The position numbers and the translations under genes were made by a program. From Conexibacter sp. CPCC 206217 (lineage in GTDB: Bacteria > Actinomycetota > Thermoleophilia > Solirubrobacterales > Solirubrobacteraceae), in assembly GCF_030646165.1 (NCBI RefSeq), contig NZ_JAUTDO010000001.1:930001-994000 (forward strand): a DNA stretch of 64,000 nucleotides, in the 5' to 3' direction. Of the stretch, positions 1 through 64,000 are shown piece after piece. Within the stretch, counting starts at the first letter, position 1; each line of letters starts with the position of its first letter. The notes under the pieces are model-generated. The model was not told the origin of the DNA. It saw only the letters and a program-made list of their open reading frames with translations, and searched no databases.

Positions 1-111
1 GGAACAGACGAGATTCACAGATGGTCGAGCGCAGTCGAGACCGAGCGCGGATTCGCGATCGCCCGCCACCGAATCCCGCGCAGCATGACCATCGAATACG
101 GCGGCGGCTGA
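1..111 (+). CDS. 3' end of a hypothetical gene, paralogue of the gene at 16555-16998 (truncated by window edge)
   Basis: Frame 1 is open from the first base and ends at TGA 109-111, giving 36 residues. They match the C-terminus of the 147-aa protein encoded at 16555-16998 at 33 of 36 positions by direct comparison (differences are P to H, R to S and V to I). The non-coding DNA downstream (112-248) is also recognisably related to 16999-17142. The function of the family is unknown. Its importance is positional: in the complete island the paralogue sits just beyond the integrase/excisionase/replication genes, so this fragment implies a second island backbone to the left of the window. Confidence 0.8.
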   Translation, partial: GTDEIHRWSSAVETERGFAIARHRIPRSMTIEYGGG

Positions 112-248
112 GCACCACCCGATACGCCACCACACGGGCCGCGCCGATCTCACCGTCGAGGACGGGCACCGCCGGCCCGCGGGATGCACCCACTCCGACG
201 CTCGCGTCGAGGGCAGCGACGAGGGCAAGCGACATCGCTAGAGATCGT
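1..248 (+). repeat. Left copy of a diverged ~250-bp repeat shared with 16888-17142
   Basis: This segment aligns end to end with 16888-17142. The coding part (1-111) is nearly identical. The following non-coding part keeps blocks such as GCGCCGATCTCACC and GGCGACATC with scattered substitutions and small indels. I read it as homologous island backbone rather than a transposon, because no terminal inverted repeats or transposase are present. Positions 112-275 hold no gene that I can support. Confidence 0.7.
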
Positions 249-275
249 CCGCGCACTTGGAAGCGCTGAGTCTGC

Positions 276-2840
276 TCAGTGAGATGCGGTCGTAAGGTGC
301 GCGGTGAGAGCGGTGCGGATGGTCGTCGTGCGGCGGTTGCCGGCGAGGTCCCGTGCCGCGATCGTCAGCCGCGTCGCGATCCCGCCGCGGGTGGCGCGCA
401 GCGCGGCCCGTGCGGCGCGACTGAGGTGAATGTGGGCGACCGTCCGCTTCCCCGCGCGGGCGCGGAAGCGGGCGCCGCCGAGCAGGCGGCCGTCTCTGCC
501 GGCGGCACGCAGCCTGATGGTGCCACGGCATGCGCCGTGGCCCGCGCCCTCGCGCGGCGAGCAGCCCAGCACGACCGCGACGACGCCCGCACGGCTGGCG
601 CGCAGGCGGGCGCTCGCGAGCGTGATCCCCGGCGGATACGGGTTGACCTGGAAGCTGACCTGCTTCGCGGCTCCCGGGCTGCCGTCGGTGCCGACGGCGC
701 GCACGGCGGCCATGTGATCGCCGGCGTCGACGCCAGCGAGCACGAACGGCGAGTTGCATGGCGTCCACGGGCCGTCGTCCAACCGGCACTCGTAGCCGCG
801 CGCGCCGGGAACCGCGGCGAACGCGACGCGGGCGTCTTTCGCGCGTCCGAGCGCCGGGGGGCCCGCGGTGATCCGCGGAGCCGGCAACCGGCTCGGCGGC
901 AAGGCGCCGCTCCCGGGCGGCGGCTCCTTCGCCGTCCCGCCGTCCGGCGCCGGCTGGGTCACCGTCGAGATCCCGTCGTCGGAACCGCACGCGGTCGTCG
1001 TCCCGTCGTTGTCGCCGTCGCCGCTGTAGACCGTCTCCCAGCGATAGTCACCGGGCGCCGGCGCGTCGAAGGGCGGCGACGCGTAGGTCCCGTCGCCGGC
1101 GACCGGCACCGGCCCGCTCTCGAACGCGGGCTGTCCCGCGCACGACCCGTCGGCCCAGGCGCGGAAGACGAGCGTGCCGGTCTGGCGGTAGCCGCCCGCG
1201 AGCGTCGCGGCGTCGGCGACCGGCGTGCCGAGCGAGGCGTCGCTCGCCGCCTGGGTCAGCGACGGCGCGGCCTTCGCGACCGTCGTCGTCTGCGCCGGGT
1301 CCTCGCACCCGCTCTCGCCCGAGATGGTCTGGTCGCCGCCCCAGTACTCGGCGCTCCAGCGATACGCCCCCGCGTGATCCAGGAGCTGGGCGGACGACCT
1401 GTAGACGCCGGGCCCGGAGACCGGGACCTCGCCCCACCACAACGGGGCGCCCGAGCAGTCCGGGTCGTCCGGGCCGTAGAGCGAGAAGGTGATCGAGCCG
1501 CCTGCGTCCGCTCTCACGTCCGACAGCGTCACGCTGTCCGCAGCGGTCTCGCCGATCGTCGCGGACGCCGGAGGCGCAGCGAGCAGCGACGCGACGTGCT
1601 GGCCGAGCAGCACCATCACGCGCTGCTCGCCTGACGCGGTGCCGACGACGAGGTCCGCCAGCCCGTCGCCGTTGAGGTCCCCCGCCGCGGCGCTGACTGC
1701 GGCCGTCTCGGGATCGGAGGTGTACAACTCGGCGCGCGACGCGTCCGCGAACGGCTGGCTGTGGCTGGGCTGCCCGTTCAGCAGCGCGACCTGCCGAGAC
1801 GAGGGCTCGATCACGGCGAGGTCGTCGCGGCCGTCGGCGTCGAAGTCGGCCGCGACCACGCTCGCAGGCGCGCCGCCGCCGGCCAGCGGATGCGAGATCG
1901 CGCTCTCGAACCCGCTCCCCGGCGCGTGCATGCTCGCGACGACGAGTGGCGAGCCCGGGGCGGCGCCCGCGACGTCGACGCGGCCGTCGCCGTCGAAGTC
2001 GCCGAGCGCGATGCTCGAAAGCGCGCCGCCGAAGAGCTGGCCGGGGGTGAAGCCGAACGCGCCGAAGCCGCTGTTGGACCAGACCCGGACGCCGGAAGAG
2101 GAGTCGTCGCCGGTGAGCACGTCGAGGTCGCCGTCGCCGTCGGCGTCAGCGAGCTCGACGTCGGTCAGACGCGACTGCACCGGCGTCGAGGTCAGGCTCC
2201 CGAAATTGCGGTTCGAGCCGGCGATGAGCACGCTCAGCGAGTCGCCGGCGGCCACGATGTCCGGTCGGCCATCCCCGTCCATGTCGCCGATCGCGATCGC
2301 CTTCGGGCCGTTCCCGACGGGGAACGCCGAGGACCGGTTCGGGCTGAGCGGCGAAGGGCTTCCGTCGCCCCACATCACGATCACGCGACCGTGCGCCTCG
2401 TCGGTGACCGCCACGTCGAGATAGCCGTCGCCGTCGAGGTCGGCGACCGCGACATCCCCCAGCGCGGCCGGCCCCTGGCCGCTTGAGACGGTCTGTGGTG
2501 TCAGGAAGACGCCCTGCGCGACGTTGGCGATAAACGTCACCGTGCCGTCGGCGTTCGACGTCACGATGTCGAGGTCGTCCGGCACGCTGAGATGGCCAAG
2601 CGCCACGCCCGTGACGCTGTGGCCGGTGCCGAACGCGATCACCTGTCGCAGCCCGGCTCTCGCGTTCGCGGCCGCCGCCGTCCCCAGCAGCGCCGCCGCC
2701 GCGAGCGCCAGCGCGATCGCAGCCTGCCAGGCGCGACCGCGTCCGCTCCGCGATCCTGCACGTCCGGTCCTCACAACCCCTGCACCCCCGGCCTCCGTCC
2801 CGTGCATAGCGCTCGCGCCAGTCGCTGCCGACGACGACAA
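276..2840 (-). CDS. Secreted FG-GAP/VCBS repeat protein with Ig-like C-terminal region
   Basis: An 854-aa protein. The N-terminus has a basic stretch followed by an alanine/leucine-rich hydrophobic segment (about residues 38-60) that looks like a signal peptide. Residues of roughly 70-420 carry repeated calcium-binding motifs of the D-x-D-G-D-G-x-x-D type (LDGDGYLD, MDGDGRPD, ADGDGDLD, FDGDGRVD, LNGDGLAD), typical of FG-GAP/VCBS beta-propeller blades. The rest resembles bacterial Ig-like repeats, with paired cysteines and a segment like those that cradle peptides in adhesins. The likely role is an extracellular or surface protein, possibly adhesive, but the ligand cannot be told. The ATG at 2840 is the longest start; an ATG at 2807 is an alternative. 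It occupies the cargo position of the truncated left island. Confidence 0.85.
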   Translation of the reverse strand: MSSSAATGASAMHGTEAGGAGVVRTGRAGSRSGRGRAWQAAIALALAAAALLGTAAAANARAGLRQVIAFGTGHSVTGVALGHLSVPDDLDIVTSNADGTVTFIANVAQGVFLTPQTVSSGQGPAALGDVAVADLDGDGYLDVAVTDEAHGRVIVMWGDGSPSPLSPNRSSAFPVGNGPKAIAIGDMDGDGRPDIVAAGDSLSVLIAGSNRNFGSLTSTPVQSRLTDVELADADGDGDLDVLTGDDSSSGVRVWSNSGFGAFGFTPGQLFGGALSSIALGDFDGDGRVDVAGAAPGSPLVVASMHAPGSGFESAISHPLAGGGAPASVVAADFDADGRDDLAVIEPSSRQVALLNGQPSHSQPFADASRAELYTSDPETAAVSAAAGDLNGDGLADLVVGTASGEQRVMVLLGQHVASLLAAPPASATIGETAADSVTLSDVRADAGGSITFSLYGPDDPDCSGAPLWWGEVPVSGPGVYRSSAQLLDHAGAYRWSAEYWGGDQTISGESGCEDPAQTTTVAKAAPSLTQAASDASLGTPVADAATLAGGYRQTGTLVFRAWADGSCAGQPAFESGPVPVAGDGTYASPPFDAPAPGDYRWETVYSGDGDNDGTTTACGSDDGISTVTQPAPDGGTAKEPPPGSGALPPSRLPAPRITAGPPALGRAKDARVAFAAVPGARGYECRLDDGPWTPCNSPFVLAGVDAGDHMAAVRAVGTDGSPGAAKQVSFQVNPYPPGITLASARLRASRAGVVAVVLGCSPREGAGHGACRGTIRLRAAGRDGRLLGGARFRARAGKRTVAHIHLSRAARAALRATRGGIATRLTIAARDLAGNRRTTTIRTALTAHLTTASH

Positions 2841-2879
2841 GCGTCATGGTGCCATACCGAGCGCGGCGACGGCAATGAC

Positions 2880-3083
2880 CGCGGTCACAGTGACGGCCAG
2901 CGAGGGTCCTGGTCTCGAGCAATTCGGAGACCTCGACGCTGACGCGATAGCCGATCAGCCGCGCCTCGCTGCGCAACCCGCACTCCTCGGCATCGAGGAT
3001 CTCCCCGAGGCTCACCCGCAGGTCGATCGCGATCATCCGGCGCAGGACGTCCCGCTCCGACTTGGTGACGCGCACGAGCACCC
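2880..3083 (-). pseudogene. Truncated paralogue of the helical protein at 30029-30427
   Basis: The reading frame starting at GTG 3083 (GTG CTC GTG CGC) encodes a segment beginning SERDVLRRMIA that follows the same pattern as SERGVLRDLIVA in the protein at 30029-30427. Similarity continues for about 50 residues (SLGEI, SEARLI, SELLE) and then stops. The complete protein has 132 residues, so most of its C-terminal half is missing here. The frame runs on without a stop into the start of the FG-GAP gene, so the end given is approximate. The same leader element precedes both copies (3123-3206 and 30485-30567). I infer a deletion remnant of an island-end gene; a short functional form cannot be excluded. 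Confidence 0.55.
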
Positions 3084-3122
3084 GGCGACCGCCGACGACG
3101 CTCTGCGCACGCGACTGTGCGC

Positions 3123-3206
3123 GTGAGGAACACTGGTCTTGCACCGAAAGCCTATTTTCGGTGCCGGGCCCGGGGTGTTGGCGCACCGCCGGGCCGCTTT
3201 TCACTT
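3123..3206 (-). promoter_or_regulatory. Left copy of a conserved two-hairpin leader element
   Basis: This segment is close to identical with 30485-30567. On the minus strand it lies 40-120 bases upstream of the truncated helical-protein gene. It contains a strong hairpin at 3167-3195 (GGCCCGG and CCGGGCC arms enclosing GGTG/CACC) and a perfect 9-bp hairpin at 3141-3164 (GCACCGAAA paired with TTTCGGTGC). The right copy keeps both stems although bases in the second stem differ. The remainder of this 372-bp gap (3134-3505) holds no gene that I can support. Confidence 0.6.
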
Positions 3207-3468
3207 GATTGCTACCTACAGCACGCTGCCCGTAGGCGGACCGCAATCCAGTGCAAGGTACTACGCCAGCACGCGCACCTACGACGACTACGCGTGTCGT
3301 GAACCCGATCCAACGAGACGACGCGCCGACGGTGTCATTCCGGCCCAGCCCTATCTGCAGGCGGGGCGCGCGACGCCCTGCAGCGCCCCTGGCGGGTCGC
3401 CTCGGAGGCACGCATATCCTAAAGATTGCCTAAAAAAGCACCTGCAATAGCGCCTGCGCACCCACGCC

Positions 3469-3505
3469 GGAAAGGCAGAAAACCCCGCATATAGCGGGGC
3501 TTTCC
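3469..3505 (-). terminator. Rho-independent-like terminator beside the left attachment site
   Basis: CCCCGC and GCGGGG (3483-3499) form a stem with loop ATATA, extended by outer GGAAAG/CTTTCC arms. On the minus strand the stem is followed by TTTT. It lies where a tRNA-Pro transcript would end had the island not inserted, and it mirrors the terminator at 30741-30770 beside the intact tRNA. Confidence 0.65.
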
Positions 3506-3530
3506 TGTAATCGGGGCGCCGAGATTTGAA
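3506..3530. repeat. attL: 25-bp duplication of the tRNA-Pro 3' end
   Basis: TGTAATCGGGGCGCCGAGAT followed by TTGAA is identical to 30770-30794, which covers the discriminator base, the 3' acceptor strand and part of the T-arm of tRNA-Pro(CGG). After it the sequences diverge (AGACTTAAG here, CTCGGGACC in the tRNA). This is the classic signature left by site-specific integration into a tRNA gene 3' end. Confidence 0.9.
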
Positions 3531-3712
3531 AGACTTAAGATAAGTCGCGTAGGCGCTTTTCCGCTGCTATTCGCTTGTTTGAGGTTCTGCGAAGTTTGCT
3601 GAGATCTGCGCGGGTTAGAGCCTTGGTTAGATCCTTCCGCCCGCAATTTGCTCTAGGTCCATGAGCCGGCGGTCCGCGATCTGCTGGACATCGCGCCCGC
3701 TGTCGCAGCCGT

Positions 3713-4033
3713 CTACGGCCCGGTCGCGCTGCCCGCGTTGTCGCGCACGTTGTCGGCCGCGCTCGTCGCGTTGGACCGGCTCGAGAACGACTCGCCCGAG
3801 GACGCCACCTTCTCGCCGTTGCCGGCCTTCGCGCGCCAGCGGTAGTTGCCGCCCGCATCCTCGTAGATCTCGTACGTATAGGTCTTGGCGCCGGCCTTGA
3901 ATCCTTCGGCGGCGCGAGTGGCGTTGGACTGGCTGGCGAAGGACTCGCCGGAGCTGGCGACGTTCTGCCCGTTGCCGTCGAGCAAGCGCCAGCGGTAGCT
4001 CCCGCTGGCGTCGGCGTAGACGTCGAACTGCAT
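3713..4033 (-). CDS. DUF1508 (YegP-like) protein with two tandem domains
   Basis: A 106-aa protein made of two consecutive repeats of the DUF1508 pattern: YRWRLLDGNGQNVASSGESF at about residues 13-32 and YRWRAKAGNGEKVASSGESF in the second half, each followed by SNA...AA. Double-domain YegP-type proteins are a common small family of unresolved function. The ATG at 4033 is chosen because GGGGG lies about 8 bases upstream on the minus strand and because the longer frame would run into the divergently transcribed retron gene. It is the first gene inside attL. Whether it belongs to the retron next door or is independent cargo cannot be told. Confidence 0.85.
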   Translation of the reverse strand: MQFDVYADASGSYRWRLLDGNGQNVASSGESFASQSNATRAAEGFKAGAKTYTYEIYEDAGGNYRWRAKAGNGEKVASSGESFSSRSNATSAADNVRDNAGSATGP

Positions 4034-4121
4034 GGCAAAGCCCCCTGGTAGGGAATCGGTACACGGAGATGTTCCTCGGCCCCTCGGACGGATCACTCCC
4101 GGCAGGTCCACCTTGCGTACG

Positions 4122-5351
4122 ATGACCTCAACGATGCGTCCGAGCGAGACAAGTGACGGCAGAGCCTGGCTGCGCAATTTCCACCGATCAGATGCGGAAC
4201 TCGCGACAGTCGTCCTCGACCGCTTGCGCTTCTTGAGCCTCGGCGACCTGCATGACAAGCTCCAGCGGTTCCTCGATCAGCCGCCTGGCAGCATCGTGCT
4301 CGAACGTCCGGCGCTCGTCGTTCCCGAGCGAAACCTTTCCCGTCTGGAAGAGGAGATGCCTGACCCTGCAAACGCCGTCGCCTGGCGTGATTTCGAACCG
4401 GGAGGCCCGATCTCTCTGCCATCGGGAAGCGACGGTTTCGTCGGGATGGTCCTGAGAGATTTCGCGCCGCGAGGCAGAAGACCGATCTCGGACTCAGGCC
4501 TGATTGCCCCGACCGCCGGTATCGAGGAGTTGCGGCAGCTGAGATGTCGCTCGATCGTGATCTTGACGGACTACGTCGGCTCGGGCTCTCAGGCGCAGAC
4601 GCTCGCTGCCGCGATCGCTCGCCACCCCACGATCCGCAGCTGGCGTGCGCTCGGTGTCATCAAGATCCACGTCGCGGCCGTCGCGGCGCAACGTATCGGC
4701 ATCGAGCGCCTCAGAGCGAGCCGATCAGTCGATCATGTGCACGAACTCGAGGTGGCGCCTTCGATCTGGACAACCTTCCCGGACCGCCACGTGCAGCAGG
4801 CCGTCATCGATCTCTGCGAGGGTTACAGCGCGAAGGGATGGCGCGCGCTCGGCTACGACGACGCGGCGGCGTTGTTCGTCACCCAGCGCAGCGCACCAAA
4901 CAACCTTCCAGCGATCTTTCTTCAACAGGGTCCTGCCTGGCAGCCGCTGTTCCCCGGTCGCAAGATCCCGAAGCGCTTCGCGTCGGAGCTCGGCGCGTAC
5001 CGTCCGTCGGAGAGACTTGAAGAACTTGCTGAACGAGTGGGTCACTTGCGTCTTGGCCGCAACGAACGCCTTCGCTCGATGCGGCGATCCAGTCGCGCCC
5101 TGCTGCACGTCCTCACCCAGGCGAGCCGCGAAGCGTCCGATGCTCTCCGCTTGGCGGAAGGCATGGGCATCGACGTTGCGGAGGCAGCAGCCTATCTGGT
5201 CGTCCTTCAGGACTGGGGCTTCCTCGACGGGTCCGGCCGCATCACGCCGGCCGGACGCACGGAACTGACCGAACACCGAAAAGGCCGACGGCGGACGACA
5301 GCACATTTGGCGGGGTCCTCTGAGCCGTACTATCCTCTCGCGCTGAGGTGA
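4122..5351 (+). CDS. Retron-associated phosphoribosyltransferase-like protein with C-terminal winged helix
   Basis: A 409-aa protein directly upstream of a retron reverse transcriptase. The central segment VILTDYVGSGSQAQT (about residues 143-157) resembles the PRPP-binding loop of type I phosphoribosyltransferase-fold proteins (PRTase-CE group), and a hydrophobic strand precedes it. The last ~100 residues read as a winged-helix domain (helices around LRSMRRSSRALLHVL and VAEAAAYLVVL, then GFLDGSGRITPAGR). PRTase plus winged helix is, as I recall, the effector arrangement of type III retrons. I infer a toxin-like effector held in check by the reverse transcriptase-msDNA complex. ATG 4122 was chosen over the longer ATG 4032, which would overlap the divergent gene. 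The stop codon lies inside repeat a1 of the msr-msd. Confidence 0.8.
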   Translation: MTSTMRPSETSDGRAWLRNFHRSDAELATVVLDRLRFLSLGDLHDKLQRFLDQPPGSIVLERPALVVPERNLSRLEEEMPDPANAVAWRDFEPGGPISLPSGSDGFVGMVLRDFAPRGRRPISDSGLIAPTAGIEELRQLRCRSIVILTDYVGSGSQAQTLAAAIARHPTIRSWRALGVIKIHVAAVAAQRIGIERLRASRSVDHVHELEVAPSIWTTFPDRHVQQAVIDLCEGYSAKGWRALGYDDAAALFVTQRSAPNNLPAIFLQQGPAWQPLFPGRKIPKRFASELGAYRPSERLEELAERVGHLRLGRNERLRSMRRSSRALLHVLTQASREASDALRLAEGMGIDVAEAAAYLVVLQDWGFLDGSGRITPAGRTELTEHRKGRRRTTAHLAGSSEPYYPLALR

Positions 5352-5573
5352 GGAGGTCGGACGGACACTTAGTGATGCCGGCGAACTTCCGCCGGCCGAG
5401 GGTCAGTGATCCACTGGCTCTTGAGGCGCGGCTCACCGCGTCTCTCCGGACAAGCTCACGCCTGTCGCGTGCAAGACAGACACACAGCCTGTCCTTCACA
5501 CGGCTTGGGTCTGTGCGTCTGTCTCCTTCGGGATCAAATCGAACGTAAGTGTCCGGCCTTCCTCCTCACCTCA
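5344..5573 (+). ncRNA. Retron non-coding RNA (msr-msd)
   Basis: The gap between effector and reverse transcriptase has the full layout of a retron RNA. Terminal inverted repeats a1 (5344-5371) and a2 (5546-5573) pair over 13 bp (TGAGGTGAGGAGG with CCTCCTCACCTCA) and, after a 5-nt internal mismatch, over 10 bp (CGGACACTTA with TAAGTGTCCG). An msr-type stem-loop lies at 5377-5396 (GCCGGCG, loop AACTTC, CGCCGGC). A second hairpin is at 5423-5444 (GAG.CGCGG, loop CTCA, CCGCG.CTC). A long msd-type hairpin spans 5474-5524 (AGACAGAC.CACAG paired with CTGTG.GTCTGTCT). The branching guanosine and the exact msd boundary cannot be fixed from sequence alone. The a1 repeat overlaps the effector stop codon, and a2 overlaps the presumed start of the reverse transcriptase. 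Confidence 0.85.
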
Positions 5574-6679
5574 AGCGCCAGCAGGCCGCTGAGCTCCAGC
5601 GCGACCCCGAGACAATCCGAAGAGCGCACGCAGTCGCGAAAGGATTACACCGACGAGGCGTCGTTCCCGTCGTTACACTCGGCCACCTGGCCCACCTCAC
5701 CGGCGCACGATCTCGCTATCTGCGCGAGATCGTCAACCGTAGCCGCGATCCCTACGTCGACATCGCCCGCCCTAAACGCGACGGCACATCGCGGCCGATC
5801 TCGAGCCCTGAGCCAATCCTCATGGACGTGCAGCGCTGGCTCCTCACCAACGTGCTCGACACTTGCGAGCCCCATCGTTGCAGCTGGGCATACCAGCGCA
5901 GACGCTCCATCGTCAGATGCGCCAACGAGCATGTCGGCGCCCGATGGCTCATAAAGCTCGACCTCCACGACTTCTACGGCAGCGTCAGAGAACCAGCCGC
6001 ATTTGCGATCTTCAACAGACTCGGGTATCCGCGGCTGCTGAGCTTCGAGATGGCACGACTCTGCACTCGGAGTCCGACACAGTTGGGTGGCATTCGGGCT
6101 AGTCGTCTGCCCTACCGGGAGAAACGATGGCTCGGCGTCCTTCCACAAGGCTCGCCTACCAGCGGTGTCCTCGCGAACGCCGCAATGCTGGAGGTCGATG
6201 AAGAGCTCGCGGAACTCGCCGATGCGCTGGATCTCGTCTACACGCGATATTCCGACGACATCGTCTTCTCCGCTTGGGACGAGTTCTCCCGCGCCCGCGC
6301 TTCCGCGCTGATCACGGACGTCACCAACATCCTTCGCAACTCACGTTTTCGAGTGCACAGGCGCAAGACCACCGTGGTCCCTCCCGGCGCCCGGAAGATC
6401 GTCTTGGGGCTCGACGTGCTCGACGATCGAGTCGCCCTTCCGGCCCAGTTCAAACGCCGGCTTGAGGTGCACGTTCGAGGTGTCAAGCGATTCGGCGTCG
6501 TGAGCCACGCTCAGCACCGCAGATTCCGGTCGGTGCTGTCTATGGTCGACCACGTCGATGGATGTCTCGCGTTCGCGGGCAACGTTGACAGAGGGTTCGT
6601 CGATCGCCTCCGGCCTGAATGGGAAGCCGCGCTGCATGCCAACGGGTACCCCGACCGACAGAACACGTTCGAAGGATAG
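5549..6679 (+). CDS. Retron reverse transcriptase
   Basis: A 376-aa group II-like bacterial reverse transcriptase. The N-terminal part (TLGHLAHLTGARSRYLREIV, about residues 43-62) is a retron-type start. RPISSPEPILMDVQRWL corresponds to RT motif 1, KLDLHDFYGS carries the first catalytic aspartates, LPQGSPTSGVLANA is motif 4, and YTRYSDDIVFS holds the YxDD catalytic box. KIVLGLDV resembles the retron-specific segment after the palm. It should prime synthesis of msDNA from the RNA just upstream and neutralise the PRTase effector. GTG 5549 is the only plausible start before the conserved region. It lies within inverted repeat a2, so the ends of the RNA and of the coding region overlap. Confidence 0.9.
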   Translation: MSGLPPHLKRQQAAELQRDPETIRRAHAVAKGLHRRGVVPVVTLGHLAHLTGARSRYLREIVNRSRDPYVDIARPKRDGTSRPISSPEPILMDVQRWLLTNVLDTCEPHRCSWAYQRRRSIVRCANEHVGARWLIKLDLHDFYGSVREPAAFAIFNRLGYPRLLSFEMARLCTRSPTQLGGIRASRLPYREKRWLGVLPQGSPTSGVLANAAMLEVDEELAELADALDLVYTRYSDDIVFSAWDEFSRARASALITDVTNILRNSRFRVHRRKTTVVPPGARKIVLGLDVLDDRVALPAQFKRRLEVHVRGVKRFGVVSHAQHRRFRSVLSMVDHVDGCLAFAGNVDRGFVDRLRPEWEAALHANGYPDRQNTFEG

Positions 6680-6939
6680 GAACACGAGCCAGCGCCCTAC
6701 CGCTGTGATGGGCCGGGCCTACGAACGATCGCACACGGCCTGTTGCTCGCTCGCCTACGACAGCGGCGCTGCTCTGCGCTCTTTCGGCGAGCGCTTACGA
6801 GAGCCAAGCTCTTCGGGAAGTCGCCGCGGGATGCGGATGCGCGCGTGTTTCGTTCACGGAGCTAGGATCTCGCCATGCGCCGTGCATCCGGTCCCGTATC
6901 TGAGGACTTTGCCACCGTTCCTGGTCGGAGAGAGTAGTC

Positions 6940-7494
6940 GTGGCGGGTCCCTACGCCCCGACCGGGTTTCGCGCTGAGATCACGCCTGGGACGGCTGGCT
7001 TTCCCGGCCTTCAAGATCTCCACAACAATTTTCGTGAGTGGTACTCATGGGCCGTAGTCGCCTCGATCGCCGGGGCTGCTGGACTCTATTGCCACGTCCC
7101 CGTGATCGATGGCAACAAGACAGACGTTCGTCTCGAAACGGTCAGTATGTGGAACGGCAAGCAGCGCTCCGTTCGTCTCCAGCTCAAGGCGACGTCCAAT
7201 ATCGGGACGGCATCGGAGCACGGGATTGATTACGTCACAAAGTCGTTCGAGCGCGACTACTACGACGGGATGCAAGAACCAGCGCCGATCCCGCTTTTCC
7301 TTGTTCTGATCGCGTTGCCGCCACTGACCGCTCCGTGGACCCGAGTTCGACAGGGCATCCATGCGTTGCACGCGGCAGCTTGGTGGGGAAGAGTCACTGA
7401 ACCTTCAAATGGGCTGGCCAACCAAACCGTGCGCATTCCAGCGAGCCAGCGCTTGGACCTTGCCGGCCTCCAAACAATGCTGATGCAGGCATGA
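6940..7494 (+). CDS. DUF4365-like protein, possible PD-(D/E)XK nuclease fold
   Basis: A 184-aa protein. The pattern WYSWAVVASIAGAAGL followed by a D at about residue 63 (GNKTDVRLE) and then RLQLKATSN about 15 residues on resembles DUF4365, a family often proposed to have a PD-(D/E)XK nuclease-like core (D and Q-x-K). This assignment is by eye and tentative. GTG 6940 is supported by GGAGAG 7 bases upstream. It overlaps the next gene by ATGA, so the two are translationally coupled. The 260 bases before it contain only a possible 20-codon ORF starting at 6875 that I do not count. Position in the defence wing of the island, between retron and Gabija, suggests an antiviral role. Base composition looks lower in GC than the chromosome. 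Confidence 0.7.
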   Translation: MAGPYAPTGFRAEITPGTAGFPGLQDLHNNFREWYSWAVVASIAGAAGLYCHVPVIDGNKTDVRLETVSMWNGKQRSVRLQLKATSNIGTASEHGIDYVTKSFERDYYDGMQEPAPIPLFLVLIALPPLTAPWTRVRQGIHALHAAAWWGRVTEPSNGLANQTVRIPASQRLDLAGLQTMLMQA

Positions 7495-8612
7495 CGTCTC
7501 TCAATGTCTCACCGGCGGCGATCCGCCACGAGCTTCAGCGACTGGGGTTCCGCGAGTACGACACCGAAGGTCGTGCTGGGGTGACGTGGGCTCATCCCAG
7601 CCATTTGGACGGACCAGCGGTTCTCGTGCCTCGCGAAGACGACCATGCCCTGCGCGGCTACGAAGAAACGCTGGTATCGGCAATCCATCGTATCTCGTGG
7701 ATCACTGAACAGCCTTTCGACGCGGTGGTAGCTCGGCTCGCGGGCGGCGCCAACCGAATGGAGCTTCGTATCCTCCATGCGTTGACGGTCCGAAACTCTC
7801 TCAGGGCTCTCGATGCACCAGTTGTCGTTAGATCGTTTGTAGACTTGATCAAGAACGGCGCTCGAACAGAGTTTACCGGCGCCCGCGTGGACCATCGCGG
7901 CTCGGGCGGCCCTGACTACGACGCCGCACTCGACGGAATTGAATTGCTTGCTCCAGAGCCCGGAAGCTTCCGGCTGGTCGCGATCTCTGTGGAGCTCCCA
8001 CAAATGGCCTTTACAGGGAACGCCCCGATCAGATCTCGAGATGCACTCGTAGCAACACTTCGTAGCCTTGTCGCTCTTAGCGAAGAGAGCCGACCTGCGG
8101 ATGAACTCGACGAGGATGATGTTGAGTCGCTCGTCGATGCCGGCGTTTCAAAACAGCTGCTCAATGCAATCGAAGGTCTTGCCATCACCGACAAATCTGG
8201 CTTGCGATTGGAGTTCAGCGGCGCGTGGGATCCCACGCTCCCTGCGCCGGACGCGCCAAGCAGAACTGTGGTGATTGGAGATGCGGAGATTAGTTTTGCG
8301 CGGGCATTGAAGCCGCTCCTCGCCCCCTACGAGCCGATCGATGACTATCAGCTCACTGGGTGGGTAGAAACCACGAAGGCCGAGGGGCTTTCTTTTGACG
8401 GTTTCCCGTCCGGAACCGTAGTCGTCCGCCAACGGGTCGCCGGACGCCTGCGGGACATTGTTGTTCAGTTGGACAGCGAGAGCTTTCCCCAAGTTCAAGC
8501 TGGTGTTTCGGAGGTGCGGATGCTCGGTACGCTCGAACGCATTGCCGGTCGGTGGCATCTCACCGATCCTCGCGACGTAGTCATTTCAAGAGCCGAGCCG
8601 CCTAAATCCTGA
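7491..8612 (+). CDS. Hypothetical protein coupled to the DUF4365-like gene
   Basis: A 373-aa protein that I do not recognise. It has no signal peptide or membrane segment. The N-terminus (AAIRHELQRLGF) looks helical, a serine/acid-rich stretch with several D and E residues lies around residues 200-215 (ADELDEDDVESL), and the C-terminal part alternates short beta-like segments. A middle segment (ARVDHRGSGGPDYDAALDGIELL, described by its ends only) contains the DHRGSGGPDYD cluster, which could be catalytic or merely a turn. It starts in the ATGA overlap with the preceding gene, so the two products probably work together. GACCCG/CGGGTC at 8611-8630 may form a weak terminator right after the stop. 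Confidence 0.75.
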   Translation: MTSLNVSPAAIRHELQRLGFREYDTEGRAGVTWAHPSHLDGPAVLVPREDDHALRGYEETLVSAIHRISWITEQPFDAVVARLAGGANRMELRILHALTVRNSLRALDAPVVVRSFVDLIKNGARTEFTGARVDHRGSGGPDYDAALDGIELLAPEPGSFRLVAISVELPQMAFTGNAPIRSRDALVATLRSLVALSEESRPADELDEDDVESLVDAGVSKQLLNAIEGLAITDKSGLRLEFSGAWDPTLPAPDAPSRTVVIGDAEISFARALKPLLAPYEPIDDYQLTGWVETTKAEGLSFDGFPSGTVVVRQRVAGRLRDIVVQLDSESFPQVQAGVSEVRMLGTLERIAGRWHLTDPRDVVISRAEPPKS

Positions 8613-8913
8613 CCCGCCGCATGACGGGTCTGGGACGCCTCTCGACAGAGCCATCGGTTCTAGTTGCCGCCACTGAGCGAGATGCGCGCGGCAGATCGGG
8701 TTCTACACCAGGAGATCACCATCAACTAGGGCGGTCCATACCGGGCACCATCCCTGGCGCGTGATCGCCGCCGCGACCATCCGAGACTCGTGCCGGTCGG
8801 GGAGCTGACCGCGGTGCCGCGCGCCACGGTTGTTCGTCAGCGGTGAGGAGCACGGAGCTGGTTTCATAGCGAGGCGTCATCAGATCCACAACGAAGGGGC
8901 CGTTGCTGCGGCG
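8613..8913. other. Intergenic region without a supported gene
   Basis: These 301 bases separate two convergent transcription units. Apart from a small inverted repeat at the left edge (GACCCG, spacer, CGGGTC, 8611-8630), I see no open reading frame with a start and ribosome site, no RNA gene and no mobile-element ends. It may hold terminators for both units. Confidence 0.5.
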
Positions 8914-10719
8914 CTAGGCAAGGGTCGAATGAAAGCCCATCGTCAGGTACCGCGTAAAGACATCCTCGGCGACGCTGTCAGGGAGCGCGACGGCGCAGTA
9001 GCGCTTGGCTCGGGAGACGGAGACGAAGCCGATTCGCAATTCTTCGCGCTCGGAGGGGTCGACGTGCTCTTCAGCCACGATCGCGGAGAGCAGACTCGCT
9101 TGGTCGGTGCGGCCCGATCGCGAGGCGCCCTCGACAATCAGGAGAACCGATTCGATCGACCGTCCCTTGACGGCATGGACGGTGTGGACAGGTGGTGAGG
9201 TCGCCGCCGCCACGAAATGCGCGTCGGCCTGGACGGTCTTGTACTTCGGCAGATTCTTGAGCACGTCCCGTGGCTTGTGCGCCAGTTCCTGTCTGACACC
9301 GAGTTCTGTGAGTGCGGTCACCACGTGTGGGCGACAGGCGGCGGACCACTCGCCCAGGGGACCTTTCAGGGGAGGGAGGCGTGTGCGAAGACGTCCGACG
9401 ACCAGTCGGAGCTTGCGTTGCTTGTCGTGCGGCAGGTCGTCGTAGTTCAGCTCTGGTCTGATGAGCCACAGCAGCGCGTCTTCGACGGCGCGGACATCGG
9501 CAGCGCTGAGGGTTTTGCCTGTGCTCGAGGCGGCGCCGAAGCGTCCGAGCGCGCGGAGCACTCGGTGCGAGTCGATCGAGATCCTGCCTTCGATCGTGTC
9601 AGCCAAGCGCGCCGCACGTACGACGACGACCGCCTCCGCGGGGTCAAGTCCGTGGAGCGCCAGCCGCGCATGGAACTGTTCGACAGCAGCAGCAGGTCGG
9701 TCGCGGTCGTATCGGTAGATCTCGGGTGGCACATCGCAGGCCGCGTTGGGTCCCTTCGCGATGTCGGCATGGGGTCGCTGCGTGAAACGGTGCGCTACGT
9801 CGCAGATGAGCTGTGAGGAGCGGAAGTTTGCTGTGAGGTTAAGCTCGTCGAGACCGCGTGCCGAAGCAAACTCCTGGAAGCGCTCGGGGTCTGCGCCCTG
9901 GAAGGCATAGATCGATTGCTCCGGGTCGGCGACGGTCACGAGCGACTTCAGCTTGCCGGTGTCCATGAGCGCTTCGAGGCACGCGAGTTGAACGTCGGAG
10001 GTGTCCTGCGCCTCATCGATGATGATCTCGTCGAAGCGGCCTGCGATGGCGCGGGCGATGCGCGGATAGCCGCGCAGGACTTGCAGCGCCCAGTAGAGCG
10101 CGTCGGAGTGGCTCACCACGCCGCTGCGGGCGTGCAGCGTCTTGAGCTGTCTGGCCTGTGCGGCGCCTTTCTCATTGATCTCGTCCAGATCCATGTAGTG
10201 GAAGTCCGAGGGGCGGGAGTGGCACAGCGCGTTCCCGTTGCGGTCGAAGTGGAAGTGCGCGACCGAGAGGCGCATTGTCTTTTCCTCGTTGAGGATGACT
10301 GCTTTCCAGCCTCGTGCGGCGTTGGCGTCTTGATCCCAGTCGGGGCCTCGGATCCGTAATCGCTTTCTGTAGTCGCAGACGAGATGGCCGAATGGTCGGA
10401 GCACGTAGGTGTTCAGGAACCTGTGCAACGTGTCGACGAAGTGCTCGCGCCCAAGGACGACATCTGTCTGGCGGCAGACTTCTCGGACTTCGTCGACGGC
10501 GACGTTCGTGTAGGACGCCACGGCGATGCGGCGTTCGCCGTCGCGAGCTGCATGCGCGAGTCGCAGGGCCACGGTGCGTGTCTTTCCAGAGCCTGGTCGA
10601 GCGGCCAACGTGAAGTTGCCTGGGTGGACGACGGCGGCCCGCTGCTGCTCAGTCAGTTCGTCGAGGGCAACCTGCAGCTTTGAGCGGCTGTCAGAAACCA
10701 CAGGCGAAAGCGATCGCAT
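8914..10719 (-). CDS. gajB: GajB-like UvrD/PcrA superfamily 1 helicase of a Gabija system
   Basis: A 601-aa superfamily 1A helicase. Walker A is ARPGSGKT at about residues 40-47, Walker B is IIIDEAQDTS, motif III is DPEQSIYAFQGAD, motif IV is the LTANFRSS segment, and motif VI is VSVSRAKRYCAVALP near the C-terminus. Length and partnership fit GajB: the upstream overlapping gene encodes an OLD-family nuclease. In Gabija, GajA nicks DNA and GajB is thought to sense DNA ends or termini and to activate GajA, leading to phage restriction. The ATG at 10719 gives a 29-bp overlap with gajA; a GTG about 18 bases downstream is an alternative start. Function is inferred from the pair; a generic UvrD-OLD island would look the same. 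Confidence 0.85.
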   Translation of the reverse strand: MRSLSPVVSDSRSKLQVALDELTEQQRAAVVHPGNFTLAARPGSGKTRTVALRLAHAARDGERRIAVASYTNVAVDEVREVCRQTDVVLGREHFVDTLHRFLNTYVLRPFGHLVCDYRKRLRIRGPDWDQDANAARGWKAVILNEEKTMRLSVAHFHFDRNGNALCHSRPSDFHYMDLDEINEKGAAQARQLKTLHARSGVVSHSDALYWALQVLRGYPRIARAIAGRFDEIIIDEAQDTSDVQLACLEALMDTGKLKSLVTVADPEQSIYAFQGADPERFQEFASARGLDELNLTANFRSSQLICDVAHRFTQRPHADIAKGPNAACDVPPEIYRYDRDRPAAAVEQFHARLALHGLDPAEAVVVVRAARLADTIEGRISIDSHRVLRALGRFGAASSTGKTLSAADVRAVEDALLWLIRPELNYDDLPHDKQRKLRLVVGRLRTRLPPLKGPLGEWSAACRPHVVTALTELGVRQELAHKPRDVLKNLPKYKTVQADAHFVAAATSPPVHTVHAVKGRSIESVLLIVEGASRSGRTDQASLLSAIVAEEHVDPSEREELRIGFVSVSRAKRYCAVALPDSVAEDVFTRYLTMGFHSTLA

Positions 10720-12496
10720 CGCGAAGGTACGTGGGCGGTGAGAGTTTTCTTCCGCCGTCGAGTTGACTCACAAGAGCCTGCGCGAAACGTCCCTTGCTTT
10801 GGTTGCGTCTGATCGCGTCGAGGAACTCGTCGGCGCGCTCGTCCGGATCAGCGTCGGCTGCGAAGCGCCGACGGAGATCTCTCGCGATGTTGCGGTGGAT
10901 CGCGGCCAGCGATTCGAGCAGCAGATCCCAATCGCCGGCGAGGACGAGTTCGCGTTCGAGCGTGCTGTGACCGTGATAGATCCTCACGGCGGGCCAGTGC
11001 TTGACGCGTGCGATGAGCGCACGGGTGGATGTCGAGAGCGTCTCATCGTCGCCTTCGTCGTCAGTCGTGCCGGTTCTGCTGTCGCCGTCGGTCACGAGGG
11101 CGCATCGGTAAGGGAGCCGATCGGGACCGAACAACTCGACGAACGGACCAAACGCGAGGCCTTCGACGTTGACCACCGTGACGCCGTACTCGTGCAGCGG
11201 CAGGTCGATGCCGCTGGCGAGTGCTGGGACGATCAACTGCTCGGCGATCCCTTCCACGAGCACCACACCTCGCGCGAACAGCAACCCCGATTTCGTCACG
11301 TCGAGGTACCGCCGCAGATGATCGAGATCCCGCGTTGGCAGGCCGAACTGCGACGGCGATCTCGCAATCGTCTTGCCGCCGGTCGACCGGCTCAGAACCG
11401 ACACACGCTCAACGCCGGCTGCTGCCGCGAAGTTCGGCGAGTGGGATGTCACGATCGATTGAATCGGCGCCGCTTCGGACTGTGGATCGTCGGCAGGTTC
11501 CGCGTTCTGCTCCTGATCCTCGTCGGAGGAGTCAACTGTTGGTCCGCGTCGCGCGCGCTCGCGTTCCAACATCCCGCTTGGATCCTCGAGGAAGCGCATC
11601 AGGAGGTCTTGAAGCTGAGGGTGAAGGTGCGCTTCTGGCTCCTCCACGAGGAACACCGTCAGGAGCGCGTCGCGGTTGCCCTGCAATGCCGACAGCAGCG
11701 TCGCCATGAAGAGCAGGTTGTTGAAGCCGAGCCCGTTGCTTTCCAGATCGAGATCGCTGATCTCACCGGCGAATGCGCGCAGCTGACGAATGATCGCCTC
11801 GAACCGGGCTGGTGCGAACTGGAGATCGGACGCTTGGGCAAAGTTGGGCCCTGACATCGCGTGGAGGTGCTCGTCGATCGTCAGCTCGGCAGCCACCATC
11901 GACTCGACGCTGTCGAGCGCGGCGTTGGCCTCGCGGACGATTCCCTCCATGGCTGACCGGTCGGAGTGCCCTTCGGGAACACGGGTCCGCAGAAGCGCCG
12001 CAACCCGGTTGTTCGCGCCAGGGCGCAGCTCGCGAGCTGCATCGCGCAGAGCAGGGAGGTACACGAACTCGACGGCCTCCCGCGCCATGCGGTCGACCGC
12101 AGCGGCGCTGGCGTCTCCGCCGACGATCTCCGTATCGACCTTCCCAGTGGTCCCAAGTCTCGCCCGCAGCCGCAACCGAGCGAAGCCGTCACCAAGCAGC
12201 GGAGACAGACACGTCGCCATAACCGCTTCTTCATCGGCCGAGAGATCACTGAAGATGACCTCGATCTCAAAGTCGTGGCGAACCGTCGCTCCGCTTGAAT
12301 CGCAGCTGAAATCCTCCGTGGTGATCCATCGTCGAGCTCGATGTCCGTCAGCTGGCCAGAGAACGGTTCGCAAAGCGTCGATCAGGTTGGTCTTGCCCGT
12401 GTTGTTCGCGCCGACAACGATGCACAGCGGCTTCGACAACGTCACTTCGCAGTCGAGATTCCGAAAGCCGTCCAGGCGCACACTCGCGATTCGCAC
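10691..12496 (-). CDS. gajA: GajA-like OLD-family ATPase-TOPRIM nuclease of a Gabija system
   Basis: A 601-aa protein with an N-terminal ABC-type ATPase (VRLDGFRNL, then Walker A GANNTGKTN at about residues 33-41; Walker B TVFLVEEPEAHLHPQLQ; VTSHSPNFA near the H-loop) and a C-terminal TOPRIM domain (VVLVEGIAEQLIVPAL with the conserved glutamate, and VTDGDS with the D-x-D pair). This two-domain layout is class 2 OLD. With an adjacent UvrD-like helicase it is the Gabija arrangement. An acid-rich insert (SSDEDQEQNAEPADDPQ) precedes the end of the ATPase half. GTG 12496 is the start, and the gene is read away from the divergent HTH-metallopeptidase pair, with which it shares a 183-bp upstream region. 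Confidence 0.88.
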   Translation of the reverse strand: MRIASVRLDGFRNLDCEVTLSKPLCIVVGANNTGKTNLIDALRTVLWPADGHRARRWITTEDFSCDSSGATVRHDFEIEVIFSDLSADEEAVMATCLSPLLGDGFARLRLRARLGTTGKVDTEIVGGDASAAAVDRMAREAVEFVYLPALRDAARELRPGANNRVAALLRTRVPEGHSDRSAMEGIVREANAALDSVESMVAAELTIDEHLHAMSGPNFAQASDLQFAPARFEAIIRQLRAFAGEISDLDLESNGLGFNNLLFMATLLSALQGNRDALLTVFLVEEPEAHLHPQLQDLLMRFLEDPSGMLERERARRGPTVDSSDEDQEQNAEPADDPQSEAAPIQSIVTSHSPNFAAAAGVERVSVLSRSTGGKTIARSPSQFGLPTRDLDHLRRYLDVTKSGLLFARGVVLVEGIAEQLIVPALASGIDLPLHEYGVTVVNVEGLAFGPFVELFGPDRLPYRCALVTDGDSRTGTTDDEGDDETLSTSTRALIARVKHWPAVRIYHGHSTLERELVLAGDWDLLLESLAAIHRNIARDLRRRFAADADPDERADEFLDAIRRNQSKGRFAQALVSQLDGGRKLSPPTYLRDAIAFACGF

Positions 12497-12645
12497 GCGG
12501 TGACCCTATTGGGCGCGTCTGACGCGAAGGGCGAGAGCTGCGACTACACAGCCCGATGCCAATGCGAACGGGGCGCTGCAGTCTTCGTGTTGCGATTCGT
12601 TCATCTGGCTACGAGCGGAGGCGCAGCCGGCCGGTCGAGCGGGCC

Positions 12646-12679
12646 TTGACTCGTCATATTTTGCTGTCATAATCCGCGC
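12646..12679 (+). promoter_or_regulatory. Promoter for the 193-aa/XRE-ImmA pair, probably leaderless transcript
   Basis: TTGACT (12646-12651), a 16-bp spacer and CATAAT (12668-12673) lie so close to ATG 12680 that transcription would begin at or next to the start codon. Two GTCATA boxes overlap this promoter and could be an operator for the XRE protein encoded by the second gene. Confidence 0.6.
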
Positions 12680-13261
12680 ATGCTCGAAATCGAACAGGCT
12701 GTGACGTACCTTCAGCGCCTTGCCGCTCCTACGCTCGAGGCCTTCGGGGAGGCGCGAGTCCTCTACGGAACGCTCCAGGAGACGCTAGAGCCGGTCCGCT
12801 TCCGCTTGAGTCGTCAGGTCGGCGGGGTGATCGACGGCGTTACGTACTGGGGCCTCTTTGCCACGTGCCTTGTCGAGCGGTTCGCCCGCGTGGAAGGTGT
12901 CGCTCGCGCTCTCGAAACGCATCCTCTCGCGCACCACTGGGTCATCGAGGAGCAGGTGACGGTCCAGTTGAAGTCGGATACCGGCAACCTTCCGTTGGAT
13001 CAGCTCGTCCTCCCCGGTATGCGCGAGGTGCGGGGCATCGCAAGAGAACTCGTGGTCCTCACGTGGGATCACGATCATGTCGATCGCTTCGACCCGACAT
13101 TCGTTCAGATGGACGGGAAGCGTGAGGCGTGGCGCGTTCCCGTCGCGGCGCTTCTCGATGAGCAGGTGGCAGCGATTGAACCTGTCACGCCCAAGGCGAC
13201 CGTCACGTCGCCGCGGACCGGCGTCGCGTCGAACGAAGACGAGACGAACGAGCAGTCATGA
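12680..13261 (+). CDS. Hypothetical 193-aa protein, first gene of an XRE-ImmA pair
   Basis: A soluble protein of unknown family. Recognisable features are a helical N-terminal half (MLEIEQAVTYLQRL), a central stretch with many aromatic residues and a long strand-like segment (EEQVTVQLK), and a hydrophilic, acidic tail. It overlaps the following XRE-ImmA gene by ATGA, so the two are made together. Such partners of HTH-metallopeptidases are often their substrates or co-regulators, as in toxin-antitoxin or phage-repressor modules, but nothing in this sequence identifies the role. Divergent orientation from gajAB raises the possibility that the pair controls that system. Confidence 0.75.
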   Translation: MLEIEQAVTYLQRLAAPTLEAFGEARVLYGTLQETLEPVRFRLSRQVGGVIDGVTYWGLFATCLVERFARVEGVARALETHPLAHHWVIEEQVTVQLKSDTGNLPLDQLVLPGMREVRGIARELVVLTWDHDHVDRFDPTFVQMDGKREAWRVPVAALLDEQVAAIEPVTPKATVTSPRTGVASNEDETNEQS

Positions 13262-14328
13262 ACGTCGACGCCCTGCGCATTTCGCGCGAGGCGCTCGGCT
13301 GGACCCAGACGGACCTTGCTGGTCAAAGCGGTTTGGAGCAGTCTGACATCTCGCGGTGGGAGCGAGGCCTGCGCATTCCGAATGAGGACCAGTTGGCGCA
13401 GCTTTCGTTGACGCTGCGCGTTCCGGGCTCACTGCTCGCCTCAGACGTTCGCCTCACGCAGCCGGTGCATCGGACGCAACGAGCCGAGACCAAGCGCGTC
13501 GAGCGCATGGTCAACGGCCGTATTGAGTTGGCTCGGCTCGCCGCGTCGAGAATGCTCGCGGACCTCAACATCGACACGCCGTTTGAGTTCCCCACGGCGG
13601 ATGATCCCGCTCCTCCTGATCCCGAGGATGCCGCCGACGCGATTCGCCGTGTATGGCGCGTTCCCGCCGGACCGATCAGAGATCTGACGGCATTGATCGA
13701 GAGCGCCGGCGCGGTCGTGCTGCCGGTCGACTTCGGTGATGCGAGCGTTCTCGCGGCCTATGCTCACTTGCGCGGCGATCATCGATGGTGCTTCCTGAAC
13801 ACCCGTTCCGTCGACGGTGCTCGAGTGCGATTCAGTCTCGCCCACGAACTTGGGCATGCCCTTCTGCACTGGGACCGGTTCGACGCGCCGGACGGGAAAG
13901 ACGCCGAGCGGGAGGCACATCGCTTCGCGGCCGCTTTCCTCATGCCACGCAGAGACATGGTCGCCGCACTCGGTCGGATCCGCTTCTCGCTCGACGAACT
14001 GGTGACCTATCGGATGCGTTGGGGGGTCTCTGTGCAGGCGCTCATAACACGCGCGCGAGATCTCCGCCTCATCAGTCCCGATCAGTACACACGGCTGTGG
14101 AAGCAGATCAGCGCGCGGGGATGGCGCAGATCGGAGCCAGGGAACGTCCCACTTGAGCGCCCCTCCGTGCTCTCCGACGCGCTTACGATCCATCGCACCC
14201 AGCATGGGTACTCCGACTCGGACCTCGCCCAGATCTCGGGGCTGGGCTTGGATCGTCTCGCCGAACTGCTTCCGGAGCACTTCGTTCGCCGTGAGGGTCG
14301 GCGACCCACTCTCAGCGTGGTGCGATAG
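13258..14328 (+). CDS. XRE-family regulator fused to an ImmA/IrrE-type metallopeptidase
   Basis: A 356-aa protein. Residues about 5-60 form a Cro/CI-type helix-turn-helix ([17 protein letters not shown], then [11 protein letters not shown]). The middle has the zinc-protease motif [13 protein letters not shown] (HExxH, about residues 197-209), followed by [12 protein letters not shown], which supplies the third ligand, as in ImmA/IrrE (COG2856) proteins. These cleave cognate repressors in mobile elements and in the DNA-damage response. The C-terminal ~55 residues have a second HTH-like pattern ([18 protein letters not shown]). Its start sits in an ATGA overlap with the preceding gene. The last 17 bases overlap the 3' end of the convergent integrase gene. 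Confidence 0.85.
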
Positions 14329-15593
14329 AGCCGCCGGCCACAACGGCCAGCTGCGGCCTTGCCGCATCACGCGGCGGCGCCGGCCGCGCGAACGCAGCCG
14401 CCACCATCTCCCCCTCATGCTCGCTCGGCGCGTAGTCGGCATAGCGCTGCGTCGTCGTGAGGTCGCGGTGCCCCATCCATTCCTGGAGCGTGCGCAGCGG
14501 GACGCCGGCGGCGGCCATGTGGGTACCGAAGGTGTGGCGCAGGTCGTGGAAGCGGTGGGACTCGTCGATGTCGGCGTTCTTGAGCGCGAGGCGGAAGCGG
14601 CGGGCGATGTTGGCCTTTAGGATGAACGCCGCCGTGGTCGGGGTGGGCGAAGACGAGATCGTCGGGCCGGCGCCAGCGCGAGCCGGCTTCGAGGGTGCGC
14701 AGTGCGGCGGCCAGCTCGGGCGTCATCGGGACTGAGCGGGTGGAGCGGCGGGTCTTGGGGGTGCCGAATTCGCCGCAGGTGTAGTTGCGGCGGATGCGGA
14801 TGCGGGCGGCGTGCCAGTCGACGTCTCTCCAGCGCAGCGCGACCAGCTCGCCTTTGCGCATGCCGGTCATGACGGCGGCCATGAACATCGGTTTGTCGAT
14901 GTGTTCGAACATGCCTGGGTGGACGTGGGCGAGCATGCGGTCGATCTCGTCGAGGGTGAGGAAGCGGACTTCCTGGGGCTCGGGGACGGCGGGCAGCTCG
15001 ATGCCTTCGCATGGGTTGGAGAAGGCGTATCTGCGGTGTGGGGCCTTGGCGAAGTTGAAGAGCGCTGAGAGCGTGCCGAGGATGTCGCGGACGGTCTTGG
15101 GCGCGAGTCCTCTGCGTTCGAGCAGGCCCATGAGCGTGATCACCTCGGCGGCTTCGAGCGCGTCGACGGGGCGTCTGCGGAAGAACGGGTCGAGGTGGAC
15201 GCGGACGTCGCTCTCTATGCCTATGAGCGTGCCTTTCTTGCGACCGCGGCGTCTGGCGTTCTCGACGTAGAGCGCGCCGAGGTCGGCGATCGTGATGCGG
15301 TCGTCGGCGATCTGCTTGACCTCGGTCTCGTAGATCATGCGCCGCAGCTTCTCCTCGGCCTGCAACTCGGTCAGCCCGCCGTCGCGGCTGTTGCGGCCGC
15401 GTTTGGGGCCGATGTGGCGCTTGAGGCGTCTGCCGCTGGCGTACCAGGTGCCGTAGTAGACCTCTTCGCCGCTGGCCGTCGTGCGGATGAGCAGGCGGCC
15501 GGAGCCGCGCTTGCGGCGGCCTCTGCCGGCCGGCCGCTCTCGGAAGCCGGTGCTGGTTCTGCTGCGTGGTCTTCTCGCTCTGGCTCTTGGCAC
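14312..15593 (-). pseudogene. Tyrosine integrase interrupted by a frameshift
   Basis: Two reading frames together make one complete phage-type integrase of about 426 residues. The upstream frame carries the SAM-like core-binding region and the first catalytic arginine (TGMRKGELVALRW). It then reaches LVFAHP at about 14645 and becomes nonsense. The downstream frame resumes with AFILKANIA and holds [23 protein letters not shown] and the catalytic tyrosine in [10 protein letters not shown]. The span of 1282 bases is one more than a multiple of three, so one extra base, probably in the run of four G at 14640-14643, accounts for it. It may be a true inactivating mutation, a sequencing error in a homopolymer, or, less likely, programmed frameshifting. 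The enzyme would act on the tRNA-Pro attachment sites. Confidence 0.8.
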
Positions 15594-15651
15594 GGTCGCT
15601 GCGATGGTCGGGCTGCTGCTGGGCAGGAGCGGCCGACGCTACGGGGAGCGG

Positions 15652-15900
15652 TCATCCAGACCAAGGGGCTTTGCCAGGACCACGACGTTGTGCCGCCCAC
15701 CAACGTCGCAGCTCCGCGGGTTCGAAGCGCACATAGCGGCCGAGCCGCAGGTGCGGGATGCGCTGCGCGCGCGCCTGGGCGAGCACCCACGTCTTGGGCA
15801 CGCCAAGCAGCTCGGCGGCGGCCTGCGCGTCGATCAGGCCGGCGGGCGGCTCAGCGGCCGGGTCGAGGTTCGTGATCGTCGGGGTCGGCGTCTCGGTCAT
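15652..15900 (-). CDS. Excisionase-like MerR-type DNA-binding protein
   Basis: An 82-aa protein with a winged-helix excisionase pattern: IDAQAAAELLGVPKTWVLAQ (about residues 23-42), then RIPHLRLGRYVRFEPAELRRW. This is the usual DNA-binding domain, excisionase family, that precedes integrases in actinobacterial integrative elements. It should bind beside the attachment sites and favour excision. It lies 58 bases upstream of the integrase and overlaps the replication-relaxation gene by 50 bases, so the three form one operon reading leftward. Confidence 0.85.
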   Translation of the reverse strand: MTETPTPTITNLDPAAEPPAGLIDAQAAAELLGVPKTWVLAQARAQRIPHLRLGRYVRFEPAELRRWWAAQRRGPGKAPWSG

Positions 15901-16438
15901 CGATTAGCCATCCGGTCGTCGTTTCAGGGTCGGTGGGGGTGGTGAAGATCGGCGCGAACGGGCCGGGCTCGGTGAGGTCGTCGAGCAGGCAGATCGCGGA
16001 CTCGGCCTCGGGCGTGGCGGTGAGCAGCGGGTCGGCGCGGCAGAGTCCGAGGACGGTGCGTCGCCGTTGCAGCAGCCGTTCGCGGCGCTGGCCGGCGAGC
16101 ACGACGATGACGCTCGGGAAGACGGCGTAGCTGTGGGTCCAGAGCGGTTCGGGCGGGTCGTCGGGGTCCTCGGCGGGTTGGTAGTGGTGGTAGAGGCGGG
16201 CGTACTTGGCGAGCTTGTCGGCGAGGTGGTCGACGGGGATCGTCGCGCGGTCCAGCTCGATGAAGCGGGAGTGGAAGCTCGGCCCGTGGTCGCTGTTGAG
16301 CTGGTAGGTGAGGACGGCGTCGGCGATCAGTTGCTCGGGCGTGCGGCGGCCCGGCGGTGGGCCGAGCGGGTGCGCGATCTCGTGGCGCCAGCTCAACGGT
16401 CCGCAGTCGTCGCCGCGCTCAGGCACCGGAAGCGTCAT
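15851..16438 (-). CDS. Replication-relaxation family protein (short form)
   Basis: A 195-aa protein with the segment FIELDRATIPVDHLADKLAK followed by YARLYHHYQ, which is characteristic of the replication-relaxation family of actinobacterial plasmids and integrative elements (winged-helix proteins that help initiate replication or mobilisation). Family members that I recall are usually near 300 residues, so this copy appears to lack an N-terminal portion. ATG 16438 is chosen because GGGAGG lies 6 bases upstream; the longer GTG start has no such site. It heads the operon with the excisionase and integrase. Confidence 0.75.
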   Translation of the reverse strand: MTLPVPERGDDCGPLSWRHEIAHPLGPPPGRRTPEQLIADAVLTYQLNSDHGPSFHSRFIELDRATIPVDHLADKLAKYARLYHHYQPAEDPDDPPEPLWTHSYAVFPSVIVVLAGQRRERLLQRRRTVLGLCRADPLLTATPEAESAICLLDDLTEPGPFAPIFTTPTDPETTTGWLIDDRDADPDDHEPRPGR

Positions 16439-16554
16439 GGCTGCCCTCCCTTTCTCCCGCTCGACCACGGCAGGTCGGGATCTCGCGTGTGCGCGCTGCG
16501 CGCCGTAGCATCGCCTCTCATAGAGACGCGCACGGCACTCACTGCCTGAACTCG

Positions 16555-16998
16555 ATGCTCGCCAGAACCGGCGGGGACACGTCGGCCCCGACGCTGGATT
16601 CGATCTGGCCCGTGATCCAGCAGTGGGCCGCTACACCCGTCGCCGACGTCAGCGGGCACGACAGCGACCTGATGCTCTACGAAACCGCCCTGTCACTCAA
16701 ACCCGCGTCACGTCACGGATCGCCACCGCACTTCTGGATCGGCATCACACGCCAGTTCGCCCCCGACCGCGAGGAAGTCGAGGGCATCTGCATCGCGCTC
16801 GGATACGAGCACGACGAAGATCCCGCCGCCACCGTCACGATGAGCGGACCCGAGCACGGCTACGGGGCGCAGACATGGGGACAGGCCGGAACAGACGAGA
16901 TCCCAAGATGGTCGAGAGCAGTCGAAACCGAGCGCGGATTCGCCGTCGCCCGCCACCGAATCCCGCGTAGCATGACCATCGAATACGGCGGCGGCTGA
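16555..16998 (+). CDS. Hypothetical island-backbone protein (147 aa)
   Basis: A protein that I do not recognise. It is acidic and has no signal peptide or membrane segment. The middle contains HFWIGITRQFAPD and a segment typical of small globular proteins (EVEGICIALGYEHDED). The C-terminus WSRAVETERGFAVARHR is nearly identical to the fragment at 1-111. ATG 16555 is chosen because the longer frame would overlap the divergent replication gene. Its repeated presence next to the integration module suggests a backbone function such as immunity between islands or maintenance; that is inference only. Confidence 0.7.
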   Translation: MLARTGGDTSAPTLDSIWPVIQQWAATPVADVSGHDSDLMLYETALSLKPASRHGSPPHFWIGITRQFAPDREEVEGICIALGYEHDEDPAATVTMSGPEHGYGAQTWGQAGTDEIPRWSRAVETERGFAVARHRIPRSMTIEYGGG

Positions 16999-17142
16999 TC
17001 ACCAGCCGAATACCGCCGCCATGTGATCCGCGCCGATCTCACCCGTCGAGGGCGGCACTGTCGCCCCGCGGAATGCCATGCACTCCCGCCGCTCGTGTCG
17101 AAGGCGGCGACGAGAGCGGGCGACATCACCAGCGGATCGTAG
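16888..17142 (+). repeat. Right copy of the ~250-bp repeat shared with 1-248
   Basis: This covers the end of the 147-aa gene and about 145 bases beyond it. It aligns with the first 248 bases of the window, with the coding part close to identical and the rest about three-quarters identical by eye. Cargo begins immediately after it in both copies (a possible small DNA-binding protein here, the FG-GAP gene there). Confidence 0.7.
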
Positions 17143-17143
17143 G

Positions 17144-17464
17144 CTACAGCGAAGGTGATCGCTGCCTTACGAGACCGCCCTGAAGCGCGTCGGTGCGATC
17201 TCTGTCGCGCGCCTGACCATCGGCGAGTCCTATCCGTGCAGCGATGCCAGAGATCGCCCGCACGGTGGTCCTCGTCTGTCGGGTGAGATCGTCCACGCGC
17301 TGCTCGATCCGGACCAGCCGATCGCTGTGATCCAGCCGCACGAGGCGCTCTATGACCGCGTCGCGGATGAACGCCGCATGCGCGATCCCGAGCGTTTGGC
17401 ACCGAGGCGAACGATTCGACGGCGCGGCAGGCGATTTGCGCGCAGCCTCGTTTCCACGCGGCAT
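17144..17464 (-). CDS. Possible small ribbon-helix-helix-like protein
   Basis: A 106-aa reading frame starting with MPRGNEAARKS. The segment LGIAHAAFIRDAVIERLVRL (about residues 25-44) fits the helical part of CopG/MobC-type ribbon-helix-helix proteins, followed by a coiled-coil-like tract (IEQRVDDLTRQ). Proteins of this kind often neighbour replication-relaxation genes. The N-terminal strand expected for the fold is not clear, so a frameshift or a wrong start is possible. The alternate frames over the same DNA give no better protein. Confidence 0.5.
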   Translation of the reverse strand: MPRGNEAARKSPAAPSNRSPRCQTLGIAHAAFIRDAVIERLVRLDHSDRLVRIEQRVDDLTRQTRTTVRAISGIAARIGLADGQARDRDRTDALQGGLVRQRSPSL

Positions 17465-17530
17465 TCTGGCCGGGCGCTTGTCTCCTGACCGACTCTAGGA
17501 ATAAGCGTCGTTCGGCCGAGGCAGGCGAAA

Positions 17531-17569
17531 GGCCCCGGCGATCATAAGGGGAAGGTAATCGCCGGGGCC
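17531..17569. promoter_or_regulatory. Perfect 12-bp inverted repeat
   Basis: GGCCCCGGCGAT (17531-17542) and ATCGCCGGGGCC (17558-17569) flank a 15-base purine-rich spacer. On the minus strand it is followed by TTTCG and could be a terminator; as DNA it could be a protein-binding site or an origin element. The gap between the small gene at 17464 and PadR at 17888 (423 bases) shows nothing else that I can support. Confidence 0.55.
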
Positions 17570-17887
17570 GTAATTCACGCATGGCGACGCTGCCGCTTGT
17601 CCGAGGGGCGCCGTGCGGAGCGTCACGCGTGTTCGCCTTCGTGGGCGCGGGCGACGACATGGCCGTTCGCCCGCTTGCCGCTCCGTCAACGCGGGGTTAT
17701 CCGGAGTGCTGCGAGCATCATGTGGCGCCATCCGATTCTCAGCAATGCCAATTTCAGAAACTTCCGCAGATCTACGATGCGGGGCGGTTGTGGAGCTGCT
17801 CCGCTGTCGCGTGAAAGTGGTGTAAGGTCGCTCCGTGAGCCTGTGCGCCAGGGGCGCGTGCGGGTGGGAGGAATCGGAACGGGGAAT

Positions 17888-18478
17888 ATGGGTGCTGGGG
17901 CTCCTCATGGTCTGAAGTACGCGGTGCTCGGGTTGGTGATCGAGCACAGGGGCTACGCCTACCGGCTCGCGCAGCGGCTGGAGGAGCTCGTCGGCGACGC
18001 GTACGAGCTGAACCCCAGCGCCGTCTACACCGCGCTCAACCAGTTGGAGAGCGCAGACCTGATCGAGATAGACGAGCGCGCGAGCGTCGGCGCCACACGC
18101 CGCAGCCCGCGCGTCGTCTACGCCGCTACTGTCGCCGGCCGGGCGGTCTTCGAGACGTGGATCACCACGCCGCCGACCAAGCCCGACCCGATCCGGTTCG
18201 AGTTGGTGCGCAAGCTGGCAGTCAGCAAGCCCGATCACGGCGAGCGGCTGTTGGGGATGATCGAGCGCGCAGAGCTTGAGTGCCTGGACAGAATCGAGGC
18301 CGCGACCCTGCGCATGGGTCAGACAAGCGGCGCGGACCGCTGGGACGCCACCACCAACAGGCTGGTCCACCAGTACGGGATCCGTCAGCTTCACGCGCGC
18401 CTGGAATGGCTGCGCGACGCTCACGCCGCCGTTCAGCGCCTCACGGACGAGGCCGCCGCCTCCGACGAGGTTCCGTGA
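17888..18478 (+). CDS. PadR-family transcriptional regulator
   Basis: A 196-aa protein. The N-terminal winged helix has the PadR pattern LKYAVLGLVIEHRGYAYRLA, then LNPSAVYTALNQLE with the recognition helix and wing. The C-terminal half is the helical dimerisation (Vir_act_alpha_C) region. PadR proteins commonly repress adjacent multidrug or lipid exporters, and here the gene abuts the ABC ATPase gene (stop TGA 18476-18478, next ATG 18479). ATG 17888 gives the standard PadR N-terminus; the longer upstream frame has no family similarity. Confidence 0.88.
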   Translation: MGAGAPHGLKYAVLGLVIEHRGYAYRLAQRLEELVGDAYELNPSAVYTALNQLESADLIEIDERASVGATRRSPRVVYAATVAGRAVFETWITTPPTKPDPIRFELVRKLAVSKPDHGERLLGMIERAELECLDRIEAATLRMGQTSGADRWDATTNRLVHQYGIRQLHARLEWLRDAHAAVQRLTDEAAASDEVP

Positions 18479-19207
18479 ATGTTGCGGTTCGAGGGCGTCA
18501 CGAAGCGGTATCTGCGCTTCCCGCGCGAGATCGTCGCGCTCGACCGGATCTCGCTCGAAATCGCGGCCGGCGATCGGTTCGGGGTGCTGGGCTCAGCTCG
18601 CGCGGGCAAGTCGACGCTGCTGCGCCTCGCCGCGGGGTTGGAGCGGCCGGACGAGGGATCGGTCTGGTTTCGCGATCGGGACCTCGCGACCGTGTCACGC
18701 TCTGAGCAGGAGCACCTGCTGCGACACGAGATCGGCTGCGTCTGGCAGACCGCGAGCGCCGGCAGCCGCATCGACATCGTCCAGTACGTGGCGTGGCCGT
18801 TGTTCAGCGCAGGCGTCCGCTATCGCAGAGCGATACGACAGGCACACGAACTCCTCGCCCGTGTCGGCGCGCAGGCATGCGCGGGTGCGCAGCTGTGCGA
18901 GCTTGCCGCCAGTGAGCTGACGCGGGTGTCGCTGGCGCAGGCGTTGATCCGCGAGCCGAGCCTGCTGCTCGCCGACGAGCCGTCCAAGACGCTGGACCCC
19001 ATCGAGCGCGACGAGATGCTTGAGCTGTTGCGGTCGACCGTCTGCGACAAGCGGATCACGTTGGTCGTCACCGCCGGCGATGCGACCGGCATCGTCGCGC
19101 CGACGCAGCTGGCGTCGCTTGATCGTGGGCGGCTGGTCGTGAGAGCGCGCCGCGGCGGGCAGGTCGTCCCGATCCAAGGGCAGCGCCGCCGCCCGAGCAC
19201 CGGATAG
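18479..19207 (+). CDS. ABC transporter ATP-binding protein with degenerate signature motif
   Basis: A 242-aa ABC ATPase. Walker A (GSARAGKST, about residues 38-46), the Q-loop (VWQTAS) and Walker B (LLLADEPS) are readable, but the signature that should read LSGGQ is replaced by ELAASELTRVS, and the H-loop histidine is missing (VVTAGDA where THD is expected). It is therefore likely catalytically impaired and would pair with the intact ATPase encoded next, giving an asymmetric heterodimer with one active site. It starts immediately after the PadR stop and is followed 8 bases later by the second ATPase gene. Confidence 0.85.
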   Translation: MLRFEGVTKRYLRFPREIVALDRISLEIAAGDRFGVLGSARAGKSTLLRLAAGLERPDEGSVWFRDRDLATVSRSEQEHLLRHEIGCVWQTASAGSRIDIVQYVAWPLFSAGVRYRRAIRQAHELLARVGAQACAGAQLCELAASELTRVSLAQALIREPSLLLADEPSKTLDPIERDEMLELLRSTVCDKRITLVVTAGDATGIVAPTQLASLDRGRLVVRARRGGQVVPIQGQRRRPSTG

Positions 19208-19215
19208 CGGTCGCC

Positions 19216-19932
19216 GTGCTCGAACTGCGCTCGATCACGAAGCGCTTTCGTTCCGGTCCGGAGCTGGTCACGGCCGTTGACGGCGCGTCGCTGACGGTGG
19301 CGCCCGGCGAGCTGATCGCGCTCTACGGACCGAGCGGATCGGGCAAAACGACGGTCCTTAGCATTGCGGCTGGCATCGTCAGACCCAACGCGGGCACAGT
19401 GCTCTTCCAGGGGCGCGACATTGGCGCCTTCAGTGAGCGCGAGAGCGTGCGCTACCGCCGTAGCGAACTGGGGTTCGTGTGGCAGTCGTTCCAGTTGCAG
19501 CCGGGCTTGTCCGCGCTCGACAACGCGGCGACGAAACTGCTCGCCGAGGGCATGAAGATGAGAGCGGCGCGCGCCCGCGCGCTCGGCTACCTCGACCTCG
19601 TCGGCCTGGCTGCGCGCGCCGACCATCTCCCGGGCGAGCTGTCGACTGGCGAGCGCCAGCGGGTGAGCATCGCTCGCGCGCTCGCGAACGAGCCGAGGCT
19701 CGTGCTCGCCGACGAGCCGACTGGGAACCTCGACACGCGCCGTGGCGCGCAGATCCTCGACGTGCTCGCGCAGGCGTGCGCCGATCGCGACGTCGCCGTC
19801 CTGCTGGTCACCCACGACGAGCGCGCCGCGGCCTACGCGAGCCGCGTGCTTGCGCTCCGCGACGGGCACATCGAGGACGGCGCGGCCGACCACGCGTCGC
19901 AGCTCCGGTCGGCGGACATGATCGGCGGCTGA
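19216..19932 (+). CDS. ABC transporter ATP-binding protein (MacB/LolD-type)
   Basis: A 238-aa ATPase with all motifs intact: Walker A GPSGSGKTT at about residues 39-47, Q-loop FVWQSF, signature LSTGERQRV, Walker B LVLADEPTGNLD and H-loop LLVTHDE. DEPTGNLD with this signature is typical of MacB/LolD/FtsE-type ATPases that drive mechanotransmission exporters rather than importers. The partner permease follows after 2 bases. GTG codons upstream were not needed: the start is at 19216 with CGGATAGCGG just before it. Confidence 0.9.
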   Translation: MLELRSITKRFRSGPELVTAVDGASLTVAPGELIALYGPSGSGKTTVLSIAAGIVRPNAGTVLFQGRDIGAFSERESVRYRRSELGFVWQSFQLQPGLSALDNAATKLLAEGMKMRAARARALGYLDLVGLAARADHLPGELSTGERQRVSIARALANEPRLVLADEPTGNLDTRRGAQILDVLAQACADRDVAVLLVTHDERAAAYASRVLALRDGHIEDGAADHASQLRSADMIGG

Positions 19933-19934
19933 GC

Positions 19935-22469
19935 GTGCGCCCGGGGACGCTGTGGCGGTTCTACCTCGCGCGGCTGCGGACGCGGCCGGTGCACGAGCTG
20001 CTGGCGCTGCTGGGGATCGCGACGGGCGTTGCACTCGTGTTTGCGGTGCAGGTCTCGAACACCAGTATCGCCGGATCGATCGACCAGCTCGTGCACGCGG
20101 TCACCGGCGAGGCCACGCTGGAAGTCGCAACTCGCAGCGACCAAGGCTTCAATCAGGACGTCGCGAAGGTGATCGGCGACGTTGACGGCGTCGCGGTCGC
20201 CGCACCAGTGCTTGAGCGAAGAGTGACGCTCAGCGGCCCGCGCGGCGAGCGCACAATCCTGCTGATCGGCGCTACCTACGACCTCGCCCGCCTCGACGGA
20301 CCCGTCACGAGAATGCTCGGCCCCGACGGCGTACAGCTCGGGCGCGGTCTGCTCCTGCCAGCTGAGGCCGCCGAGGCGACCGGTGCGCGCGCCGACCACT
20401 CGATCGACGTCAGATCCGGCGGGCGGCTGGTTTCCGCAAGGGTGACCTTCGTGTTGCCCGGCGCGCTGATCGGGTCGTTGGCGCAGAGCCCGATCGCCGT
20501 CGCGCCGCTGGGCTATGCGCAGGAACTCGCCGAGCGCCCCGGCAGAGTGACCCGCGTGCTCGTGCGAGCCGATCCGGGCAAGACCCAAGAGGTCCAGCGG
20601 CGTCTTCAGCAGACGCTGGGTCCGATCTTCGACGTGCGTCCCAGCGACACGGAGGCGCGGCTGATCCGGCAGGCGGCGCAGCCCAACGACCAGTCCACGA
20701 GCCTGTTCGCCGTCATCTGCGCCGCGATCGGATTTCTCTTCGCGCTCAACGCGGTCCTGTTGACAGTGCCCGAGCGGCGGCGGCTGGTCGCCGACATGCG
20801 AATGGAAGGCTTCTCGGCGTGGCAGCTGGCGTCGATGCTCGCGTTCGAGGCGATCGTGCTCGGCCTCGCCGGCTCGCTGTTGGGCCTGCTGCTCGGCGAT
20901 CAGCTCTCGCGCCACGTCTTCCAGTCGGCTCCGGGGTACCTCAGCTTCGCGTTCCCGGTCGGCGGTCAGCGCGTGATCGCCACCTCCGCGGTGCTGCTCG
21001 CGATCGCAGCCGGCGTCACCGGCAGCCTGCTCGCGACCGCTCAGCCGCTGCGCGACATCTTCGGCCGCTCGCCCGTCGAAGGCGAGCGCCGAGCGCGCCC
21101 GGCGGGCGGACGGGTCGACACGTCCACGATCCTTGCCGCGCTCGGCGGCGTCTTGCTGCTGATGACGGTCGGGGTGCTGCTGCTGGCGCCGGCGGCGACG
21201 ATCGTCGGGATCGGCGCGCTCGTACTGGCCACGCTGCTCCTGCTGCCAACCCTGCTCAGGGGGATGACCGCTGTCGCATGGTGGGTCGCCGAACGGGCCT
21301 CGTGGCATCCGTTGATCGTCGCGGTCGGGGAGCTGAGAGCCGGTCGCGGGCGGGGCACGGCGCTCGCTGCGACCGCCGCGCTCGCCGTCTTCGGCACGAC
21401 CGCGATCGAGGGTGCGCACCGCGACCTGCTGCGCGGACTGGACCACGCCGCCTACGGGCTCACACACACAGCCGACATCTGGGTGCAGCCCGGCGGCACC
21501 GAGAACACCCTGACGACCGTCGACTTCACCAGACCGGCAGCCGCCGACGCACTCGGCAAGCTCGACGCGGTCACCGACGTACGGACCTACCAGGGCGGCT
21601 TCCTCGACTACGGCGGCCGGCGCCTGTGGGTCATCGGCCGCCCCGCCGAGGACCGCATCACGATCCCGGCGGGACAGGTCGTCGACGGCGGCGACGCCGA
21701 CCTCGCCACGAGCCGCATCCGCGCCGGCGGCTGGGCCGTCGTCTCCAAGGCCGTCGCCGACGCGCAGGGTCTGCGCGTGGGCGAGCGCTTCGAGCTGCCG
21801 ACGCCCGCAGGCGCCACGTCGCTGCGGCTGGCAGCAAAGATCTCGAATGTCGGCTGGGCCCCGGGAACGATCATCCTGAACCAGCGCGACTACCGGCGCG
21901 CGTGGCAGACAGCCGACCCAAGCGCGCTCGAGATCGACCTCGCGCCGGGGATCGACCCGGCCCGCGGCGCCGCGCTGGTGCGCGAATCGCTCGGCACCTC
22001 GGCGAGCGCGCTGAGCGTCGAGACCGCCCAGCAGCGCTGGGACGCGCTGCGCCGCAACGCGCGCCAGGGCCTCGATCGCCTCACGCAGATCTCGACGCTG
22101 GTGCTGATCGGCGCGATCCTCGCCACCGCCGCCGCCGTCAGCGCGACCGTGTGGCAGCGGCGAAATCGCCTCGCCGAGCTGCGTGCGCAGGGCTTCTCGC
22201 TCGGCCAGGTCTGGAGCGCCCTCCTGACCGAAGCGGGACTGCTGCTCGCGTTCGGCGCGGTGATCGGCGGGCTGGCCGGGCTCGCCGGCCAGCTGCTGCT
22301 CTCGCGCTGGCTCACGCTCTCGACTGGGTTCCCGACCGACTACTCCCCGGCGTTCGGACTCGCCGCGATCCTCTGCGCGCTGGTTGCCCTGATCGCGCTG
22401 CTGGTGATCGCGCTGCCAGGATATGCGGCGGCCCGAGCGCCGCTCTCGCTCAGCTTCCGAGAGGACTAA
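19935..22469 (+). CDS. FtsX/MacB-type ABC transporter permease with two FtsX domains
   Basis: An 844-aa membrane protein. One N-terminal membrane segment (LLALLGIATGVALVFAVQ) is followed by a large extracytoplasmic domain of about 200 residues, then an FtsX domain with three membrane helices, a central linker, a second extracytoplasmic domain and a final FtsX domain (LVLIGAILATAAAVSATV, LLLAFGAVIGGLAGLAG, ALVALIALLVIAL). This duplicated layout is used by single-chain exporters of lipids or lipoproteins in actinobacteria. GTG 19935 is chosen because it lies 2 bases after the ATPase stop; the longer frame overlaps that gene. The substrate is unknown; the downstream terpene synthase is a hint. 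Confidence 0.88.
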   Translation: MRPGTLWRFYLARLRTRPVHELLALLGIATGVALVFAVQVSNTSIAGSIDQLVHAVTGEATLEVATRSDQGFNQDVAKVIGDVDGVAVAAPVLERRVTLSGPRGERTILLIGATYDLARLDGPVTRMLGPDGVQLGRGLLLPAEAAEATGARADHSIDVRSGGRLVSARVTFVLPGALIGSLAQSPIAVAPLGYAQELAERPGRVTRVLVRADPGKTQEVQRRLQQTLGPIFDVRPSDTEARLIRQAAQPNDQSTSLFAVICAAIGFLFALNAVLLTVPERRRLVADMRMEGFSAWQLASMLAFEAIVLGLAGSLLGLLLGDQLSRHVFQSAPGYLSFAFPVGGQRVIATSAVLLAIAAGVTGSLLATAQPLRDIFGRSPVEGERRARPAGGRVDTSTILAALGGVLLLMTVGVLLLAPAATIVGIGALVLATLLLLPTLLRGMTAVAWWVAERASWHPLIVAVGELRAGRGRGTALAATAALAVFGTTAIEGAHRDLLRGLDHAAYGLTHTADIWVQPGGTENTLTTVDFTRPAAADALGKLDAVTDVRTYQGGFLDYGGRRLWVIGRPAEDRITIPAGQVVDGGDADLATSRIRAGGWAVVSKAVADAQGLRVGERFELPTPAGATSLRLAAKISNVGWAPGTIILNQRDYRRAWQTADPSALEIDLAPGIDPARGAALVRESLGTSASALSVETAQQRWDALRRNARQGLDRLTQISTLVLIGAILATAAAVSATVWQRRNRLAELRAQGFSLGQVWSALLTEAGLLLAFGAVIGGLAGLAGQLLLSRWLTLSTGFPTDYSPAFGLAAILCALVALIALLVIALPGYAAARAPLSLSFRED

Positions 22470-22495
22470 CCGCCAGATCGGGCGATACTCGCTCC

Positions 22496-23539
22496 GTGCC
22501 GACCCTGCTGCTGGCGACGATGCTCGCTCGCTACTGGCTCACGGTCTTCCCGCTCGCTCGCCGCGCCCTGCGCGGCTGGGCCGCGGCGGCGGCCGCGATC
22601 CCCGACCCCGAGCTGCGCCGCCTCGCCCAACACACGCTCCAGAACGAGCACCTCAACGCCGAGGGCGCCGCGATCTTCGCGACCCTCGCCCCATGGCGCC
22701 GCACCCCGGCGCTTGTGCGCGCCGTCGTCGCCTATCAGGTGCTCTACGACTACCTCGACACGATCACCGAAACGCCGGCGCCGAGAACGGACGACGCCCG
22801 CCAACTCCACCGCGCGCTGCTCGACGCGCTCGACCTCGAAGCGACCCCGAGCGACTGGTACGCGCTGCACCCAAACCGCGACGACGGCGGCTACGTCGCC
22901 GCGCTCGTGACCGCCTGCCGCGCAGCGCTCTCCACGCTGCCGGCCTACGACCAGGTGCGCCCGTCCGCGCTCCGCCTCGCCGCGCTGTCGCGCGAGGTCC
23001 AGGCACTCAACCACGACGCTGCCGGCGACCGGGCCAGCAAGCTCGGCCGATGGGCGCAGACGCATCCCGCGCGAACGCACCTGCGCTGGTGGGAGTGCGC
23101 CGCGTCGGCAAGCTCCTCCCTCGGGGTGCACGTCCTGCTAGGACTCGCGACCGACCGAACGACGACCGCGACGCGCGCACGTGCGGCCGAGCGCTCCTAC
23201 TGCGTGTCGCTCGGAGCGCTCAACACGCTGCTCGAATCGCTCGTGGACCTCGAAGAGGACCAACGCACCGGCGACCACAGCTTCGTCAGCTACTACCGCA
23301 CCCCACATGAAACCGCCGACCGGCTCCAGGTGATCGCGGCCAGTACACGCGACGACGCCCGCCGGTTGCCACGAGCAGACCGCCACGTCGTGATCCTCGC
23401 CGGGATGGTCGGCTTCTACCTCGCCTGCCCCGAGGCGTGGCGGCCGCATGCGCGCGACACCGCCGCACGCACCCTTCACGCCATCGGCCCGCCCACGATG
23501 ACGCTGACCCGTGTGCTGAGACTGCGCCGCGCGCTCTGA
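22496..23539 (+). CDS. DUF2600 (YtpB-like) terpene synthase
   Basis: A 347-aa all-helical protein of the DUF2600 family. Family traits seen are PELRRLAQHTLQNEHLNAEG near the start, the aspartate-rich segment VLYDYLDTITE (about residues 81-91), the WWECAASASSSLGVHVLL helix, and DLEEDQRTGDHSFVSYY near residue 255. The characterised member is Bacillus YtpB, tetraprenyl-beta-curcumene synthase, which cyclises a C35 prenyl diphosphate. The substrate here is unknown. GTG 22496 is used, 27 bases after the permease stop, so the gene probably belongs to the transporter operon and its product may be what is exported. It is unusual cargo for a mobile island. Confidence 0.8.
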   Translation: MPTLLLATMLARYWLTVFPLARRALRGWAAAAAAIPDPELRRLAQHTLQNEHLNAEGAAIFATLAPWRRTPALVRAVVAYQVLYDYLDTITETPAPRTDDARQLHRALLDALDLEATPSDWYALHPNRDDGGYVAALVTACRAALSTLPAYDQVRPSALRLAALSREVQALNHDAAGDRASKLGRWAQTHPARTHLRWWECAASASSSLGVHVLLGLATDRTTTATRARAAERSYCVSLGALNTLLESLVDLEEDQRTGDHSFVSYYRTPHETADRLQVIAASTRDDARRLPRADRHVVILAGMVGFYLACPEAWRPHARDTAARTLHAIGPPTMTLTRVLRLRRAL

Positions 23540-23605
23540 GCGATCCAGGACGTTTCTGCGGTTGGCATTGCGCCGGAACCCGGTGCTCAAAGAGCATCCG
23601 GACGG

Positions 23606-24028
23606 ATGACCCGACACACCCAACGCACCACCCTGCGCCAGCGCCTGTCCGCCGCCCGCGAGGCGCGGCGCCAACGACGCTCCGAGCACTTCGACGCGCG
23701 CATCACCGCCCGCAAGGCGAGACAGACCGCCCGCGCCAGGATCGGCGTGATCCGGATCCCGCGGATCGGCGACGACCTCACCGCAGCCGAACGGCTCAGC
23801 CGCGACCTACCGCAACGCATCATCGAATGGTCCGACAACCGCGCACAACCATCCCGACTCGTCTCCGTCGAGATCCTCGCCCCGCTCCCGCGACCTGGCG
23901 AGCGGTTCGTCGCTCAGGGACGGCGCGCGGACGGACGCACCGTCTTCGTCAACTGCAAGATCGTCCGCCGAACCCCGTGGCGCCGACGGACCGACATCGT
24001 CAAGTTCACGATCCTCGACGCACGCTGA
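23606..24028 (+). CDS. Hypothetical basic protein (140 aa)
   Basis: I do not recognise this protein. The first 45 residues are very rich in arginine (RQRLSAAREARRQRR), followed by a compact domain with alternating hydrophobic strands (VIRIPRIG, VSVEILAPL, TVFVNCKIVRR, DIVKFTIL). The layout suggests a nucleic-acid-binding tail on a small beta domain, but no family fits. ATG 23606 has GGACGG just upstream. It stands 66 bases after the terpene synthase and may be the last gene of that operon. Confidence 0.65.
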   Translation: MTRHTQRTTLRQRLSAAREARRQRRSEHFDARITARKARQTARARIGVIRIPRIGDDLTAAERLSRDLPQRIIEWSDNRAQPSRLVSVEILAPLPRPGERFVAQGRRADGRTVFVNCKIVRRTPWRRRTDIVKFTILDAR

Positions 24029-24160
24029 CAAACGACCGGCCGAAGGCAGCCGGCCAACCGCCGCGCGCTGCACCGGGCCTCGGTAGGTTGCGACGTCGAC
24101 GGTGAGCGGCGAATGGGCTTGCCGTCCGGGGCAGTCGAAATGAATCGAAGGGGACGCCGG

Positions 24161-24631
24161 ATGCTCAGATTCCTGACCATGGCCCGCAAGCGTCGTCCGA
24201 TCGCGCTCGCGCTCGTCATCGCTACCGCAGTCGCGCTCGCCGCACCGACCGTCGCGACCGCGCGAACGATCAACATCAACGCGCAGACGAAGTTGCACCT
24301 CGTCAAGAACGGCAAGAACGGCAACCAGCTGCGCGAGCGCGGAACCGCGACCGGCACCCTGCCCGGCCCGGTCGTCGCGCTCTTCACGGTCTCGCTCACG
24401 AGCATCACCGGGACCGTCACGCTCCTGCCCGAAAAGGGGTCGATCACGCTCACGATCAGCGGGCGGCCGACCGGCTCCCGCAGAGGCAAGACCACGGCCA
24501 GCGGCACCATGACGATCGTCGCCGGCACCGGCCGCTACAGCGGCGCGCGCGGCAGCGCGAGCTTCAACGGCACGCTGGACCGCTCGACGTGGGCCACCAC
24601 CGTCCACGCGACCGGCTCGCTCACCTATTGA
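24161..24631 (+). CDS. Secreted beta-rich protein of unknown function
   Basis: A 156-aa protein with an obvious signal peptide: a basic start (MLRFLTMARKRRP), the hydrophobic stretch IALALVIATAVALA and a cleavage-like AAPTVATA. The mature part is a run of short beta strands (GTATGTLPG, GTVTLLPEKGSITLTISG, ASGTMTIVAGTGRY, GARGSASFNGTLD), a pattern shared with allene-oxide-cyclase-like barrels and other extracellular beta proteins. The start at 24161 follows GGGGAC at 7-8 bases; ATG 24140 is an alternative. It is coupled to the next gene by a TTGA overlap. Confidence 0.75.
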   Translation: MLRFLTMARKRRPIALALVIATAVALAAPTVATARTININAQTKLHLVKNGKNGNQLRERGTATGTLPGPVVALFTVSLTSITGTVTLLPEKGSITLTISGRPTGSRRGKTTASGTMTIVAGTGRYSGARGSASFNGTLDRSTWATTVHATGSLTY

Positions 24632-25425
24632 CCGCCGACTGCGCACGACGAGCCGGCGCGGCGCTCGCGCTGCTCACGCTCGTCGCGCTCGCTTGGTCAG
24701 GCGCGGCGTCGGCGGCACCGGTGCATCTCGCCGCATCGTTCGGTCCTGACGCGCGTCTGGGGCATCCGACCTCGCTGCGCCTGCAGCTGTCGATCAGCCC
24801 GCGCCTCCCGTCGCCGGTGACGCGCATACGGATCCGCTACGCCCAGGGACTCGAGATCGCGACCAGCGGCCTCGCGCTCGACGAATGCCGCCTGCGGCCC
24901 GCGGACTTCGTCGGCGTGATGATCCCCCTCACCGGGCGAGCGGTCTGCCCCGCGAACTCCGTGATCGCGACCGGAACCGCCAGCGGAGAGGTCCGGCTCG
25001 ACACGCTGACACTCCGCCAGACCGCGCTCATGACGATCCTCGCAGGCCCACTCCAACCCGGCCGCCTGCGACTCGTCGGCCTCGTCGAAGGCGTCAACCC
25101 CTTCGGCGTCCTGCTCGCCTACGACGGCACGCTCACACCCGCACGCCCACCCTACGGCGGCGCGATCACGATGACGCTTCCACCGATCCCCGACCTCCCC
25201 TACGACGACGCCCGTGTCGCGCTGCTCGGCGTCGACGCCACCATCGCCTCCCCGACCATCCTCTACCGCCGCACCGTCGCCGGCGAAGTCCGCCGCTACC
25301 GCCCCGACGGCATCGGCCTCCCAACCAGATGCCCGGCAGCAGGAATGCGATTCCGCGCCGACTTCACCTTCGAGGACGGCACGACCGCAGGTGCGGCGGC
25401 ACGCACGCCCTGCCCGCCGAGCTGA
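24628..25425 (+). CDS. Secreted protein coupled to the preceding gene
   Basis: A 265-aa protein starting at TTG 24628, which overlaps the stop of the previous gene (TTGA). Residues about 6-30 form a signal peptide (GAALALLTLVALAWSGAASA). The mature part has three to four cysteines and a beta-rich pattern (SLRLQLSISPRLP, IRIRYAQGLE, YRRTVAGEVRRY) without membrane segments. I do not recognise the family, although similar secreted proteins are frequent in soil actinobacteria. Translational coupling suggests that the two secreted proteins act together. Confidence 0.75.
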   Translation: MTADCARRAGAALALLTLVALAWSGAASAAPVHLAASFGPDARLGHPTSLRLQLSISPRLPSPVTRIRIRYAQGLEIATSGLALDECRLRPADFVGVMIPLTGRAVCPANSVIATGTASGEVRLDTLTLRQTALMTILAGPLQPGRLRLVGLVEGVNPFGVLLAYDGTLTPARPPYGGAITMTLPPIPDLPYDDARVALLGVDATIASPTILYRRTVAGEVRRYRPDGIGLPTRCPAAGMRFRADFTFEDGTTAGAAARTPCPPS

Positions 25426-25807
25426 CGCAATCAGCCTCTGTACCACAAGCGAGTGCCTGGTCATCGAGGCAAAGTGCTCGTGAGGTCGGCTATCGACCGC
25501 CGCAGCGCCTTCTAGGCGCGTGCTCGACCAACCTGTTGGCTGCGAGATGTCGCTGACATGTGACATCGATCGTCAGAAAGGAAACAAGCAACCGCAATTC
25601 GTCGAATAACCGGCGCACTGTCGATCTAGATCTGCGAGGCTCGCGAGCAAGGGGACGGGCAGCCCGACGCACGGGTTCAATGCAGGAGGGCAGCATGAAC
25701 GAGCCGTGACACCACCCCTGCGCGCGCACGCGCTTCCGCCGGAGTTGATCGCGGATCGCTCACAGCGCGCACCTAAGCTCCACAACCATCGTTACCTGAG
25801 GAGTGAC
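25426..25807. other. Intergenic region without a supported gene
   Basis: These 382 bases contain no reading frame with a credible start and product. The last 20 bases carry the ribosome binding site of the next gene (GAGGAG). No inverted repeats long enough for a terminator are evident. A promoter for the next gene is expected here but I cannot place it with confidence. Confidence 0.5.
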
Positions 25808-26731
25808 ATGAATTCTGCAAGGACTCCGCGCCGACGGATCGTCGGCGTGCTCAGTGTGCTGCTCGTGGCGGGCTGTTTGGCAGCTGTGTCTGGGACCGCA
25901 TCGGCCGGCTACTACTGCAACATCCTGGTCGCGGCCAACTCGCAATGCTCGGGCAATTCGGGCATCGCGAGATGGAGCAGCAACGTCGCGCAGTACATAG
26001 GTGCCGGGACCGTGTCCGTCTGCGAGAAGACGACCTGGGCCACGAGCGGTCCCGACAACGGCTACGTCCTCAGCCGGATCTGTGCCAACAACACCGCCAT
26101 CAGCAGCGCGGCGGACGGTTGGTCGTGGTTGGGCTACAACGAGCTGAACTTCGTCGGCAACAACTCCGGCAGCGCGCACACGATCCTCGGCGGCTCCGAC
26201 CCATACAGCGGATTCGCCGCGCGCCGCTCCAACGGGTCGCAGACCGCGACCGCCGCAGTGACGGGCGCGACGGTCGCTCCGTCGACGGTCGCTGCGGATG
26301 TGCGCAGTCAACTCGGCGTGCTGCGTACCGCGCCCGCGTCGGGGAAGATCCCGACGATCACCGGACCGGGCGACCAGGTGTCGCTGCGGACGACGCGTGA
26401 TCGGCTGTGCCTGGACTCCGGGCTCGCCGGCGGCGAGATCACCTGTCAGGACCATGAGTTGGCCGCAGAGGGCTATCTCCTCGCAGCAACGGTCTGCGGG
26501 CTGGACCAGCCGCGCGAGGACATCGTCGTGTACGGGGTGGTCCCGGACGGCGTCTCAGCCGTCCAGGTCGAAACGGCGGAGGGCAGCGAACTCGGTCAAG
26601 CCGCTGTCACGTCCAACACGTTCCGCATCCAGCTGTCCAAGCTCGACGCGGCGTCGGCAGACCATCTGAACTGGGTCGGCCGGGACGGGTCAGTGCCGCT
26701 CGGCGTCATTCCGGACGACCTCGGTTGCTGA
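25808..26731 (+). CDS. Secreted cysteine-containing protein of unknown function
   Basis: A 307-aa protein with a signal peptide (RRRIVGVLSVLLVAGCLAA, then a TASA-like cleavage site near residue 33). The mature N-terminal part is rich in Cys, Asn, Ser and aromatic residues (GYYCNILVAANSQC, NNSGSAHTILGG) and may form a disulphide-bonded beta domain. The C-terminal part (LAAEGYLLAATVCGLD onward) reads as a second small domain. ATG 25808 is supported by GAGGAG 4-9 bases upstream. I recognise no family. The position between other secreted proteins suggests an exported set carried by the island. Confidence 0.75.
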   Translation: MNSARTPRRRIVGVLSVLLVAGCLAAVSGTASAGYYCNILVAANSQCSGNSGIARWSSNVAQYIGAGTVSVCEKTTWATSGPDNGYVLSRICANNTAISSAADGWSWLGYNELNFVGNNSGSAHTILGGSDPYSGFAARRSNGSQTATAAVTGATVAPSTVAADVRSQLGVLRTAPASGKIPTITGPGDQVSLRTTRDRLCLDSGLAGGEITCQDHELAAEGYLLAATVCGLDQPREDIVVYGVVPDGVSAVQVETAEGSELGQAAVTSNTFRIQLSKLDAASADHLNWVGRDGSVPLGVIPDDLGC

Positions 26732-26842
26732 TCCATTAGCTCCGACGACTCGGGGCGGCAGTGGCGTTCGTGCCGCTGCCGCCCCGGCGTCAGACAACCG
26801 CTAGCCTGAAATTTGGATGCAGGGGACGAGCAGGGAGGATTG

Positions 26843-28030
26843 ATGATGTTGCGCTTTATTCGGGTCGTGGCATTCGGTGCATATGCGCTGCTCAGTGCGC
26901 TCACCATGACGACGGCGAACGCCACCGCAGCCGACCCGGCGCTGCCTGTCGGGCCGTCGATCACCCGGCCCAATCCTGCGATCACGATGCAACCGGGGTC
27001 CTATCGGCTGTTGCCGTTGCGTGCCAACGACCCGGACGGCGGCCTGCCGTGGGCGATGGCGACCTATCTCGCTCGACCCACCGCGAACACCCGCATCCTC
27101 GTACTCTGCACCGCGTTCGGACGCGTTCAGAACGACCAGCTCGGCATAGTCAGCGAGCAAGGGACGTTTCTGCCCATAACGCCTGGCGCAAGCCCACAAA
27201 CAGCGTGCGGCGGAGTCAGTGCCAGCCACGGCGAGCGTGCAAGCGGCTACGTCATGGCCTCATGGCCCGCGAGATTCGGCCCCGCGTGCTCCCCGGCGAC
27301 CGCACAGGCCGCCGCTGACGCCCCACCGCGCGCCTGCGACCTCGCCGCTTTGCGCACGCTCTTCGGCATCTCGCTCGGCCGCGGGGTCGAGAGCGCCGCC
27401 ATCCAGGAGCACCGCCACGGTCCCTGGACGCCACTCGAGGACGGCGGTGAGGGCACGTTCCTGGCCGTCCGTCGCGGCCTCTTCACCGACGCGACGACAC
27501 CGACGATCCGCATTCGAGCAACCACCTGCGGGCCAGACGCGCGTCTTGACCTTCAAGCGCAGGGCCGAAAGACAGGCAGATGCACGGCCACCGTCGACCT
27601 GCCAAGCGGCGTACGGCCGGCGCCGGAGAGCGCCGCATCCAGACGCGCACGCAGAGCCAAGCGTCTGAACGCACCGATCCGCATCGTGGAGCGCCACGGC
27701 ACAGCGAGCATTCGCCGCTTCACCGCACGCGTCACGCTCCCCATCACCGTCGAGGTCTCAAACGAGGCATACGCCTACCGCCTGCGAGGACCGTCCGGTC
27801 CTGGCTGCAACCGCACACGCACCGACGACACAAGCACCGACCCACTCTCCAGCTACCTCATGATCGCCGGCAGACCGTACGACCTCCCGCTCCTCCCGCT
27901 GGACCTCAGACGCGGCGTCTGGTGCAGAGGCACCTACAGACTCACCGTCCTCTTCGTCCGGCGCGTCGCGACGAGCAACAGAGTCCGCACCATCGCCAAG
28001 GCGATTGCCGCGACGACATTCAAAGTCTGA
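26843..28030 (+). CDS. Secreted protein of unknown function (395 aa)
   Basis: Starts with tandem ATG codons (26843 and 26846), preceded by GGGAGG; the second has the better spacing. A signal peptide follows (FIRVVAFGAYALLSALTM...). The mature protein contains spaced cysteines (VLCTAFG, TACGG, PACSP, RACDL, TTCGPD, GRCTA, GCNR, VWCRG) that suggest several disulphides, and an arginine-rich basic stretch around ASRRARRAKRLN. No family is recognised. The layout resembles the neighbouring 307-aa secreted protein in style but not in sequence. Confidence 0.75.
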   Translation: MMLRFIRVVAFGAYALLSALTMTTANATAADPALPVGPSITRPNPAITMQPGSYRLLPLRANDPDGGLPWAMATYLARPTANTRILVLCTAFGRVQNDQLGIVSEQGTFLPITPGASPQTACGGVSASHGERASGYVMASWPARFGPACSPATAQAAADAPPRACDLAALRTLFGISLGRGVESAAIQEHRHGPWTPLEDGGEGTFLAVRRGLFTDATTPTIRIRATTCGPDARLDLQAQGRKTGRCTATVDLPSGVRPAPESAASRRARRAKRLNAPIRIVERHGTASIRRFTARVTLPITVEVSNEAYAYRLRGPSGPGCNRTRTDDTSTDPLSSYLMIAGRPYDLPLLPLDLRRGVWCRGTYRLTVLFVRRVATSNRVRTIAKAIAATTFKV

Positions 28031-28263
28031 TAGGCAGCTCGGTCCTCCTGCGGGAGCTTGCGTTGCTCAGCTCGAACGATCGCGGCCGACGCGCGCGTCC
28101 GCACTCAAGCGCGATGTGCATCGACTTGTTGCGCCAACCCTCAGCTGAATCCCAGTGCGGGAAAGCGCTTCTCTACCTTCCCGGCATCCTCGACATTTCC
28201 TCAGGGTGGCACGACAAGCCACGACACATCTGAGCAAGATCAATGCCCACAAGAGTCAAGAGG

Positions 28264-28292
28264 TTGACACTTTTCGTCAAGTGTTATACGTT
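28264..28292 (+). promoter_or_regulatory. Promoter with overlapping palindromic operator, probably leaderless
   Basis: TTGACA (28264-28269) and TACGTT (28287-28292), 17 bases apart, place transcription at about the ATG at 28300. A perfect inverted repeat ACACTT-TTCGTC-AAGTGT (28267-28284) fills the spacer and is a likely operator, perhaps for the HTH protein encoded downstream. Confidence 0.65.
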
Positions 28293-28299
28293 TTGTTAC

Positions 28300-28782
28300 A
28301 TGACCCGATCTACACCGCCAGAAGTCGCGGAGCGTCGGCGCCTCGAAGACATCCTGCGCGGCTGCGGGATCGAGCGCGACTGGCTCAGGTACAAGGACGG
28401 CATCAACCGCAGCATGGTCCGGTCCGTGGTGAGAGAAGCACGCGAAGCCGGCATCAACGTTCGCGAGATCTCACGCTTGACCGGACTCAGCACCCAGACG
28501 CTGCACACCTGGATGCAGCCCCATATGAGACACGTACCCGCAGCCCACTACGGACGACTTGGTCTGCCTCCAAGCAGCCTGGAGGAGGCAGCGCTGCGAA
28601 CGATCGCCGAGGACCCGAACCGCAGCTGGACGCCGACCGAAGTCTACGAAGCCATACCACCCGAGTGGCTGCGCGGAACGGTCACGGTTGCCGAGACCGC
28701 CGACGCGCTGGAGACGCTCGCCCGCACCCATCAGATCTGGGACGCAGAAGACAGCGACGCCTACCGGCTCGCCCAGCCTTGA
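28300..28782 (+). CDS. Small HTH regulator
   Basis: A 160-aa protein. Residues of about 45-80 (VREAREAGINVREISRLTGLS then TLHTWM) fit a helix-turn-helix of the type in which the second helix reads ISRLTGLSTQTLHTW. The C-terminal half looks like a winged-helix or helical domain (EEAALRTIAEDPN, WTPTEVYEAIPPEWL). The start at ATG 28300 is chosen over the longer frame at 28243 because the promoter is directly upstream and the longer frame would read through it. The palindrome in the promoter suggests autoregulation. The 212 bases before the promoter show no gene. Confidence 0.75.
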   Translation: MTRSTPPEVAERRRLEDILRGCGIERDWLRYKDGINRSMVRSVVREAREAGINVREISRLTGLSTQTLHTWMQPHMRHVPAAHYGRLGLPPSSLEEAALRTIAEDPNRSWTPTEVYEAIPPEWLRGTVTVAETADALETLARTHQIWDAEDSDAYRLAQP

Positions 28783-28855
28783 ACCGAGCAGCCGGTGCTC
28801 GGGAGGGCGAGGCGAGCCGGTTTGGCTTTGATCCTCGATCTGGTCGGTGTCGGTT

Positions 28856-29146
28856 CTACTCGTGTGCTCGGCGCCGCCGTCGTCTCGGCGGCGGGTCGTG
28901 TCGGCGGGACTCGTAGAGCGCGAACAACTCCGAGAGCTTCATGTCGAGACCGTGTCCGACCTTCAGGAGGACCCGGAACGTGGGGTTGATCTCGCCGCGC
29001 TCGATTGCGCCGATGTAGTTGCGGTGCAGCCCCGCGCGGAACCCGAGGGTCTCCTGCGAGAGGTCTCGGCGTGCGCGCGACTCGCGCACTGCTCGGCCGA
29101 GCACCTCGTGCTCACGCGATTGCATCCGGCTGGGGGCGCCCATCAC
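28856..29146 (-). CDS. XRE-family repressor-like protein
   Basis: A 96-aa protein with a Cro/CI helix-turn-helix: LGRAVRESRARRDLSQETLG, then FRAGLHRNYIGAIERGEINP with the recognition helix, and LLKVGHGLDMKLSELF completing the bundle. The C-terminal tail is short and basic. The start is the GTG ATG pair at 29146/29143, which overlaps the stop of the upstream gene (ATGA), with GGAG upstream. It is the last gene of a four-gene operon with three related helical proteins and probably represses the operon or another island promoter. Confidence 0.85.
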   Translation of the reverse strand: MMGAPSRMQSREHEVLGRAVRESRARRDLSQETLGFRAGLHRNYIGAIERGEINPTFRVLLKVGHGLDMKLSELFALYESRRHDPPPRRRRRRAHE

Positions 29147-29601
29147 GTCTCCTCCGCGTCTGGGATCGCGACGCGGTTGTAGGCGAGCTGGACCAGGAGC
29201 GTGCCGCAGACACCCGCGACGATCGCGACGCTCTGAAGCTCCTCGCGATCGACACCCCCGCCGTCAGCGCGCTCATAGAGCCGCTCGATCGCGTGCTCGT
29301 GCAGCCGCAGCAACGCGCGCATGAGCGCGTCGGGGTCCATCGTGATCGCGAACTCGCGACACGGGTCCACTCGCGTCCAGCCAATGTCGTCCAGCAGCCG
29401 CATCAGGTCGCGGTAGCGATGGCGCAACATCCGCGCGTCGTTGGGCCGGTCGTCATCGACAGCCCAGAAGATGTCGCCGATCGACGCCAGCAGCGTCCGG
29501 ATCAGCTCCCACAACGCGTCCCGCTCGACCCGCCCGACCGTCACCACCCCGGCCGCGTCGTCGGCGCCACGGGCATGGGTGCACCGCGCTGCGGAGGTCA
29601 T
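29143..29601 (-). CDS. Helical protein of a three-member paralogous set (third)
   Basis: A 152-aa protein of unknown function. It shares with its two upstream neighbours the pattern RDALWELIRTLL, a helix ending in LMRLLDDIGW, then CREFAITMDPDALMRALLRLHEHAIERL. The C-terminal third is a hydrophobic helix-rich region (VAIVAGVCGTLLVQLA). The start is in an ATGA overlap with the gene before it, and its stop overlaps the XRE gene. Proteins of this kind could be small regulators or antitoxin-like; nothing more specific can be said. Confidence 0.75.
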   Translation of the reverse strand: MTSAARCTHARGADDAAGVVTVGRVERDALWELIRTLLASIGDIFWAVDDDRPNDARMLRHRYRDLMRLLDDIGWTRVDPCREFAITMDPDALMRALLRLHEHAIERLYERADGGGVDREELQSVAIVAGVCGTLLVQLAYNRVAIPDAEET

Positions 29602-30032
29602 GAGCGCTCCCCCGCACCGCCGCAACGGCACTCGGCAGGCTCGTCGCCGACCATCTGCGCCAACACCTCCACCGACGCCGACATCGTCAACACGGCATCA
29701 CACGCCGCCGAGCGCATCACCACGCGACCGCTGCCGCCGAGGTAGTCGGCCACCAGACGCGTGGCCCGGTCGTGCAACCTCACCAACACGCGCGTCGCCG
29801 CCGGCGGGTCCATCGTGACCGCGAACGCGCTGCGCACGTCGTTCAGGTCCCAGCCGAGGTCATCCAGCAGCCGCAACAGCTCCTCGTAGTGCTCGCGCAG
29901 CCGCCGCGCCACTATCGCGTGCCCGTCCTCGATCGCGCGATGAATCTCGCCGAGCCCGTCCAACTCGATCACGACCTGCTGCCGCAACGCCTCCCGCTGG
30001 GAGCGACTGATCGTCATCCGCTCCCGCATCAC
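29598..30032 (-). CDS. Helical protein of a three-member paralogous set (second)
   Basis: A 144-aa protein. It begins MTISRSQREALRQQVV (from the internal ATG 30017) and contains EELLRLLDDLGWDLNDVRSAF, followed by VTMDPPAATRVLVRLHDRAT, closely following the third member. The start may be GTG 30032, ATG 30029 or ATG 30017; the first two sit in a GTGA overlap with the upstream stop. It ends with a cysteine pair (AECRCGG). No signal peptide. The three genes presumably arose by tandem duplication and diverged. Confidence 0.75.
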   Translation of the reverse strand: MMRERMTISRSQREALRQQVVIELDGLGEIHRAIEDGHAIVARRLREHYEELLRLLDDLGWDLNDVRSAFAVTMDPPAATRVLVRLHDRATRLVADYLGGSGRVVMRSAACDAVLTMSASVEVLAQMVGDEPAECRCGGAGERS

Positions 30033-30427
30033 GACCCACCGCCCGCGTCGTCGTCCTCGATCTCCGTCAGCTCGATCAGGATCTCGTCGGCGACACGCAT
30101 CGCGACCGACGCCGCCTCCACCTCAAGGCCGCCTTTACCGGTCGGGTGCGGCGAATCGATCACCACACCAAGCGCATGCTCGTACAGACGGGCGAGCGCG
30201 CGCCGGTGCGGCCCCCACTCTCTCGCGAACGTGAACTCCCGTCCGGGGTCGTTCGCGCCCCAGCCGAGGTCCTCCAGCAGGTGGAGGTCCTCTCGCCAGC
30301 ACCGACCCAGCTCGCGCGCCTCTCTGAGCCGGCCCGCCTCGATCACCGCGGCGAGCTCACCCACGCTCGCGATCCGCGCCACGATCAGATCGCGCAACAC
30401 GCCCCGCTCAGAGGGGCTGATCGTCAC
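30029..30427 (-). CDS. Helical protein of a three-member paralogous set (first)
   Basis: A 132-aa protein starting at GTG 30427 (VTISPSERGVLRD), chosen because it aligns with MTISRSQREALRQ of the second member. The ATG at 30484 would add 19 residues with no counterpart. The core DLHLLEDLGWGANDPGREFTF and RRALARLYEHALGVV matches the other two. The C-terminus is acidic. A degraded copy lies at 2880-3083, and both are preceded by the same two-hairpin leader. It heads the operon with the two paralogues and the XRE gene; all junctions overlap. Confidence 0.75.
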   Translation of the reverse strand: MTISPSERGVLRDLIVARIASVGELAAVIEAGRLREARELGRCWREDLHLLEDLGWGANDPGREFTFAREWGPHRRALARLYEHALGVVIDSPHPTGKGGLEVEAASVAMRVADEILIELTEIEDDDAGGGS

Positions 30428-30484
30428 GCCATGCGACCACCACCAGCACGCAGACGCAGAGAAGCTCCACACGCCCGCAGGCAT

Positions 30485-30567
30485 GTGAGGAACAATGGAC
30501 TTGCATCGAAGGCCTCCTTCGGTGCCGGGCCCGGGGTGTTCGCGCACCGCCGGGCCGCTTTCAGTTA
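30485..30567 (-). promoter_or_regulatory. Right copy of the conserved two-hairpin leader element
   Basis: Upstream of the helical-protein operon on the minus strand. Hairpin 1 (30528-30556) has GGCCCGG/CCGGGCC arms continued by GGTG/CACC around a 6-base loop. Hairpin 2 (30503-30525) pairs GCACCGAAGG with CCTTCGATGC at 9 of 10 positions. The left copy (3123-3206) keeps both stems although the bases of hairpin 2 differ in a compensating way. GGTGC of hairpin 1 can also pair with GCACC of hairpin 2, so two mutually exclusive folds are possible. The following bases up to the terminator (30568-30740) hold no gene that I can support. Confidence 0.55.
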
Positions 30568-30740
30568 GTGCTTCTTGCAGCGCTTGCGAATGTAGGTGGC
30601 TCACCCACCCACGGCAAGGCCCGATGCCAGCCGTCGCACCCTCGCGCGCCAGAAACCGGACCCTCCAGGCAGCGGATTCTGCGTGCGGCCTGCACAAAAC
30701 GGCACCCCCAACGGCACCCCCCCCCGCCCCTCCCGGAACG

Positions 30741-30770
30741 ACAAAACCCCCGCGTTAGCAGGGGTTTTGT
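30741..30770 (-). terminator. Rho-independent terminator of tRNA-Pro supplied by the island
   Basis: ACAAAACCCC (30741-30750) and GGGGTTTTGT (30761-30770) form a perfect 10-bp stem. On the minus strand the right-hand A/C arm comes first and GGGG is followed by TTTTGT, which is the termination direction for the tRNA gene. It lies on the island side of the insertion, so the element brought its own terminator. Confidence 0.8.
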
Positions 30771-30794
30771 GTAATCGGGGCGCCGAGATTTGAA
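30770..30794. repeat. attR: 25-bp attachment repeat within tRNA-Pro
   Basis: Identical to 3506-3530. It covers the discriminator base, the 3' acceptor strand and the T-arm up to the T-loop of the intact tRNA gene. Integration at this position leaves the tRNA intact and places the duplicate at the far end of the island. Confidence 0.9.
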
Positions 30795-30848
30795 CTCGGG
30801 ACCTCTCCGACCCGAACGGAGCGCGCTACCAGGCTGCGCCACGCCCCG
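30775..30848 (-). tRNA. tRNA-Pro (anticodon CGG)
   Basis: Read on the minus strand, the gene is 74 bases long: acceptor stem CGGGGCG paired with CGCCCCG, D-arm containing AGCCTGGTAGC, anticodon stem CTCCG/CGGAG with loop TTCGGGT (anticodon CGG at 30812-30814), T-arm with GTTCAAATC, and discriminator A. CCA is not encoded. It reads codon CCG, frequent in this GC-rich genome. It is the integration target of the island. Confidence 0.93.
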
Positions 30849-30902
30849 ATGACGCTGTTCAGTATTCCACAGCGGCGACTCGATGGTACGTTCCCCCCCA
30901 CG

Positions 30903-31691
30903 ATGGGCGCTCGCGTGGAAGAGATCGTCGCGTATGTCGACGAGCTGTTGGAGATCGACCGGTTCTCTGACTATGGGCCGAACGGGCTGCAGGTTCCGAA
31001 CGTCGGCGAAGCGCGCGAGGTCACGACCGTCGTCACCGGGGTCTCGGCTCAGCTGGCGCTGTTCGAGCGAGCCGTGCAGGAGAGAGCGCAACTGGTCCTC
31101 GCGCACCACGGGATCCTGTGGGACTTCGAGCCGCGGCGGATCGGCGCCGCACATGCGAAGCGGCTCAGAACCCTCCTCTGCAACGACATCGCGCTCGCCG
31201 GCTACCACCTGCCGCTCGACGCGCACCCGGAGATCGGCAACAACGCGCTGATCGCCGCCGGCCTCGGCGCCGCCCGTACGGAGCCCGCCTTCACGCACAG
31301 CGGCACCCCGATCGGGGTGATCGCGCACTTCGAGTCCGACGATGATCCCGCCGAAGGCGTTCCCGCCCCGGAACTGTTCGCCCGTATCGCCACCCTCACC
31401 GACCGCGATCCGCTCGTGTTCGACGGCGGTCCACCGAACGTCAAACGCCTCGGCATCGTCTCCGGCTCTGCCGCGAACGACCTGACGAGCGCCATCGACC
31501 AACGTCTCGACGCCTTCATGACCGGCGAGCCCAAAGAGCACGTGATGGCGCAGGCGCGCGAGAACCAGATCCACTTCATCGCCGCCGGGCACTACGCGAC
31601 GGAGACGTTCGGAATCCGGCGCGTCGGGGAGCTGGTGGCCGAGAAGTTTGGCGTTTCTCACCACTTCGTCGATCTCCCAAACCCCGTCTAG
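30903..31691 (+). CDS. Nif3-like dinuclear metal centre protein (YbgI family)
   Basis: A 262-aa member of the Nif3/YbgI/GTP cyclohydrolase 1 type 2 family. The metal-binding residues are visible in LVLAHHGILWDF (HHG, about residues 64-66), in the segment AGYHLPLDAHP and in AAGHYATETFG near the C-terminus. The exact biochemical role of the family is unsettled. It starts at ATG 30903; the longer frame would begin inside the tRNA region. It is the first chromosomal gene to the right of the integration site, and its orientation away from tRNA-Pro is unaffected by the island. Confidence 0.9.
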   Translation: MGARVEEIVAYVDELLEIDRFSDYGPNGLQVPNVGEAREVTTVVTGVSAQLALFERAVQERAQLVLAHHGILWDFEPRRIGAAHAKRLRTLLCNDIALAGYHLPLDAHPEIGNNALIAAGLGAARTEPAFTHSGTPIGVIAHFESDDDPAEGVPAPELFARIATLTDRDPLVFDGGPPNVKRLGIVSGSAANDLTSAIDQRLDAFMTGEPKEHVMAQARENQIHFIAAGHYATETFGIRRVGELVAEKFGVSHHFVDLPNPV

Positions 31692-31787
31692 GCGCCAACC
31701 CGCGGCGTTCGGACCGGGAGGTTTGAGCCCGTCCGTCAACGGAGGTATAAACGGTCAACGGCATCCACACGGGAGGTCTTTCGACCG

Positions 31788-31976
31788 ATGGCAAACCATC
31801 TGACGCCCACGGAGCTCGCACGCGAGGCAGGTCTCGACCGCCGCGACGTGATCATGAAGTGCCTGGAGATGGGGGTGCCCATCTACAACGGGCGCATCGA
31901 CAGAACCCTCTTCTCCGCGAGCCTCGACGACCGGTACCAGGTCACCGCCTCGCCGACACCCCTCGCGACCGGATAG
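31788..31976 (+). CDS. Small conserved-looking protein (62 aa)
   Basis: A small protein with LTPTELAREAGLDRRDVIMK followed by LEMGVPIYNGRIDR, which suggests a helix-turn-helix-like fold similar to the N-terminal helical domain of translation factors or to small DNA-binding proteins. GGGAGG lies 12 bases upstream of the ATG. The next gene begins 135 bases later. The function is unknown. It has a start, a ribosome site and uniform codon use, so I consider it real. Confidence 0.7.
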   Translation: MANHLTPTELAREAGLDRRDVIMKCLEMGVPIYNGRIDRTLFSASLDDRYQVTASPTPLATG

Positions 31977-32110
31977 GTGGCAGGGCCGGGGGCGCCCGCA
32001 GCACCGGCACCACGGCGCGACTGGCCGCTCAGCCAGTAACCCGCGCGCGTCGGACGGGACCGGCCTAGAATCGCCCTTCTCCAGTTCCGCACCACGAGGA
32101 GGAGGATCAG

Positions 32111-33913
32111 ATGGAGGCGAGCGTCACGCACAGCGCTGCCGACGCATCGACCGGGTCGCGCACCATCGCCGACCTGCTGTCCCGTGCGGTCGACCTCTAC
32201 GGCGACCGGACCGCGGTGAAGGTCAAGCGCGACGGCGCCTGGAGCGACCTGACGTTCGCCGAGGTGGCCGAGATCTCCGACGAGATCTCGCTCGGCCTGA
32301 TCGACCTCGGCATCGCCCCCGGCGAACGCGTCTCGATCCTCTGCCGCACCCGGCCCGAATGGACCTACGCCGACTGGGGCGCGATCCAGACCGGCGCCGT
32401 CGTCGTGCCGATCTACCAGACCAACTCGCCCGAAGAGTGCGAGTGGGTCCTGGCCGACTCCGACGCGGTCGCGGTCTTCGTCGAGAACCAGGGCGAGCTG
32501 CAGAAGGTCGAGCAGATCCGCGACCGTCTCCCCCATCTCAGACATGTGATCGTGATCGATCCGTCTGAGGTCGCGGACATGACGCAGGCGATCTCGCTCG
32601 ACGACCTTCGCGCGCGTGGCCGCACGCGCGACCGCGCAGAGCTCACAGCCCGCTACGAGGCCGTCGAGCCGAGCGATCCCTTCACCTTCATCTACACCTC
32701 CGGCACGACCGGCCCGCCGAAGGGCTGCGTCCTCACGCACGGCAACTACCGCGCGATGCTCGACATGGCCGAGCAGGGCGGCGGCATCGTCGAGAACGAG
32801 CTGACCTACCTCTACCTGCCGCTCGCGCACTCCTACGCGCTCCTGATCCAGCTGCTCTCCTACGACGTCGGCGCCGCGATCGCCTACTGGTCCAACGACC
32901 CGCTGCAGATCATCGTCGAGCTGAACGAGGTCCACCCGACCAGCCTGCCCTCGGTCCCGCGCATCTTCGAGAAGATCTACACGCTCGTGACGGGCAACTA
33001 CCCGCGCGAGCAGATCGACCAGGCGTCGCAGCTCGGCGTCACCGTCCGCCACATGCAGCTGAGAGGCGAGCCGGTCCCGCCCGACCTCCAGGCAGCGTTC
33101 GACAGAGCTGACGCGGAGCTGTTCGCCAACGTCCGCAACGCGTTCGGCGGCAACGTCCGCCAGGCCGTCTCCGGCGCCGCCCCGATCGCGAAGGAGATCC
33201 TCGAGTTCTTCTACGCCTGCGGCGTCCCCGTGCTGGAGGGCTACGGGATGACCGAGACCTCCACCGCCGCCACCTTCCAGTCGCCCGAGGAGCACAAGTT
33301 CGGCACGGTCGGCAAGCCGTTCCCCGGCGTCGAGCTGAGAGTCGCCGCCGACGGCGAGCTGCTGATCAAGGGCGCCAACGTCTTCGCCGGCTATCACAAG
33401 CGCGCCGACGCCTCCTTCGGCGCGATCAGAGACGGCTGGCTGCACACCGGCGACCTCGGCTCGATCGACGACGAGGGCTTCCTCTCGATCACCGGCCGCA
33501 AGAAGGACATCATCATCACCGCCGGCGGCAAGAACCTCACCCCGGCGAACATCGAGAACGACATGAAGCAGTGCCGCTGGGTCTCGCAGGCGGTGATGCA
33601 CGGCGACCGCCGCCCCTACCCGGTGATGCTGCTGACGCTCGACGTCGAGACCGTCGTGCCGTGGGCGCAGCAGCAGGGGCTGCCCGAGGACATTCCGTCG
33701 CTGTCGCGCGAGCCGCAGCTGCTGGCGCTGATCCAGGCCGACCTCGACCGCGCCAACGCGAAGTACGCCCAGGTGGAGCAGGTGAAGAAGTTCCTCGTGC
33801 TCGAACACGACCTCTCGCAGGAGACCGGCGAGCTGACGCCGACGCTGAAGATCAAGCGCAACGTCGTCAACGAGAAGTACGCCGCGCGGTTCGATTCGCT
33901 CTACGACGAATGA
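32111..33913 (+). CDS. Long-chain fatty-acid-CoA ligase (AMP-forming)
   Basis: A 600-aa acyl-CoA synthetase of the ANL superfamily (FadD15-like). The P-loop-like motif YTSGTTGPPKGC is at about residue 196, the second motif GYGMTETSTAA near 378, DGWLHTGDLG near 440, and the C-terminal hinge KKDIIITAGGKNLTP near 462. It activates fatty acids with ATP and CoA for degradation or lipid synthesis. The ATG at 32111 is preceded by GGAGGAGG. The order of domains and the length are normal for the family. Confidence 0.93.
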   Translation: MEASVTHSAADASTGSRTIADLLSRAVDLYGDRTAVKVKRDGAWSDLTFAEVAEISDEISLGLIDLGIAPGERVSILCRTRPEWTYADWGAIQTGAVVVPIYQTNSPEECEWVLADSDAVAVFVENQGELQKVEQIRDRLPHLRHVIVIDPSEVADMTQAISLDDLRARGRTRDRAELTARYEAVEPSDPFTFIYTSGTTGPPKGCVLTHGNYRAMLDMAEQGGGIVENELTYLYLPLAHSYALLIQLLSYDVGAAIAYWSNDPLQIIVELNEVHPTSLPSVPRIFEKIYTLVTGNYPREQIDQASQLGVTVRHMQLRGEPVPPDLQAAFDRADAELFANVRNAFGGNVRQAVSGAAPIAKEILEFFYACGVPVLEGYGMTETSTAATFQSPEEHKFGTVGKPFPGVELRVAADGELLIKGANVFAGYHKRADASFGAIRDGWLHTGDLGSIDDEGFLSITGRKKDIIITAGGKNLTPANIENDMKQCRWVSQAVMHGDRRPYPVMLLTLDVETVVPWAQQQGLPEDIPSLSREPQLLALIQADLDRANAKYAQVEQVKKFLVLEHDLSQETGELTPTLKIKRNVVNEKYAARFDSLYDE

Positions 33914-33936
33914 ACGCGTACCCTCATCTGTGAGAG

Positions 33937-34416
33937 ATGCGTACGGATCCGAGCGAAACCGGCGGGCTGTTCATCACCCGCCGCCCTGGGACGAGACCGA
34001 CCCAGTACAGAGCGCCGCCCAGAATCGCGGGCGAGAAGCGTCGGCGGGCGGACAGCTTCGTCGCGGGCGGACTGCTCGCGCTGATGATCGTCGTCAACCT
34101 GCTGTTCTGGGGTCCGCTCCCGCTCGCCTGCCTGTTCGTCGGCGGCCGCCTGCAGCATCTGACCGACAACGTCGGCGTCGGCCTGGCCGCCTCGTTCGCG
34201 ACCCTGATCGGCGGCCTGCTGCTCGGCCTGATGGCGCTCAAGCGGCTGGACTACGCCTGGATCCTCGTGCGGCGCGCGAGCGGGCACGACCAGCGGCAGG
34301 GGATCATCGGCCGCATCTTCATGGTCTGCTGCGCGATCGGCGCGCCCGTCTTCCTCGTCTGGCTGCTCGGCTTCAGCGGCGCGCAGCTGTCGGGCGCCGG
34401 CAACATGGGCTTCTAG
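33937..34416 (+). CDS. Hypothetical membrane protein with three membrane segments
   Basis: A 159-aa protein. A polar, basic N-terminus of about 40 residues is followed by three hydrophobic stretches: VAGGLLALMIVVNLLFWGPL, VGLAASFATLIGGLLLGLM and IFMVCCAIGAPVFLVWLLGF. A basic loop (KRLDYAWILVRRASGHDQRQ) lies between the last two. I recognise no family. It lies between the acyl-CoA ligase (24 bases upstream) and the aminotransferase (14 bases downstream) and is probably co-transcribed with both. Confidence 0.8.
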   Translation: MRTDPSETGGLFITRRPGTRPTQYRAPPRIAGEKRRRADSFVAGGLLALMIVVNLLFWGPLPLACLFVGGRLQHLTDNVGVGLAASFATLIGGLLLGLMALKRLDYAWILVRRASGHDQRQGIIGRIFMVCCAIGAPVFLVWLLGFSGAQLSGAGNMGF

Positions 34417-34429
34417 ACTCCATCCTCCG

Positions 34430-35536
34430 ATGGGCCTGCGGGGGTACTACAGACAGTTCGCCGGCATGACCGACGAGGAGGTCAGCGAGCAGCTGCGCGA
34501 GCAGTCGGCGCAGGCGCGCCGCAAGGCGCTGGCGAAGGTCGAGGCGATCGACCTGTCGCTGACGACCTGGCACGAGCTGCCGCACCCCGACGTCGTCGCG
34601 GCCGTCACGTTCGCCTCGCGCGGGCTGCTGAACCTCGCACCGGACCCGACCGCGGAGGAGATCCGCCACGCGCTCGCGCGGCGGGTCGGGCTCGAAGCGA
34701 ACCGGATCGCCGTCGGCGACGGCGCCGCGCAGCTGCTGTCGTCGGCGACGCGCGCGCTCGTGAAGCCGGGCGAGGAGCTGCTGATCCCGTGGCCGTCGTA
34801 CGGCCTCTACCCGCTGATGGCACAGCGCGCGGGCGCACAGGCGGTGCCGGTGCCCCAAGGTCATGACGTCGAGCGGCTGCTGTCCGCGGTCACCCCGCGC
34901 ACGCGCGCGATCGTGCTCTGCAACCCCAACGACCCGACCGGCGGCTACATGCCGCCGTCGCAGCTGCGCGCGCTGCTCGACGCACTGCCGGAGCACGTCT
35001 CGCTGCTGCTCGACGAGGCGCTGATCGACTACGTCTCCGACGAGCGCGCCGCGGCCGCCTCGCTCGCGCTGCTCGATGCCCATCCGCGCCTGCTCGTCTT
35101 CCGCACCTTCTCGAAGATCTACGGTCTCGCGGGGCTGCGCTGCGGCTACGTGCTCGGCGGACCGGGGGCGGAGCAACTGGTCGCGCAGCTCGCGCCCGAG
35201 CTCGGCGTCGGCGTGCCGAGCCAGGCCGGCGTGCTGGAGGCGCTGCGGGTCTGCGACGCGCAGGTCGCGTCGCGTCGCGCGACCGTCCTCGCCGAGCGCG
35301 CGCGGATGGCCGAGCTGCTGCACGACGCGCCGCTCGACGCCGCGCCCAGCGAGACCAACTTCCTCTGGCTGCGCGCCCCCGGCCTCAGCTCCTCCGAGCT
35401 GACCGCCCGCCTGCGCCGCGGCGGCGCGATCGTGATGAGCGGCACGGCAGTCGGCGACGACGAGCACGTCCGCGCGACGATCCAGGCCCCGATCCACGCC
35501 GATCGGTTGCTGGAAGCGGCGCGGACGGCTTTCTAG
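34430..35536 (+). CDS. Class I/II aminotransferase (HisC-like)
   Basis: A 368-aa PLP-dependent enzyme. Signature segments in order are WPSYGLYPLMAQRAG, CNPNDPTGGYMP (about residue 163), LLLDEALIDYV (about 189) and the PLP lysine in RTFSKIYGLAGLRCGYVLG (about 228). The C-terminal ETNFLWLRAPG is typical of histidinol-phosphate/aromatic-type aminotransferases. There are no other histidine-biosynthesis genes nearby, so the physiological substrate is uncertain. ATG 34430 follows the membrane-protein gene by 14 bases. Confidence 0.88.
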   Translation: MGLRGYYRQFAGMTDEEVSEQLREQSAQARRKALAKVEAIDLSLTTWHELPHPDVVAAVTFASRGLLNLAPDPTAEEIRHALARRVGLEANRIAVGDGAAQLLSSATRALVKPGEELLIPWPSYGLYPLMAQRAGAQAVPVPQGHDVERLLSAVTPRTRAIVLCNPNDPTGGYMPPSQLRALLDALPEHVSLLLDEALIDYVSDERAAAASLALLDAHPRLLVFRTFSKIYGLAGLRCGYVLGGPGAEQLVAQLAPELGVGVPSQAGVLEALRVCDAQVASRRATVLAERARMAELLHDAPLDAAPSETNFLWLRAPGLSSSELTARLRRGGAIVMSGTAVGDDEHVRATIQAPIHADRLLEAARTAF

Positions 35537-35568
35537 TCGTCGCGAAGCGCCTGCGTCTGAGGCGCGTC

Positions 35569-36852
35569 TCAGTCGCTGGCGCTCTGGCGCAGCAGCGTGC
35601 TTCTCGTCTGCTCCAGAATCGCCCGCCACCGCGCCGTCTCGGCCGGCTCGGCCGTCGCGAAGTGCTTGACGACCTTGTTGACGCGCGTGGCGGAGATCTC
35701 GATGCCGTGTCTGGCCGCGACGCGGCGCAGCCTCGGATAGTCCGCCGACAGCTTCTGGGTGACCGATCTGAAACCGTGGCGGGCGATCGAGACGCGTGAG
35801 CGGTAGTCCATCACGCTCGTGCGGAACATCAGCTCGTCGCTCGGATCGGGCTCGATCAGGACGATGTCGACGCCGGGGTAGCGCTGCTCCCACTGGCGCT
35901 TCATCTCGTGCAGGCGGTTGTGGGCGATCAGCTTGAACGTCTGGTAGCCGACCTGCGGGAAGCCCATGTCGGAGATCCGCTTGCGCCCTGGCGCCTCGGG
36001 GTCGTTGACGTCGTTGACGTACGGGACGAGCGGATTGACGACGATCAGCAGTCTCGCGCCCGCCTCGACGGCGATGTCGAGGTTCGTCGTCGAGACGATC
36101 CCGCCGTCGACCAGCTCGCGATCACCGATCCGCACGGGCTTGTAGACCATCGGCAGCGCGGTCGAGGCGCGCACGGCGGTCGAGATCGGCACGTCGTCGA
36201 AGCCGGGCTGGCCGAACACGACCCGCTCGGCCGTGTCGAGGTCGGTCGCGGTCAGGTACAGCTCGTGCGTCAGCTCGCGGAAGTCGTCGCTGCGGCCCTC
36301 CCCGTCCAGCACCGCGCGCACGTACGACTCGATCCCGCCGCCGGAGTAGAGGCCCGACGGCATCCCCTCCGCCAGCCCCAGCACGACGTCGAGCGCCGAC
36401 ACCTGGCCGAGCTGGCCGAGCAGCCTGCCGGTCAGCTTCGCGGCGCGGAACGGGAAGCTGAGCGCGCTGCCGACCAGCTCGCGGACGTTCAGCGCCAGCA
36501 CCGTCTTGAGGTCGACGTCGGGGAACGGCGTCGGCACCTGACGGTTGACGACGCGCATCATCTCCTCGGGCGTGATCCCGTTCGCCGTCATCGCGGCGAC
36601 GAGCGAGCCGGCGCTCGTGCCGACGTAGACGTCGAAGTCGGTCACCGACCTGTTGACCGACAGCAGGTCCAGCGCGCGCAGCGCGCCGATCTCGTAGACC
36701 GCGCCCGTGACACCTCCGCCGCCCAACACCAGCGCAGTCTTCGACGGCCGCCCGGGGCGCCGCGCGGTCGAGCGCCGGCGGACCTGCGCAGCCGGCCCGC
36801 TGCCGTTGCGCCGCTCGCTGCCGGACGTCTCCAGTCTGACGACTCTGCCCAT
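35569..36852 (-). CDS. Patatin-like phospholipase (RssA/YchK-type)
   Basis: A 427-aa protein with the patatin fold. The oxyanion-hole glycines are in GGGGVTGAVYEIGALRAL (about residues 45-62), the nucleophile elbow is GTSAGSL with G-x-S-x-G, and the catalytic aspartate is in LVDGGIVS (about residue 245). These are serine-aspartate dyad lipid acyl hydrolases acting on phospholipids or lysophospholipids. The N-terminal 35 residues are basic and disordered-looking. It is convergent with the aminotransferase and divergent from the carboxypeptidase gene. Confidence 0.88.
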   Translation of the reverse strand: MGRVVRLETSGSERRNGSGPAAQVRRRSTARRPGRPSKTALVLGGGGVTGAVYEIGALRALDLLSVNRSVTDFDVYVGTSAGSLVAAMTANGITPEEMMRVVNRQVPTPFPDVDLKTVLALNVRELVGSALSFPFRAAKLTGRLLGQLGQVSALDVVLGLAEGMPSGLYSGGGIESYVRAVLDGEGRSDDFRELTHELYLTATDLDTAERVVFGQPGFDDVPISTAVRASTALPMVYKPVRIGDRELVDGGIVSTTNLDIAVEAGARLLIVVNPLVPYVNDVNDPEAPGRKRISDMGFPQVGYQTFKLIAHNRLHEMKRQWEQRYPGVDIVLIEPDPSDELMFRTSVMDYRSRVSIARHGFRSVTQKLSADYPRLRRVAARHGIEISATRVNKVVKHFATAEPAETARWRAILEQTRSTLLRQSASD

Positions 36853-36870
36853 GGTTCCATAGTGTACGGA

Positions 36871-36890
36871 GGCGTTTCAAAGCAAACGCC
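36871..36890. promoter_or_regulatory. Palindrome in a divergent promoter region
   Basis: GGCGTTT-CAAAGC-AAACGCC is a perfect 7-bp inverted repeat with a 6-base spacer in the 93 bases between the patatin and carboxypeptidase genes. It lies where a regulator of either gene could bind. An 11-base direct repeat CCGCTGTTCCG also occurs nearby, starting at 36889 and 36929. Confidence 0.55.
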
Positions 36891-36945
36891 GCTGTTCCGT
36901 CCGGCCCGACCGCGACTTTCCTGCGACACCGCTGTTCCGATCCCC

Positions 36946-38355
36946 ATGCGCCGCACCGCTCTCCTCGCCACCGTCATCGCCCTCGCCGCCCCCGCCGCGT
37001 CGGCCGCCACCGCCGCCGCGGCGCCGCTCGACGCGTCCGTCGCGCGTGAGCTGGCGCGCGGAGGCGGCTCCAACGGCGCGTTCGTGCTCGACACGACGAC
37101 CGGCAGAACGCTGGCCGCGGTGCGCGCGGACTCGATGCGGATACCGGCCTCGGTCGAGAAGCTCTACACGACCTCGACGGCGCTGCTGCGCTTCGGCGCC
37201 GACGCGACGCTCGACACCCAGGTGCTCGGGACCGGCACGCTGACGCCGGCCGGCGTCTGGAGGGGCGACCTGTACCTGCGCGGCAGGGGCGACCCGACGT
37301 TCGGCAGCGCGAGCTTCAGGCAATACGACGGCACCAGCGGCACGAGCGTCACGGAGCTGGCGGACGCGGTCTCCGCCGTCGGCATCACGAAGGTCACCGG
37401 CCGCGTCTTCGGCGACGAGTCGTGGTTCGACCTGCGCCGCGGCGGTCCGTCGACGAACTGGGGCTTCGACGTCTGGATCGGCGGCCCGCTCAGCGCGCTG
37501 CTGTACAACCGCGGCCTCGCGAACGAGAACGGCAGCTCGCTCGCCAAGCAGCCGGCGCAGTTCGCCGCGCAGCAGCTGACGAGCGCGTTGAGAGGCGCCG
37601 GCGTGAGGGTCGCCAAGGCGCCGGCGCTCGGCACCGCGCCCGCGAGCGCGCAGGAGCTGGCGGTCGTCCCGTCGCCGCCGATCTCGCAGCTGGCGGCGCT
37701 GACGCTGGTGCCGTCGGACAACCTCTTCGCCGAGCAGCTGATCAAGGTCGTCGGCGCCGAGTTCGGCACCAGCGGCTCGACGACGGCTGGCACCGCGGTC
37801 GCGCGCAGCACGCTGCAGCAGCGCTTCAAGATCAGCCCGCGGATCGCCGACGGCTCCGGCCTCTCGCGCGCGGACGCGACCAGCCCGCGCCAGGTCGTCA
37901 CGCTGCTCGACGGGATGCGCGACGTGCCGGGGCTGCGCAGCGGCCTGCCGGTCGCGGGCCGCAGCGGCACGCTCGCCAATCGGATGCGCGGCACGATCGC
38001 GCAGGACCGCTGCCAGGCGAAGACCGGCACGCTCTCCAACGTCTCCGCGCTCGGCGGCTACTGCAGAACCGCCAACAACCACACGATCGCGTTCGCGTTC
38101 ATGTTCAACAGCGTCAACACCTACTCGGCGAAGGCCGCGGAGGACCGCCTGACGCAGCTCGTCGCGCGCCAGCGCCCGACGGGATCGACGCGCGCGGGCG
38201 CGGCGCCGGGCGCCGGTTCCACGCCGCCGGCCGGCACCACGCCGGACGCGACGTCCGCTCCCGGCGCCTCCGCTCCCGCCAGATCGACCCGCTCCGCCTC
38301 GGCGCCGCCCACGTCGCCCGCCGCCGTCAACGGAGCGGTCCGCGCCCCGCGCTAG
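36946..38355 (+). CDS. dacB: D-alanyl-D-alanine carboxypeptidase/endopeptidase (PBP4, S13 family)
   Basis: A 469-aa penicillin-binding protein of the S13 (DacB) type. A signal peptide (RRTALLATVIALAAPAASAA) leads into the SxxK motif in PASVEKLYTTS (about residue 71), the SxN triad as PSDNLF (about 261) and KTG in QAKTGTLSNV (about 360). It trims peptidoglycan side chains outside the membrane. The last 80 residues are low-complexity (Thr, Pro, Ala, Ser). ATG 36946 is the start because the longer frame reads through the divergent promoter region. Confidence 0.88.
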   Translation: MRRTALLATVIALAAPAASAATAAAAPLDASVARELARGGGSNGAFVLDTTTGRTLAAVRADSMRIPASVEKLYTTSTALLRFGADATLDTQVLGTGTLTPAGVWRGDLYLRGRGDPTFGSASFRQYDGTSGTSVTELADAVSAVGITKVTGRVFGDESWFDLRRGGPSTNWGFDVWIGGPLSALLYNRGLANENGSSLAKQPAQFAAQQLTSALRGAGVRVAKAPALGTAPASAQELAVVPSPPISQLAALTLVPSDNLFAEQLIKVVGAEFGTSGSTTAGTAVARSTLQQRFKISPRIADGSGLSRADATSPRQVVTLLDGMRDVPGLRSGLPVAGRSGTLANRMRGTIAQDRCQAKTGTLSNVSALGGYCRTANNHTIAFAFMFNSVNTYSAKAAEDRLTQLVARQRPTGSTRAGAAPGAGSTPPAGTTPDATSAPGASAPARSTRSASAPPTSPAAVNGAVRAPR

Positions 38356-38392
38356 CGTCGTCTTCCGTCGAACAACCCGACGGGAGGCAGCA

Positions 38393-38830
38393 GTGCTGAA
38401 GGGCTTCAAGGACTTCATATCGCGCGGCAACGTGGTCGATCTGGCCGTCGCGGTCGTGATGGGCGCCGCGTTCGGCGCGGTCGTGACGGCGCTTGTCGCC
38501 GACTTCATCACCCCGATCATCGCCGCGATCGGCGGCCAGCCGGACTTCTCCGACCTCAGCTTCACGATCAACGGCAGCAAGTTCGCCTACGGCCACTTCA
38601 TCAACGCCGTGATCGCGTTCGTGATCCTCGCCGCGGCGATCTACTTCCTCGTCGTGCTGCCGCTGGAGCGGGTGCTGAGACAGCCGGACTCCGAGAAGGA
38701 CGCCGACGCCTCGGCGCGCGCATGCCCGGAGTGCCTCTCGTCGATCCCGGCGGAGGCGCGCCGCTGCATGTACTGCACCTCGGAGATCGAGCCGCTGACG
38801 GGCGGGACGACGGGAGCAGTGCCGGCTTAG
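38393..38830 (+). CDS. mscL: Large-conductance mechanosensitive channel with C-terminal zinc ribbon
   Basis: A 145-aa MscL. The N-terminus LKGFKDFISRGNVVDLAVAV and the first membrane helix (GAAFGAVVTALVADFI) are diagnostic, followed by the periplasmic loop and the second helix (INAVIAFVILAAAIYFLVV). It opens under turgor to release solutes. Instead of the usual short helical tail, the last ~30 residues contain two CxxC pairs (CPEC and CMYC) spaced as in a zinc ribbon. GTG 38393 has GGGAGG upstream. It is followed by a convergent gene. Confidence 0.92.
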   Translation: MLKGFKDFISRGNVVDLAVAVVMGAAFGAVVTALVADFITPIIAAIGGQPDFSDLSFTINGSKFAYGHFINAVIAFVILAAAIYFLVVLPLERVLRQPDSEKDADASARACPECLSSIPAEARRCMYCTSEIEPLTGGTTGAVPA

Positions 38831-38837
38831 GGCGGAC

Positions 38838-38871
38838 GCCACTCGGGCGCGTGCCGTTTGGCAGGAGTGGC
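38838..38871. terminator. Possible bidirectional terminator between mscL and the MFS gene
   Basis: GCCACTC (38838-38844) pairs with GAGTGGC (38865-38871), with an inner GTGCC/GGCA stem. It lies in the 68-bp gap between convergent genes. T-tracts are weak, so termination is only probable. Confidence 0.45.
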
Positions 38872-38898
38872 CGCGCCCGGCAGGGGGAGCGGCCGCTC

Positions 38899-40137
38899 TT
38901 ACGCGACGGCGGGCACGGCCGTCGGCAGCGGCGGCGTCTGGCGCAGCCACAAGGACATCAACAGCGCGCACCCGAGCAGCGTGCCGCCGACCGACATGAC
39001 CGCGGTCCACTGGCCGCCGCTCCAGGCCGCGCCGGCGGCGATCCCGCCGAGCGATGAACCGGCGTAGTAGGCCAGCAGATAGAGCGCGGAGGCCTGCGCG
39101 GCGGAGCCGGCGTGGTTGCTGCCGCGGCGCCCGACCCAACTGGAGGCGACCGAGTGACCGGCGAAGAAGCCCGCCGTCAGCGTCGCGACGCCGAGCACGA
39201 TCAGCGGCAGCGCATGGGCGCCCGTCAGCGCCAGACCGGCGCCGGCGAGCACGATCGCGGCGGGCAGGACCCCACGGCGGCCGATGCGGTCGGCCAGGCG
39301 CCCGGCCCAGGCGGAGCTGAACGAGCCGATCGGGTAGACGAGGAAGATCGCCGCGACCGCCGCGTGGCTGAGTCCGTAGGGCGCGTCCTCGAGGCGAAAC
39401 GTGAGGCCGTTGTAGACCGCGGCGAAGGTCGCCATCAGCAGCGCGCCGACGGCGTCGAGGCGCAGCAGGCCCGGCTCGGTCAGATGCACGCGCATCCCGC
39501 GCACGAGACGGCCCGGCTGGAACGGCCGCGAGTGGAAGTGCTGGGAGGCGGGCAGCAGCTTGGTCGCGGTGAGCGCGCAGACCAGCGCCATCCCGCCGAC
39601 GCCGAGCAGCGCGACGCGCCAGCCGCCGTGGTCGGCGAAGACGCCGGTCAGCAGCCGGCCGAGCATCCCGCCGATCGCGTTGCCGCCGATGTACAGCCCT
39701 ATCGAGAGCCCGAGCGACGAGCCGTGGATCTCTTCGGCGAGGTACGCCATCGCGACGGCGGGCAGCCCGGCGAGCGCGATCCCCTGCAGAGCCCGAAGCG
39801 CCAGCAGCGCCTCGAAGCTGGGAGCCGCGGCGCAGGCGAGCCCGAGCAGCGAGGCCAGCAGCAGCGACCACTTCATCACGCGCGTGCGGCCGTAGGCGTC
39901 GGCGAGCCAGCCGGCCGGGACGAGCGACAGCCCCAGCGCGGCGGTGGTGACGGCGAGCACGAGCGCGGACGCGGCCGGCGTGATCGAGAAGCTGTCCGAC
40001 AGCAGCGGCAGCAGCGCCTGCGGCGAGAACAGCAGCGCGAAGGTCGCGACACCTGCTGCGAAGAGGGCGACCGATGCGCGTCTGAAGCCGGCTTCGCCGG
40101 CGCGGTGACGGTCTGGCAGGAGGGCTGCGTCAGGCAC
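38899..40137 (-). CDS. Major facilitator superfamily transporter
   Basis: A 412-aa protein with about 12 hydrophobic segments. The MFS signature between helices 2 and 3 is AGWLADAYGRTRVM, and its repeat is AWAGRLADRIGRRGVL between helices 8 and 9. The first helix (VALFAAGVATFALLFSPQALLP) and LALRALQGIALAGLP fit drug or amino-acid exporters of the DHA1 group. The substrate is unknown. GTG 40137 is the start. It is divergent from a LysR gene 100 bases away, which is the common arrangement for regulated exporters. Confidence 0.85.
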   Translation of the reverse strand: MPDAALLPDRHRAGEAGFRRASVALFAAGVATFALLFSPQALLPLLSDSFSITPAASALVLAVTTAALGLSLVPAGWLADAYGRTRVMKWSLLLASLLGLACAAAPSFEALLALRALQGIALAGLPAVAMAYLAEEIHGSSLGLSIGLYIGGNAIGGMLGRLLTGVFADHGGWRVALLGVGGMALVCALTATKLLPASQHFHSRPFQPGRLVRGMRVHLTEPGLLRLDAVGALLMATFAAVYNGLTFRLEDAPYGLSHAAVAAIFLVYPIGSFSSAWAGRLADRIGRRGVLPAAIVLAGAGLALTGAHALPLIVLGVATLTAGFFAGHSVASSWVGRRGSNHAGSAAQASALYLLAYYAGSSLGGIAAGAAWSGGQWTAVMSVGGTLLGCALLMSLWLRQTPPLPTAVPAVA

Positions 40138-40237
40138 GAGATACAAGGTAGGACGGGCGCATGGATGTGTCCAATGCATGATTGACGATGAATCGATGCT
40201 GTGCGAGCATCTGTGAGATGGCTCCGCTCGGGACCCC

Positions 40238-41146
40238 ATGACCTTCGAGGAGCTGCGCTGGTTCGTCGCGGTCGCCGAGGGCGAGCACGTGACCGCCGCG
40301 GCGGCGGAGCTGCACGTCAGCCAACCAGCGCTGTCGCGGGCGCTGGCGCGCGTGCAGGCGGACGTCGGCGTGCCGCTGTTCGACCGCGACGGGCGGCGGG
40401 TGCGGCTCAACCGCTACGGCCGCCTCTACCTCGAGCACGCCCGCCGCGCGCTCGCGCTGCTCGACGCCGGCCGCGACGAGCTGGCCGCGGCGACCGGGGC
40501 CAGCGGCAGCGGCACCGTCGTGCTCGCGTTCCTGCACACGCTCGGCAGCTGGCTCGTGCCGGCGCTGCTGCGCGGCTTCGGCGCCGCGCACCCCGGCGTC
40601 ACGCTGCAGCTCGCGCAGGACAGCGCGGGCGAGATGCTGCACGCGCTGCAGAGCGGCAGCGCGGACCTCGTGCTGACGAGCCCGCGCCCGGACGACCCCG
40701 CGATCGGCTGGCACGCGCTCGCGAGCGAGCCGCTGCGGCTGGTGGTGCCCCCGGGCCACCGGCTCGCGGGCCGCAGACGCGTCCGCGTCGCCGACGTCGG
40801 CGAGGACCGCTTCATCGTGATGAAGCCCGCGTACGGCCTGCGCAGCCTCACCGACGAGCTGTGCGAGCGCGCCGGGATCAACCCGACGATCGCGTTCGAG
40901 GGCGACGACATCGGCACGCTGCGCGGCCTCGTCGCGGCCGGACTCGGCGTCTCGCTGCTGCCACCGCCGCAGTCGGCCGGCGCGGCGATCGCCGATCCCG
41001 CCACGCCACATCTCCAGCTGGCCGACAGAGGCGCCGCCCGCGAGCTGGGCCTCGCCTGGGAGAAGAACCGCTACCGCTCGCCCGCGACCGAGACCTTCCG
41101 CGAATACGTCGTCGCGAACGGGCGCGCGCTGGTGAGCGCCCTCTAG
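40238..41146 (+). CDS. LysR-family transcriptional regulator
   Basis: A 302-aa LysR protein. The N-terminal winged HTH begins MTFEELRWFVAVAEGEHVTA and contains VSQPALSRALARVQADVGVPLFDR. The rest is the two-lobed effector domain with LLRGF and VAAGLGVSLLPPP. It probably controls the divergent MFS gene through the 100-bp shared region. The stop overlaps by four bases with the 3' end of the convergent glycosyltransferase gene. Confidence 0.9.
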   Translation: MTFEELRWFVAVAEGEHVTAAAAELHVSQPALSRALARVQADVGVPLFDRDGRRVRLNRYGRLYLEHARRALALLDAGRDELAAATGASGSGTVVLAFLHTLGSWLVPALLRGFGAAHPGVTLQLAQDSAGEMLHALQSGSADLVLTSPRPDDPAIGWHALASEPLRLVVPPGHRLAGRRRVRVADVGEDRFIVMKPAYGLRSLTDELCERAGINPTIAFEGDDIGTLRGLVAAGLGVSLLPPPQSAGAAIADPATPHLQLADRGAARELGLAWEKNRYRSPATETFREYVVANGRALVSAL

Positions 41147-42498
41147 CTCTCCACCAGGATCAGCCCGGCTGCGAACGCGCCGATGTACAGCAGCGACAGC
41201 GCGACGATCGCGACGGGGCCGAGCGCGTCGCGCCAGGAGCGCAGGTCCGACGGGCGCAGCGCGAACAGGCAGACGAGCAGGACGAACGGGTCGAAGTACT
41301 TCTGGTAGGGCAGCCGCGTCGCGAGCTGCGCGACGAGGAAGCAGGCGAACAGCACGACCGGCAGCGAGCGCCAGCCGTAGCGGCGCACGCCGAGCGCCGC
41401 GAACGCGCTGCCGAGCGGCACGAGTATCCAGAACAGCCATGCGGTGTCGAGCAGCTGCGGGCCGGAGCGCGAGACGCGCCACAGATATCCCTCGTCGCCC
41501 CTGCCGTAGGAGAGCGGCACGACCAGCAGCACGACCAGCGCCACCGCCGCACCGGCCGCGGCGGTCAGCAGCCACGGCCGCAGCTCGTCGCGGTGGGCGC
41601 GCAGGCCGTCCAGCAGCGGGCGCCAGAACAGCAGCGGGCTGTAGACGCCGAGCACCGCGAGCGTGAACAGCGGCGAGCGCAGCGGCGACGCGTCGCGCCA
41701 GCCGAGCCTGCCCTCCTGCGGCGCGCAGAGGCCGCACGACGCAGGGTCGGCCCCGACGGGGACGATCCCTCTCCACGCGATCACGAGCGCGGCGAACGGC
41801 ACCGCCGCGAGCGCGAGCAGCCCGAGCCCGTACGCGACCCGGCGCAGGTCGACGCCCGGCCGCGACAGCAGCCAGACGCCGCCGAACAGCCCGAGCCAGA
41901 CGTAGGACTGCCGTGTCAGCAGCGCCAGCGCGACCCACAGGCAGGCGAGGGCGAATGCGTCCAATCGAAGTTTGTCCTGCGAGAACGCGAGAAAGCGGTC
42001 GATCGCCAGCAGCGCGAACAGCAGGCCGAGGTTGTCGGTCACGAGGATGAACGACTGGCCGAAGACGTACGGCGACAGCGTGAAGACGAGCGCGAGGCCG
42101 ACCGCGGGCCAGCGCGCGAGTGCGACGTGGCGGCGCAGCAGTCGGTAGAGCACCAGCGTCACGCCGTAGGACGCGACCAGCCCGACGATCCGCAGCTTCC
42201 ACAGCTCCATCCCGACGACGTCGCCCCAGATCGCGACAAGCAGGTGGTAGAGCGGCGTCTGCGCTGCCGGATAGTTGACGAGGTCGACGCCGGGGAACTG
42301 GTCGGCGAACTGCCGGATCGTCGGCAGGTGGTAGGTCAGCTCGTCGCCGCCGTGGTAGGTCGGCATCGTCACCGTCAACCCGCGCAGGATCGCGACGGTG
42401 AACAGATACGGCAGCGCGAGCACGCCGGCGACCTGCCAGCGCGCCGGCACCCGCGTCCACCAGCTCACGCTCGCCGCGCGGATCACCCCGGTTCCCAT
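41143..42498 (-). CDS. Polytopic membrane glycosyltransferase (ALG10/DIE2-like, GT-C fold)
   Basis: A 451-aa protein with about ten membrane helices. The first extracytoplasmic loop contains GGDELTYHLPTIRQFADQFP followed by NYPAAQTPLYH, a pattern like that in DIE2/ALG10 glucosyltransferases and related GT-C enzymes that use polyprenyl-phosphate sugars. A pair of cysteines (SCGLC) lies in a later loop. It probably transfers a sugar to a glycan on the outer face of the membrane. ATG 42498 is the start. It lies downstream of a second LysR gene and is probably in the same transcriptional direction as the polysaccharide operon. Confidence 0.7.
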   Translation of the reverse strand: MGTGVIRAASVSWWTRVPARWQVAGVLALPYLFTVAILRGLTVTMPTYHGGDELTYHLPTIRQFADQFPGVDLVNYPAAQTPLYHLLVAIWGDVVGMELWKLRIVGLVASYGVTLVLYRLLRRHVALARWPAVGLALVFTLSPYVFGQSFILVTDNLGLLFALLAIDRFLAFSQDKLRLDAFALACLWVALALLTRQSYVWLGLFGGVWLLSRPGVDLRRVAYGLGLLALAAVPFAALVIAWRGIVPVGADPASCGLCAPQEGRLGWRDASPLRSPLFTLAVLGVYSPLLFWRPLLDGLRAHRDELRPWLLTAAAGAAVALVVLLVVPLSYGRGDEGYLWRVSRSGPQLLDTAWLFWILVPLGSAFAALGVRRYGWRSLPVVLFACFLVAQLATRLPYQKYFDPFVLLVCLFALRPSDLRSWRDALGPVAIVALSLLYIGAFAAGLILVES

Positions 42499-42555
42499 AC
42501 GACCCTGAACGGTACCTGCCGGAGGATGTTGCGCAGGAAGTCGGTGCTGCGCCGA

Positions 42556-43638
42556 CTAAGCCGCGGCCTCTGCCGCGCCGTCGTCGCCCGCCTCCCCAGG
42601 CTCGATTCGCCCGCAGACCTCGCTCACGATCCCCCGCAGCTCGACCGCCGCCGCTGACAGCAGCCGCTCGCGGTGCCAGAAGAGCCCGACGACCTGCGTC
42701 AGCGCGACGTCCTCCAGCGGCGCCACGGCGATCGTCGCGTCGCGTTCGTGCACGCTCACGCGCGGCAGCAGCGCGGCGCCGACGCCAGCCGCGACGAGCC
42801 CGCGCATCGTCTCGTCGATGTCGGTCCGGAAGACGACGTTCGGCTCCGTCCCAGCGGCCCGCAACTGGCCCTCCAGCGACGGACCGGTGCGCTCGTCGTG
42901 GCGGCCGATCAGCGGCTGCCCGGCGAGGTCGGGAAGCCGCACGACGCCGTCGTGGCGCGGGATCCGCCAGTGCGCGGGCATCGCCAGCACCCATCTCACG
43001 CGCAGCAGGTTGCGGCGCGCGAACGGTCCGTCGGGCAGCGGCATCCCGGCGAGGCCGAGGTCGAGCCGTCCCTGCTCGACCAGCTCGAACAGCGGCGCGT
43101 CGGCGGGGTACTCGCTCGCCTCCACGCGCGCGCCCGGCCGCCGCTGCCGGTAGACCGCCAGCGCGCTGCGCAGCACGCGGTGCCCGACGCCCTGCAGCAC
43201 CCCGACCCGCACCGCCCCGGTCTCTCCCTGCGCCAGCTGCTGCAGGTCGGCGCGCGCGGCCGTCTGGCGCGCCAGCAGCGCCTCGGCGTGCGTCAGCAGG
43301 ACCTCGCCGGCCTGTGTCAGATGCACCTCGTTGCCGCCGCGGGCGCGCTCGACCAGCCGCGTCCCGGCGGCCTCCTCCAGCGTCGCGATCTGGCGGCTGA
43401 CGGCCGACTGCACGTAGCCCAGCTGCGTCCCCGCGACGCGGAAGGAGCCCGTCTTCGCGACCGCCACGAGCGCCGCGAGATGGCGCGGCTCGAACGGCGC
43501 CGCGCGGTCGGGCGTGGCGGAGTCGGACGCCGCGCGGTCGGGCGTGGCGGAGTCGGACGCGCGGTCGGACGCCGCGCGGTCCTGCGCGGCAGTGTCGGCG
43601 CCGGGCGCCGTCGTGACTGCTCGGATGGGCGTCGCCAT
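42556..43638 (-). CDS. LysR-family transcriptional regulator with repetitive N-terminal extension
   Basis: A 360-aa LysR protein. The HTH (LAALVAVAKTGSFRVAGTQL, then QSAVSRQIATLEEAAGTRLVER) starts only at about residue 50, because the first ~48 residues are a low-complexity extension with the peptide SDSATPDRAA repeated. The effector domain is normal (DLGLAGMPLPDG, VAAGVGAALLP). ATG 43638 is used, but the real start may lie at the end of the extension. It sits between the GH18 operon end and the ALG10-like gene, all read leftward. Confidence 0.85.
   Translation of the reverse strand: MATPIRAVTTAPGADTAAQDRAASDRASDSATPDRAASDSATPDRAAPFEPRHLAALVAVAKTGSFRVAGTQLGYVQSAVSRQIATLEEAAGTRLVERARGGNEVHLTQAGEVLLTHAEALLARQTAARADLQQLAQGETGAVRVGVLQGVGHRVLRSALAVYRQRRPGARVEASEYPADAPLFELVEQGRLDLGLAGMPLPDGPFARRNLLRVRWVLAMPAHWRIPRHDGVVRLPDLAGQPLIGRHDERTGPSLEGQLRAAGTEPNVVFRTDIDETMRGLVAAGVGAALLPRVSVHERDATIAVAPLEDVALTQVVGLFWHRERLLSAAAVELRGIVSEVCGRIEPGEAGDDGAAEAAA
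43501..43560. repeat. Perfect 30-bp tandem duplication inside a LysR gene
   Basis: 43501-43530 and 43531-43560 are identical, and a shortened third unit follows. The unit is ten codons, so the reading frame is kept and the N-terminal extension is lengthened by SDSATPDRAA. It looks like recent slipped-strand expansion. Confidence 0.85.
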
Positions 43639-43745
43639 CGGGCGAACGTAGGCGATCCCCCGCGACGGGCCGCTGTCGAACTGTTGCGCGGGCGGATTTG
43701 TCGACGTTCCGCGAGGGCGTGCTGCAACCTTGCTGCAACTCGCCG

Positions 43746-44741
43746 TCATCTCCGCACCGCCGCCATGCCGTCCCAGAACGAGCGCGGCTCGCGACCGAGC
43801 GAGAACAGCGCGACCCAGCGGAAGCCGGCCGCGCCGGCGGCACGCGCGCGAGCGCGCAGGCCGGCGGCGGTCGCGTGGTAGACGGTCTCGTCGCCGCAGG
43901 TGTACGACGCGTTGCCGTCCGCGATCGTGCGCGCCGTCCCGCAGCGCTCCCAGCGGCGGTCGGCGTCGACGGTCGAGACGAGTTGCCCCGGGCCGCCGGC
44001 GGCCCGCCAGACGTAGCCGAATGCGCCGAGGATCGGGACCGCCTTCGTGCGCGACACCGCCGCGGTCCCGCGCAGCACGCTGTCGAAGCCGGCGCTGGAG
44101 TCGAGCGGGCCGGGCGGGGCGTTCGGCCCGGTCTCGTTGTAGGTCGCGACCAGCAGCAGGTCGGCCGCCTTCGCCAGCGCCGGCAGGTCGTACGCGAGCG
44201 CGGAGCCGGCGCTCGCCGGACGCGGCGCGTACACGGCCAACCGCCGCCCAGCGCCGTGCAGCAGCGCCGCGAGCCGCTGCACGAACGCGCTGTAGTCGTC
44301 GCGCTGGGTCGGCAGCAGCTCTTCGACGTCGAGCGTGATGCCGGCGTAGCGGCCGTCGGCCGCCACCTCCGCGATCAACCGCGCGAGCCGCTCCCGCGCG
44401 GCCGGATCCGCGATCGCGGCCGAGCCGCCGGTGCGAGCGTTGACGACCGGCCAGACCGGCACTCCCGCTCTGCGCGCGGCCTCCAGCACCGGCCGCGGCT
44501 GCCACGGCTCGTGCAGGGCCTCGGTGTCGACGTCGACCTCGTACCAGTTCGGCGCGAGCACGCTGATGCGCTTGCCGACCTGCGCCAGCCGCGTCAGCTC
44601 GAGCCCGTCGGCGCGCGAGAGGAACGCGAACACGCGCGCCGGCGGCTTGGCGGGCGCCGGCGCGGGGCCGAGCGCCCCGCGCGCCAGCCCCGCCGCCGTC
44701 ACCGCCGCGATCAGCGTCACGGTCGCCAGCGCCGTCCTCAC
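43746..44741 (-). CDS. Secreted GH18-type (chitinase-like) glycosidase
   Basis: A 331-aa protein with an N-terminal signal peptide or anchor (ALATVTLIAAVTAAGLA). The TIM-barrel landmarks of glycosyl hydrolase family 18 are visible: the core strand GRYAGITLDVEEL with the catalytic glutamate of the DxxDxDxE-type motif (about residue 140), DYSAFVQRLAALLHGAGRRLAVYAPR, and ADLLLVATYNETG. The active-site motif is shortened (LDVEE) relative to chitinases, so the substrate may be a peptidoglycan or exopolysaccharide amino-sugar link. GTG 44741 overlaps the upstream gene by GTGA. It is the last gene of the polysaccharide operon. Confidence 0.8.
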   Translation of the reverse strand: MRTALATVTLIAAVTAAGLARGALGPAPAPAKPPARVFAFLSRADGLELTRLAQVGKRISVLAPNWYEVDVDTEALHEPWQPRPVLEAARRAGVPVWPVVNARTGGSAAIADPAARERLARLIAEVAADGRYAGITLDVEELLPTQRDDYSAFVQRLAALLHGAGRRLAVYAPRPASAGSALAYDLPALAKAADLLLVATYNETGPNAPPGPLDSSAGFDSVLRGTAAVSRTKAVPILGAFGYVWRAAGGPGQLVSTVDADRRWERCGTARTIADGNASYTCGDETVYHATAAGLRARARAAGAAGFRWVALFSLGREPRSFWDGMAAVRR

Positions 44742-46660
44742 CAGCTCGCTCCGGGCGCCAGCAGCGGGTCGTCCCAGATCCGCTGGTCCTCGCGCCCGAG
44801 CCGCCAGAAGCCGACGCCGCCGAGCCCGGCCTGCTCGGCGAGCCGGATCCGCCGGGCCGTCGTGTCGGCGTCGGGGAACCAGACCTCATGGGCGACCCCC
44901 GCGGCGTCCGTGTAGAGCGCCTGGTTGTTGTCGGTCAGCGGATCGAGCCGCACCGTCGCGTTCGCCGCCTGCAGCAGCGGGGTCAGGTCCTGGTACTCGT
45001 ACGCCGTGGCGGTGTTGCCGGGCCCGCCGCCGCCGGGCCAGTCGAGCCCGTACAGGTTCGTCCCGAAGATGAACTTCTCGTGCTGCGGGATCGTCGCGAC
45101 GTAGTCGACGATCTGCCGCACCCAGCCGATGTCGTCCTGCGGCCCCGGGTCCGAGGTCGACCAGTGGATCCCCCACGCCATCAGGAACAGGTAGTCGGCG
45201 CTCTGCGCCAGCTGCGGGTAGTCGAAGATCCCCGAGCGCGGGTGCGTGAGGATGTCTCTGACCTTCGGCGAGACCGACAGCGCGAGTCTGCGTCCGGCCG
45301 CGTGCAGCCGCTGCGCCAGTTCCTGCACGAACGCCGTGTAGGCCGCGCGATCGCTCGCGGCACCGGCCTCGAAGTCGAGCGAGATCCCGTCGTAGGCGTG
45401 GTCGGCGGCGAGCGCGGTCAGCTGGTCCAGCCAGCTCGCGCGCGTCGCCGGGTCGGTCAGGATTCTGTGCACGACGGCGGTCCGCTGGCAGTTGATCCGC
45501 GGCAGCACCGTGACGCTGCGCGCCTGCGCCCACTGCGTCACGAGCGGATCGTCCTTGCCCTCCAACGCGACGGCGGCGGTGCAGTCGAAGTAGGTCGGGT
45601 GCACGACGCCGATCTGGCGGTAGTGCGCGCGGAAGTCGGCGAAGCTCTGGTCGGTCGAGGCGAGCAGGAACGCGTGCGCGTGGCCGCTCGTCGGGACCGG
45701 GTCCTGCGTGCGCGTGTCGGCGACCGCGGGCTCGCTCGCGTAGCCGCTGTCGTCGATCGCGATCACGGAGACGCGGTAGTCGGTGCTCGGGGCGAGGTTG
45801 TCGAGCACCGTCGAGGTCGCGTCGAGCTGGCGCACGACGACGCCGTCGCGCAGGATCCGGTAGCCCGTGACGCGGCCGGCCCTGACCGTGCTCGGCTGCC
45901 ACGACGCGCCGATCGCGTTCTCGGAGACGGAGACCGCCTGCAGGCCGCCGGGCGGCGTCGGCGGCGCGTGCGACGTCGTCGTCGTGACGGGCGCCGTCGG
46001 CGCGCTCGTGCGGCCGCGGCCGTCGACGGCGACGACCGCGAAGCTGTACGTGCGGTTGGGCGCCGCGGCCAGTCTCCAGCTCGTGCCGTTGGTCTGCCCG
46101 ACCGTGACGCCGTCGCGCAGCAGCCGGTAGCCGCCGCGGCCGCCGTCGCCCTGCTCGCCCGGCTGCCACGTCAGCAGCAGCCCGCTCTCGTCGCCGCTGA
46201 CGGCGAGGAAGCGCGGCGCGCCCGGCATCCGGTAGCGCACCTCGACCCGCGCCGCCGCGCTGCATCTGCGCGCGCGCCGTCTGCTGTCGAGCGCGGTCAC
46301 GACGAAGCGGTGGCGCTGGTCGAACGCGACGTTGACCTTCAGCGTGCGCTTCGTCGTCTGCACGACGACTCTGCCGTCGCGGCTGACGCGCCACGCGGCG
46401 GCGCGTCTGCCTCTCGCGCGCGTCGCCGCGCTGCGCGGGACGCTCCAGCTGAGCGTCCCGCTGGTCTCCCCGAGCTGCCGTCTGAACTGCAGCCGCGCGG
46501 GTCTGACGGCGGCGCAGCGGAAGGGGGCGGCCTTCTGCTTCTGCGCATGGCGAGGATGCTCGGCCTGATGTCTTCTGGCAGCAGTCGCCGAACCTGCACC
46601 GGATCCGAGTGCGAGCGCGATTCCCGTCGTCGCGATCGCGACCCATCCCAACCGCGTCAT
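44738..46660 (-). CDS. Secreted GH18-type glycosidase with fibronectin type III domains
   Basis: A 640-aa protein. After a signal peptide (IATTGIALALGSGAGSATAA), a basic region and two or three fibronectin type III domains (PRFLAVSGDESGLLLTW; LQAVSVSENAIGASWQPS; repeated YRLLRDGVTV and YRILRDGVVV), the C-terminal 300 residues form a GH18 barrel. The active-site strand is DGISLDFEAG with the catalytic glutamate, and LFLMAWGIHWS, LSVSPK and FWRLG are conserved structural elements. It likely trims or remodels the polymer made by the same operon. ATG 46660 overlaps the glmS stop by ATGA. The longer frame upstream lies wholly inside glmS. Confidence 0.82.
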   Translation of the reverse strand: MTRLGWVAIATTGIALALGSGAGSATAARRHQAEHPRHAQKQKAAPFRCAAVRPARLQFRRQLGETSGTLSWSVPRSAATRARGRRAAAWRVSRDGRVVVQTTKRTLKVNVAFDQRHRFVVTALDSRRRARRCSAAARVEVRYRMPGAPRFLAVSGDESGLLLTWQPGEQGDGGRGGYRLLRDGVTVGQTNGTSWRLAAAPNRTYSFAVVAVDGRGRTSAPTAPVTTTTSHAPPTPPGGLQAVSVSENAIGASWQPSTVRAGRVTGYRILRDGVVVRQLDATSTVLDNLAPSTDYRVSVIAIDDSGYASEPAVADTRTQDPVPTSGHAHAFLLASTDQSFADFRAHYRQIGVVHPTYFDCTAAVALEGKDDPLVTQWAQARSVTVLPRINCQRTAVVHRILTDPATRASWLDQLTALAADHAYDGISLDFEAGAASDRAAYTAFVQELAQRLHAAGRRLALSVSPKVRDILTHPRSGIFDYPQLAQSADYLFLMAWGIHWSTSDPGPQDDIGWVRQIVDYVATIPQHEKFIFGTNLYGLDWPGGGGPGNTATAYEYQDLTPLLQAANATVRLDPLTDNNQALYTDAAGVAHEVWFPDADTTARRIRLAEQAGLGGVGFWRLGREDQRIWDDPLLAPGASW

Positions 46661-48489
46661 TCGACCGTCACCGTCTTCGCGAGGTTGCGCGGCCGGTCGG
46701 GGTCGAGGCCGCGGGCGCGGGCGATGCCGTAGGCGAGCAGCTGCAGCGGGACCGTCGCCGGCACCGGCGACAGCAGCGGATCGGTCGGCGGCACGAGCAC
46801 CAGCTCGTCGGCCTCGTCGGCGATCACGCCGGCCGCGCCCTCGGTCGCGATCGCGAGCACGTGCGCACCGCGCGCGCGGACCTCGGCGACGTTGGAGCGC
46901 AGCTTGTCGAGCACCGGCGAGTCGGTCGCGACGACCACGACCGGCGTCCCCTCGCGCAGCAGCGCGATCGGCCCGTGCTTCATCTCCCCCGCCGCGTAGG
47001 CGTCGGACGGGACGTAGGCGACCTCCTTCAGCTTCAGCGCCCCCTCCAGCGCCACCGGCAGCCCGACGTGGCGCCCGAGGAAGAGGAAGAAGCCCTCGTC
47101 GCTCCAGCGCTCGACCGCTCGCTCGATCGGCGCGGCCGAGGCCGCGCGCGCGGCCTCGACGACGTCCGGCAGCCGCTCCAGCTCGTCCAGCAGCAGCGCC
47201 GCGCGGCTGGGCGTCAGCGTCCCGCGCGCGAGCCCGACCCGCAGCGACAGTCCGGCCAGCGCCGCGACCTGCGTCACGAACGTCTTGGTCGCCGCGACGC
47301 TGACCTCCGGCCCGGCGTCGGTCAGCACCGTCGCGTCGGCCTCGCGCGTGATCTGCGAGCCGCTCGCGTTCGTCAGTCCAAGCACGTGCGCGCCGCGCTC
47401 GCGCGCCACCCGCAGCGCCCCGAGCGTGTCGGCCGTCTCGCCCGACTGCGTGATCCCCAGCACGACGTCGCCCGGTCCCACGTCCGGGTCGCGATGGCGC
47501 CACTCCGACGCGACGTCCGTCTCCGCGCGCACCCCGCCCCACGTCTCCAGCAGATAGCGCCCGACGAGCCCCGCGTGGTAGGAGGTCCCGCAGGCGATCA
47601 GCGACACGCGCCGGGCGCGCGCGAGCGGTCCGACATCCCACCCCGCCGCCGCCTGCGCGCGCAGCGTTCGCCGCAGCGCCTGCGGCTGCTCCTCGATCTC
47701 GGCGAGCATGAACGAGTCGTGGCCGTTGCGGCTCGGGCGCGCGTGCGCGCCGGCGTCCGCCAGCAGCAGCTGGCGCGGCTGCACGATCCCGCCGCGCGCG
47801 TCGAGCACCTGCAACCCGTCCGCGCGCGCGACCACGACCGTGTCGTCGTCGAGCGCGTGCGCGCCGCGCAGGTCGTCCGGCAGGCCGACGAGCGCGGAGC
47901 CGAGGAAGCGCTCCTCGTCGCCGTAGCCGACGACGAGCGGGCAGGCGCGGCGCGTGCCGACCAGCACGCCCGGCTCCTGCGGGCTCGTCGCGACGAACGC
48001 GAAGTGGCCGTCGAGCTGTGCGATCGCGTGCCGCACCGCCTCCGCCAGGCCGCGGTCGAGGGCGCCGGCGACGAGGTGCGCGACGACCTCGGCGTCGGTC
48101 TCGGAGGAGAAGACGGCGCCGTCGCGGCGCAGTTGTGAGCGCAGCGCGACGTGGTTCTCGACGATCCCGTTGAGGACGATCTGCACGCGCTCGCCGTCGT
48201 CGCTGAGCGGATGCGCGTTGCCCTCGCTGACGCGCCCGTGCGTCGCCCAGCGCGTGTGGCCGATGCCGGTCCGCGACGCCTGCAGCGCCTCCGCGTCCGG
48301 GTGCCGCGCGACCGCGCCGCGCAGCTCCGCGATCCCGCCGACGCTGCGCACCCGCAGCGCGAGCGCCGCATCGTCGTCCAGCAGCGCGACCCCGGCGGAG
48401 TCGTAGCCGCGGTACTCCAGTCGTTCGAGGCCGTCGAGCAGCAGGTCGATGCAGGGACGGTTGCCGACGTAGCCGACGATTCCGCACAT
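46657..48489 (-). CDS. glmS: Glutamine-fructose-6-phosphate aminotransferase
   Basis: A 610-aa GlmS. The mature enzyme starts with the catalytic cysteine in MCGIVGYVG; the glutaminase domain has RYRGYDSAG-like LEYRGYDSAGV, and TGIGHTRWATHG carries the substrate-binding arginine. The second half has two SIS domains (IACGTSYHAGLVG, GITQSGETADTLGALR) and ends with LAKTVTVE as in typical GlmS. It makes glucosamine-6-phosphate, the first committed step to UDP-GlcNAc. It is embedded in an exopolysaccharide-type operon, which suggests a dedicated supply of amino sugar; a second housekeeping copy may exist elsewhere. Confidence 0.95.
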   Translation of the reverse strand: MCGIVGYVGNRPCIDLLLDGLERLEYRGYDSAGVALLDDDAALALRVRSVGGIAELRGAVARHPDAEALQASRTGIGHTRWATHGRVSEGNAHPLSDDGERVQIVLNGIVENHVALRSQLRRDGAVFSSETDAEVVAHLVAGALDRGLAEAVRHAIAQLDGHFAFVATSPQEPGVLVGTRRACPLVVGYGDEERFLGSALVGLPDDLRGAHALDDDTVVVARADGLQVLDARGGIVQPRQLLLADAGAHARPSRNGHDSFMLAEIEEQPQALRRTLRAQAAAGWDVGPLARARRVSLIACGTSYHAGLVGRYLLETWGGVRAETDVASEWRHRDPDVGPGDVVLGITQSGETADTLGALRVARERGAHVLGLTNASGSQITREADATVLTDAGPEVSVAATKTFVTQVAALAGLSLRVGLARGTLTPSRAALLLDELERLPDVVEAARAASAAPIERAVERWSDEGFFLFLGRHVGLPVALEGALKLKEVAYVPSDAYAAGEMKHGPIALLREGTPVVVVATDSPVLDKLRSNVAEVRARGAHVLAIATEGAAGVIADEADELVLVPPTDPLLSPVPATVPLQLLAYGIARARGLDPDRPRNLAKTVTVE

Positions 48490-48491
48490 GG

Positions 48492-48665
48492 CTATCGCTT
48501 CCCTTCGGGGGTCTGGGGAACGGAGTGGTGGGCCGGCGCCGACCCGAACAGCTCGTTGACGCGGTGCTGCGCCGCGGGCACGACGAGCGGCGCGACGGCG
48601 AGGAGCGGCAGCGCAGACAGCGGGACGAGCGTGAACGCGGCCGCGCGGCGAAGGCGGCGCCTCAT
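48492..48665 (-). CDS. 57-aa peptide with a membrane-targeting segment
   Basis: A small protein with an arginine-rich N-terminus (MRRRLRRAAAF) and one hydrophobic segment (TLVPLSALPLLAVAPLVVPAA), followed by a 25-residue polar tail. It is probably secreted or anchored in the membrane. ATG 48665 overlaps the glycosyltransferase stop (ATGA), and glmS follows 2 bases after its stop, so it is a genuine member of the operon. The function is unknown; a small subunit of the synthase is one possibility. Confidence 0.7.
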   Translation of the reverse strand: MRRRLRRAAAFTLVPLSALPLLAVAPLVVPAAQHRVNELFGSAPAHHSVPQTPEGKR

Positions 48666-49975
48666 GCCGCCGTCTCCAGCTCCGGCAGCGGCTGCTTGCC
48701 GGCGGTCGACGGCCGCGTCCCCCACGACGAGCTGCGCGCCGTGAGGATCGCCCAGTAGGTCTGCCACAGCATGAAGGCGAGGTAGAAGAAGCAGAACAAG
48801 ATGCCGTAGACCCAGCGCGGGTCGTAGCGGCGCTGGCGCACGACGTAGTAGAGGCCGTAGGCGACCGCGAGCATGTAGATCCCGGCGGCGTAGACGAGCG
48901 GCGCCCCGGTCCCCTCCACCAGCGGCAGCCACAGCAGCGCCCGCAGCGCGACGATCGGCGCGACCAGCGCGATCGCGATCCCGACGTACGCCGACAGCGC
49001 CGCGACCGGATGCTTGCGCCAGACGAAGCGTGCGAGGATCAGCGACTCACGCGTCCACGACCGCTTCCAACGCAGCTGTTGCACGAGAAACTGCTTTGTC
49101 CGCGCTGGAACCTCCGTGTGCGAGACGGCGTTGGCGGCATAGCGGACCTTCCAGTCGCGCAGCACGAGGTTCGTCAGCGCGCGGTCGTCGCCGAACGTCG
49201 CCGGCGAGCCGAGGAAGGTCTGGTGCTCCCACCAGTCGAGGTGCGGCAGGATCGCCTCCCGCCGGTACGCCGAGAAGCAGCCCGAGCAGCAGGTGACGCA
49301 GGCGAAGACCGACTCGGCCGCCTTCACGACCTGGAACGCGACGAAGTAGCGCACGACCTGCATCCGCGTGAGCCACGACTCGTCGACGTTGGCGACGTCG
49401 GCATGGCCGCAGACGGCGCCGACGCGCGGCTGTGCGAACGCCTGCACGAGCTTGTGCAGCGCATCCGGCTCGACCGAGCTGTCGGAGTCGACGAACGCGA
49501 GGATCTCCGCGTCGGTCGCGCGCATCCCGGCCGCCATCGCGGCGCGCTTGCCCTGGTTGTGACCGAGCGCGATCACGCGCACGCGCGGCTCCTGCGACGC
49601 GACCTCGCGCATCCGCGCGAGCGTCGCGTCGGTCGAGCCGTCGTCGACGGCGACCAGCTCCAGCTTGTCGACCGGATAGTCGAGCGCTAGCAGCGAGCGC
49701 AGCGAGCGCGCGATCACCGCCTCCTCGTTGAACGCCGGCATCACGATCGCGACGTGCGGTTGGTGGCCGACGTCGGCCGGCGGCTTGTACGGCAGCGACA
49801 GCACGAAGCGGCTGACGATGTAGGTCACGACGACGACCCCGTACGCGGCGAAGATCGCATCGCCCGCGACCGCGTCGAACCACAGCCCGTGGTAGACGAC
49901 CGCGAGCGTCAACAGCAGCACGAGGTAGGCGGCGGCGAGGATCCGCACCAGGCGATCGGCGAGGGTCGGAGCCAT
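48662..49975 (-). CDS. Processive GT2 glycosyltransferase (hyaluronan/chitin-synthase-like)
   Basis: A 437-aa membrane protein. Two N-terminal membrane helices precede the GT2 domain: AIVMPAFNEE, VAVDDGSTD (first aspartates), FVDSDSSVEP (DxD-like), GDDRALTNLVLRD and QQLRWKRSW (the QxxRW product-binding motif). Three or four C-terminal helices follow. This set is shared by hyaluronan, chitin and NodC synthases, which build and extrude beta-linked amino-sugar polymers. ATG 49975 overlaps the dehydrogenase stop. With GlmS and the dehydrogenase it should make an amino-sugar or uronic-acid polymer on the membrane. Confidence 0.88.
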   Translation of the reverse strand: MAPTLADRLVRILAAAYLVLLLTLAVVYHGLWFDAVAGDAIFAAYGVVVVTYIVSRFVLSLPYKPPADVGHQPHVAIVMPAFNEEAVIARSLRSLLALDYPVDKLELVAVDDGSTDATLARMREVASQEPRVRVIALGHNQGKRAAMAAGMRATDAEILAFVDSDSSVEPDALHKLVQAFAQPRVGAVCGHADVANVDESWLTRMQVVRYFVAFQVVKAAESVFACVTCCSGCFSAYRREAILPHLDWWEHQTFLGSPATFGDDRALTNLVLRDWKVRYAANAVSHTEVPARTKQFLVQQLRWKRSWTRESLILARFVWRKHPVAALSAYVGIAIALVAPIVALRALLWLPLVEGTGAPLVYAAGIYMLAVAYGLYYVVRQRRYDPRWVYGILFCFFYLAFMLWQTYWAILTARSSSWGTRPSTAGKQPLPELETAA

Positions 49976-51300
49976 CAGACCAGGTGCCGGTTGCGGCCGA
50001 GCCGGACGCGGTAGGTCGCGTCGAGGACGTGCTCGCAGTCGTCCAGCCACGCGCGCTCGGCGCCGTCGTGCAGCGCGGTCACGACGACGAGGTCGAACGG
50101 CGCGGGCGTCGGCTGCGGGACCGAGCGCAGCACGCGCTCGCCCGCCAGCCGCACCTCTGCCACGCGCGGGTCGTGGTAGGCGACGTCGACGCCGGCGCCG
50201 TGCAACTGCTCGGCGATCGCCAGCCCGGGTGACTCGCGCGCGTCGGCGACGCCGGGCTTGTAGGCCATCCCGACGACGAGCGCGGTCGCCTCGTCCCACG
50301 CGATCCCACGCCCGCGCAGCAGCGACAGCGCGCGCTCGGCGACCGCGCCGGGCCGCGCCTCGATCGCCGCCATCGCCTGCTCGGCGATCGGCGCCGCGAC
50401 GCCGTCGCCGCGCAGCGGCTCCAGCAGGTAGTACGGATCGACCGGGATGCAGTGCCCGCCGACGCCCGGCCCCGGGTAGTGCGCGAGGAAGCCATACGGC
50501 TTCGTCGCCGCCGCGTCGACGACCTCGACGGGATCGATCCCGAGGTGCGCGCTGACGCCCGCCATCTCGTTCGCGAACGCGAGGTTCACCGCGCGGAACG
50601 TGTTCTCGTAGAGCTTCGTCAGCTCGGCAGCCTCCAGCGAGGAGACCGTGTGGATGCGGTCGGCGGTCGGCGCCAGCAGCTCCCGCGTGCGCGCCGTGCA
50701 GCGTGCGGTCGCGCCGCCGACGACGCGCGGCACCGCGCGCTGCTGGACGGTCGGGTCGCCCGGCAGGATCCGCTCCGGCGCGAACGCGACGAAGACGTCC
50801 TCGCCGGCGCGCAGCCCGCGCTCGGCGAGCGGCTCGACGAGCAACTCGCGCGTCGAGCCGACGTAGGTCGTCGAGGTCAGCACGATCGTCTGCCCGGCGC
50901 GCGCGTGCGCGACGACGTTGGCGCAGGCGGCCCGCAGCGCGGCCGGATGCGGGCGGCGCTGCTCGTCGACCGGCGTCGGCACGCAGACGATCACCGCGTC
51001 GGCGGCGGCGACGGCGGCCGGGATCGAGCTGAGCCGCAGCCGCCCGTCGCCGAGCGCGCCCTCCAGCCGCAGCACGTCGGTCCTCGGCAGGTCGACGTCG
51101 CGGGAGCGGATCGCGAGCAGCCGCCGCTCGCTCACGTCGATCCCGATCACGGGCGCACCGGCCGCGTGCAGCGCGAGCGCCGTCGGCAGCCCGACGTAGC
51201 CGAGCCCGACGACCGCGATCGTCGCGGGCGCGGTCTCGACGCGAGTGACGGGAACGCGGGCAGCGGGCGCTTCGACCTCGAGGACGCGTGCTTCCGGCAT
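49975..51300 (-). CDS. UDP-sugar 6-dehydrogenase (UDP-GlcNAc/ManNAc type)
   Basis: A 441-aa nucleotide-sugar dehydrogenase. The Rossmann start is IAVVGLGYVGLPTALALHAAG (about residues 28-48, counted approximately), and the active-site segment GPGVGGHCIPVDPYYL contains the catalytic cysteine. GGHCIPVDP is the form typical of WbpA/WecC-like enzymes that oxidise UDP-HexNAc; true UDP-glucose dehydrogenases usually read GGxCxxKD. The product is then probably UDP-GlcNAcA or UDP-ManNAcA. ATG 51300 is supported by AGGAGG 8 bases upstream. It is the first gene of the operon. Confidence 0.87.
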   Translation of the reverse strand: MPEARVLEVEAPAARVPVTRVETAPATIAVVGLGYVGLPTALALHAAGAPVIGIDVSERRLLAIRSRDVDLPRTDVLRLEGALGDGRLRLSSIPAAVAAADAVIVCVPTPVDEQRRPHPAALRAACANVVAHARAGQTIVLTSTTYVGSTRELLVEPLAERGLRAGEDVFVAFAPERILPGDPTVQQRAVPRVVGGATARCTARTRELLAPTADRIHTVSSLEAAELTKLYENTFRAVNLAFANEMAGVSAHLGIDPVEVVDAAATKPYGFLAHYPGPGVGGHCIPVDPYYLLEPLRGDGVAAPIAEQAMAAIEARPGAVAERALSLLRGRGIAWDEATALVVGMAYKPGVADARESPGLAIAEQLHGAGVDVAYHDPRVAEVRLAGERVLRSVPQPTPAPFDLVVVTALHDGAERAWLDDCEHVLDATYRVRLGRNRHLV

Positions 51301-51517
51301 GGCAGTGCCTCCTGTGGTGGCAGGTGAAGAGAGAGGAGCGGTGCGACGCGCCGGGGGCGAGCGGTGAACCCGCACTGCCGACGCGCCGCAAGAAGTACAC
51401 GCCACCGCCGCACGCTTTAGCCGCTCGCTCGCGCACCACCGCCGCGGTCGACGCACCTGTAACCGGCGCGCCGCGTGACCACGGGCGCTCCGCGCCGCCG
51501 CCCGCGATCATTCGCGT

Positions 51518-51538
51518 CTCGCATGACCAACATGCGAG
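51518..51538. promoter_or_regulatory. Palindrome upstream of the polysaccharide operon
   Basis: CTCGCATG-ACCAA-CATGCGAG is a perfect 8-bp inverted repeat with a 5-base spacer, 218 bases upstream of the dehydrogenase start and 89 bases downstream of the MerR gene. It could be an operator for the operon or the terminator of the MerR gene; no T-run follows. The rest of 51301-51626 shows only GC-rich repeats (GAGCGGCGCGC on the minus strand, twice) and no gene that I can support. Confidence 0.5.
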
Positions 51539-51626
51539 GACGCCTGACGGCTCCGTTCAGCGGGGGCGCGAGCGTTCAGGCGGGCGCGCCGCTCGTCCGG
51601 GCGCGCCGCTCGTCCGTGCGCGCCGC

Positions 51627-52565
51627 TCAGCCGCTGACGGCCGGCGGCAGCTCGCCGCGCTGCTGCCATGCCGCCGGCTGCTCGCCCTGCAGCAGCGCGA
51701 GCAGCTGCCAGTGGGCGGCGAGCGCAGCGGGGTCGAGCTGCTCGACGCCCGCGGAGCGCCCGCGCAGCCTGCAGCGGAAGAGCGCGACCGGGCGCGCCGT
51801 GCCGGCCCGCGCTGCATAGGCGAAGCGCGCGACCTCGTCGTCGCTGGCAGCGCCGCCGGCGATCACCAGCGCGCTCGGTCTGAACAGCTCGACCGCCGCC
51901 GTCAGCCCGCGCGTCGAGCGCACCGGCACGGTCAGCAGCTGCGCCCCGCTGCGTGCGCAGAAGAGCTGCAGCGCGTGCAGCTGGATCGCGTCGGCGTCCA
52001 GTTCGTGCGCCGTCGCGTCGGCGATCAGCAGGCGCGTGCTGCGCGGCCCCTGCGTCGCCAGCCGTCGCGCCCAGCGCAGCCACTCGCCGGTCCACGAGGC
52101 CGCGAACGCCCACTCGACGCTGTCGGCGCCGTGGCGCTCGCCGACCTCCGCCAGCGCCGGCAGCAGCACCTCCTCGACGGCCCGCTCCAGCGAGCGGACC
52201 GCGAGCGCGCCCTCCGCCACCCGTCCCGCGCGATCGCCGTCGAACGCGCACAGCGGCCCGACCAGCGACGGCGCGTCGTACATGTCGCCCTGCCGCACAC
52301 GCGAGATCGCGGAGGAGATCGACAGCCCCTGCTCCAGCGCGTCGCGCAGCGCGGCGATGTCGGCGTGGCGATACAGACGGTGCCCGCCCGGAGAGCGATC
52401 CGGCCGCGGAAAGCCGAAGCGGTGCTCCCACGCGCGCAGCGTGCTGGGACTGACGTTGAGCCGCCTGGCGGCCTCCCGGACCTTGAGATATTCCACGCTG
52501 ACCGTTCCAACCCCCGCTTCAGGCACCCCGAGTTCAGGATTGTAAGCACTGATCTGTACGGACAA
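51627..52565 (-). CDS. MerR-family regulator with a CarH/LitR-like C-terminal domain
   Basis: A 312-aa protein. The MerR winged helix begins YLKVREAARRLNVSPSTLRA, continues WEHRFGFPRPDR and GGHRLYRHADIAALR. The rest resembles the helical bundle plus Rossmann-like domain of B12-dependent regulators (CarH/LitR), with a strand pattern LLIADAT, LLTVPV and LVIAGGAA. The cobalamin-binding D-x-H-x-x-G motif is not visible, so this version may not bind B12. The start is uncertain: TTG 52565 gives the longest form, but a palindrome overlaps it; GTG 52526 or GTG 52496 are plausible. Confidence 0.8.
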   Translation of the reverse strand: MSVQISAYNPELGVPEAGVGTVSVEYLKVREAARRLNVSPSTLRAWEHRFGFPRPDRSPGGHRLYRHADIAALRDALEQGLSISSAISRVRQGDMYDAPSLVGPLCAFDGDRAGRVAEGALAVRSLERAVEEVLLPALAEVGERHGADSVEWAFAASWTGEWLRWARRLATQGPRSTRLLIADATAHELDADAIQLHALQLFCARSGAQLLTVPVRSTRGLTAAVELFRPSALVIAGGAASDDEVARFAYAARAGTARPVALFRCRLRGRSAGVEQLDPAALAAHWQLLALLQGEQPAAWQQRGELPPAVSG

Positions 52566-52575
52566 AATCTCCGTA
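52557..52575. promoter_or_regulatory. Palindrome at the MerR promoter
   Basis: TACGGA-CAAAATC-TCCGTA is a perfect 6-bp inverted repeat with a 7-base spacer, in the region between the divergent MerR and TetR genes. It overlaps the TTG start of the longest MerR form. It is a likely autoregulatory operator, in which case the coding start would be one of the downstream GTG codons. Confidence 0.55.
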
Positions 52576-52692
52576 TGTGTTCGGCATGAGTACGAGATTG
52601 TCGAAGGCTGCTCAAAGCTCGCGAAACCGACGGATCGCCCACTATGATCCGACCGGGCGCGTCGGCGGTCATCGCGACAGGCTCAGCGGGAT

Positions 52693-56241
<3,549 letters not shown>

Positions 56242-57015
56242 TCATCGTATTGAAGGCTCCAGCACCGGCCGCCCGTCGTAGCCGATGCCGACGAGGTAGA
56301 GCCCGTGCGCCGGCGCGGTCGCGCCGGCGCGCTCCCGCGGCGCTCCGTCCAGCAGCGCGACGAAGTCCCGCAGCGTGCGCCGTCCGGCGCCGACCTCCAG
56401 CATCGTCGCGACCAGCACGCGGTTCATGTTGCGCATGAACGAGTCGGCTTCGATCTCGAACGCGAGCACGTCGCCCTCCCGGCGCCAGCGCGCGGTGCGC
56501 ACCTCGCGCCGGAAGCGCGTGTGGATCGTGTCGGTCGGCGTGAAGGCCGTGAAGTCGTGGATCCCGTGCAGCGCCGCGGCGCAGGCGTCGAGCGCGTCGG
56601 CGTCGAGCGGGCGCGAGTGCCACAGCGCCCTGCCGCGCTCGTGCGGGCCGCGCATCCGGCGCGCCAGCACGCGGTAGCGGTAGGCGCGGCTGGTCGCGTC
56701 GTGGCGCGCGCTGAAGCCCGGCGGAGCGCTGCGCGCGTCGATCACGGCGACGTCGTGCGGCAGCAGCGTGTTGAGCTTGTGCGCCGGCACGAGCGCGCCC
56801 TCGTAGGAGGCGACCTGCGCCAGCGCGTGCACGCCGGCGTCGGTCCGGCCGGCGACGGTGAGGAAGCTGCCGCTGGTGGGGCCGCGACGCAGAACGACCG
56901 CGAGTGCCCGTTCCAGCTCTTCCTGGACCGTGCGCCGACCGGGCTGCGTGGCCCAGCCGGCGAACTCGCGGCCGTCGTATTCGAGCGTGAGGCGGGTGAC
57001 GTGCGGCCCACTCAC
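56242..57015 (-). CDS. truA: tRNA pseudouridine(38-40) synthase
   Basis: A 257-aa TruA. YDGREFAGWATQPG at the N-terminus and the catalytic aspartate in VAGRTDAGVHALAQV (about residue 57) are diagnostic, as are YRYRVL, DFTAFTP and FEIEADSFMRNMNRVLV. It modifies the anticodon arm of tRNAs. GTG 57015 is the start. It lies 107 bases after rplQ, the usual next gene in many bacteria. Confidence 0.94.
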   Translation of the reverse strand: MSGPHVTRLTLEYDGREFAGWATQPGRRTVQEELERALAVVLRRGPTSGSFLTVAGRTDAGVHALAQVASYEGALVPAHKLNTLLPHDVAVIDARSAPPGFSARHDATSRAYRYRVLARRMRGPHERGRALWHSRPLDADALDACAAALHGIHDFTAFTPTDTIHTRFRREVRTARWRREGDVLAFEIEADSFMRNMNRVLVATMLEVGAGRRTLRDFVALLDGAPRERAGATAPAHGLYLVGIGYDGRPVLEPSIR

Positions 57016-57122
57016 GAAGCAACCTTCAACGCCGGAAGGACGAGCCCGTGGAAGCTACGGCCAGAGGCCTTGCTTCCATTGGCGAGTTCCTCCAATCTGA
57101 CGCGAGGCCGCAGGCCGCAGCG

Positions 57123-57476
57123 TCAGACGAGCTCCAGGAAGACCATCTCGGTCGAGTCGGAGCGACGCGGGCCGAGCTTGAGGATGCGACAGTATCCGCC
57201 TCTGCGCTCCGTGTAGCGGGGCGCGATCTCCTCGAACAGCTTGTAGACCGTGTACTTGTCCTGGCCGAGCGCCGACAGCGCCTGGCGACGAGCGTGCAGG
57301 TCACCGCGCTTGGCGAGCGTGATGAGCTTCTCCAGCTCAGGCTTGACGGCCTTCGCCTTCGTCTCGGAGGTTCTGATCCGCTCGTGCTGGATGACCTCTT
57401 TGCAGAGGTTGGTCAGCAGGGCCTTCCGGTGAGCGGAGGAGCGGCTGAGCTGGTAGCGAGTTCGCTGGTGACGCAT
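57123..57476 (-). CDS. rplQ: 50S ribosomal protein L17
   Basis: A 117-aa L17. MRHQRTRYQLSRSSAHRKAL is the conserved start, followed by LLTNLCKEVIQHERIRTSETKAKAVKPELEKLI (described by its beginning and end) and the C-terminal RRSDSTEMVFLELV. Length is normal. It is the last gene of the alpha operon, 24 bases after rpoA. Confidence 0.97.
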   Translation of the reverse strand: MRHQRTRYQLSRSSAHRKALLTNLCKEVIQHERIRTSETKAKAVKPELEKLITLAKRGDLHARRQALSALGQDKYTVYKLFEEIAPRYTERRGGYCRILKLGPRRSDSTEMVFLELV

Positions 57477-57500
57477 GGGGTCGGTGACCTTACCTGGTTC

Positions 57501-58496
57501 TCAGTCCTGACGCAGGTGGAGGCCACGGGCCTCCAGCGTCTCGATGACTTCGTCGATCGACTTCTTGCCGAAGTTCGGGATGGCGTTGAGCTCGTTCTCG
57601 GTCTTGGAGATCAGATCCCCGACCGTCTGGATGCCCGCACGCTTGAGGCAGTTGTAGGAGCGCACGCCGAGCTCCAGCTCCTCGATCAGGATGTCGTCCA
57701 TCGCGTTCGCGGGACGGCCACCCGGGCCGCCGGCGGGACCGCCGCCGACGCCGCCACCGGCGAGGCCGGGCTCGAGCGCGCCGAGGCCACCCGTGTCGCG
57801 CAGCTCGATCACGCGGTCGGCGTCGGTGAAGATCGCCAGCTGCGAGATCAGGATCTCCGCCGCCTCGCGCAGCGCGGCGTGCGGATCGATCGAGCCGTCG
57901 GTCTCGATGTCGAGCGTCAGCTTGTCGAAGTCCGTCTTCTGGCCGACGCGCGCCTGCTCGACGGCGTACGCGACACGACGCACGGGCGAGAAGATCGAGT
58001 CGATCGGGATCACGCCGATCGGCTGGTCCGGCGACTTGTTCTCCTCCGCCGGACGGTAGCCGCGGCCGCGGCCGATCGTCAGGTAGACCTCGAGCTTCGT
58101 CTTCTTCTCGAGCGTCGCGATGTGCGCGTCCGGGTTGAGGATCTCGACGCCCGAGGGCAGGTCGATGTCCTTCGCGGTGATGTCGCCGGGACCCGTCACG
58201 ACGAGCGGGGCCTCGATCTCCGTCGCGTCGGAGTGCATGCGGCAGACGATGCCCTTGAGGTTGAGGACGATGTCGGTGACATCCTCCTTCACACCCGGGA
58301 TCGTGGAGAACTCGTGCGCGACACCCTCGATCCGGACGCTCGTGACCGCGGCGCCGGCGAGCGAGGAGAGCAGGACGCGGCGGAGAGAGTTGCCGAACGT
58401 GTAGCCGAACCCGCGATCGAGCGGCTCGATCGTGAAGGAGCCGCGGTTCTCCTCGACGGTCTCTGTGGTGATTCGGGGGACTTGGAAGTCAAGCAT
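57501..58496 (-). CDS. rpoA: RNA polymerase alpha subunit
   Basis: A 331-aa RpoA. The N-terminal domain (RGFGYTFGNSLRRVLLSSL, LNLKGIVCRMHSD, KTKLEVYLTIGRGRGY) assembles the polymerase core. The C-terminal domain (ELGVRSYNCLKRAGIQTVGD, NFGKKSIDEVIETL) contacts DNA UP elements and activators. The two are joined by a glycine-rich linker (AGGGVGGGPAGGPGGRP) that is longer than usual. ATG 58496 is the start. It is preceded in the operon not by rpsD, the usual neighbour, but by a 55-codon ORF. Confidence 0.97.
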   Translation of the reverse strand: MLDFQVPRITTETVEENRGSFTIEPLDRGFGYTFGNSLRRVLLSSLAGAAVTSVRIEGVAHEFSTIPGVKEDVTDIVLNLKGIVCRMHSDATEIEAPLVVTGPGDITAKDIDLPSGVEILNPDAHIATLEKKTKLEVYLTIGRGRGYRPAEENKSPDQPIGVIPIDSIFSPVRRVAYAVEQARVGQKTDFDKLTLDIETDGSIDPHAALREAAEILISQLAIFTDADRVIELRDTGGLGALEPGLAGGGVGGGPAGGPGGRPANAMDDILIEELELGVRSYNCLKRAGIQTVGDLISKTENELNAIPNFGKKSIDEVIETLEARGLHLRQD

Positions 58497-58602
58497 CGGG
58501 TTCGGTTCCAATCGTGTCGTGTCGTGAGCGCCGCCCGCCGCGGGGCGGTCTTCCGGGCGTCGCGGAGGCCGGAGGCGAGCCGGCCTCGCGACGGGGCAAG
58601 AC

Positions 58603-58770
58603 TTACTTCGAGTGCAGCTCGCCGCGGGACGCCAGCAGGCGCACCAGGTCGGCACCGCTCATCGCGGAGCCTTCCGTGCGCTCACCGCTGCGGCGCTGCG
58701 AGCCGGCGAGGAAGAGGCTGCTGCTCTTCCCGCGGCACTGCGCGCATGCGGGGCCGGCATCCGCAGCCAC
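58603..58770 (-). CDS. 55-aa protein at the usual position of rpsD
   Basis: A small open frame between rpsK and rpoA, starting at GTG 58770 with GGGGAG about 9 bases upstream and ending at TAA 58603. The sequence opens VAADAGPACAQCRGKSSSLF (first 20 residues) with one CxxC pair, followed by a serine/arginine-rich middle and SGADLVRLLASRGELHSK at the end. It lies 12 bases after the rpsK stop. No family is recognised. It may be a real small protein, for instance a metal-binding one, or a leader for rpoA. Between it and rpoA is a 106-base gap with GC-rich hairpins. Confidence 0.55.
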   Translation of the reverse strand: MAADAGPACAQCRGKSSSLFLAGSQRRSGERTEGSAMSGADLVRLLASRGELHSK

Positions 58771-58782
58771 GCTGCGACTCCC

Positions 58783-59181
58783 CTAGACCCGCCGCCGCTT
58801 CCGCGGGCGGCAGCCGTTGTGCGCCTGGGGCGTGACGTCCTTGACGCCCGTGACCTCGAGGCCGGCGGCCTGCAGCGAACGGATCGCGGTCTCGCGGCCG
58901 GAACCCGGGCCCTTCACGAAGACCTCGACCTTCTGGAGGCCGTGCTCGATGCCCTTGCGCGCAGCCGCGTCAGCGGTGACCTGCGCGGCGAACGGCGTCG
59001 ACTTGCGGGAGCCCTTGAAACCGGCGCCGCCGGCGGACTCCCAAGCGATCACGTTCCCCTCGCGGTCGGTCAGCGAGACGATCGTGTTGTTGAAGCTCGT
59101 CTTGATGTGGGCCTGGCCGACCGGGATGTTCTTGCGGACTCTGCGACGGCCACGCTGCGGGCGCTTCGGAGCTGGACTCAC
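58783..59181 (-). CDS. rpsK: 30S ribosomal protein S11
   Basis: A 132-aa S11. Conserved segments are [51 protein letters not shown] and the C-terminal [18 protein letters not shown]. It lines the mRNA exit path of the small subunit. The start abuts the rpsM stop. Confidence 0.97.
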
Positions 59182-59562
59182 TTACTTCTTCCCCGCCTTC
59201 TTCTTGCCCGCCACAGACATGCGCTTGGGGCCCTTGCGCGTACGCGCGTTGGTCTTGGTCTTCTGACCGCGGACCGGAAGGCCGCGGCGATGACGGAGGC
59301 CGCGGTAGCAGCCGATCTCCATCAGGCGCTTGATGTTCTGCGAACGCTCACGGCGCAGATCGCCCTCGACGACGAGGTCGTCGATCGCGTCGCGCAGCTT
59401 CCCGACTTCGTCCTCGGTCAGGTCGCGCACGTAGGTATCGGGCGAGATGCCGAGGGTCGAGCAAAGCTCGTTGGCTCTCGAGCGGCCGATGCCGTAGATG
59501 TAGGTGAGCCCGATCTCAACGCGCTTGTTGAGCGGGATGTTGATGCCTGCGATACGAGCCAT
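59182..59562 (-). CDS. rpsM: 30S ribosomal protein S13
   Basis: A 126-aa S13. [20 protein letters not shown] is the conserved start, followed by [10 protein letters not shown], and [20 protein letters not shown] near the end; the tail is lysine-rich. ATG 59562 is used; the longer frame continues through rpmJ. Directly upstream of rpsK. Confidence 0.97.
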
Positions 59563-59564
59563 GG

Positions 59565-59678
59565 TCAGCCCTGCCGCTGCTTGTGACGCGGGTTCGAGCA
59601 GATGACCAGCACGCGCCCATGGCGGCGAATGATCTTGCACTTCTCGCACATCGGCTTGACCGACGGTCGTACCTTCAT
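59565..59678 (-). CDS. rpmJ: 50S ribosomal protein L36 (zinc-binding type)
   Basis: A 37-aa L36. [20 protein letters not shown] followed by [13 protein letters not shown] retains all zinc ligands (Cys11, Cys14, Cys27, His32). It starts at ATG 59678 with GAAAGGGATC upstream. In most actinobacteria infA precedes it; here 185 bases separate it from map and no infA is found. Confidence 0.96.
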
Positions 59679-59863
59679 GATCCCTTTCGGCTGATTCCAA
59701 TCGACTCGGCTCTGGCCGCCGTGGCGGCGGCCGCTACCGCGTCGAGGACGAAGCACGCGCGAAAGCCTGCCGGTTCCGAGCGCGACGGTGGATGGTACCA
59801 AACCCGCGTGCAGGACCTCGCCCCCACGCGTCGTGGCATACAGACAGTCCGGACGGAACAGGC

Positions 59864-60637
59864 TCAGGCCGCGGCCTGTTCGCCGCTGGTGTGCCAAGGC
59901 GTCAGCACACGCGGACCGTCTCTCGTGACGGCGATCGTGAACTCGAAGTGGGCGGCGAGCGAGCCGTCCTGCGAGTAGATCGCCCAGTGGTCGTCGGCCA
60001 TCCGCACCGGATGGCGGCCGGCGGTGACCATCGGCTCGATCGCCAGCACCATCCCCTCCTCCAGCAGCGGGCCTCTGCCCGCGGGGCCGTAGTTGGGGAT
60101 CTGCGGGTCCTCGTGCATGTCGCGGCCGATGCCGTGGCCGACGAGCGAGCGCACGATCGACAGGCCCTCGTTCTCGACGTAGGTCTGGATCGCGTTGGAG
60201 ACGTCGCCGAGCCGGTTGCCGGCTCTGACCTGCGGCACCGCCGCCATCAGCGAGCCCTCGGTCGTGTCGAGCAGCTTCTGCGCGAGCGCGGAGACGGGGC
60301 CGACGGGGAAGGTGCGCGCCGCGTCGGCGACCCAGCCGTCGTAGACGACGCCGACGTCGACTGAGATGATGTCGCCGCGCTCGAGTCTGTACGGGCCCGG
60401 GATGCCGTGGACGACCATCGAGTTGGGCGAGGCGCAGATCGAGCCCGGGAAGCCGCGGTAGCCCTTGAAGGCGGGCACGGCTCCCTGCGAGCGGATGAAC
60501 TTCTCCGCCGCGTCATCGAGCTCCTTCGTCGTGACGCCGGGGCGGATCTTGCCCTGGAGCAGGTTGAGCGTGCGGACGAGGATGGCGCCCGCCGCCGCCA
60601 TCTTGTCGATCTCCTCCGGTGTCTTCTTGACGATCAC
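59864..60637 (-). CDS. map: Methionine aminopeptidase, type I
   Basis: A 257-aa MetAP. Metal ligands and surroundings are readable: [20 protein letters not shown] (D and D), [18 protein letters not shown] (H), [12 protein letters not shown] (E) and the last acidic residue in [13 protein letters not shown] (E). It removes the initiator methionine. GTG 60637 forms a GTGA overlap with adk. Length and order are standard. The 185 bases after it, before rpmJ, contain no gene that I can support. Confidence 0.96.
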
Positions 60638-61308
60638 AGGTCTTCTTCGAGCCGCAGCGTGGCGAGCACGGCGCGGATGTGGTCGTGAACCTCCGTCGGG
60701 CTGCGCGTGCCATCGACGCGGCGCAGCAGGCCCTTCTCGTCGTAGTACGAGATCAGCGGTTCCGTCTCGCGATGGTAGACCTCGAGCCGCTTCTTCACGA
60801 CTTCCGGTCTGTCGTCGTCGCGCTGGATCAGCCGCGAGCCGTCGATGTCGCAACGGCCCTCGTGCTTCGGCGGGTCCGTCTCGACGTGGTACGGGCGCCC
60901 GGTCTTCGCGCTCACGCGACGGCCGGTGATCCGCTTGAGGAGGTCCTCGTCCGGGACGTCGATCAGCAACACCGCGGTGATGCGCCGGTCGAGCCTCTCG
61001 AAGGCGGCCCCGATCGCGTCCGCCTGCGCACGATTGCGCGGGAAGCCGTCGAGGATGAAGCCGTCGAGGCAGTCGTCGGCGCTGATGCGCTCGACGATCA
61101 GGTCGATGACGAGTTCGTCGGGAACGAGGTCGCCGGCGTCCATGAACGCCTTTGCAGCTCTCCCGAGCTCGGTGCCGTCCTTGACGGCGGCACGGAGGAT
61201 GTCGCCGGTGGCGACGTAGGGCAGGCGGAAGTCGTCCTGCAGACGCGCCGCTTGGGTGCCCTTGCCGGCCCCAGGGGGACCGAAGAGGATGAGGTTCAGC
61301 TCACGCAC
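60634..61308 (-). CDS. adk: Adenylate kinase
   Basis: A 224-aa adenylate kinase. The P-loop is LILFGPPGAGKGTQ, the AMP-binding segment YVATGDILRAAV, the lid region has RRVSAKTGRPYHVE and DGSRLIQRDDD, and LDGFPRN is conserved. The lid lacks the four-cysteine zinc site. GTG 61308 is used because it gives the normal N-terminus; upstream residues in the frame have no similarity. It overlaps map by GTGA and follows secY by 162 bases. Confidence 0.95.
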   Translation of the reverse strand: MRELNLILFGPPGAGKGTQAARLQDDFRLPYVATGDILRAAVKDGTELGRAAKAFMDAGDLVPDELVIDLIVERISADDCLDGFILDGFPRNRAQADAIGAAFERLDRRITAVLLIDVPDEDLLKRITGRRVSAKTGRPYHVETDPPKHEGRCDIDGSRLIQRDDDRPEVVKKRLEVYHRETEPLISYYDEKGLLRRVDGTRSPTEVHDHIRAVLATLRLEEDL

Positions 61309-61470
61309 GAGGTGCGCAAACTTACAGGATGTGAACGCCGATAGGCGCGCTGCCCTGCCCGGAGCGTCAACGCACCGGAAGTTCCGGTGCGCCGACGAAG
61401 CGGGAGTTCCCACCGGCGCGCCGCGCAGTGCGGCGCGACGCCGTGGAACTCCGAAGGGCCGAAGGCCCCG

Positions 61471-62742
61471 CTATCTCAGGAAACCTTCGTAGTTGCGCAT
61501 CATCAGCTGTGCTTCGAGCTGCTTCATCGTGTCGAGCGCGACACCGATGACGATCAGGATCGACGTACCGCCGAAGAAGAAGTTGGCGTTCGTCTGGTTG
61601 ATCAGGATCGTCGGGAAGATCGCGACCAGCGCGAGGAAGATCGCGCCTGGGAACGTCAGGCGGGCGAGGATGCGGTCGAGGAACTCGGCCGTAGGTCGCC
61701 CTGGTCGTACCCCTGGGATGAAGCCGCCGTAGCGTTTGAGGTTGTCCGCCTGTTCCACCGGATTGAATGTGATCGCGGTGTACATGTAGGTGAACATGAT
61801 GATGAAGAGCGACTCGCCGACCAGGTAGGCCCAGCCGGACGGACTGAAGAAGTTCGCCAGGTCCGTCGCCCACGGGGTGTTGAGCAGCTGCCCGATCGTC
61901 GGCGGGAAGGCCATGATGCTGGCCGCGAAGATGACCGGGATGACGCCGGCCATGTTGACGCGCAGCGGCAGGTACGTCTGGCCGCCCTGTGTCATCCGCT
62001 GTCCGATCACCCGTCGTGCGTACTGCACGGGGATGCGGCGCTGCCCCTCCTGCACGAAGACGATCGCGGCGATCACGGCGAGTGCCAGGAACGGCATCAT
62101 CACCTTGAAGACCGGATCCGGGCTGGTCCACCAGGCGCGCACGCCCTGCGGGAAGCCCGCGACGATCGAGGCCATGATCATCAGCGAGATGCCGTTGCCG
62201 ATGCCGCGCTGGGTGATCAGCTCGCCCATCCACATGACGAGCATGCAGCCGGCGGTCAGGCAGATCGCGATCAACATCACCTTCGCGAGCGTGAAGTTGG
62301 TGATGATCGACGTCCCCGCCTCCTGCTGGAAGGAGCGGAAGAGGAAGACGTACGCTATGGACTGGGCGAAGGCGAGTCCGACCGTCAGGTAGCGCGTGTA
62401 CTGCGTGATGCGCTGCTGACCGACCTCGCCCTCTCTCTGCAGTCTCTCGAGCGACGGCACGACGACCGTCAGCAACTGCAGGATGATCGACGCTGTGACG
62501 TACGGCATGATCCCGAGCGCGAACAGCGCGATGCGGGACAGACCTCCTCCGGAGAAGAGGTTGAGGAAGTTCAGGATGCCGCCGTTGGAGAAGTTCTGCT
62601 GAATCTCCTCCACCGCTCTGGAGTTGATGCCAGGCGCGGGGATGTGCGAACCCAGTCGGTAGAGAGCCAGAAGAAGCGCCGTGAAGGCGAGCTTCTTCCG
62701 GATCTCCGCGACCGTGAACGCGTTCAGGATCGTCGAGAGCAC
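61471..62742 (-). CDS. secY: Protein translocase subunit SecY
   Basis: A 423-aa SecY with ten membrane segments. Key segments are FTALLLALYRLGSHIPAPGI, FALGIMPYVTASIILQLL (with the plug and pore ring nearby), ITQRGIGNGISLMIMASIVA and QTYLPLRVNMAGVIPVIFA; the C-terminus MKQLEAQLMMRNYEGFLR is typical. It forms the Sec channel with SecE and SecG. It is 14 bases downstream of rplO. Confidence 0.97.
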   Translation of the reverse strand: MLSTILNAFTVAEIRKKLAFTALLLALYRLGSHIPAPGINSRAVEEIQQNFSNGGILNFLNLFSGGGLSRIALFALGIMPYVTASIILQLLTVVVPSLERLQREGEVGQQRITQYTRYLTVGLAFAQSIAYVFLFRSFQQEAGTSIITNFTLAKVMLIAICLTAGCMLVMWMGELITQRGIGNGISLMIMASIVAGFPQGVRAWWTSPDPVFKVMMPFLALAVIAAIVFVQEGQRRIPVQYARRVIGQRMTQGGQTYLPLRVNMAGVIPVIFAASIMAFPPTIGQLLNTPWATDLANFFSPSGWAYLVGESLFIIMFTYMYTAITFNPVEQADNLKRYGGFIPGVRPGRPTAEFLDRILARLTFPGAIFLALVAIFPTILINQTNANFFFGGTSILIVIGVALDTMKQLEAQLMMRNYEGFLR

Positions 62743-62756
62743 GGCCCTGTGTCCAC

Positions 62757-63269
62757 TTAGGGCTCGAGGAGCTGCGCGGTCCCGCCGGCGGCTTCGATGC
62801 GCTCCCGCGCAGCCGCACTGAAGGCATGGGCCGACACGGTCAACGGCTTGGTGATCTCGCCCTTGGCGAGCACCTTCACCGGAATGCCTCTGCGCGTGCC
62901 GAGGCCCTTCGCGCGCATCGCGTCGAGCGTGACCTCGGCGCCGGACTCGAACCGCTCGTCCAGATCACCCAGGTTGACCGGCTGGGTGTGCGTACGGAAC
63001 ATCTCGAACGGCATCGACTTCTTCATGTGCGGGCCGCGCAGCTTGCGCATCCGCATGTGAATCGGCATCTGGCCGCCCTCGAAACGAGCGCGATCCTTCG
63101 AGCCGGCGCGCGAGCCGGCGCCCTTCTGGCCGCGGCCGGAAGTCTTGCCGGTGCCGGAGCCCTCGCCGCGACCGACGCGCTTGCGCGTCTTGCGGTGACC
63201 CGGAGCGGGTCTCAGGTTGTGGAGGCCGATGCGCTCCTCGCGCTCGACCTCGTCCTTCACAGGGCTCAT
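62757..63269 (-). CDS. rplO: 50S ribosomal protein L15
   Basis: A 170-aa L15, slightly longer than average because of an N-terminal extension ([14 protein letters not shown]). [33 protein letters not shown] is described by its start and end, followed by [18 protein letters not shown] and a C-terminal domain. It overlaps rpmD by ATGA. Part of the spc operon. Confidence 0.96.
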
Positions 63270-63454
63270 GCGGCTTCTTCCTCGACCTTGACGAGATGAC
63301 GGACGGCGTGCACCATGCCCCGCATCTGCGGGGAGTCCTGCTGCTCCACCGTCTGGCCGATCTTGCGCAGGCCGATCGAGCGGAGCGTGTCGAGCTGGCG
63401 CTGGTTGGCGCCGTTTCTCGACTTGATCTGGGTGATTCTCAGCGTCGTGCTCAT
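63266..63454 (-). CDS. rpmD: 50S ribosomal protein L30
   Basis: A 62-aa L30. [20 protein letters not shown], then [20 protein letters not shown] and [16 protein letters not shown], correspond to the family. Both ends overlap neighbours by four bases, so expression is coupled with rpsE and rplO. Confidence 0.96.
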
Positions 63455-64000
63455 GCCCCGGCCTCCGGTGCGGCGGCAGCCGCCGCCGCGGCGACCGGCT
63501 CGGCCGGCGCCTCGTCGCCCTCGGTCAAGTCCTCGCCGACGGGCTCGCCCATGTGCAGGCCGAGCACCGCGTTGACGGACAGGCCACGCAGCTCCGCGAC
63601 CTCCTCCGGGCGACGGAGCGACTCGAGGCCGGCCATCGTCGCCTTGACGAGGTTGATCGGGTTCTGCGTGCCGAGGCTCTTCGACAGGATGTCGTGGATG
63701 CCGGCGAGCTCGAGCACCGCGCGCACGCCGCCGCCGGCGATCACGCCGGTACCGGGCGAGGCGGGCTTGAGCAGCACGCGGCCGGAGCCGAAGATACCGA
63801 GCGTCGGATGCGTGATCGTCGAGCCGTGCTTCGGCACGCGGATCAGATTCTTCTTGGCGCGCTCGACGCCCTTCTGAATCGCGACGGGCACCTCGTTGGC
63901 CTTGCCGTAGCCGACGCCGACGATCTCACGCTCGTCTCCCACCACCACGAGCGCGGTGAAGGAGAAGCGACGGCCGCCCTTGACGACCTTTGCAACACGA
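63451..64000 (-). CDS. rpsE: 30S ribosomal protein S5 (5' end beyond the window)
   Basis: The frame is open to the right edge: [20 protein letters not shown] precedes [20 protein letters not shown], and [20 protein letters not shown] carries the typical Gly-rich loop. The C-terminal tail is alanine-rich. The N-terminal part of the gene lies outside. It overlaps rpmD by four bases. Confidence 0.96.

Follow-up and report, generated by a model that had tools for sequence, protein, structure and literature searches.

What is the DNA to the left of the attachment repeat at 3512–3530, and why does it show the same order of features as the right end of the neighbouring island? The locus lies in a stretch of 64,000 nucleotides (the window; positions 930001–994000 of contig C1, within a 5.94-Mb genome), for which the original prediction was that two related islands had successively entered the same tRNA gene, with the backbone conserved and the cargo exchanged. 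Our analysis suggests that related integrative elements have very probably used the tRNA-Pro(CGG) gene repeatedly, each with a leader RNA likely to restrain translation. Features of the left unit and of the two junctions are listed below in window coordinates; those on the left were all found where they had been predicted.

1–111 (coding end 2–111), plus strand: 3' end of the backbone gene, left copy; the full gene reaches about C1:929668, beyond the window
276–2840, minus strand: FG-GAP repeat protein, cargo of the left island (PF13517, E 6.4e-39; PF01839, E 2e-23)
2885–3133, minus strand: truncated helical-protein gene, in the frame starting at the leader's start codon (tblastn)
3130–3201, minus strand: structured 5' leader RNA of the left island (covariance model R1, 83.6 bits; fold z -3.8)
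about 3481–3507 (terminator itself about 3483–3499), unstranded: terminator-like hairpin, duplicated along with the repeat (the 56-bp segment of terminator and repeat is present three times here)
3512–3530, unstranded: attachment repeat between the two islands, 19-bp core CGGGGCGCCGAGATTTGAA, identical to 30776–30794, the 3' end of tRNA-Pro
30774–30849, minus strand: tRNA-Pro(CGG), the integration target, whose 3' end is the attachment core (ARAGORN; Rfam RF00005, 60.5 bits)

Across all 5.94 Mb of the genome, the segment of terminator and repeat was matched three times and no more (window 3470–3560, window 30744–30794 and C1:924555–924607), always at the tRNA-Pro locus, which excludes a chance origin of the repeat. 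The outer copy (C1:924555–924611), whose existence further left had been anticipated, is located 5.4 kb to the left of the window; its core (C1:924589–924607, corresponding to window positions -5411 to -5393) retains 18 of the 19 bases with one mismatch and has kept its own terminator hairpin. The left unit is therefore a repeat-bounded segment of 8.9 kb, and the right island extends over 27 kb (3512–30794) and is loaded with defence genes. Both units follow the order repeat, cargo, backbone gene, cargo, helical gene, leader, terminator and repeat, and direct repeats of the 3' end of the target gene are present at the unit borders as three copies of the terminator and tRNA-Pro 3' end. Counting against repeated insertion, an empty site was not found among the relatives examined, against which tblastx was too noisy for such a comparison, and the LacI-type gene flanking the locus on the left does not lie beside this tRNA in the relatives.

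The second integrase module that had been expected further left is absent. A whole-genome scan for PF00589 returned no match within this unit. Six tyrosine integrases and a serine recombinase, used as tblastn queries, found nothing in 924.2–933.5 kb or in the 44 kb leftward. Both repeats of the left unit remain, as in a decayed neighbour which has lost its integration genes and kept its att sites. Over about 80 aa the truncated helical protein of this unit matches the beginning of the first right-hand helical gene with 37% identity; beyond this the two sequences diverge. Directly left of the outer repeat, C1:924402–924283 (minus strand) encodes a further remnant of a helical gene; its 40 residues share 80% identity with the helical protein from a different island of the same genome, located at tRNA-Phe. 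Helical genes are thus increasingly truncated from right to left to far-left. Since the last remnant lies beyond the outer repeat, the unit order occurs a third time with almost nothing left of it, and we read the locus as a stack of at least three elements at tRNA-Pro(CGG), with age and decay increasing to the left. The left unit also encodes an RHS-repeat protein of about 1044 aa (C1:925082–929560, left of the window). Fragments in the same interval are read, by eye, as resembling a DNA methyltransferase relic; one scanned fragment had no Pfam match.

In the mechanism that we propose, the tRNA-proximal end of an element would consist of the tRNA 3' end and the terminator, followed by the leader RNA and by helical and XRE genes transcribed away from the tRNA. 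Each insertion, presumably by site-specific recombination, would restore the tRNA and shift the previous element leftward behind a displaced tRNA-end copy. The 27-kb defence-loaded island (3512–30794) would then be the newest arrival and the 8.9-kb left unit the next older one, a CIME-like relic which has lost its integrase; of a still older element, only some 40 codons of a helical gene would survive, beyond the outer repeat. The segment at 1–3505 had been called the tail of the left island. It is better described as the tRNA-proximal head, since the leader present there is the 5' end of the element's integration and regulation operon.

Independent tandems are also present in related genomes, at tRNA-His and at tRNA-Phe. 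In G031 (L148), tRNA-His (3746–3820) is followed by two complete units in tandem, each with the order leader, XRE gene and integrase; the second copy of the repeat is at 11772 (80% identity over about 230 bp) and the third at 17921–17993 (93% over 74 bp). This locus (L148 3746–17993), having three att copies, is probably the best intact model of the element family. At tRNA-Phe of G026, two copies of leader and repeat lie 12.1 kb apart and are 89% identical over 280 bp, and at tRNA-Pro of G031 two repeats enclose a unit of 4.7 kb that carries a leader, a helical gene and an XRE gene. These relatives, together with the third repeat and the third helical remnant, lend good support to the earlier claim of successive insertion into the same tRNA gene. 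They also bear on another explanation, namely that 924.6–960.8 kb is one large island in which the backbone gene, leader and repeat were copied internally with no separate entries. Such an origin seems to us very unlikely: although internal duplication would be compatible with the 88% DNA identity of the common block and with a backbone gene found nowhere else in 146 family genomes, the duplicated backbone block, leader and terminator with repeat are separated by differing DNA and are arranged as in a complete element, each repeat copy corresponds to the tRNA 3' end, and a third helical remnant is present outside the outer repeat. Tandems of two units with two leaders and two repeats in other genomes, in G031 also with two integrases, argue against it as well.

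Repeated insertion at the tRNA gene would make the left and right units a case of classical accretion, with an integrative element beside a decayed one, which is a process already known; the stacking itself is a clean additional case of it. Tandem accretion of ICE, IME and CIME elements has been described to yield tandem arrays and chimeric att sites (PMC5704250). In comparison to these ICESt1-type elements, here the old unit has no integrase, that of the new unit is frameshifted, and both units start with a common structured RNA. Similarly, many islands are arranged in tandem behind the single ssrA gene of Dehalococcoides, with the integration module at one edge and each island bordered by 20 bp repeated from the 3' end of that gene (PMC3146451). 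However, the target there is a tmRNA and the enzyme a serine recombinase, whereas here the target is tRNA-Pro and relatives carry tyrosine integrases or serine recombinases (PMC3146451).

The genes of the right island that bear on its movement and on the comparison of the two units are as follows.

14415–15593, minus strand: tyrosine integrase, frameshifted as assembled (PF00589 in two frames, C1:944640–944963 and 944429–944611)
15851–16426, minus strand: fragment of a replication-relaxation (relaxase-like) gene (PF13814, E 4.8e-7)
16555–16998, plus strand: backbone gene, right copy, 147 aa (690-bp block 16455–17140, 88% identical to the left unit)
28856–29146, minus strand: XRE-type regulator downstream of the right leader (PF01381, E 1.4e-10; found in the same place behind many leaders)
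29143–30427, minus strand: three consecutive helical-protein genes downstream of the right leader (mutual tblastn matches)
30492–30562, minus strand: structured 5' leader RNA of the right island (covariance model R1, 86.1 bits)

The integrase is located in the middle of the island and not beside the repeat which, like its frameshift and the lack of an integrase in the left unit, counts against repeated insertion. Its domain is split over two frames and the right island is therefore probably immobile by its own enzyme, unless the frameshift is an assembly error; an intact recombinase in the newest element is not required for a past insertion, and intact leader-headed integrases are present in relatives. 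The start codon of the right leader opens a frame of only 32 codons, which speaks against translational control by the leader there. The first of the three paralogous helical proteins has a sub-threshold match to TY-Chap3 (E 0.007).

The cargo includes a PRTase and reverse transcriptase pair at 4032–6679 (PADLOC matches to PRTase_III-A and RT_III-A, retron-type III-A like), Gabija GajA/GajB at 8914–12496 on the minus strand and, within 6940–14328, a PDC-M02A/B pair and an RmrA-like HTH/M78 protein, which together make the right island a defence island. Actinobacterial AICEs are characterized by an FtsK/SpoIIIE-type Tra protein and a replication initiator (PMC3218068). Neither hallmark is found among the proteins covered by our partial Pfam scan, which contain the Replic_Relax fragment only. 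We also considered that the units might not be mobilizable islands but derive from temperate phages, as satellites or remnants, with repeated lysogeny at tRNA-Pro producing the stack. The integrase does match phrog_1, and the same leader heads integrases in viral contigs of IMG/VR, but no Pfam match to a capsid, portal or terminase protein was obtained among 30 proteins scanned, and the relaxase-like fragment and the defence cargo suggest a mobilizable element; we regard the phage origin as highly doubtful.

The 33 of 36 identical residues noted earlier between the in-window end of the left backbone gene and the copy ending at 16998 are borne out, and reading past the window edge extends the identity to 131 of 146 aa over the full gene. 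At 0.25, the dN/dS ratio of the pair agrees with selection acting to maintain the protein in both copies. The original prediction had allowed for the block 1–248 being spread over many unrelated places; it occurs at just two in the genome. The gene is confined to this genome among 146 family genomes and gave elsewhere only a match of 22 residues, so its use as a widespread marker was rejected. The framework common to both units is modest, consisting of this one gene and the end formed by leader, helical gene, terminator and att site. The claim of a conserved backbone with exchanged cargo holds in so far as a related framework carries different cargo, but the integrase and relaxase region differs between the two units too.

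Comparison of the two units revealed a conserved RNA. When 20 copies of the leader were aligned without structure information, two hairpins emerged with compensatory changes at 6 of 18 pairs, and covariance model R1 was built from this alignment. The leader is present in 69 of 146 genomes of the family (E ≤ 1e-3), and in 101 of 399 genomes of the class and 36 of 396 of the phylum (E ≤ 1e-4). A scan of IMG/VR with a pattern for hairpin 2 only returned 24 viral stretches, which matched the GCACAGGAG form of the pattern, the GCACCGAAGG form giving no viral match; all 24 also fit the whole two-hairpin model, the weakest (L181) at E 0.005 only. Since the pattern covered hairpin 2 alone, hairpin 1 was regained unasked in these copies. 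Across 54 leaders, 13 of 15 pairs show double compensatory changes and 97% of the cells pair, where genome copies were chosen by the model, which favours pairing, and viral copies are unbiased for hairpin 1 and not for hairpin 2. None of 500 shuffles reached the covariation score, and slide comparisons were likewise far off.

The leader has no match in Rfam 15 at E ≤ 1, in a search that detected the tRNA control. A 'gathering' scan of window 1–32000 was also empty and is not counted as evidence, as it missed tRNA-Pro too (60.5 bits in a smaller scan); negative gathering scans of long stretches are to be read cautiously. No earlier description of the RNA was found in Rfam 15 or in limited literature text searches of partial coverage, and blastn of the leader gave no match to annotated plasmids and phages. 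Two described elements are worth comparing. The SAS/ESAS sequences of cluster K mycobacteriophages form a conserved motif where translation of certain mobile-element genes begins, about half having an inverted repeat upstream (PMC3203893). However, none of the 54 aligned leaders contains the SAS 13-mer GGGATAGGAGCCC ahead of the start codon, and our leader is a covarying two-hairpin RNA found across many genomes. STAXI, like our leader, is a candidate structured RNA near integrases and DNA-handling genes, but it is a repeated pseudoknot, while the leader has two plain hairpins over the start codon and no Rfam match (PMC2864571).

Genes downstream of the leader suggest its role. Behind 52 copies, on the same strand within 9 kb, a tyrosine integrase was found in 17 cases and a serine recombinase in 3, most of the remainder having XRE or helical genes or no assignment. 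Matches confirmed by Pfam are integrases (L128, L134, L144 and viral L172 and L177), serine recombinases (L062, L163), an XRE protein (viral L187) and Cas1 (L136). Within the genus, a tyrosine integrase lies on the same strand no more than 6 kb downstream of 10 of 40 copies, where 0.19 would be expected. Eleven of the 52 copies lie 138–618 bp behind a co-directional tRNA gene and none behind a tRNA gene on the opposite strand. From this context of integrases, recombinases, XRE and tRNA genes we read the RNA as the 5' leader of integration and regulator operons of mobile elements. A copy elsewhere often flags an integrase operon or a tRNA-linked insertion.

In hairpin 2 the ribosome-binding site is paired to the bases preceding the AUG. 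For most copies the mean probability that the AUG itself is unpaired is about 0.34, and integrases, XRE proteins and Cas1 begin in frame at this AUG in many copies. Because of the pairing in hairpin 2, translation of the integrase and regulator genes is most likely kept low, and we propose that the leader restrains translation of the integration genes. Could it instead be simply a transcription terminator or a protein-binding site in DNA, with no translational control by RNA? Hairpin 1 is GC-rich and has the shape of a terminator, but it is not followed by a U-run, and neither the pairing of the ribosome-binding site nor the genes starting in frame at the AUG agree with such a function, which makes it unlikely. 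On balance we favour translational control by an uncatalogued class of cis-regulatory RNA, placed ahead of integration and regulator operons in the mobile elements and viruses of this phylum, that would mask the start codon and the ribosome-binding site and thereby hold back integrase production until a signal or partner opens it. At the present locus, hairpin 2 over the start of the first gene of the operon would keep integrase and regulator translation low until opened. If the leader does control integrase translation, it offers a way to learn when islands and prophages move in these little-studied bacteria, as well as a sequence marker by which to find them. It could also be that the leader halts translation of read-through transcripts from the adjacent tRNA promoter; this is just one possibility, as most copies are not beside a tRNA gene.

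A riboswitch-like alternative pairing of CGGUGC in hairpin 1 with GCACCG in hairpin 2 was seen by eye in the window copies and was dropped, being lost in variants such as L081, L091 and L094. Upstream of the leaders no strict sigma-70 consensus promoter was found, and a looser TTGnnn-17-TAnnnT signal is in modest excess (7.8 vs 6.8 in shuffles). In G072 a Cas1 gene directly follows the leader and starts at its AUG (L136 4001–5593). In G005 three leaders and three tyrosine integrases are packed into about 7 kb (L144 4569–11449), near a tRNA-Pro(UGG) on the other strand.
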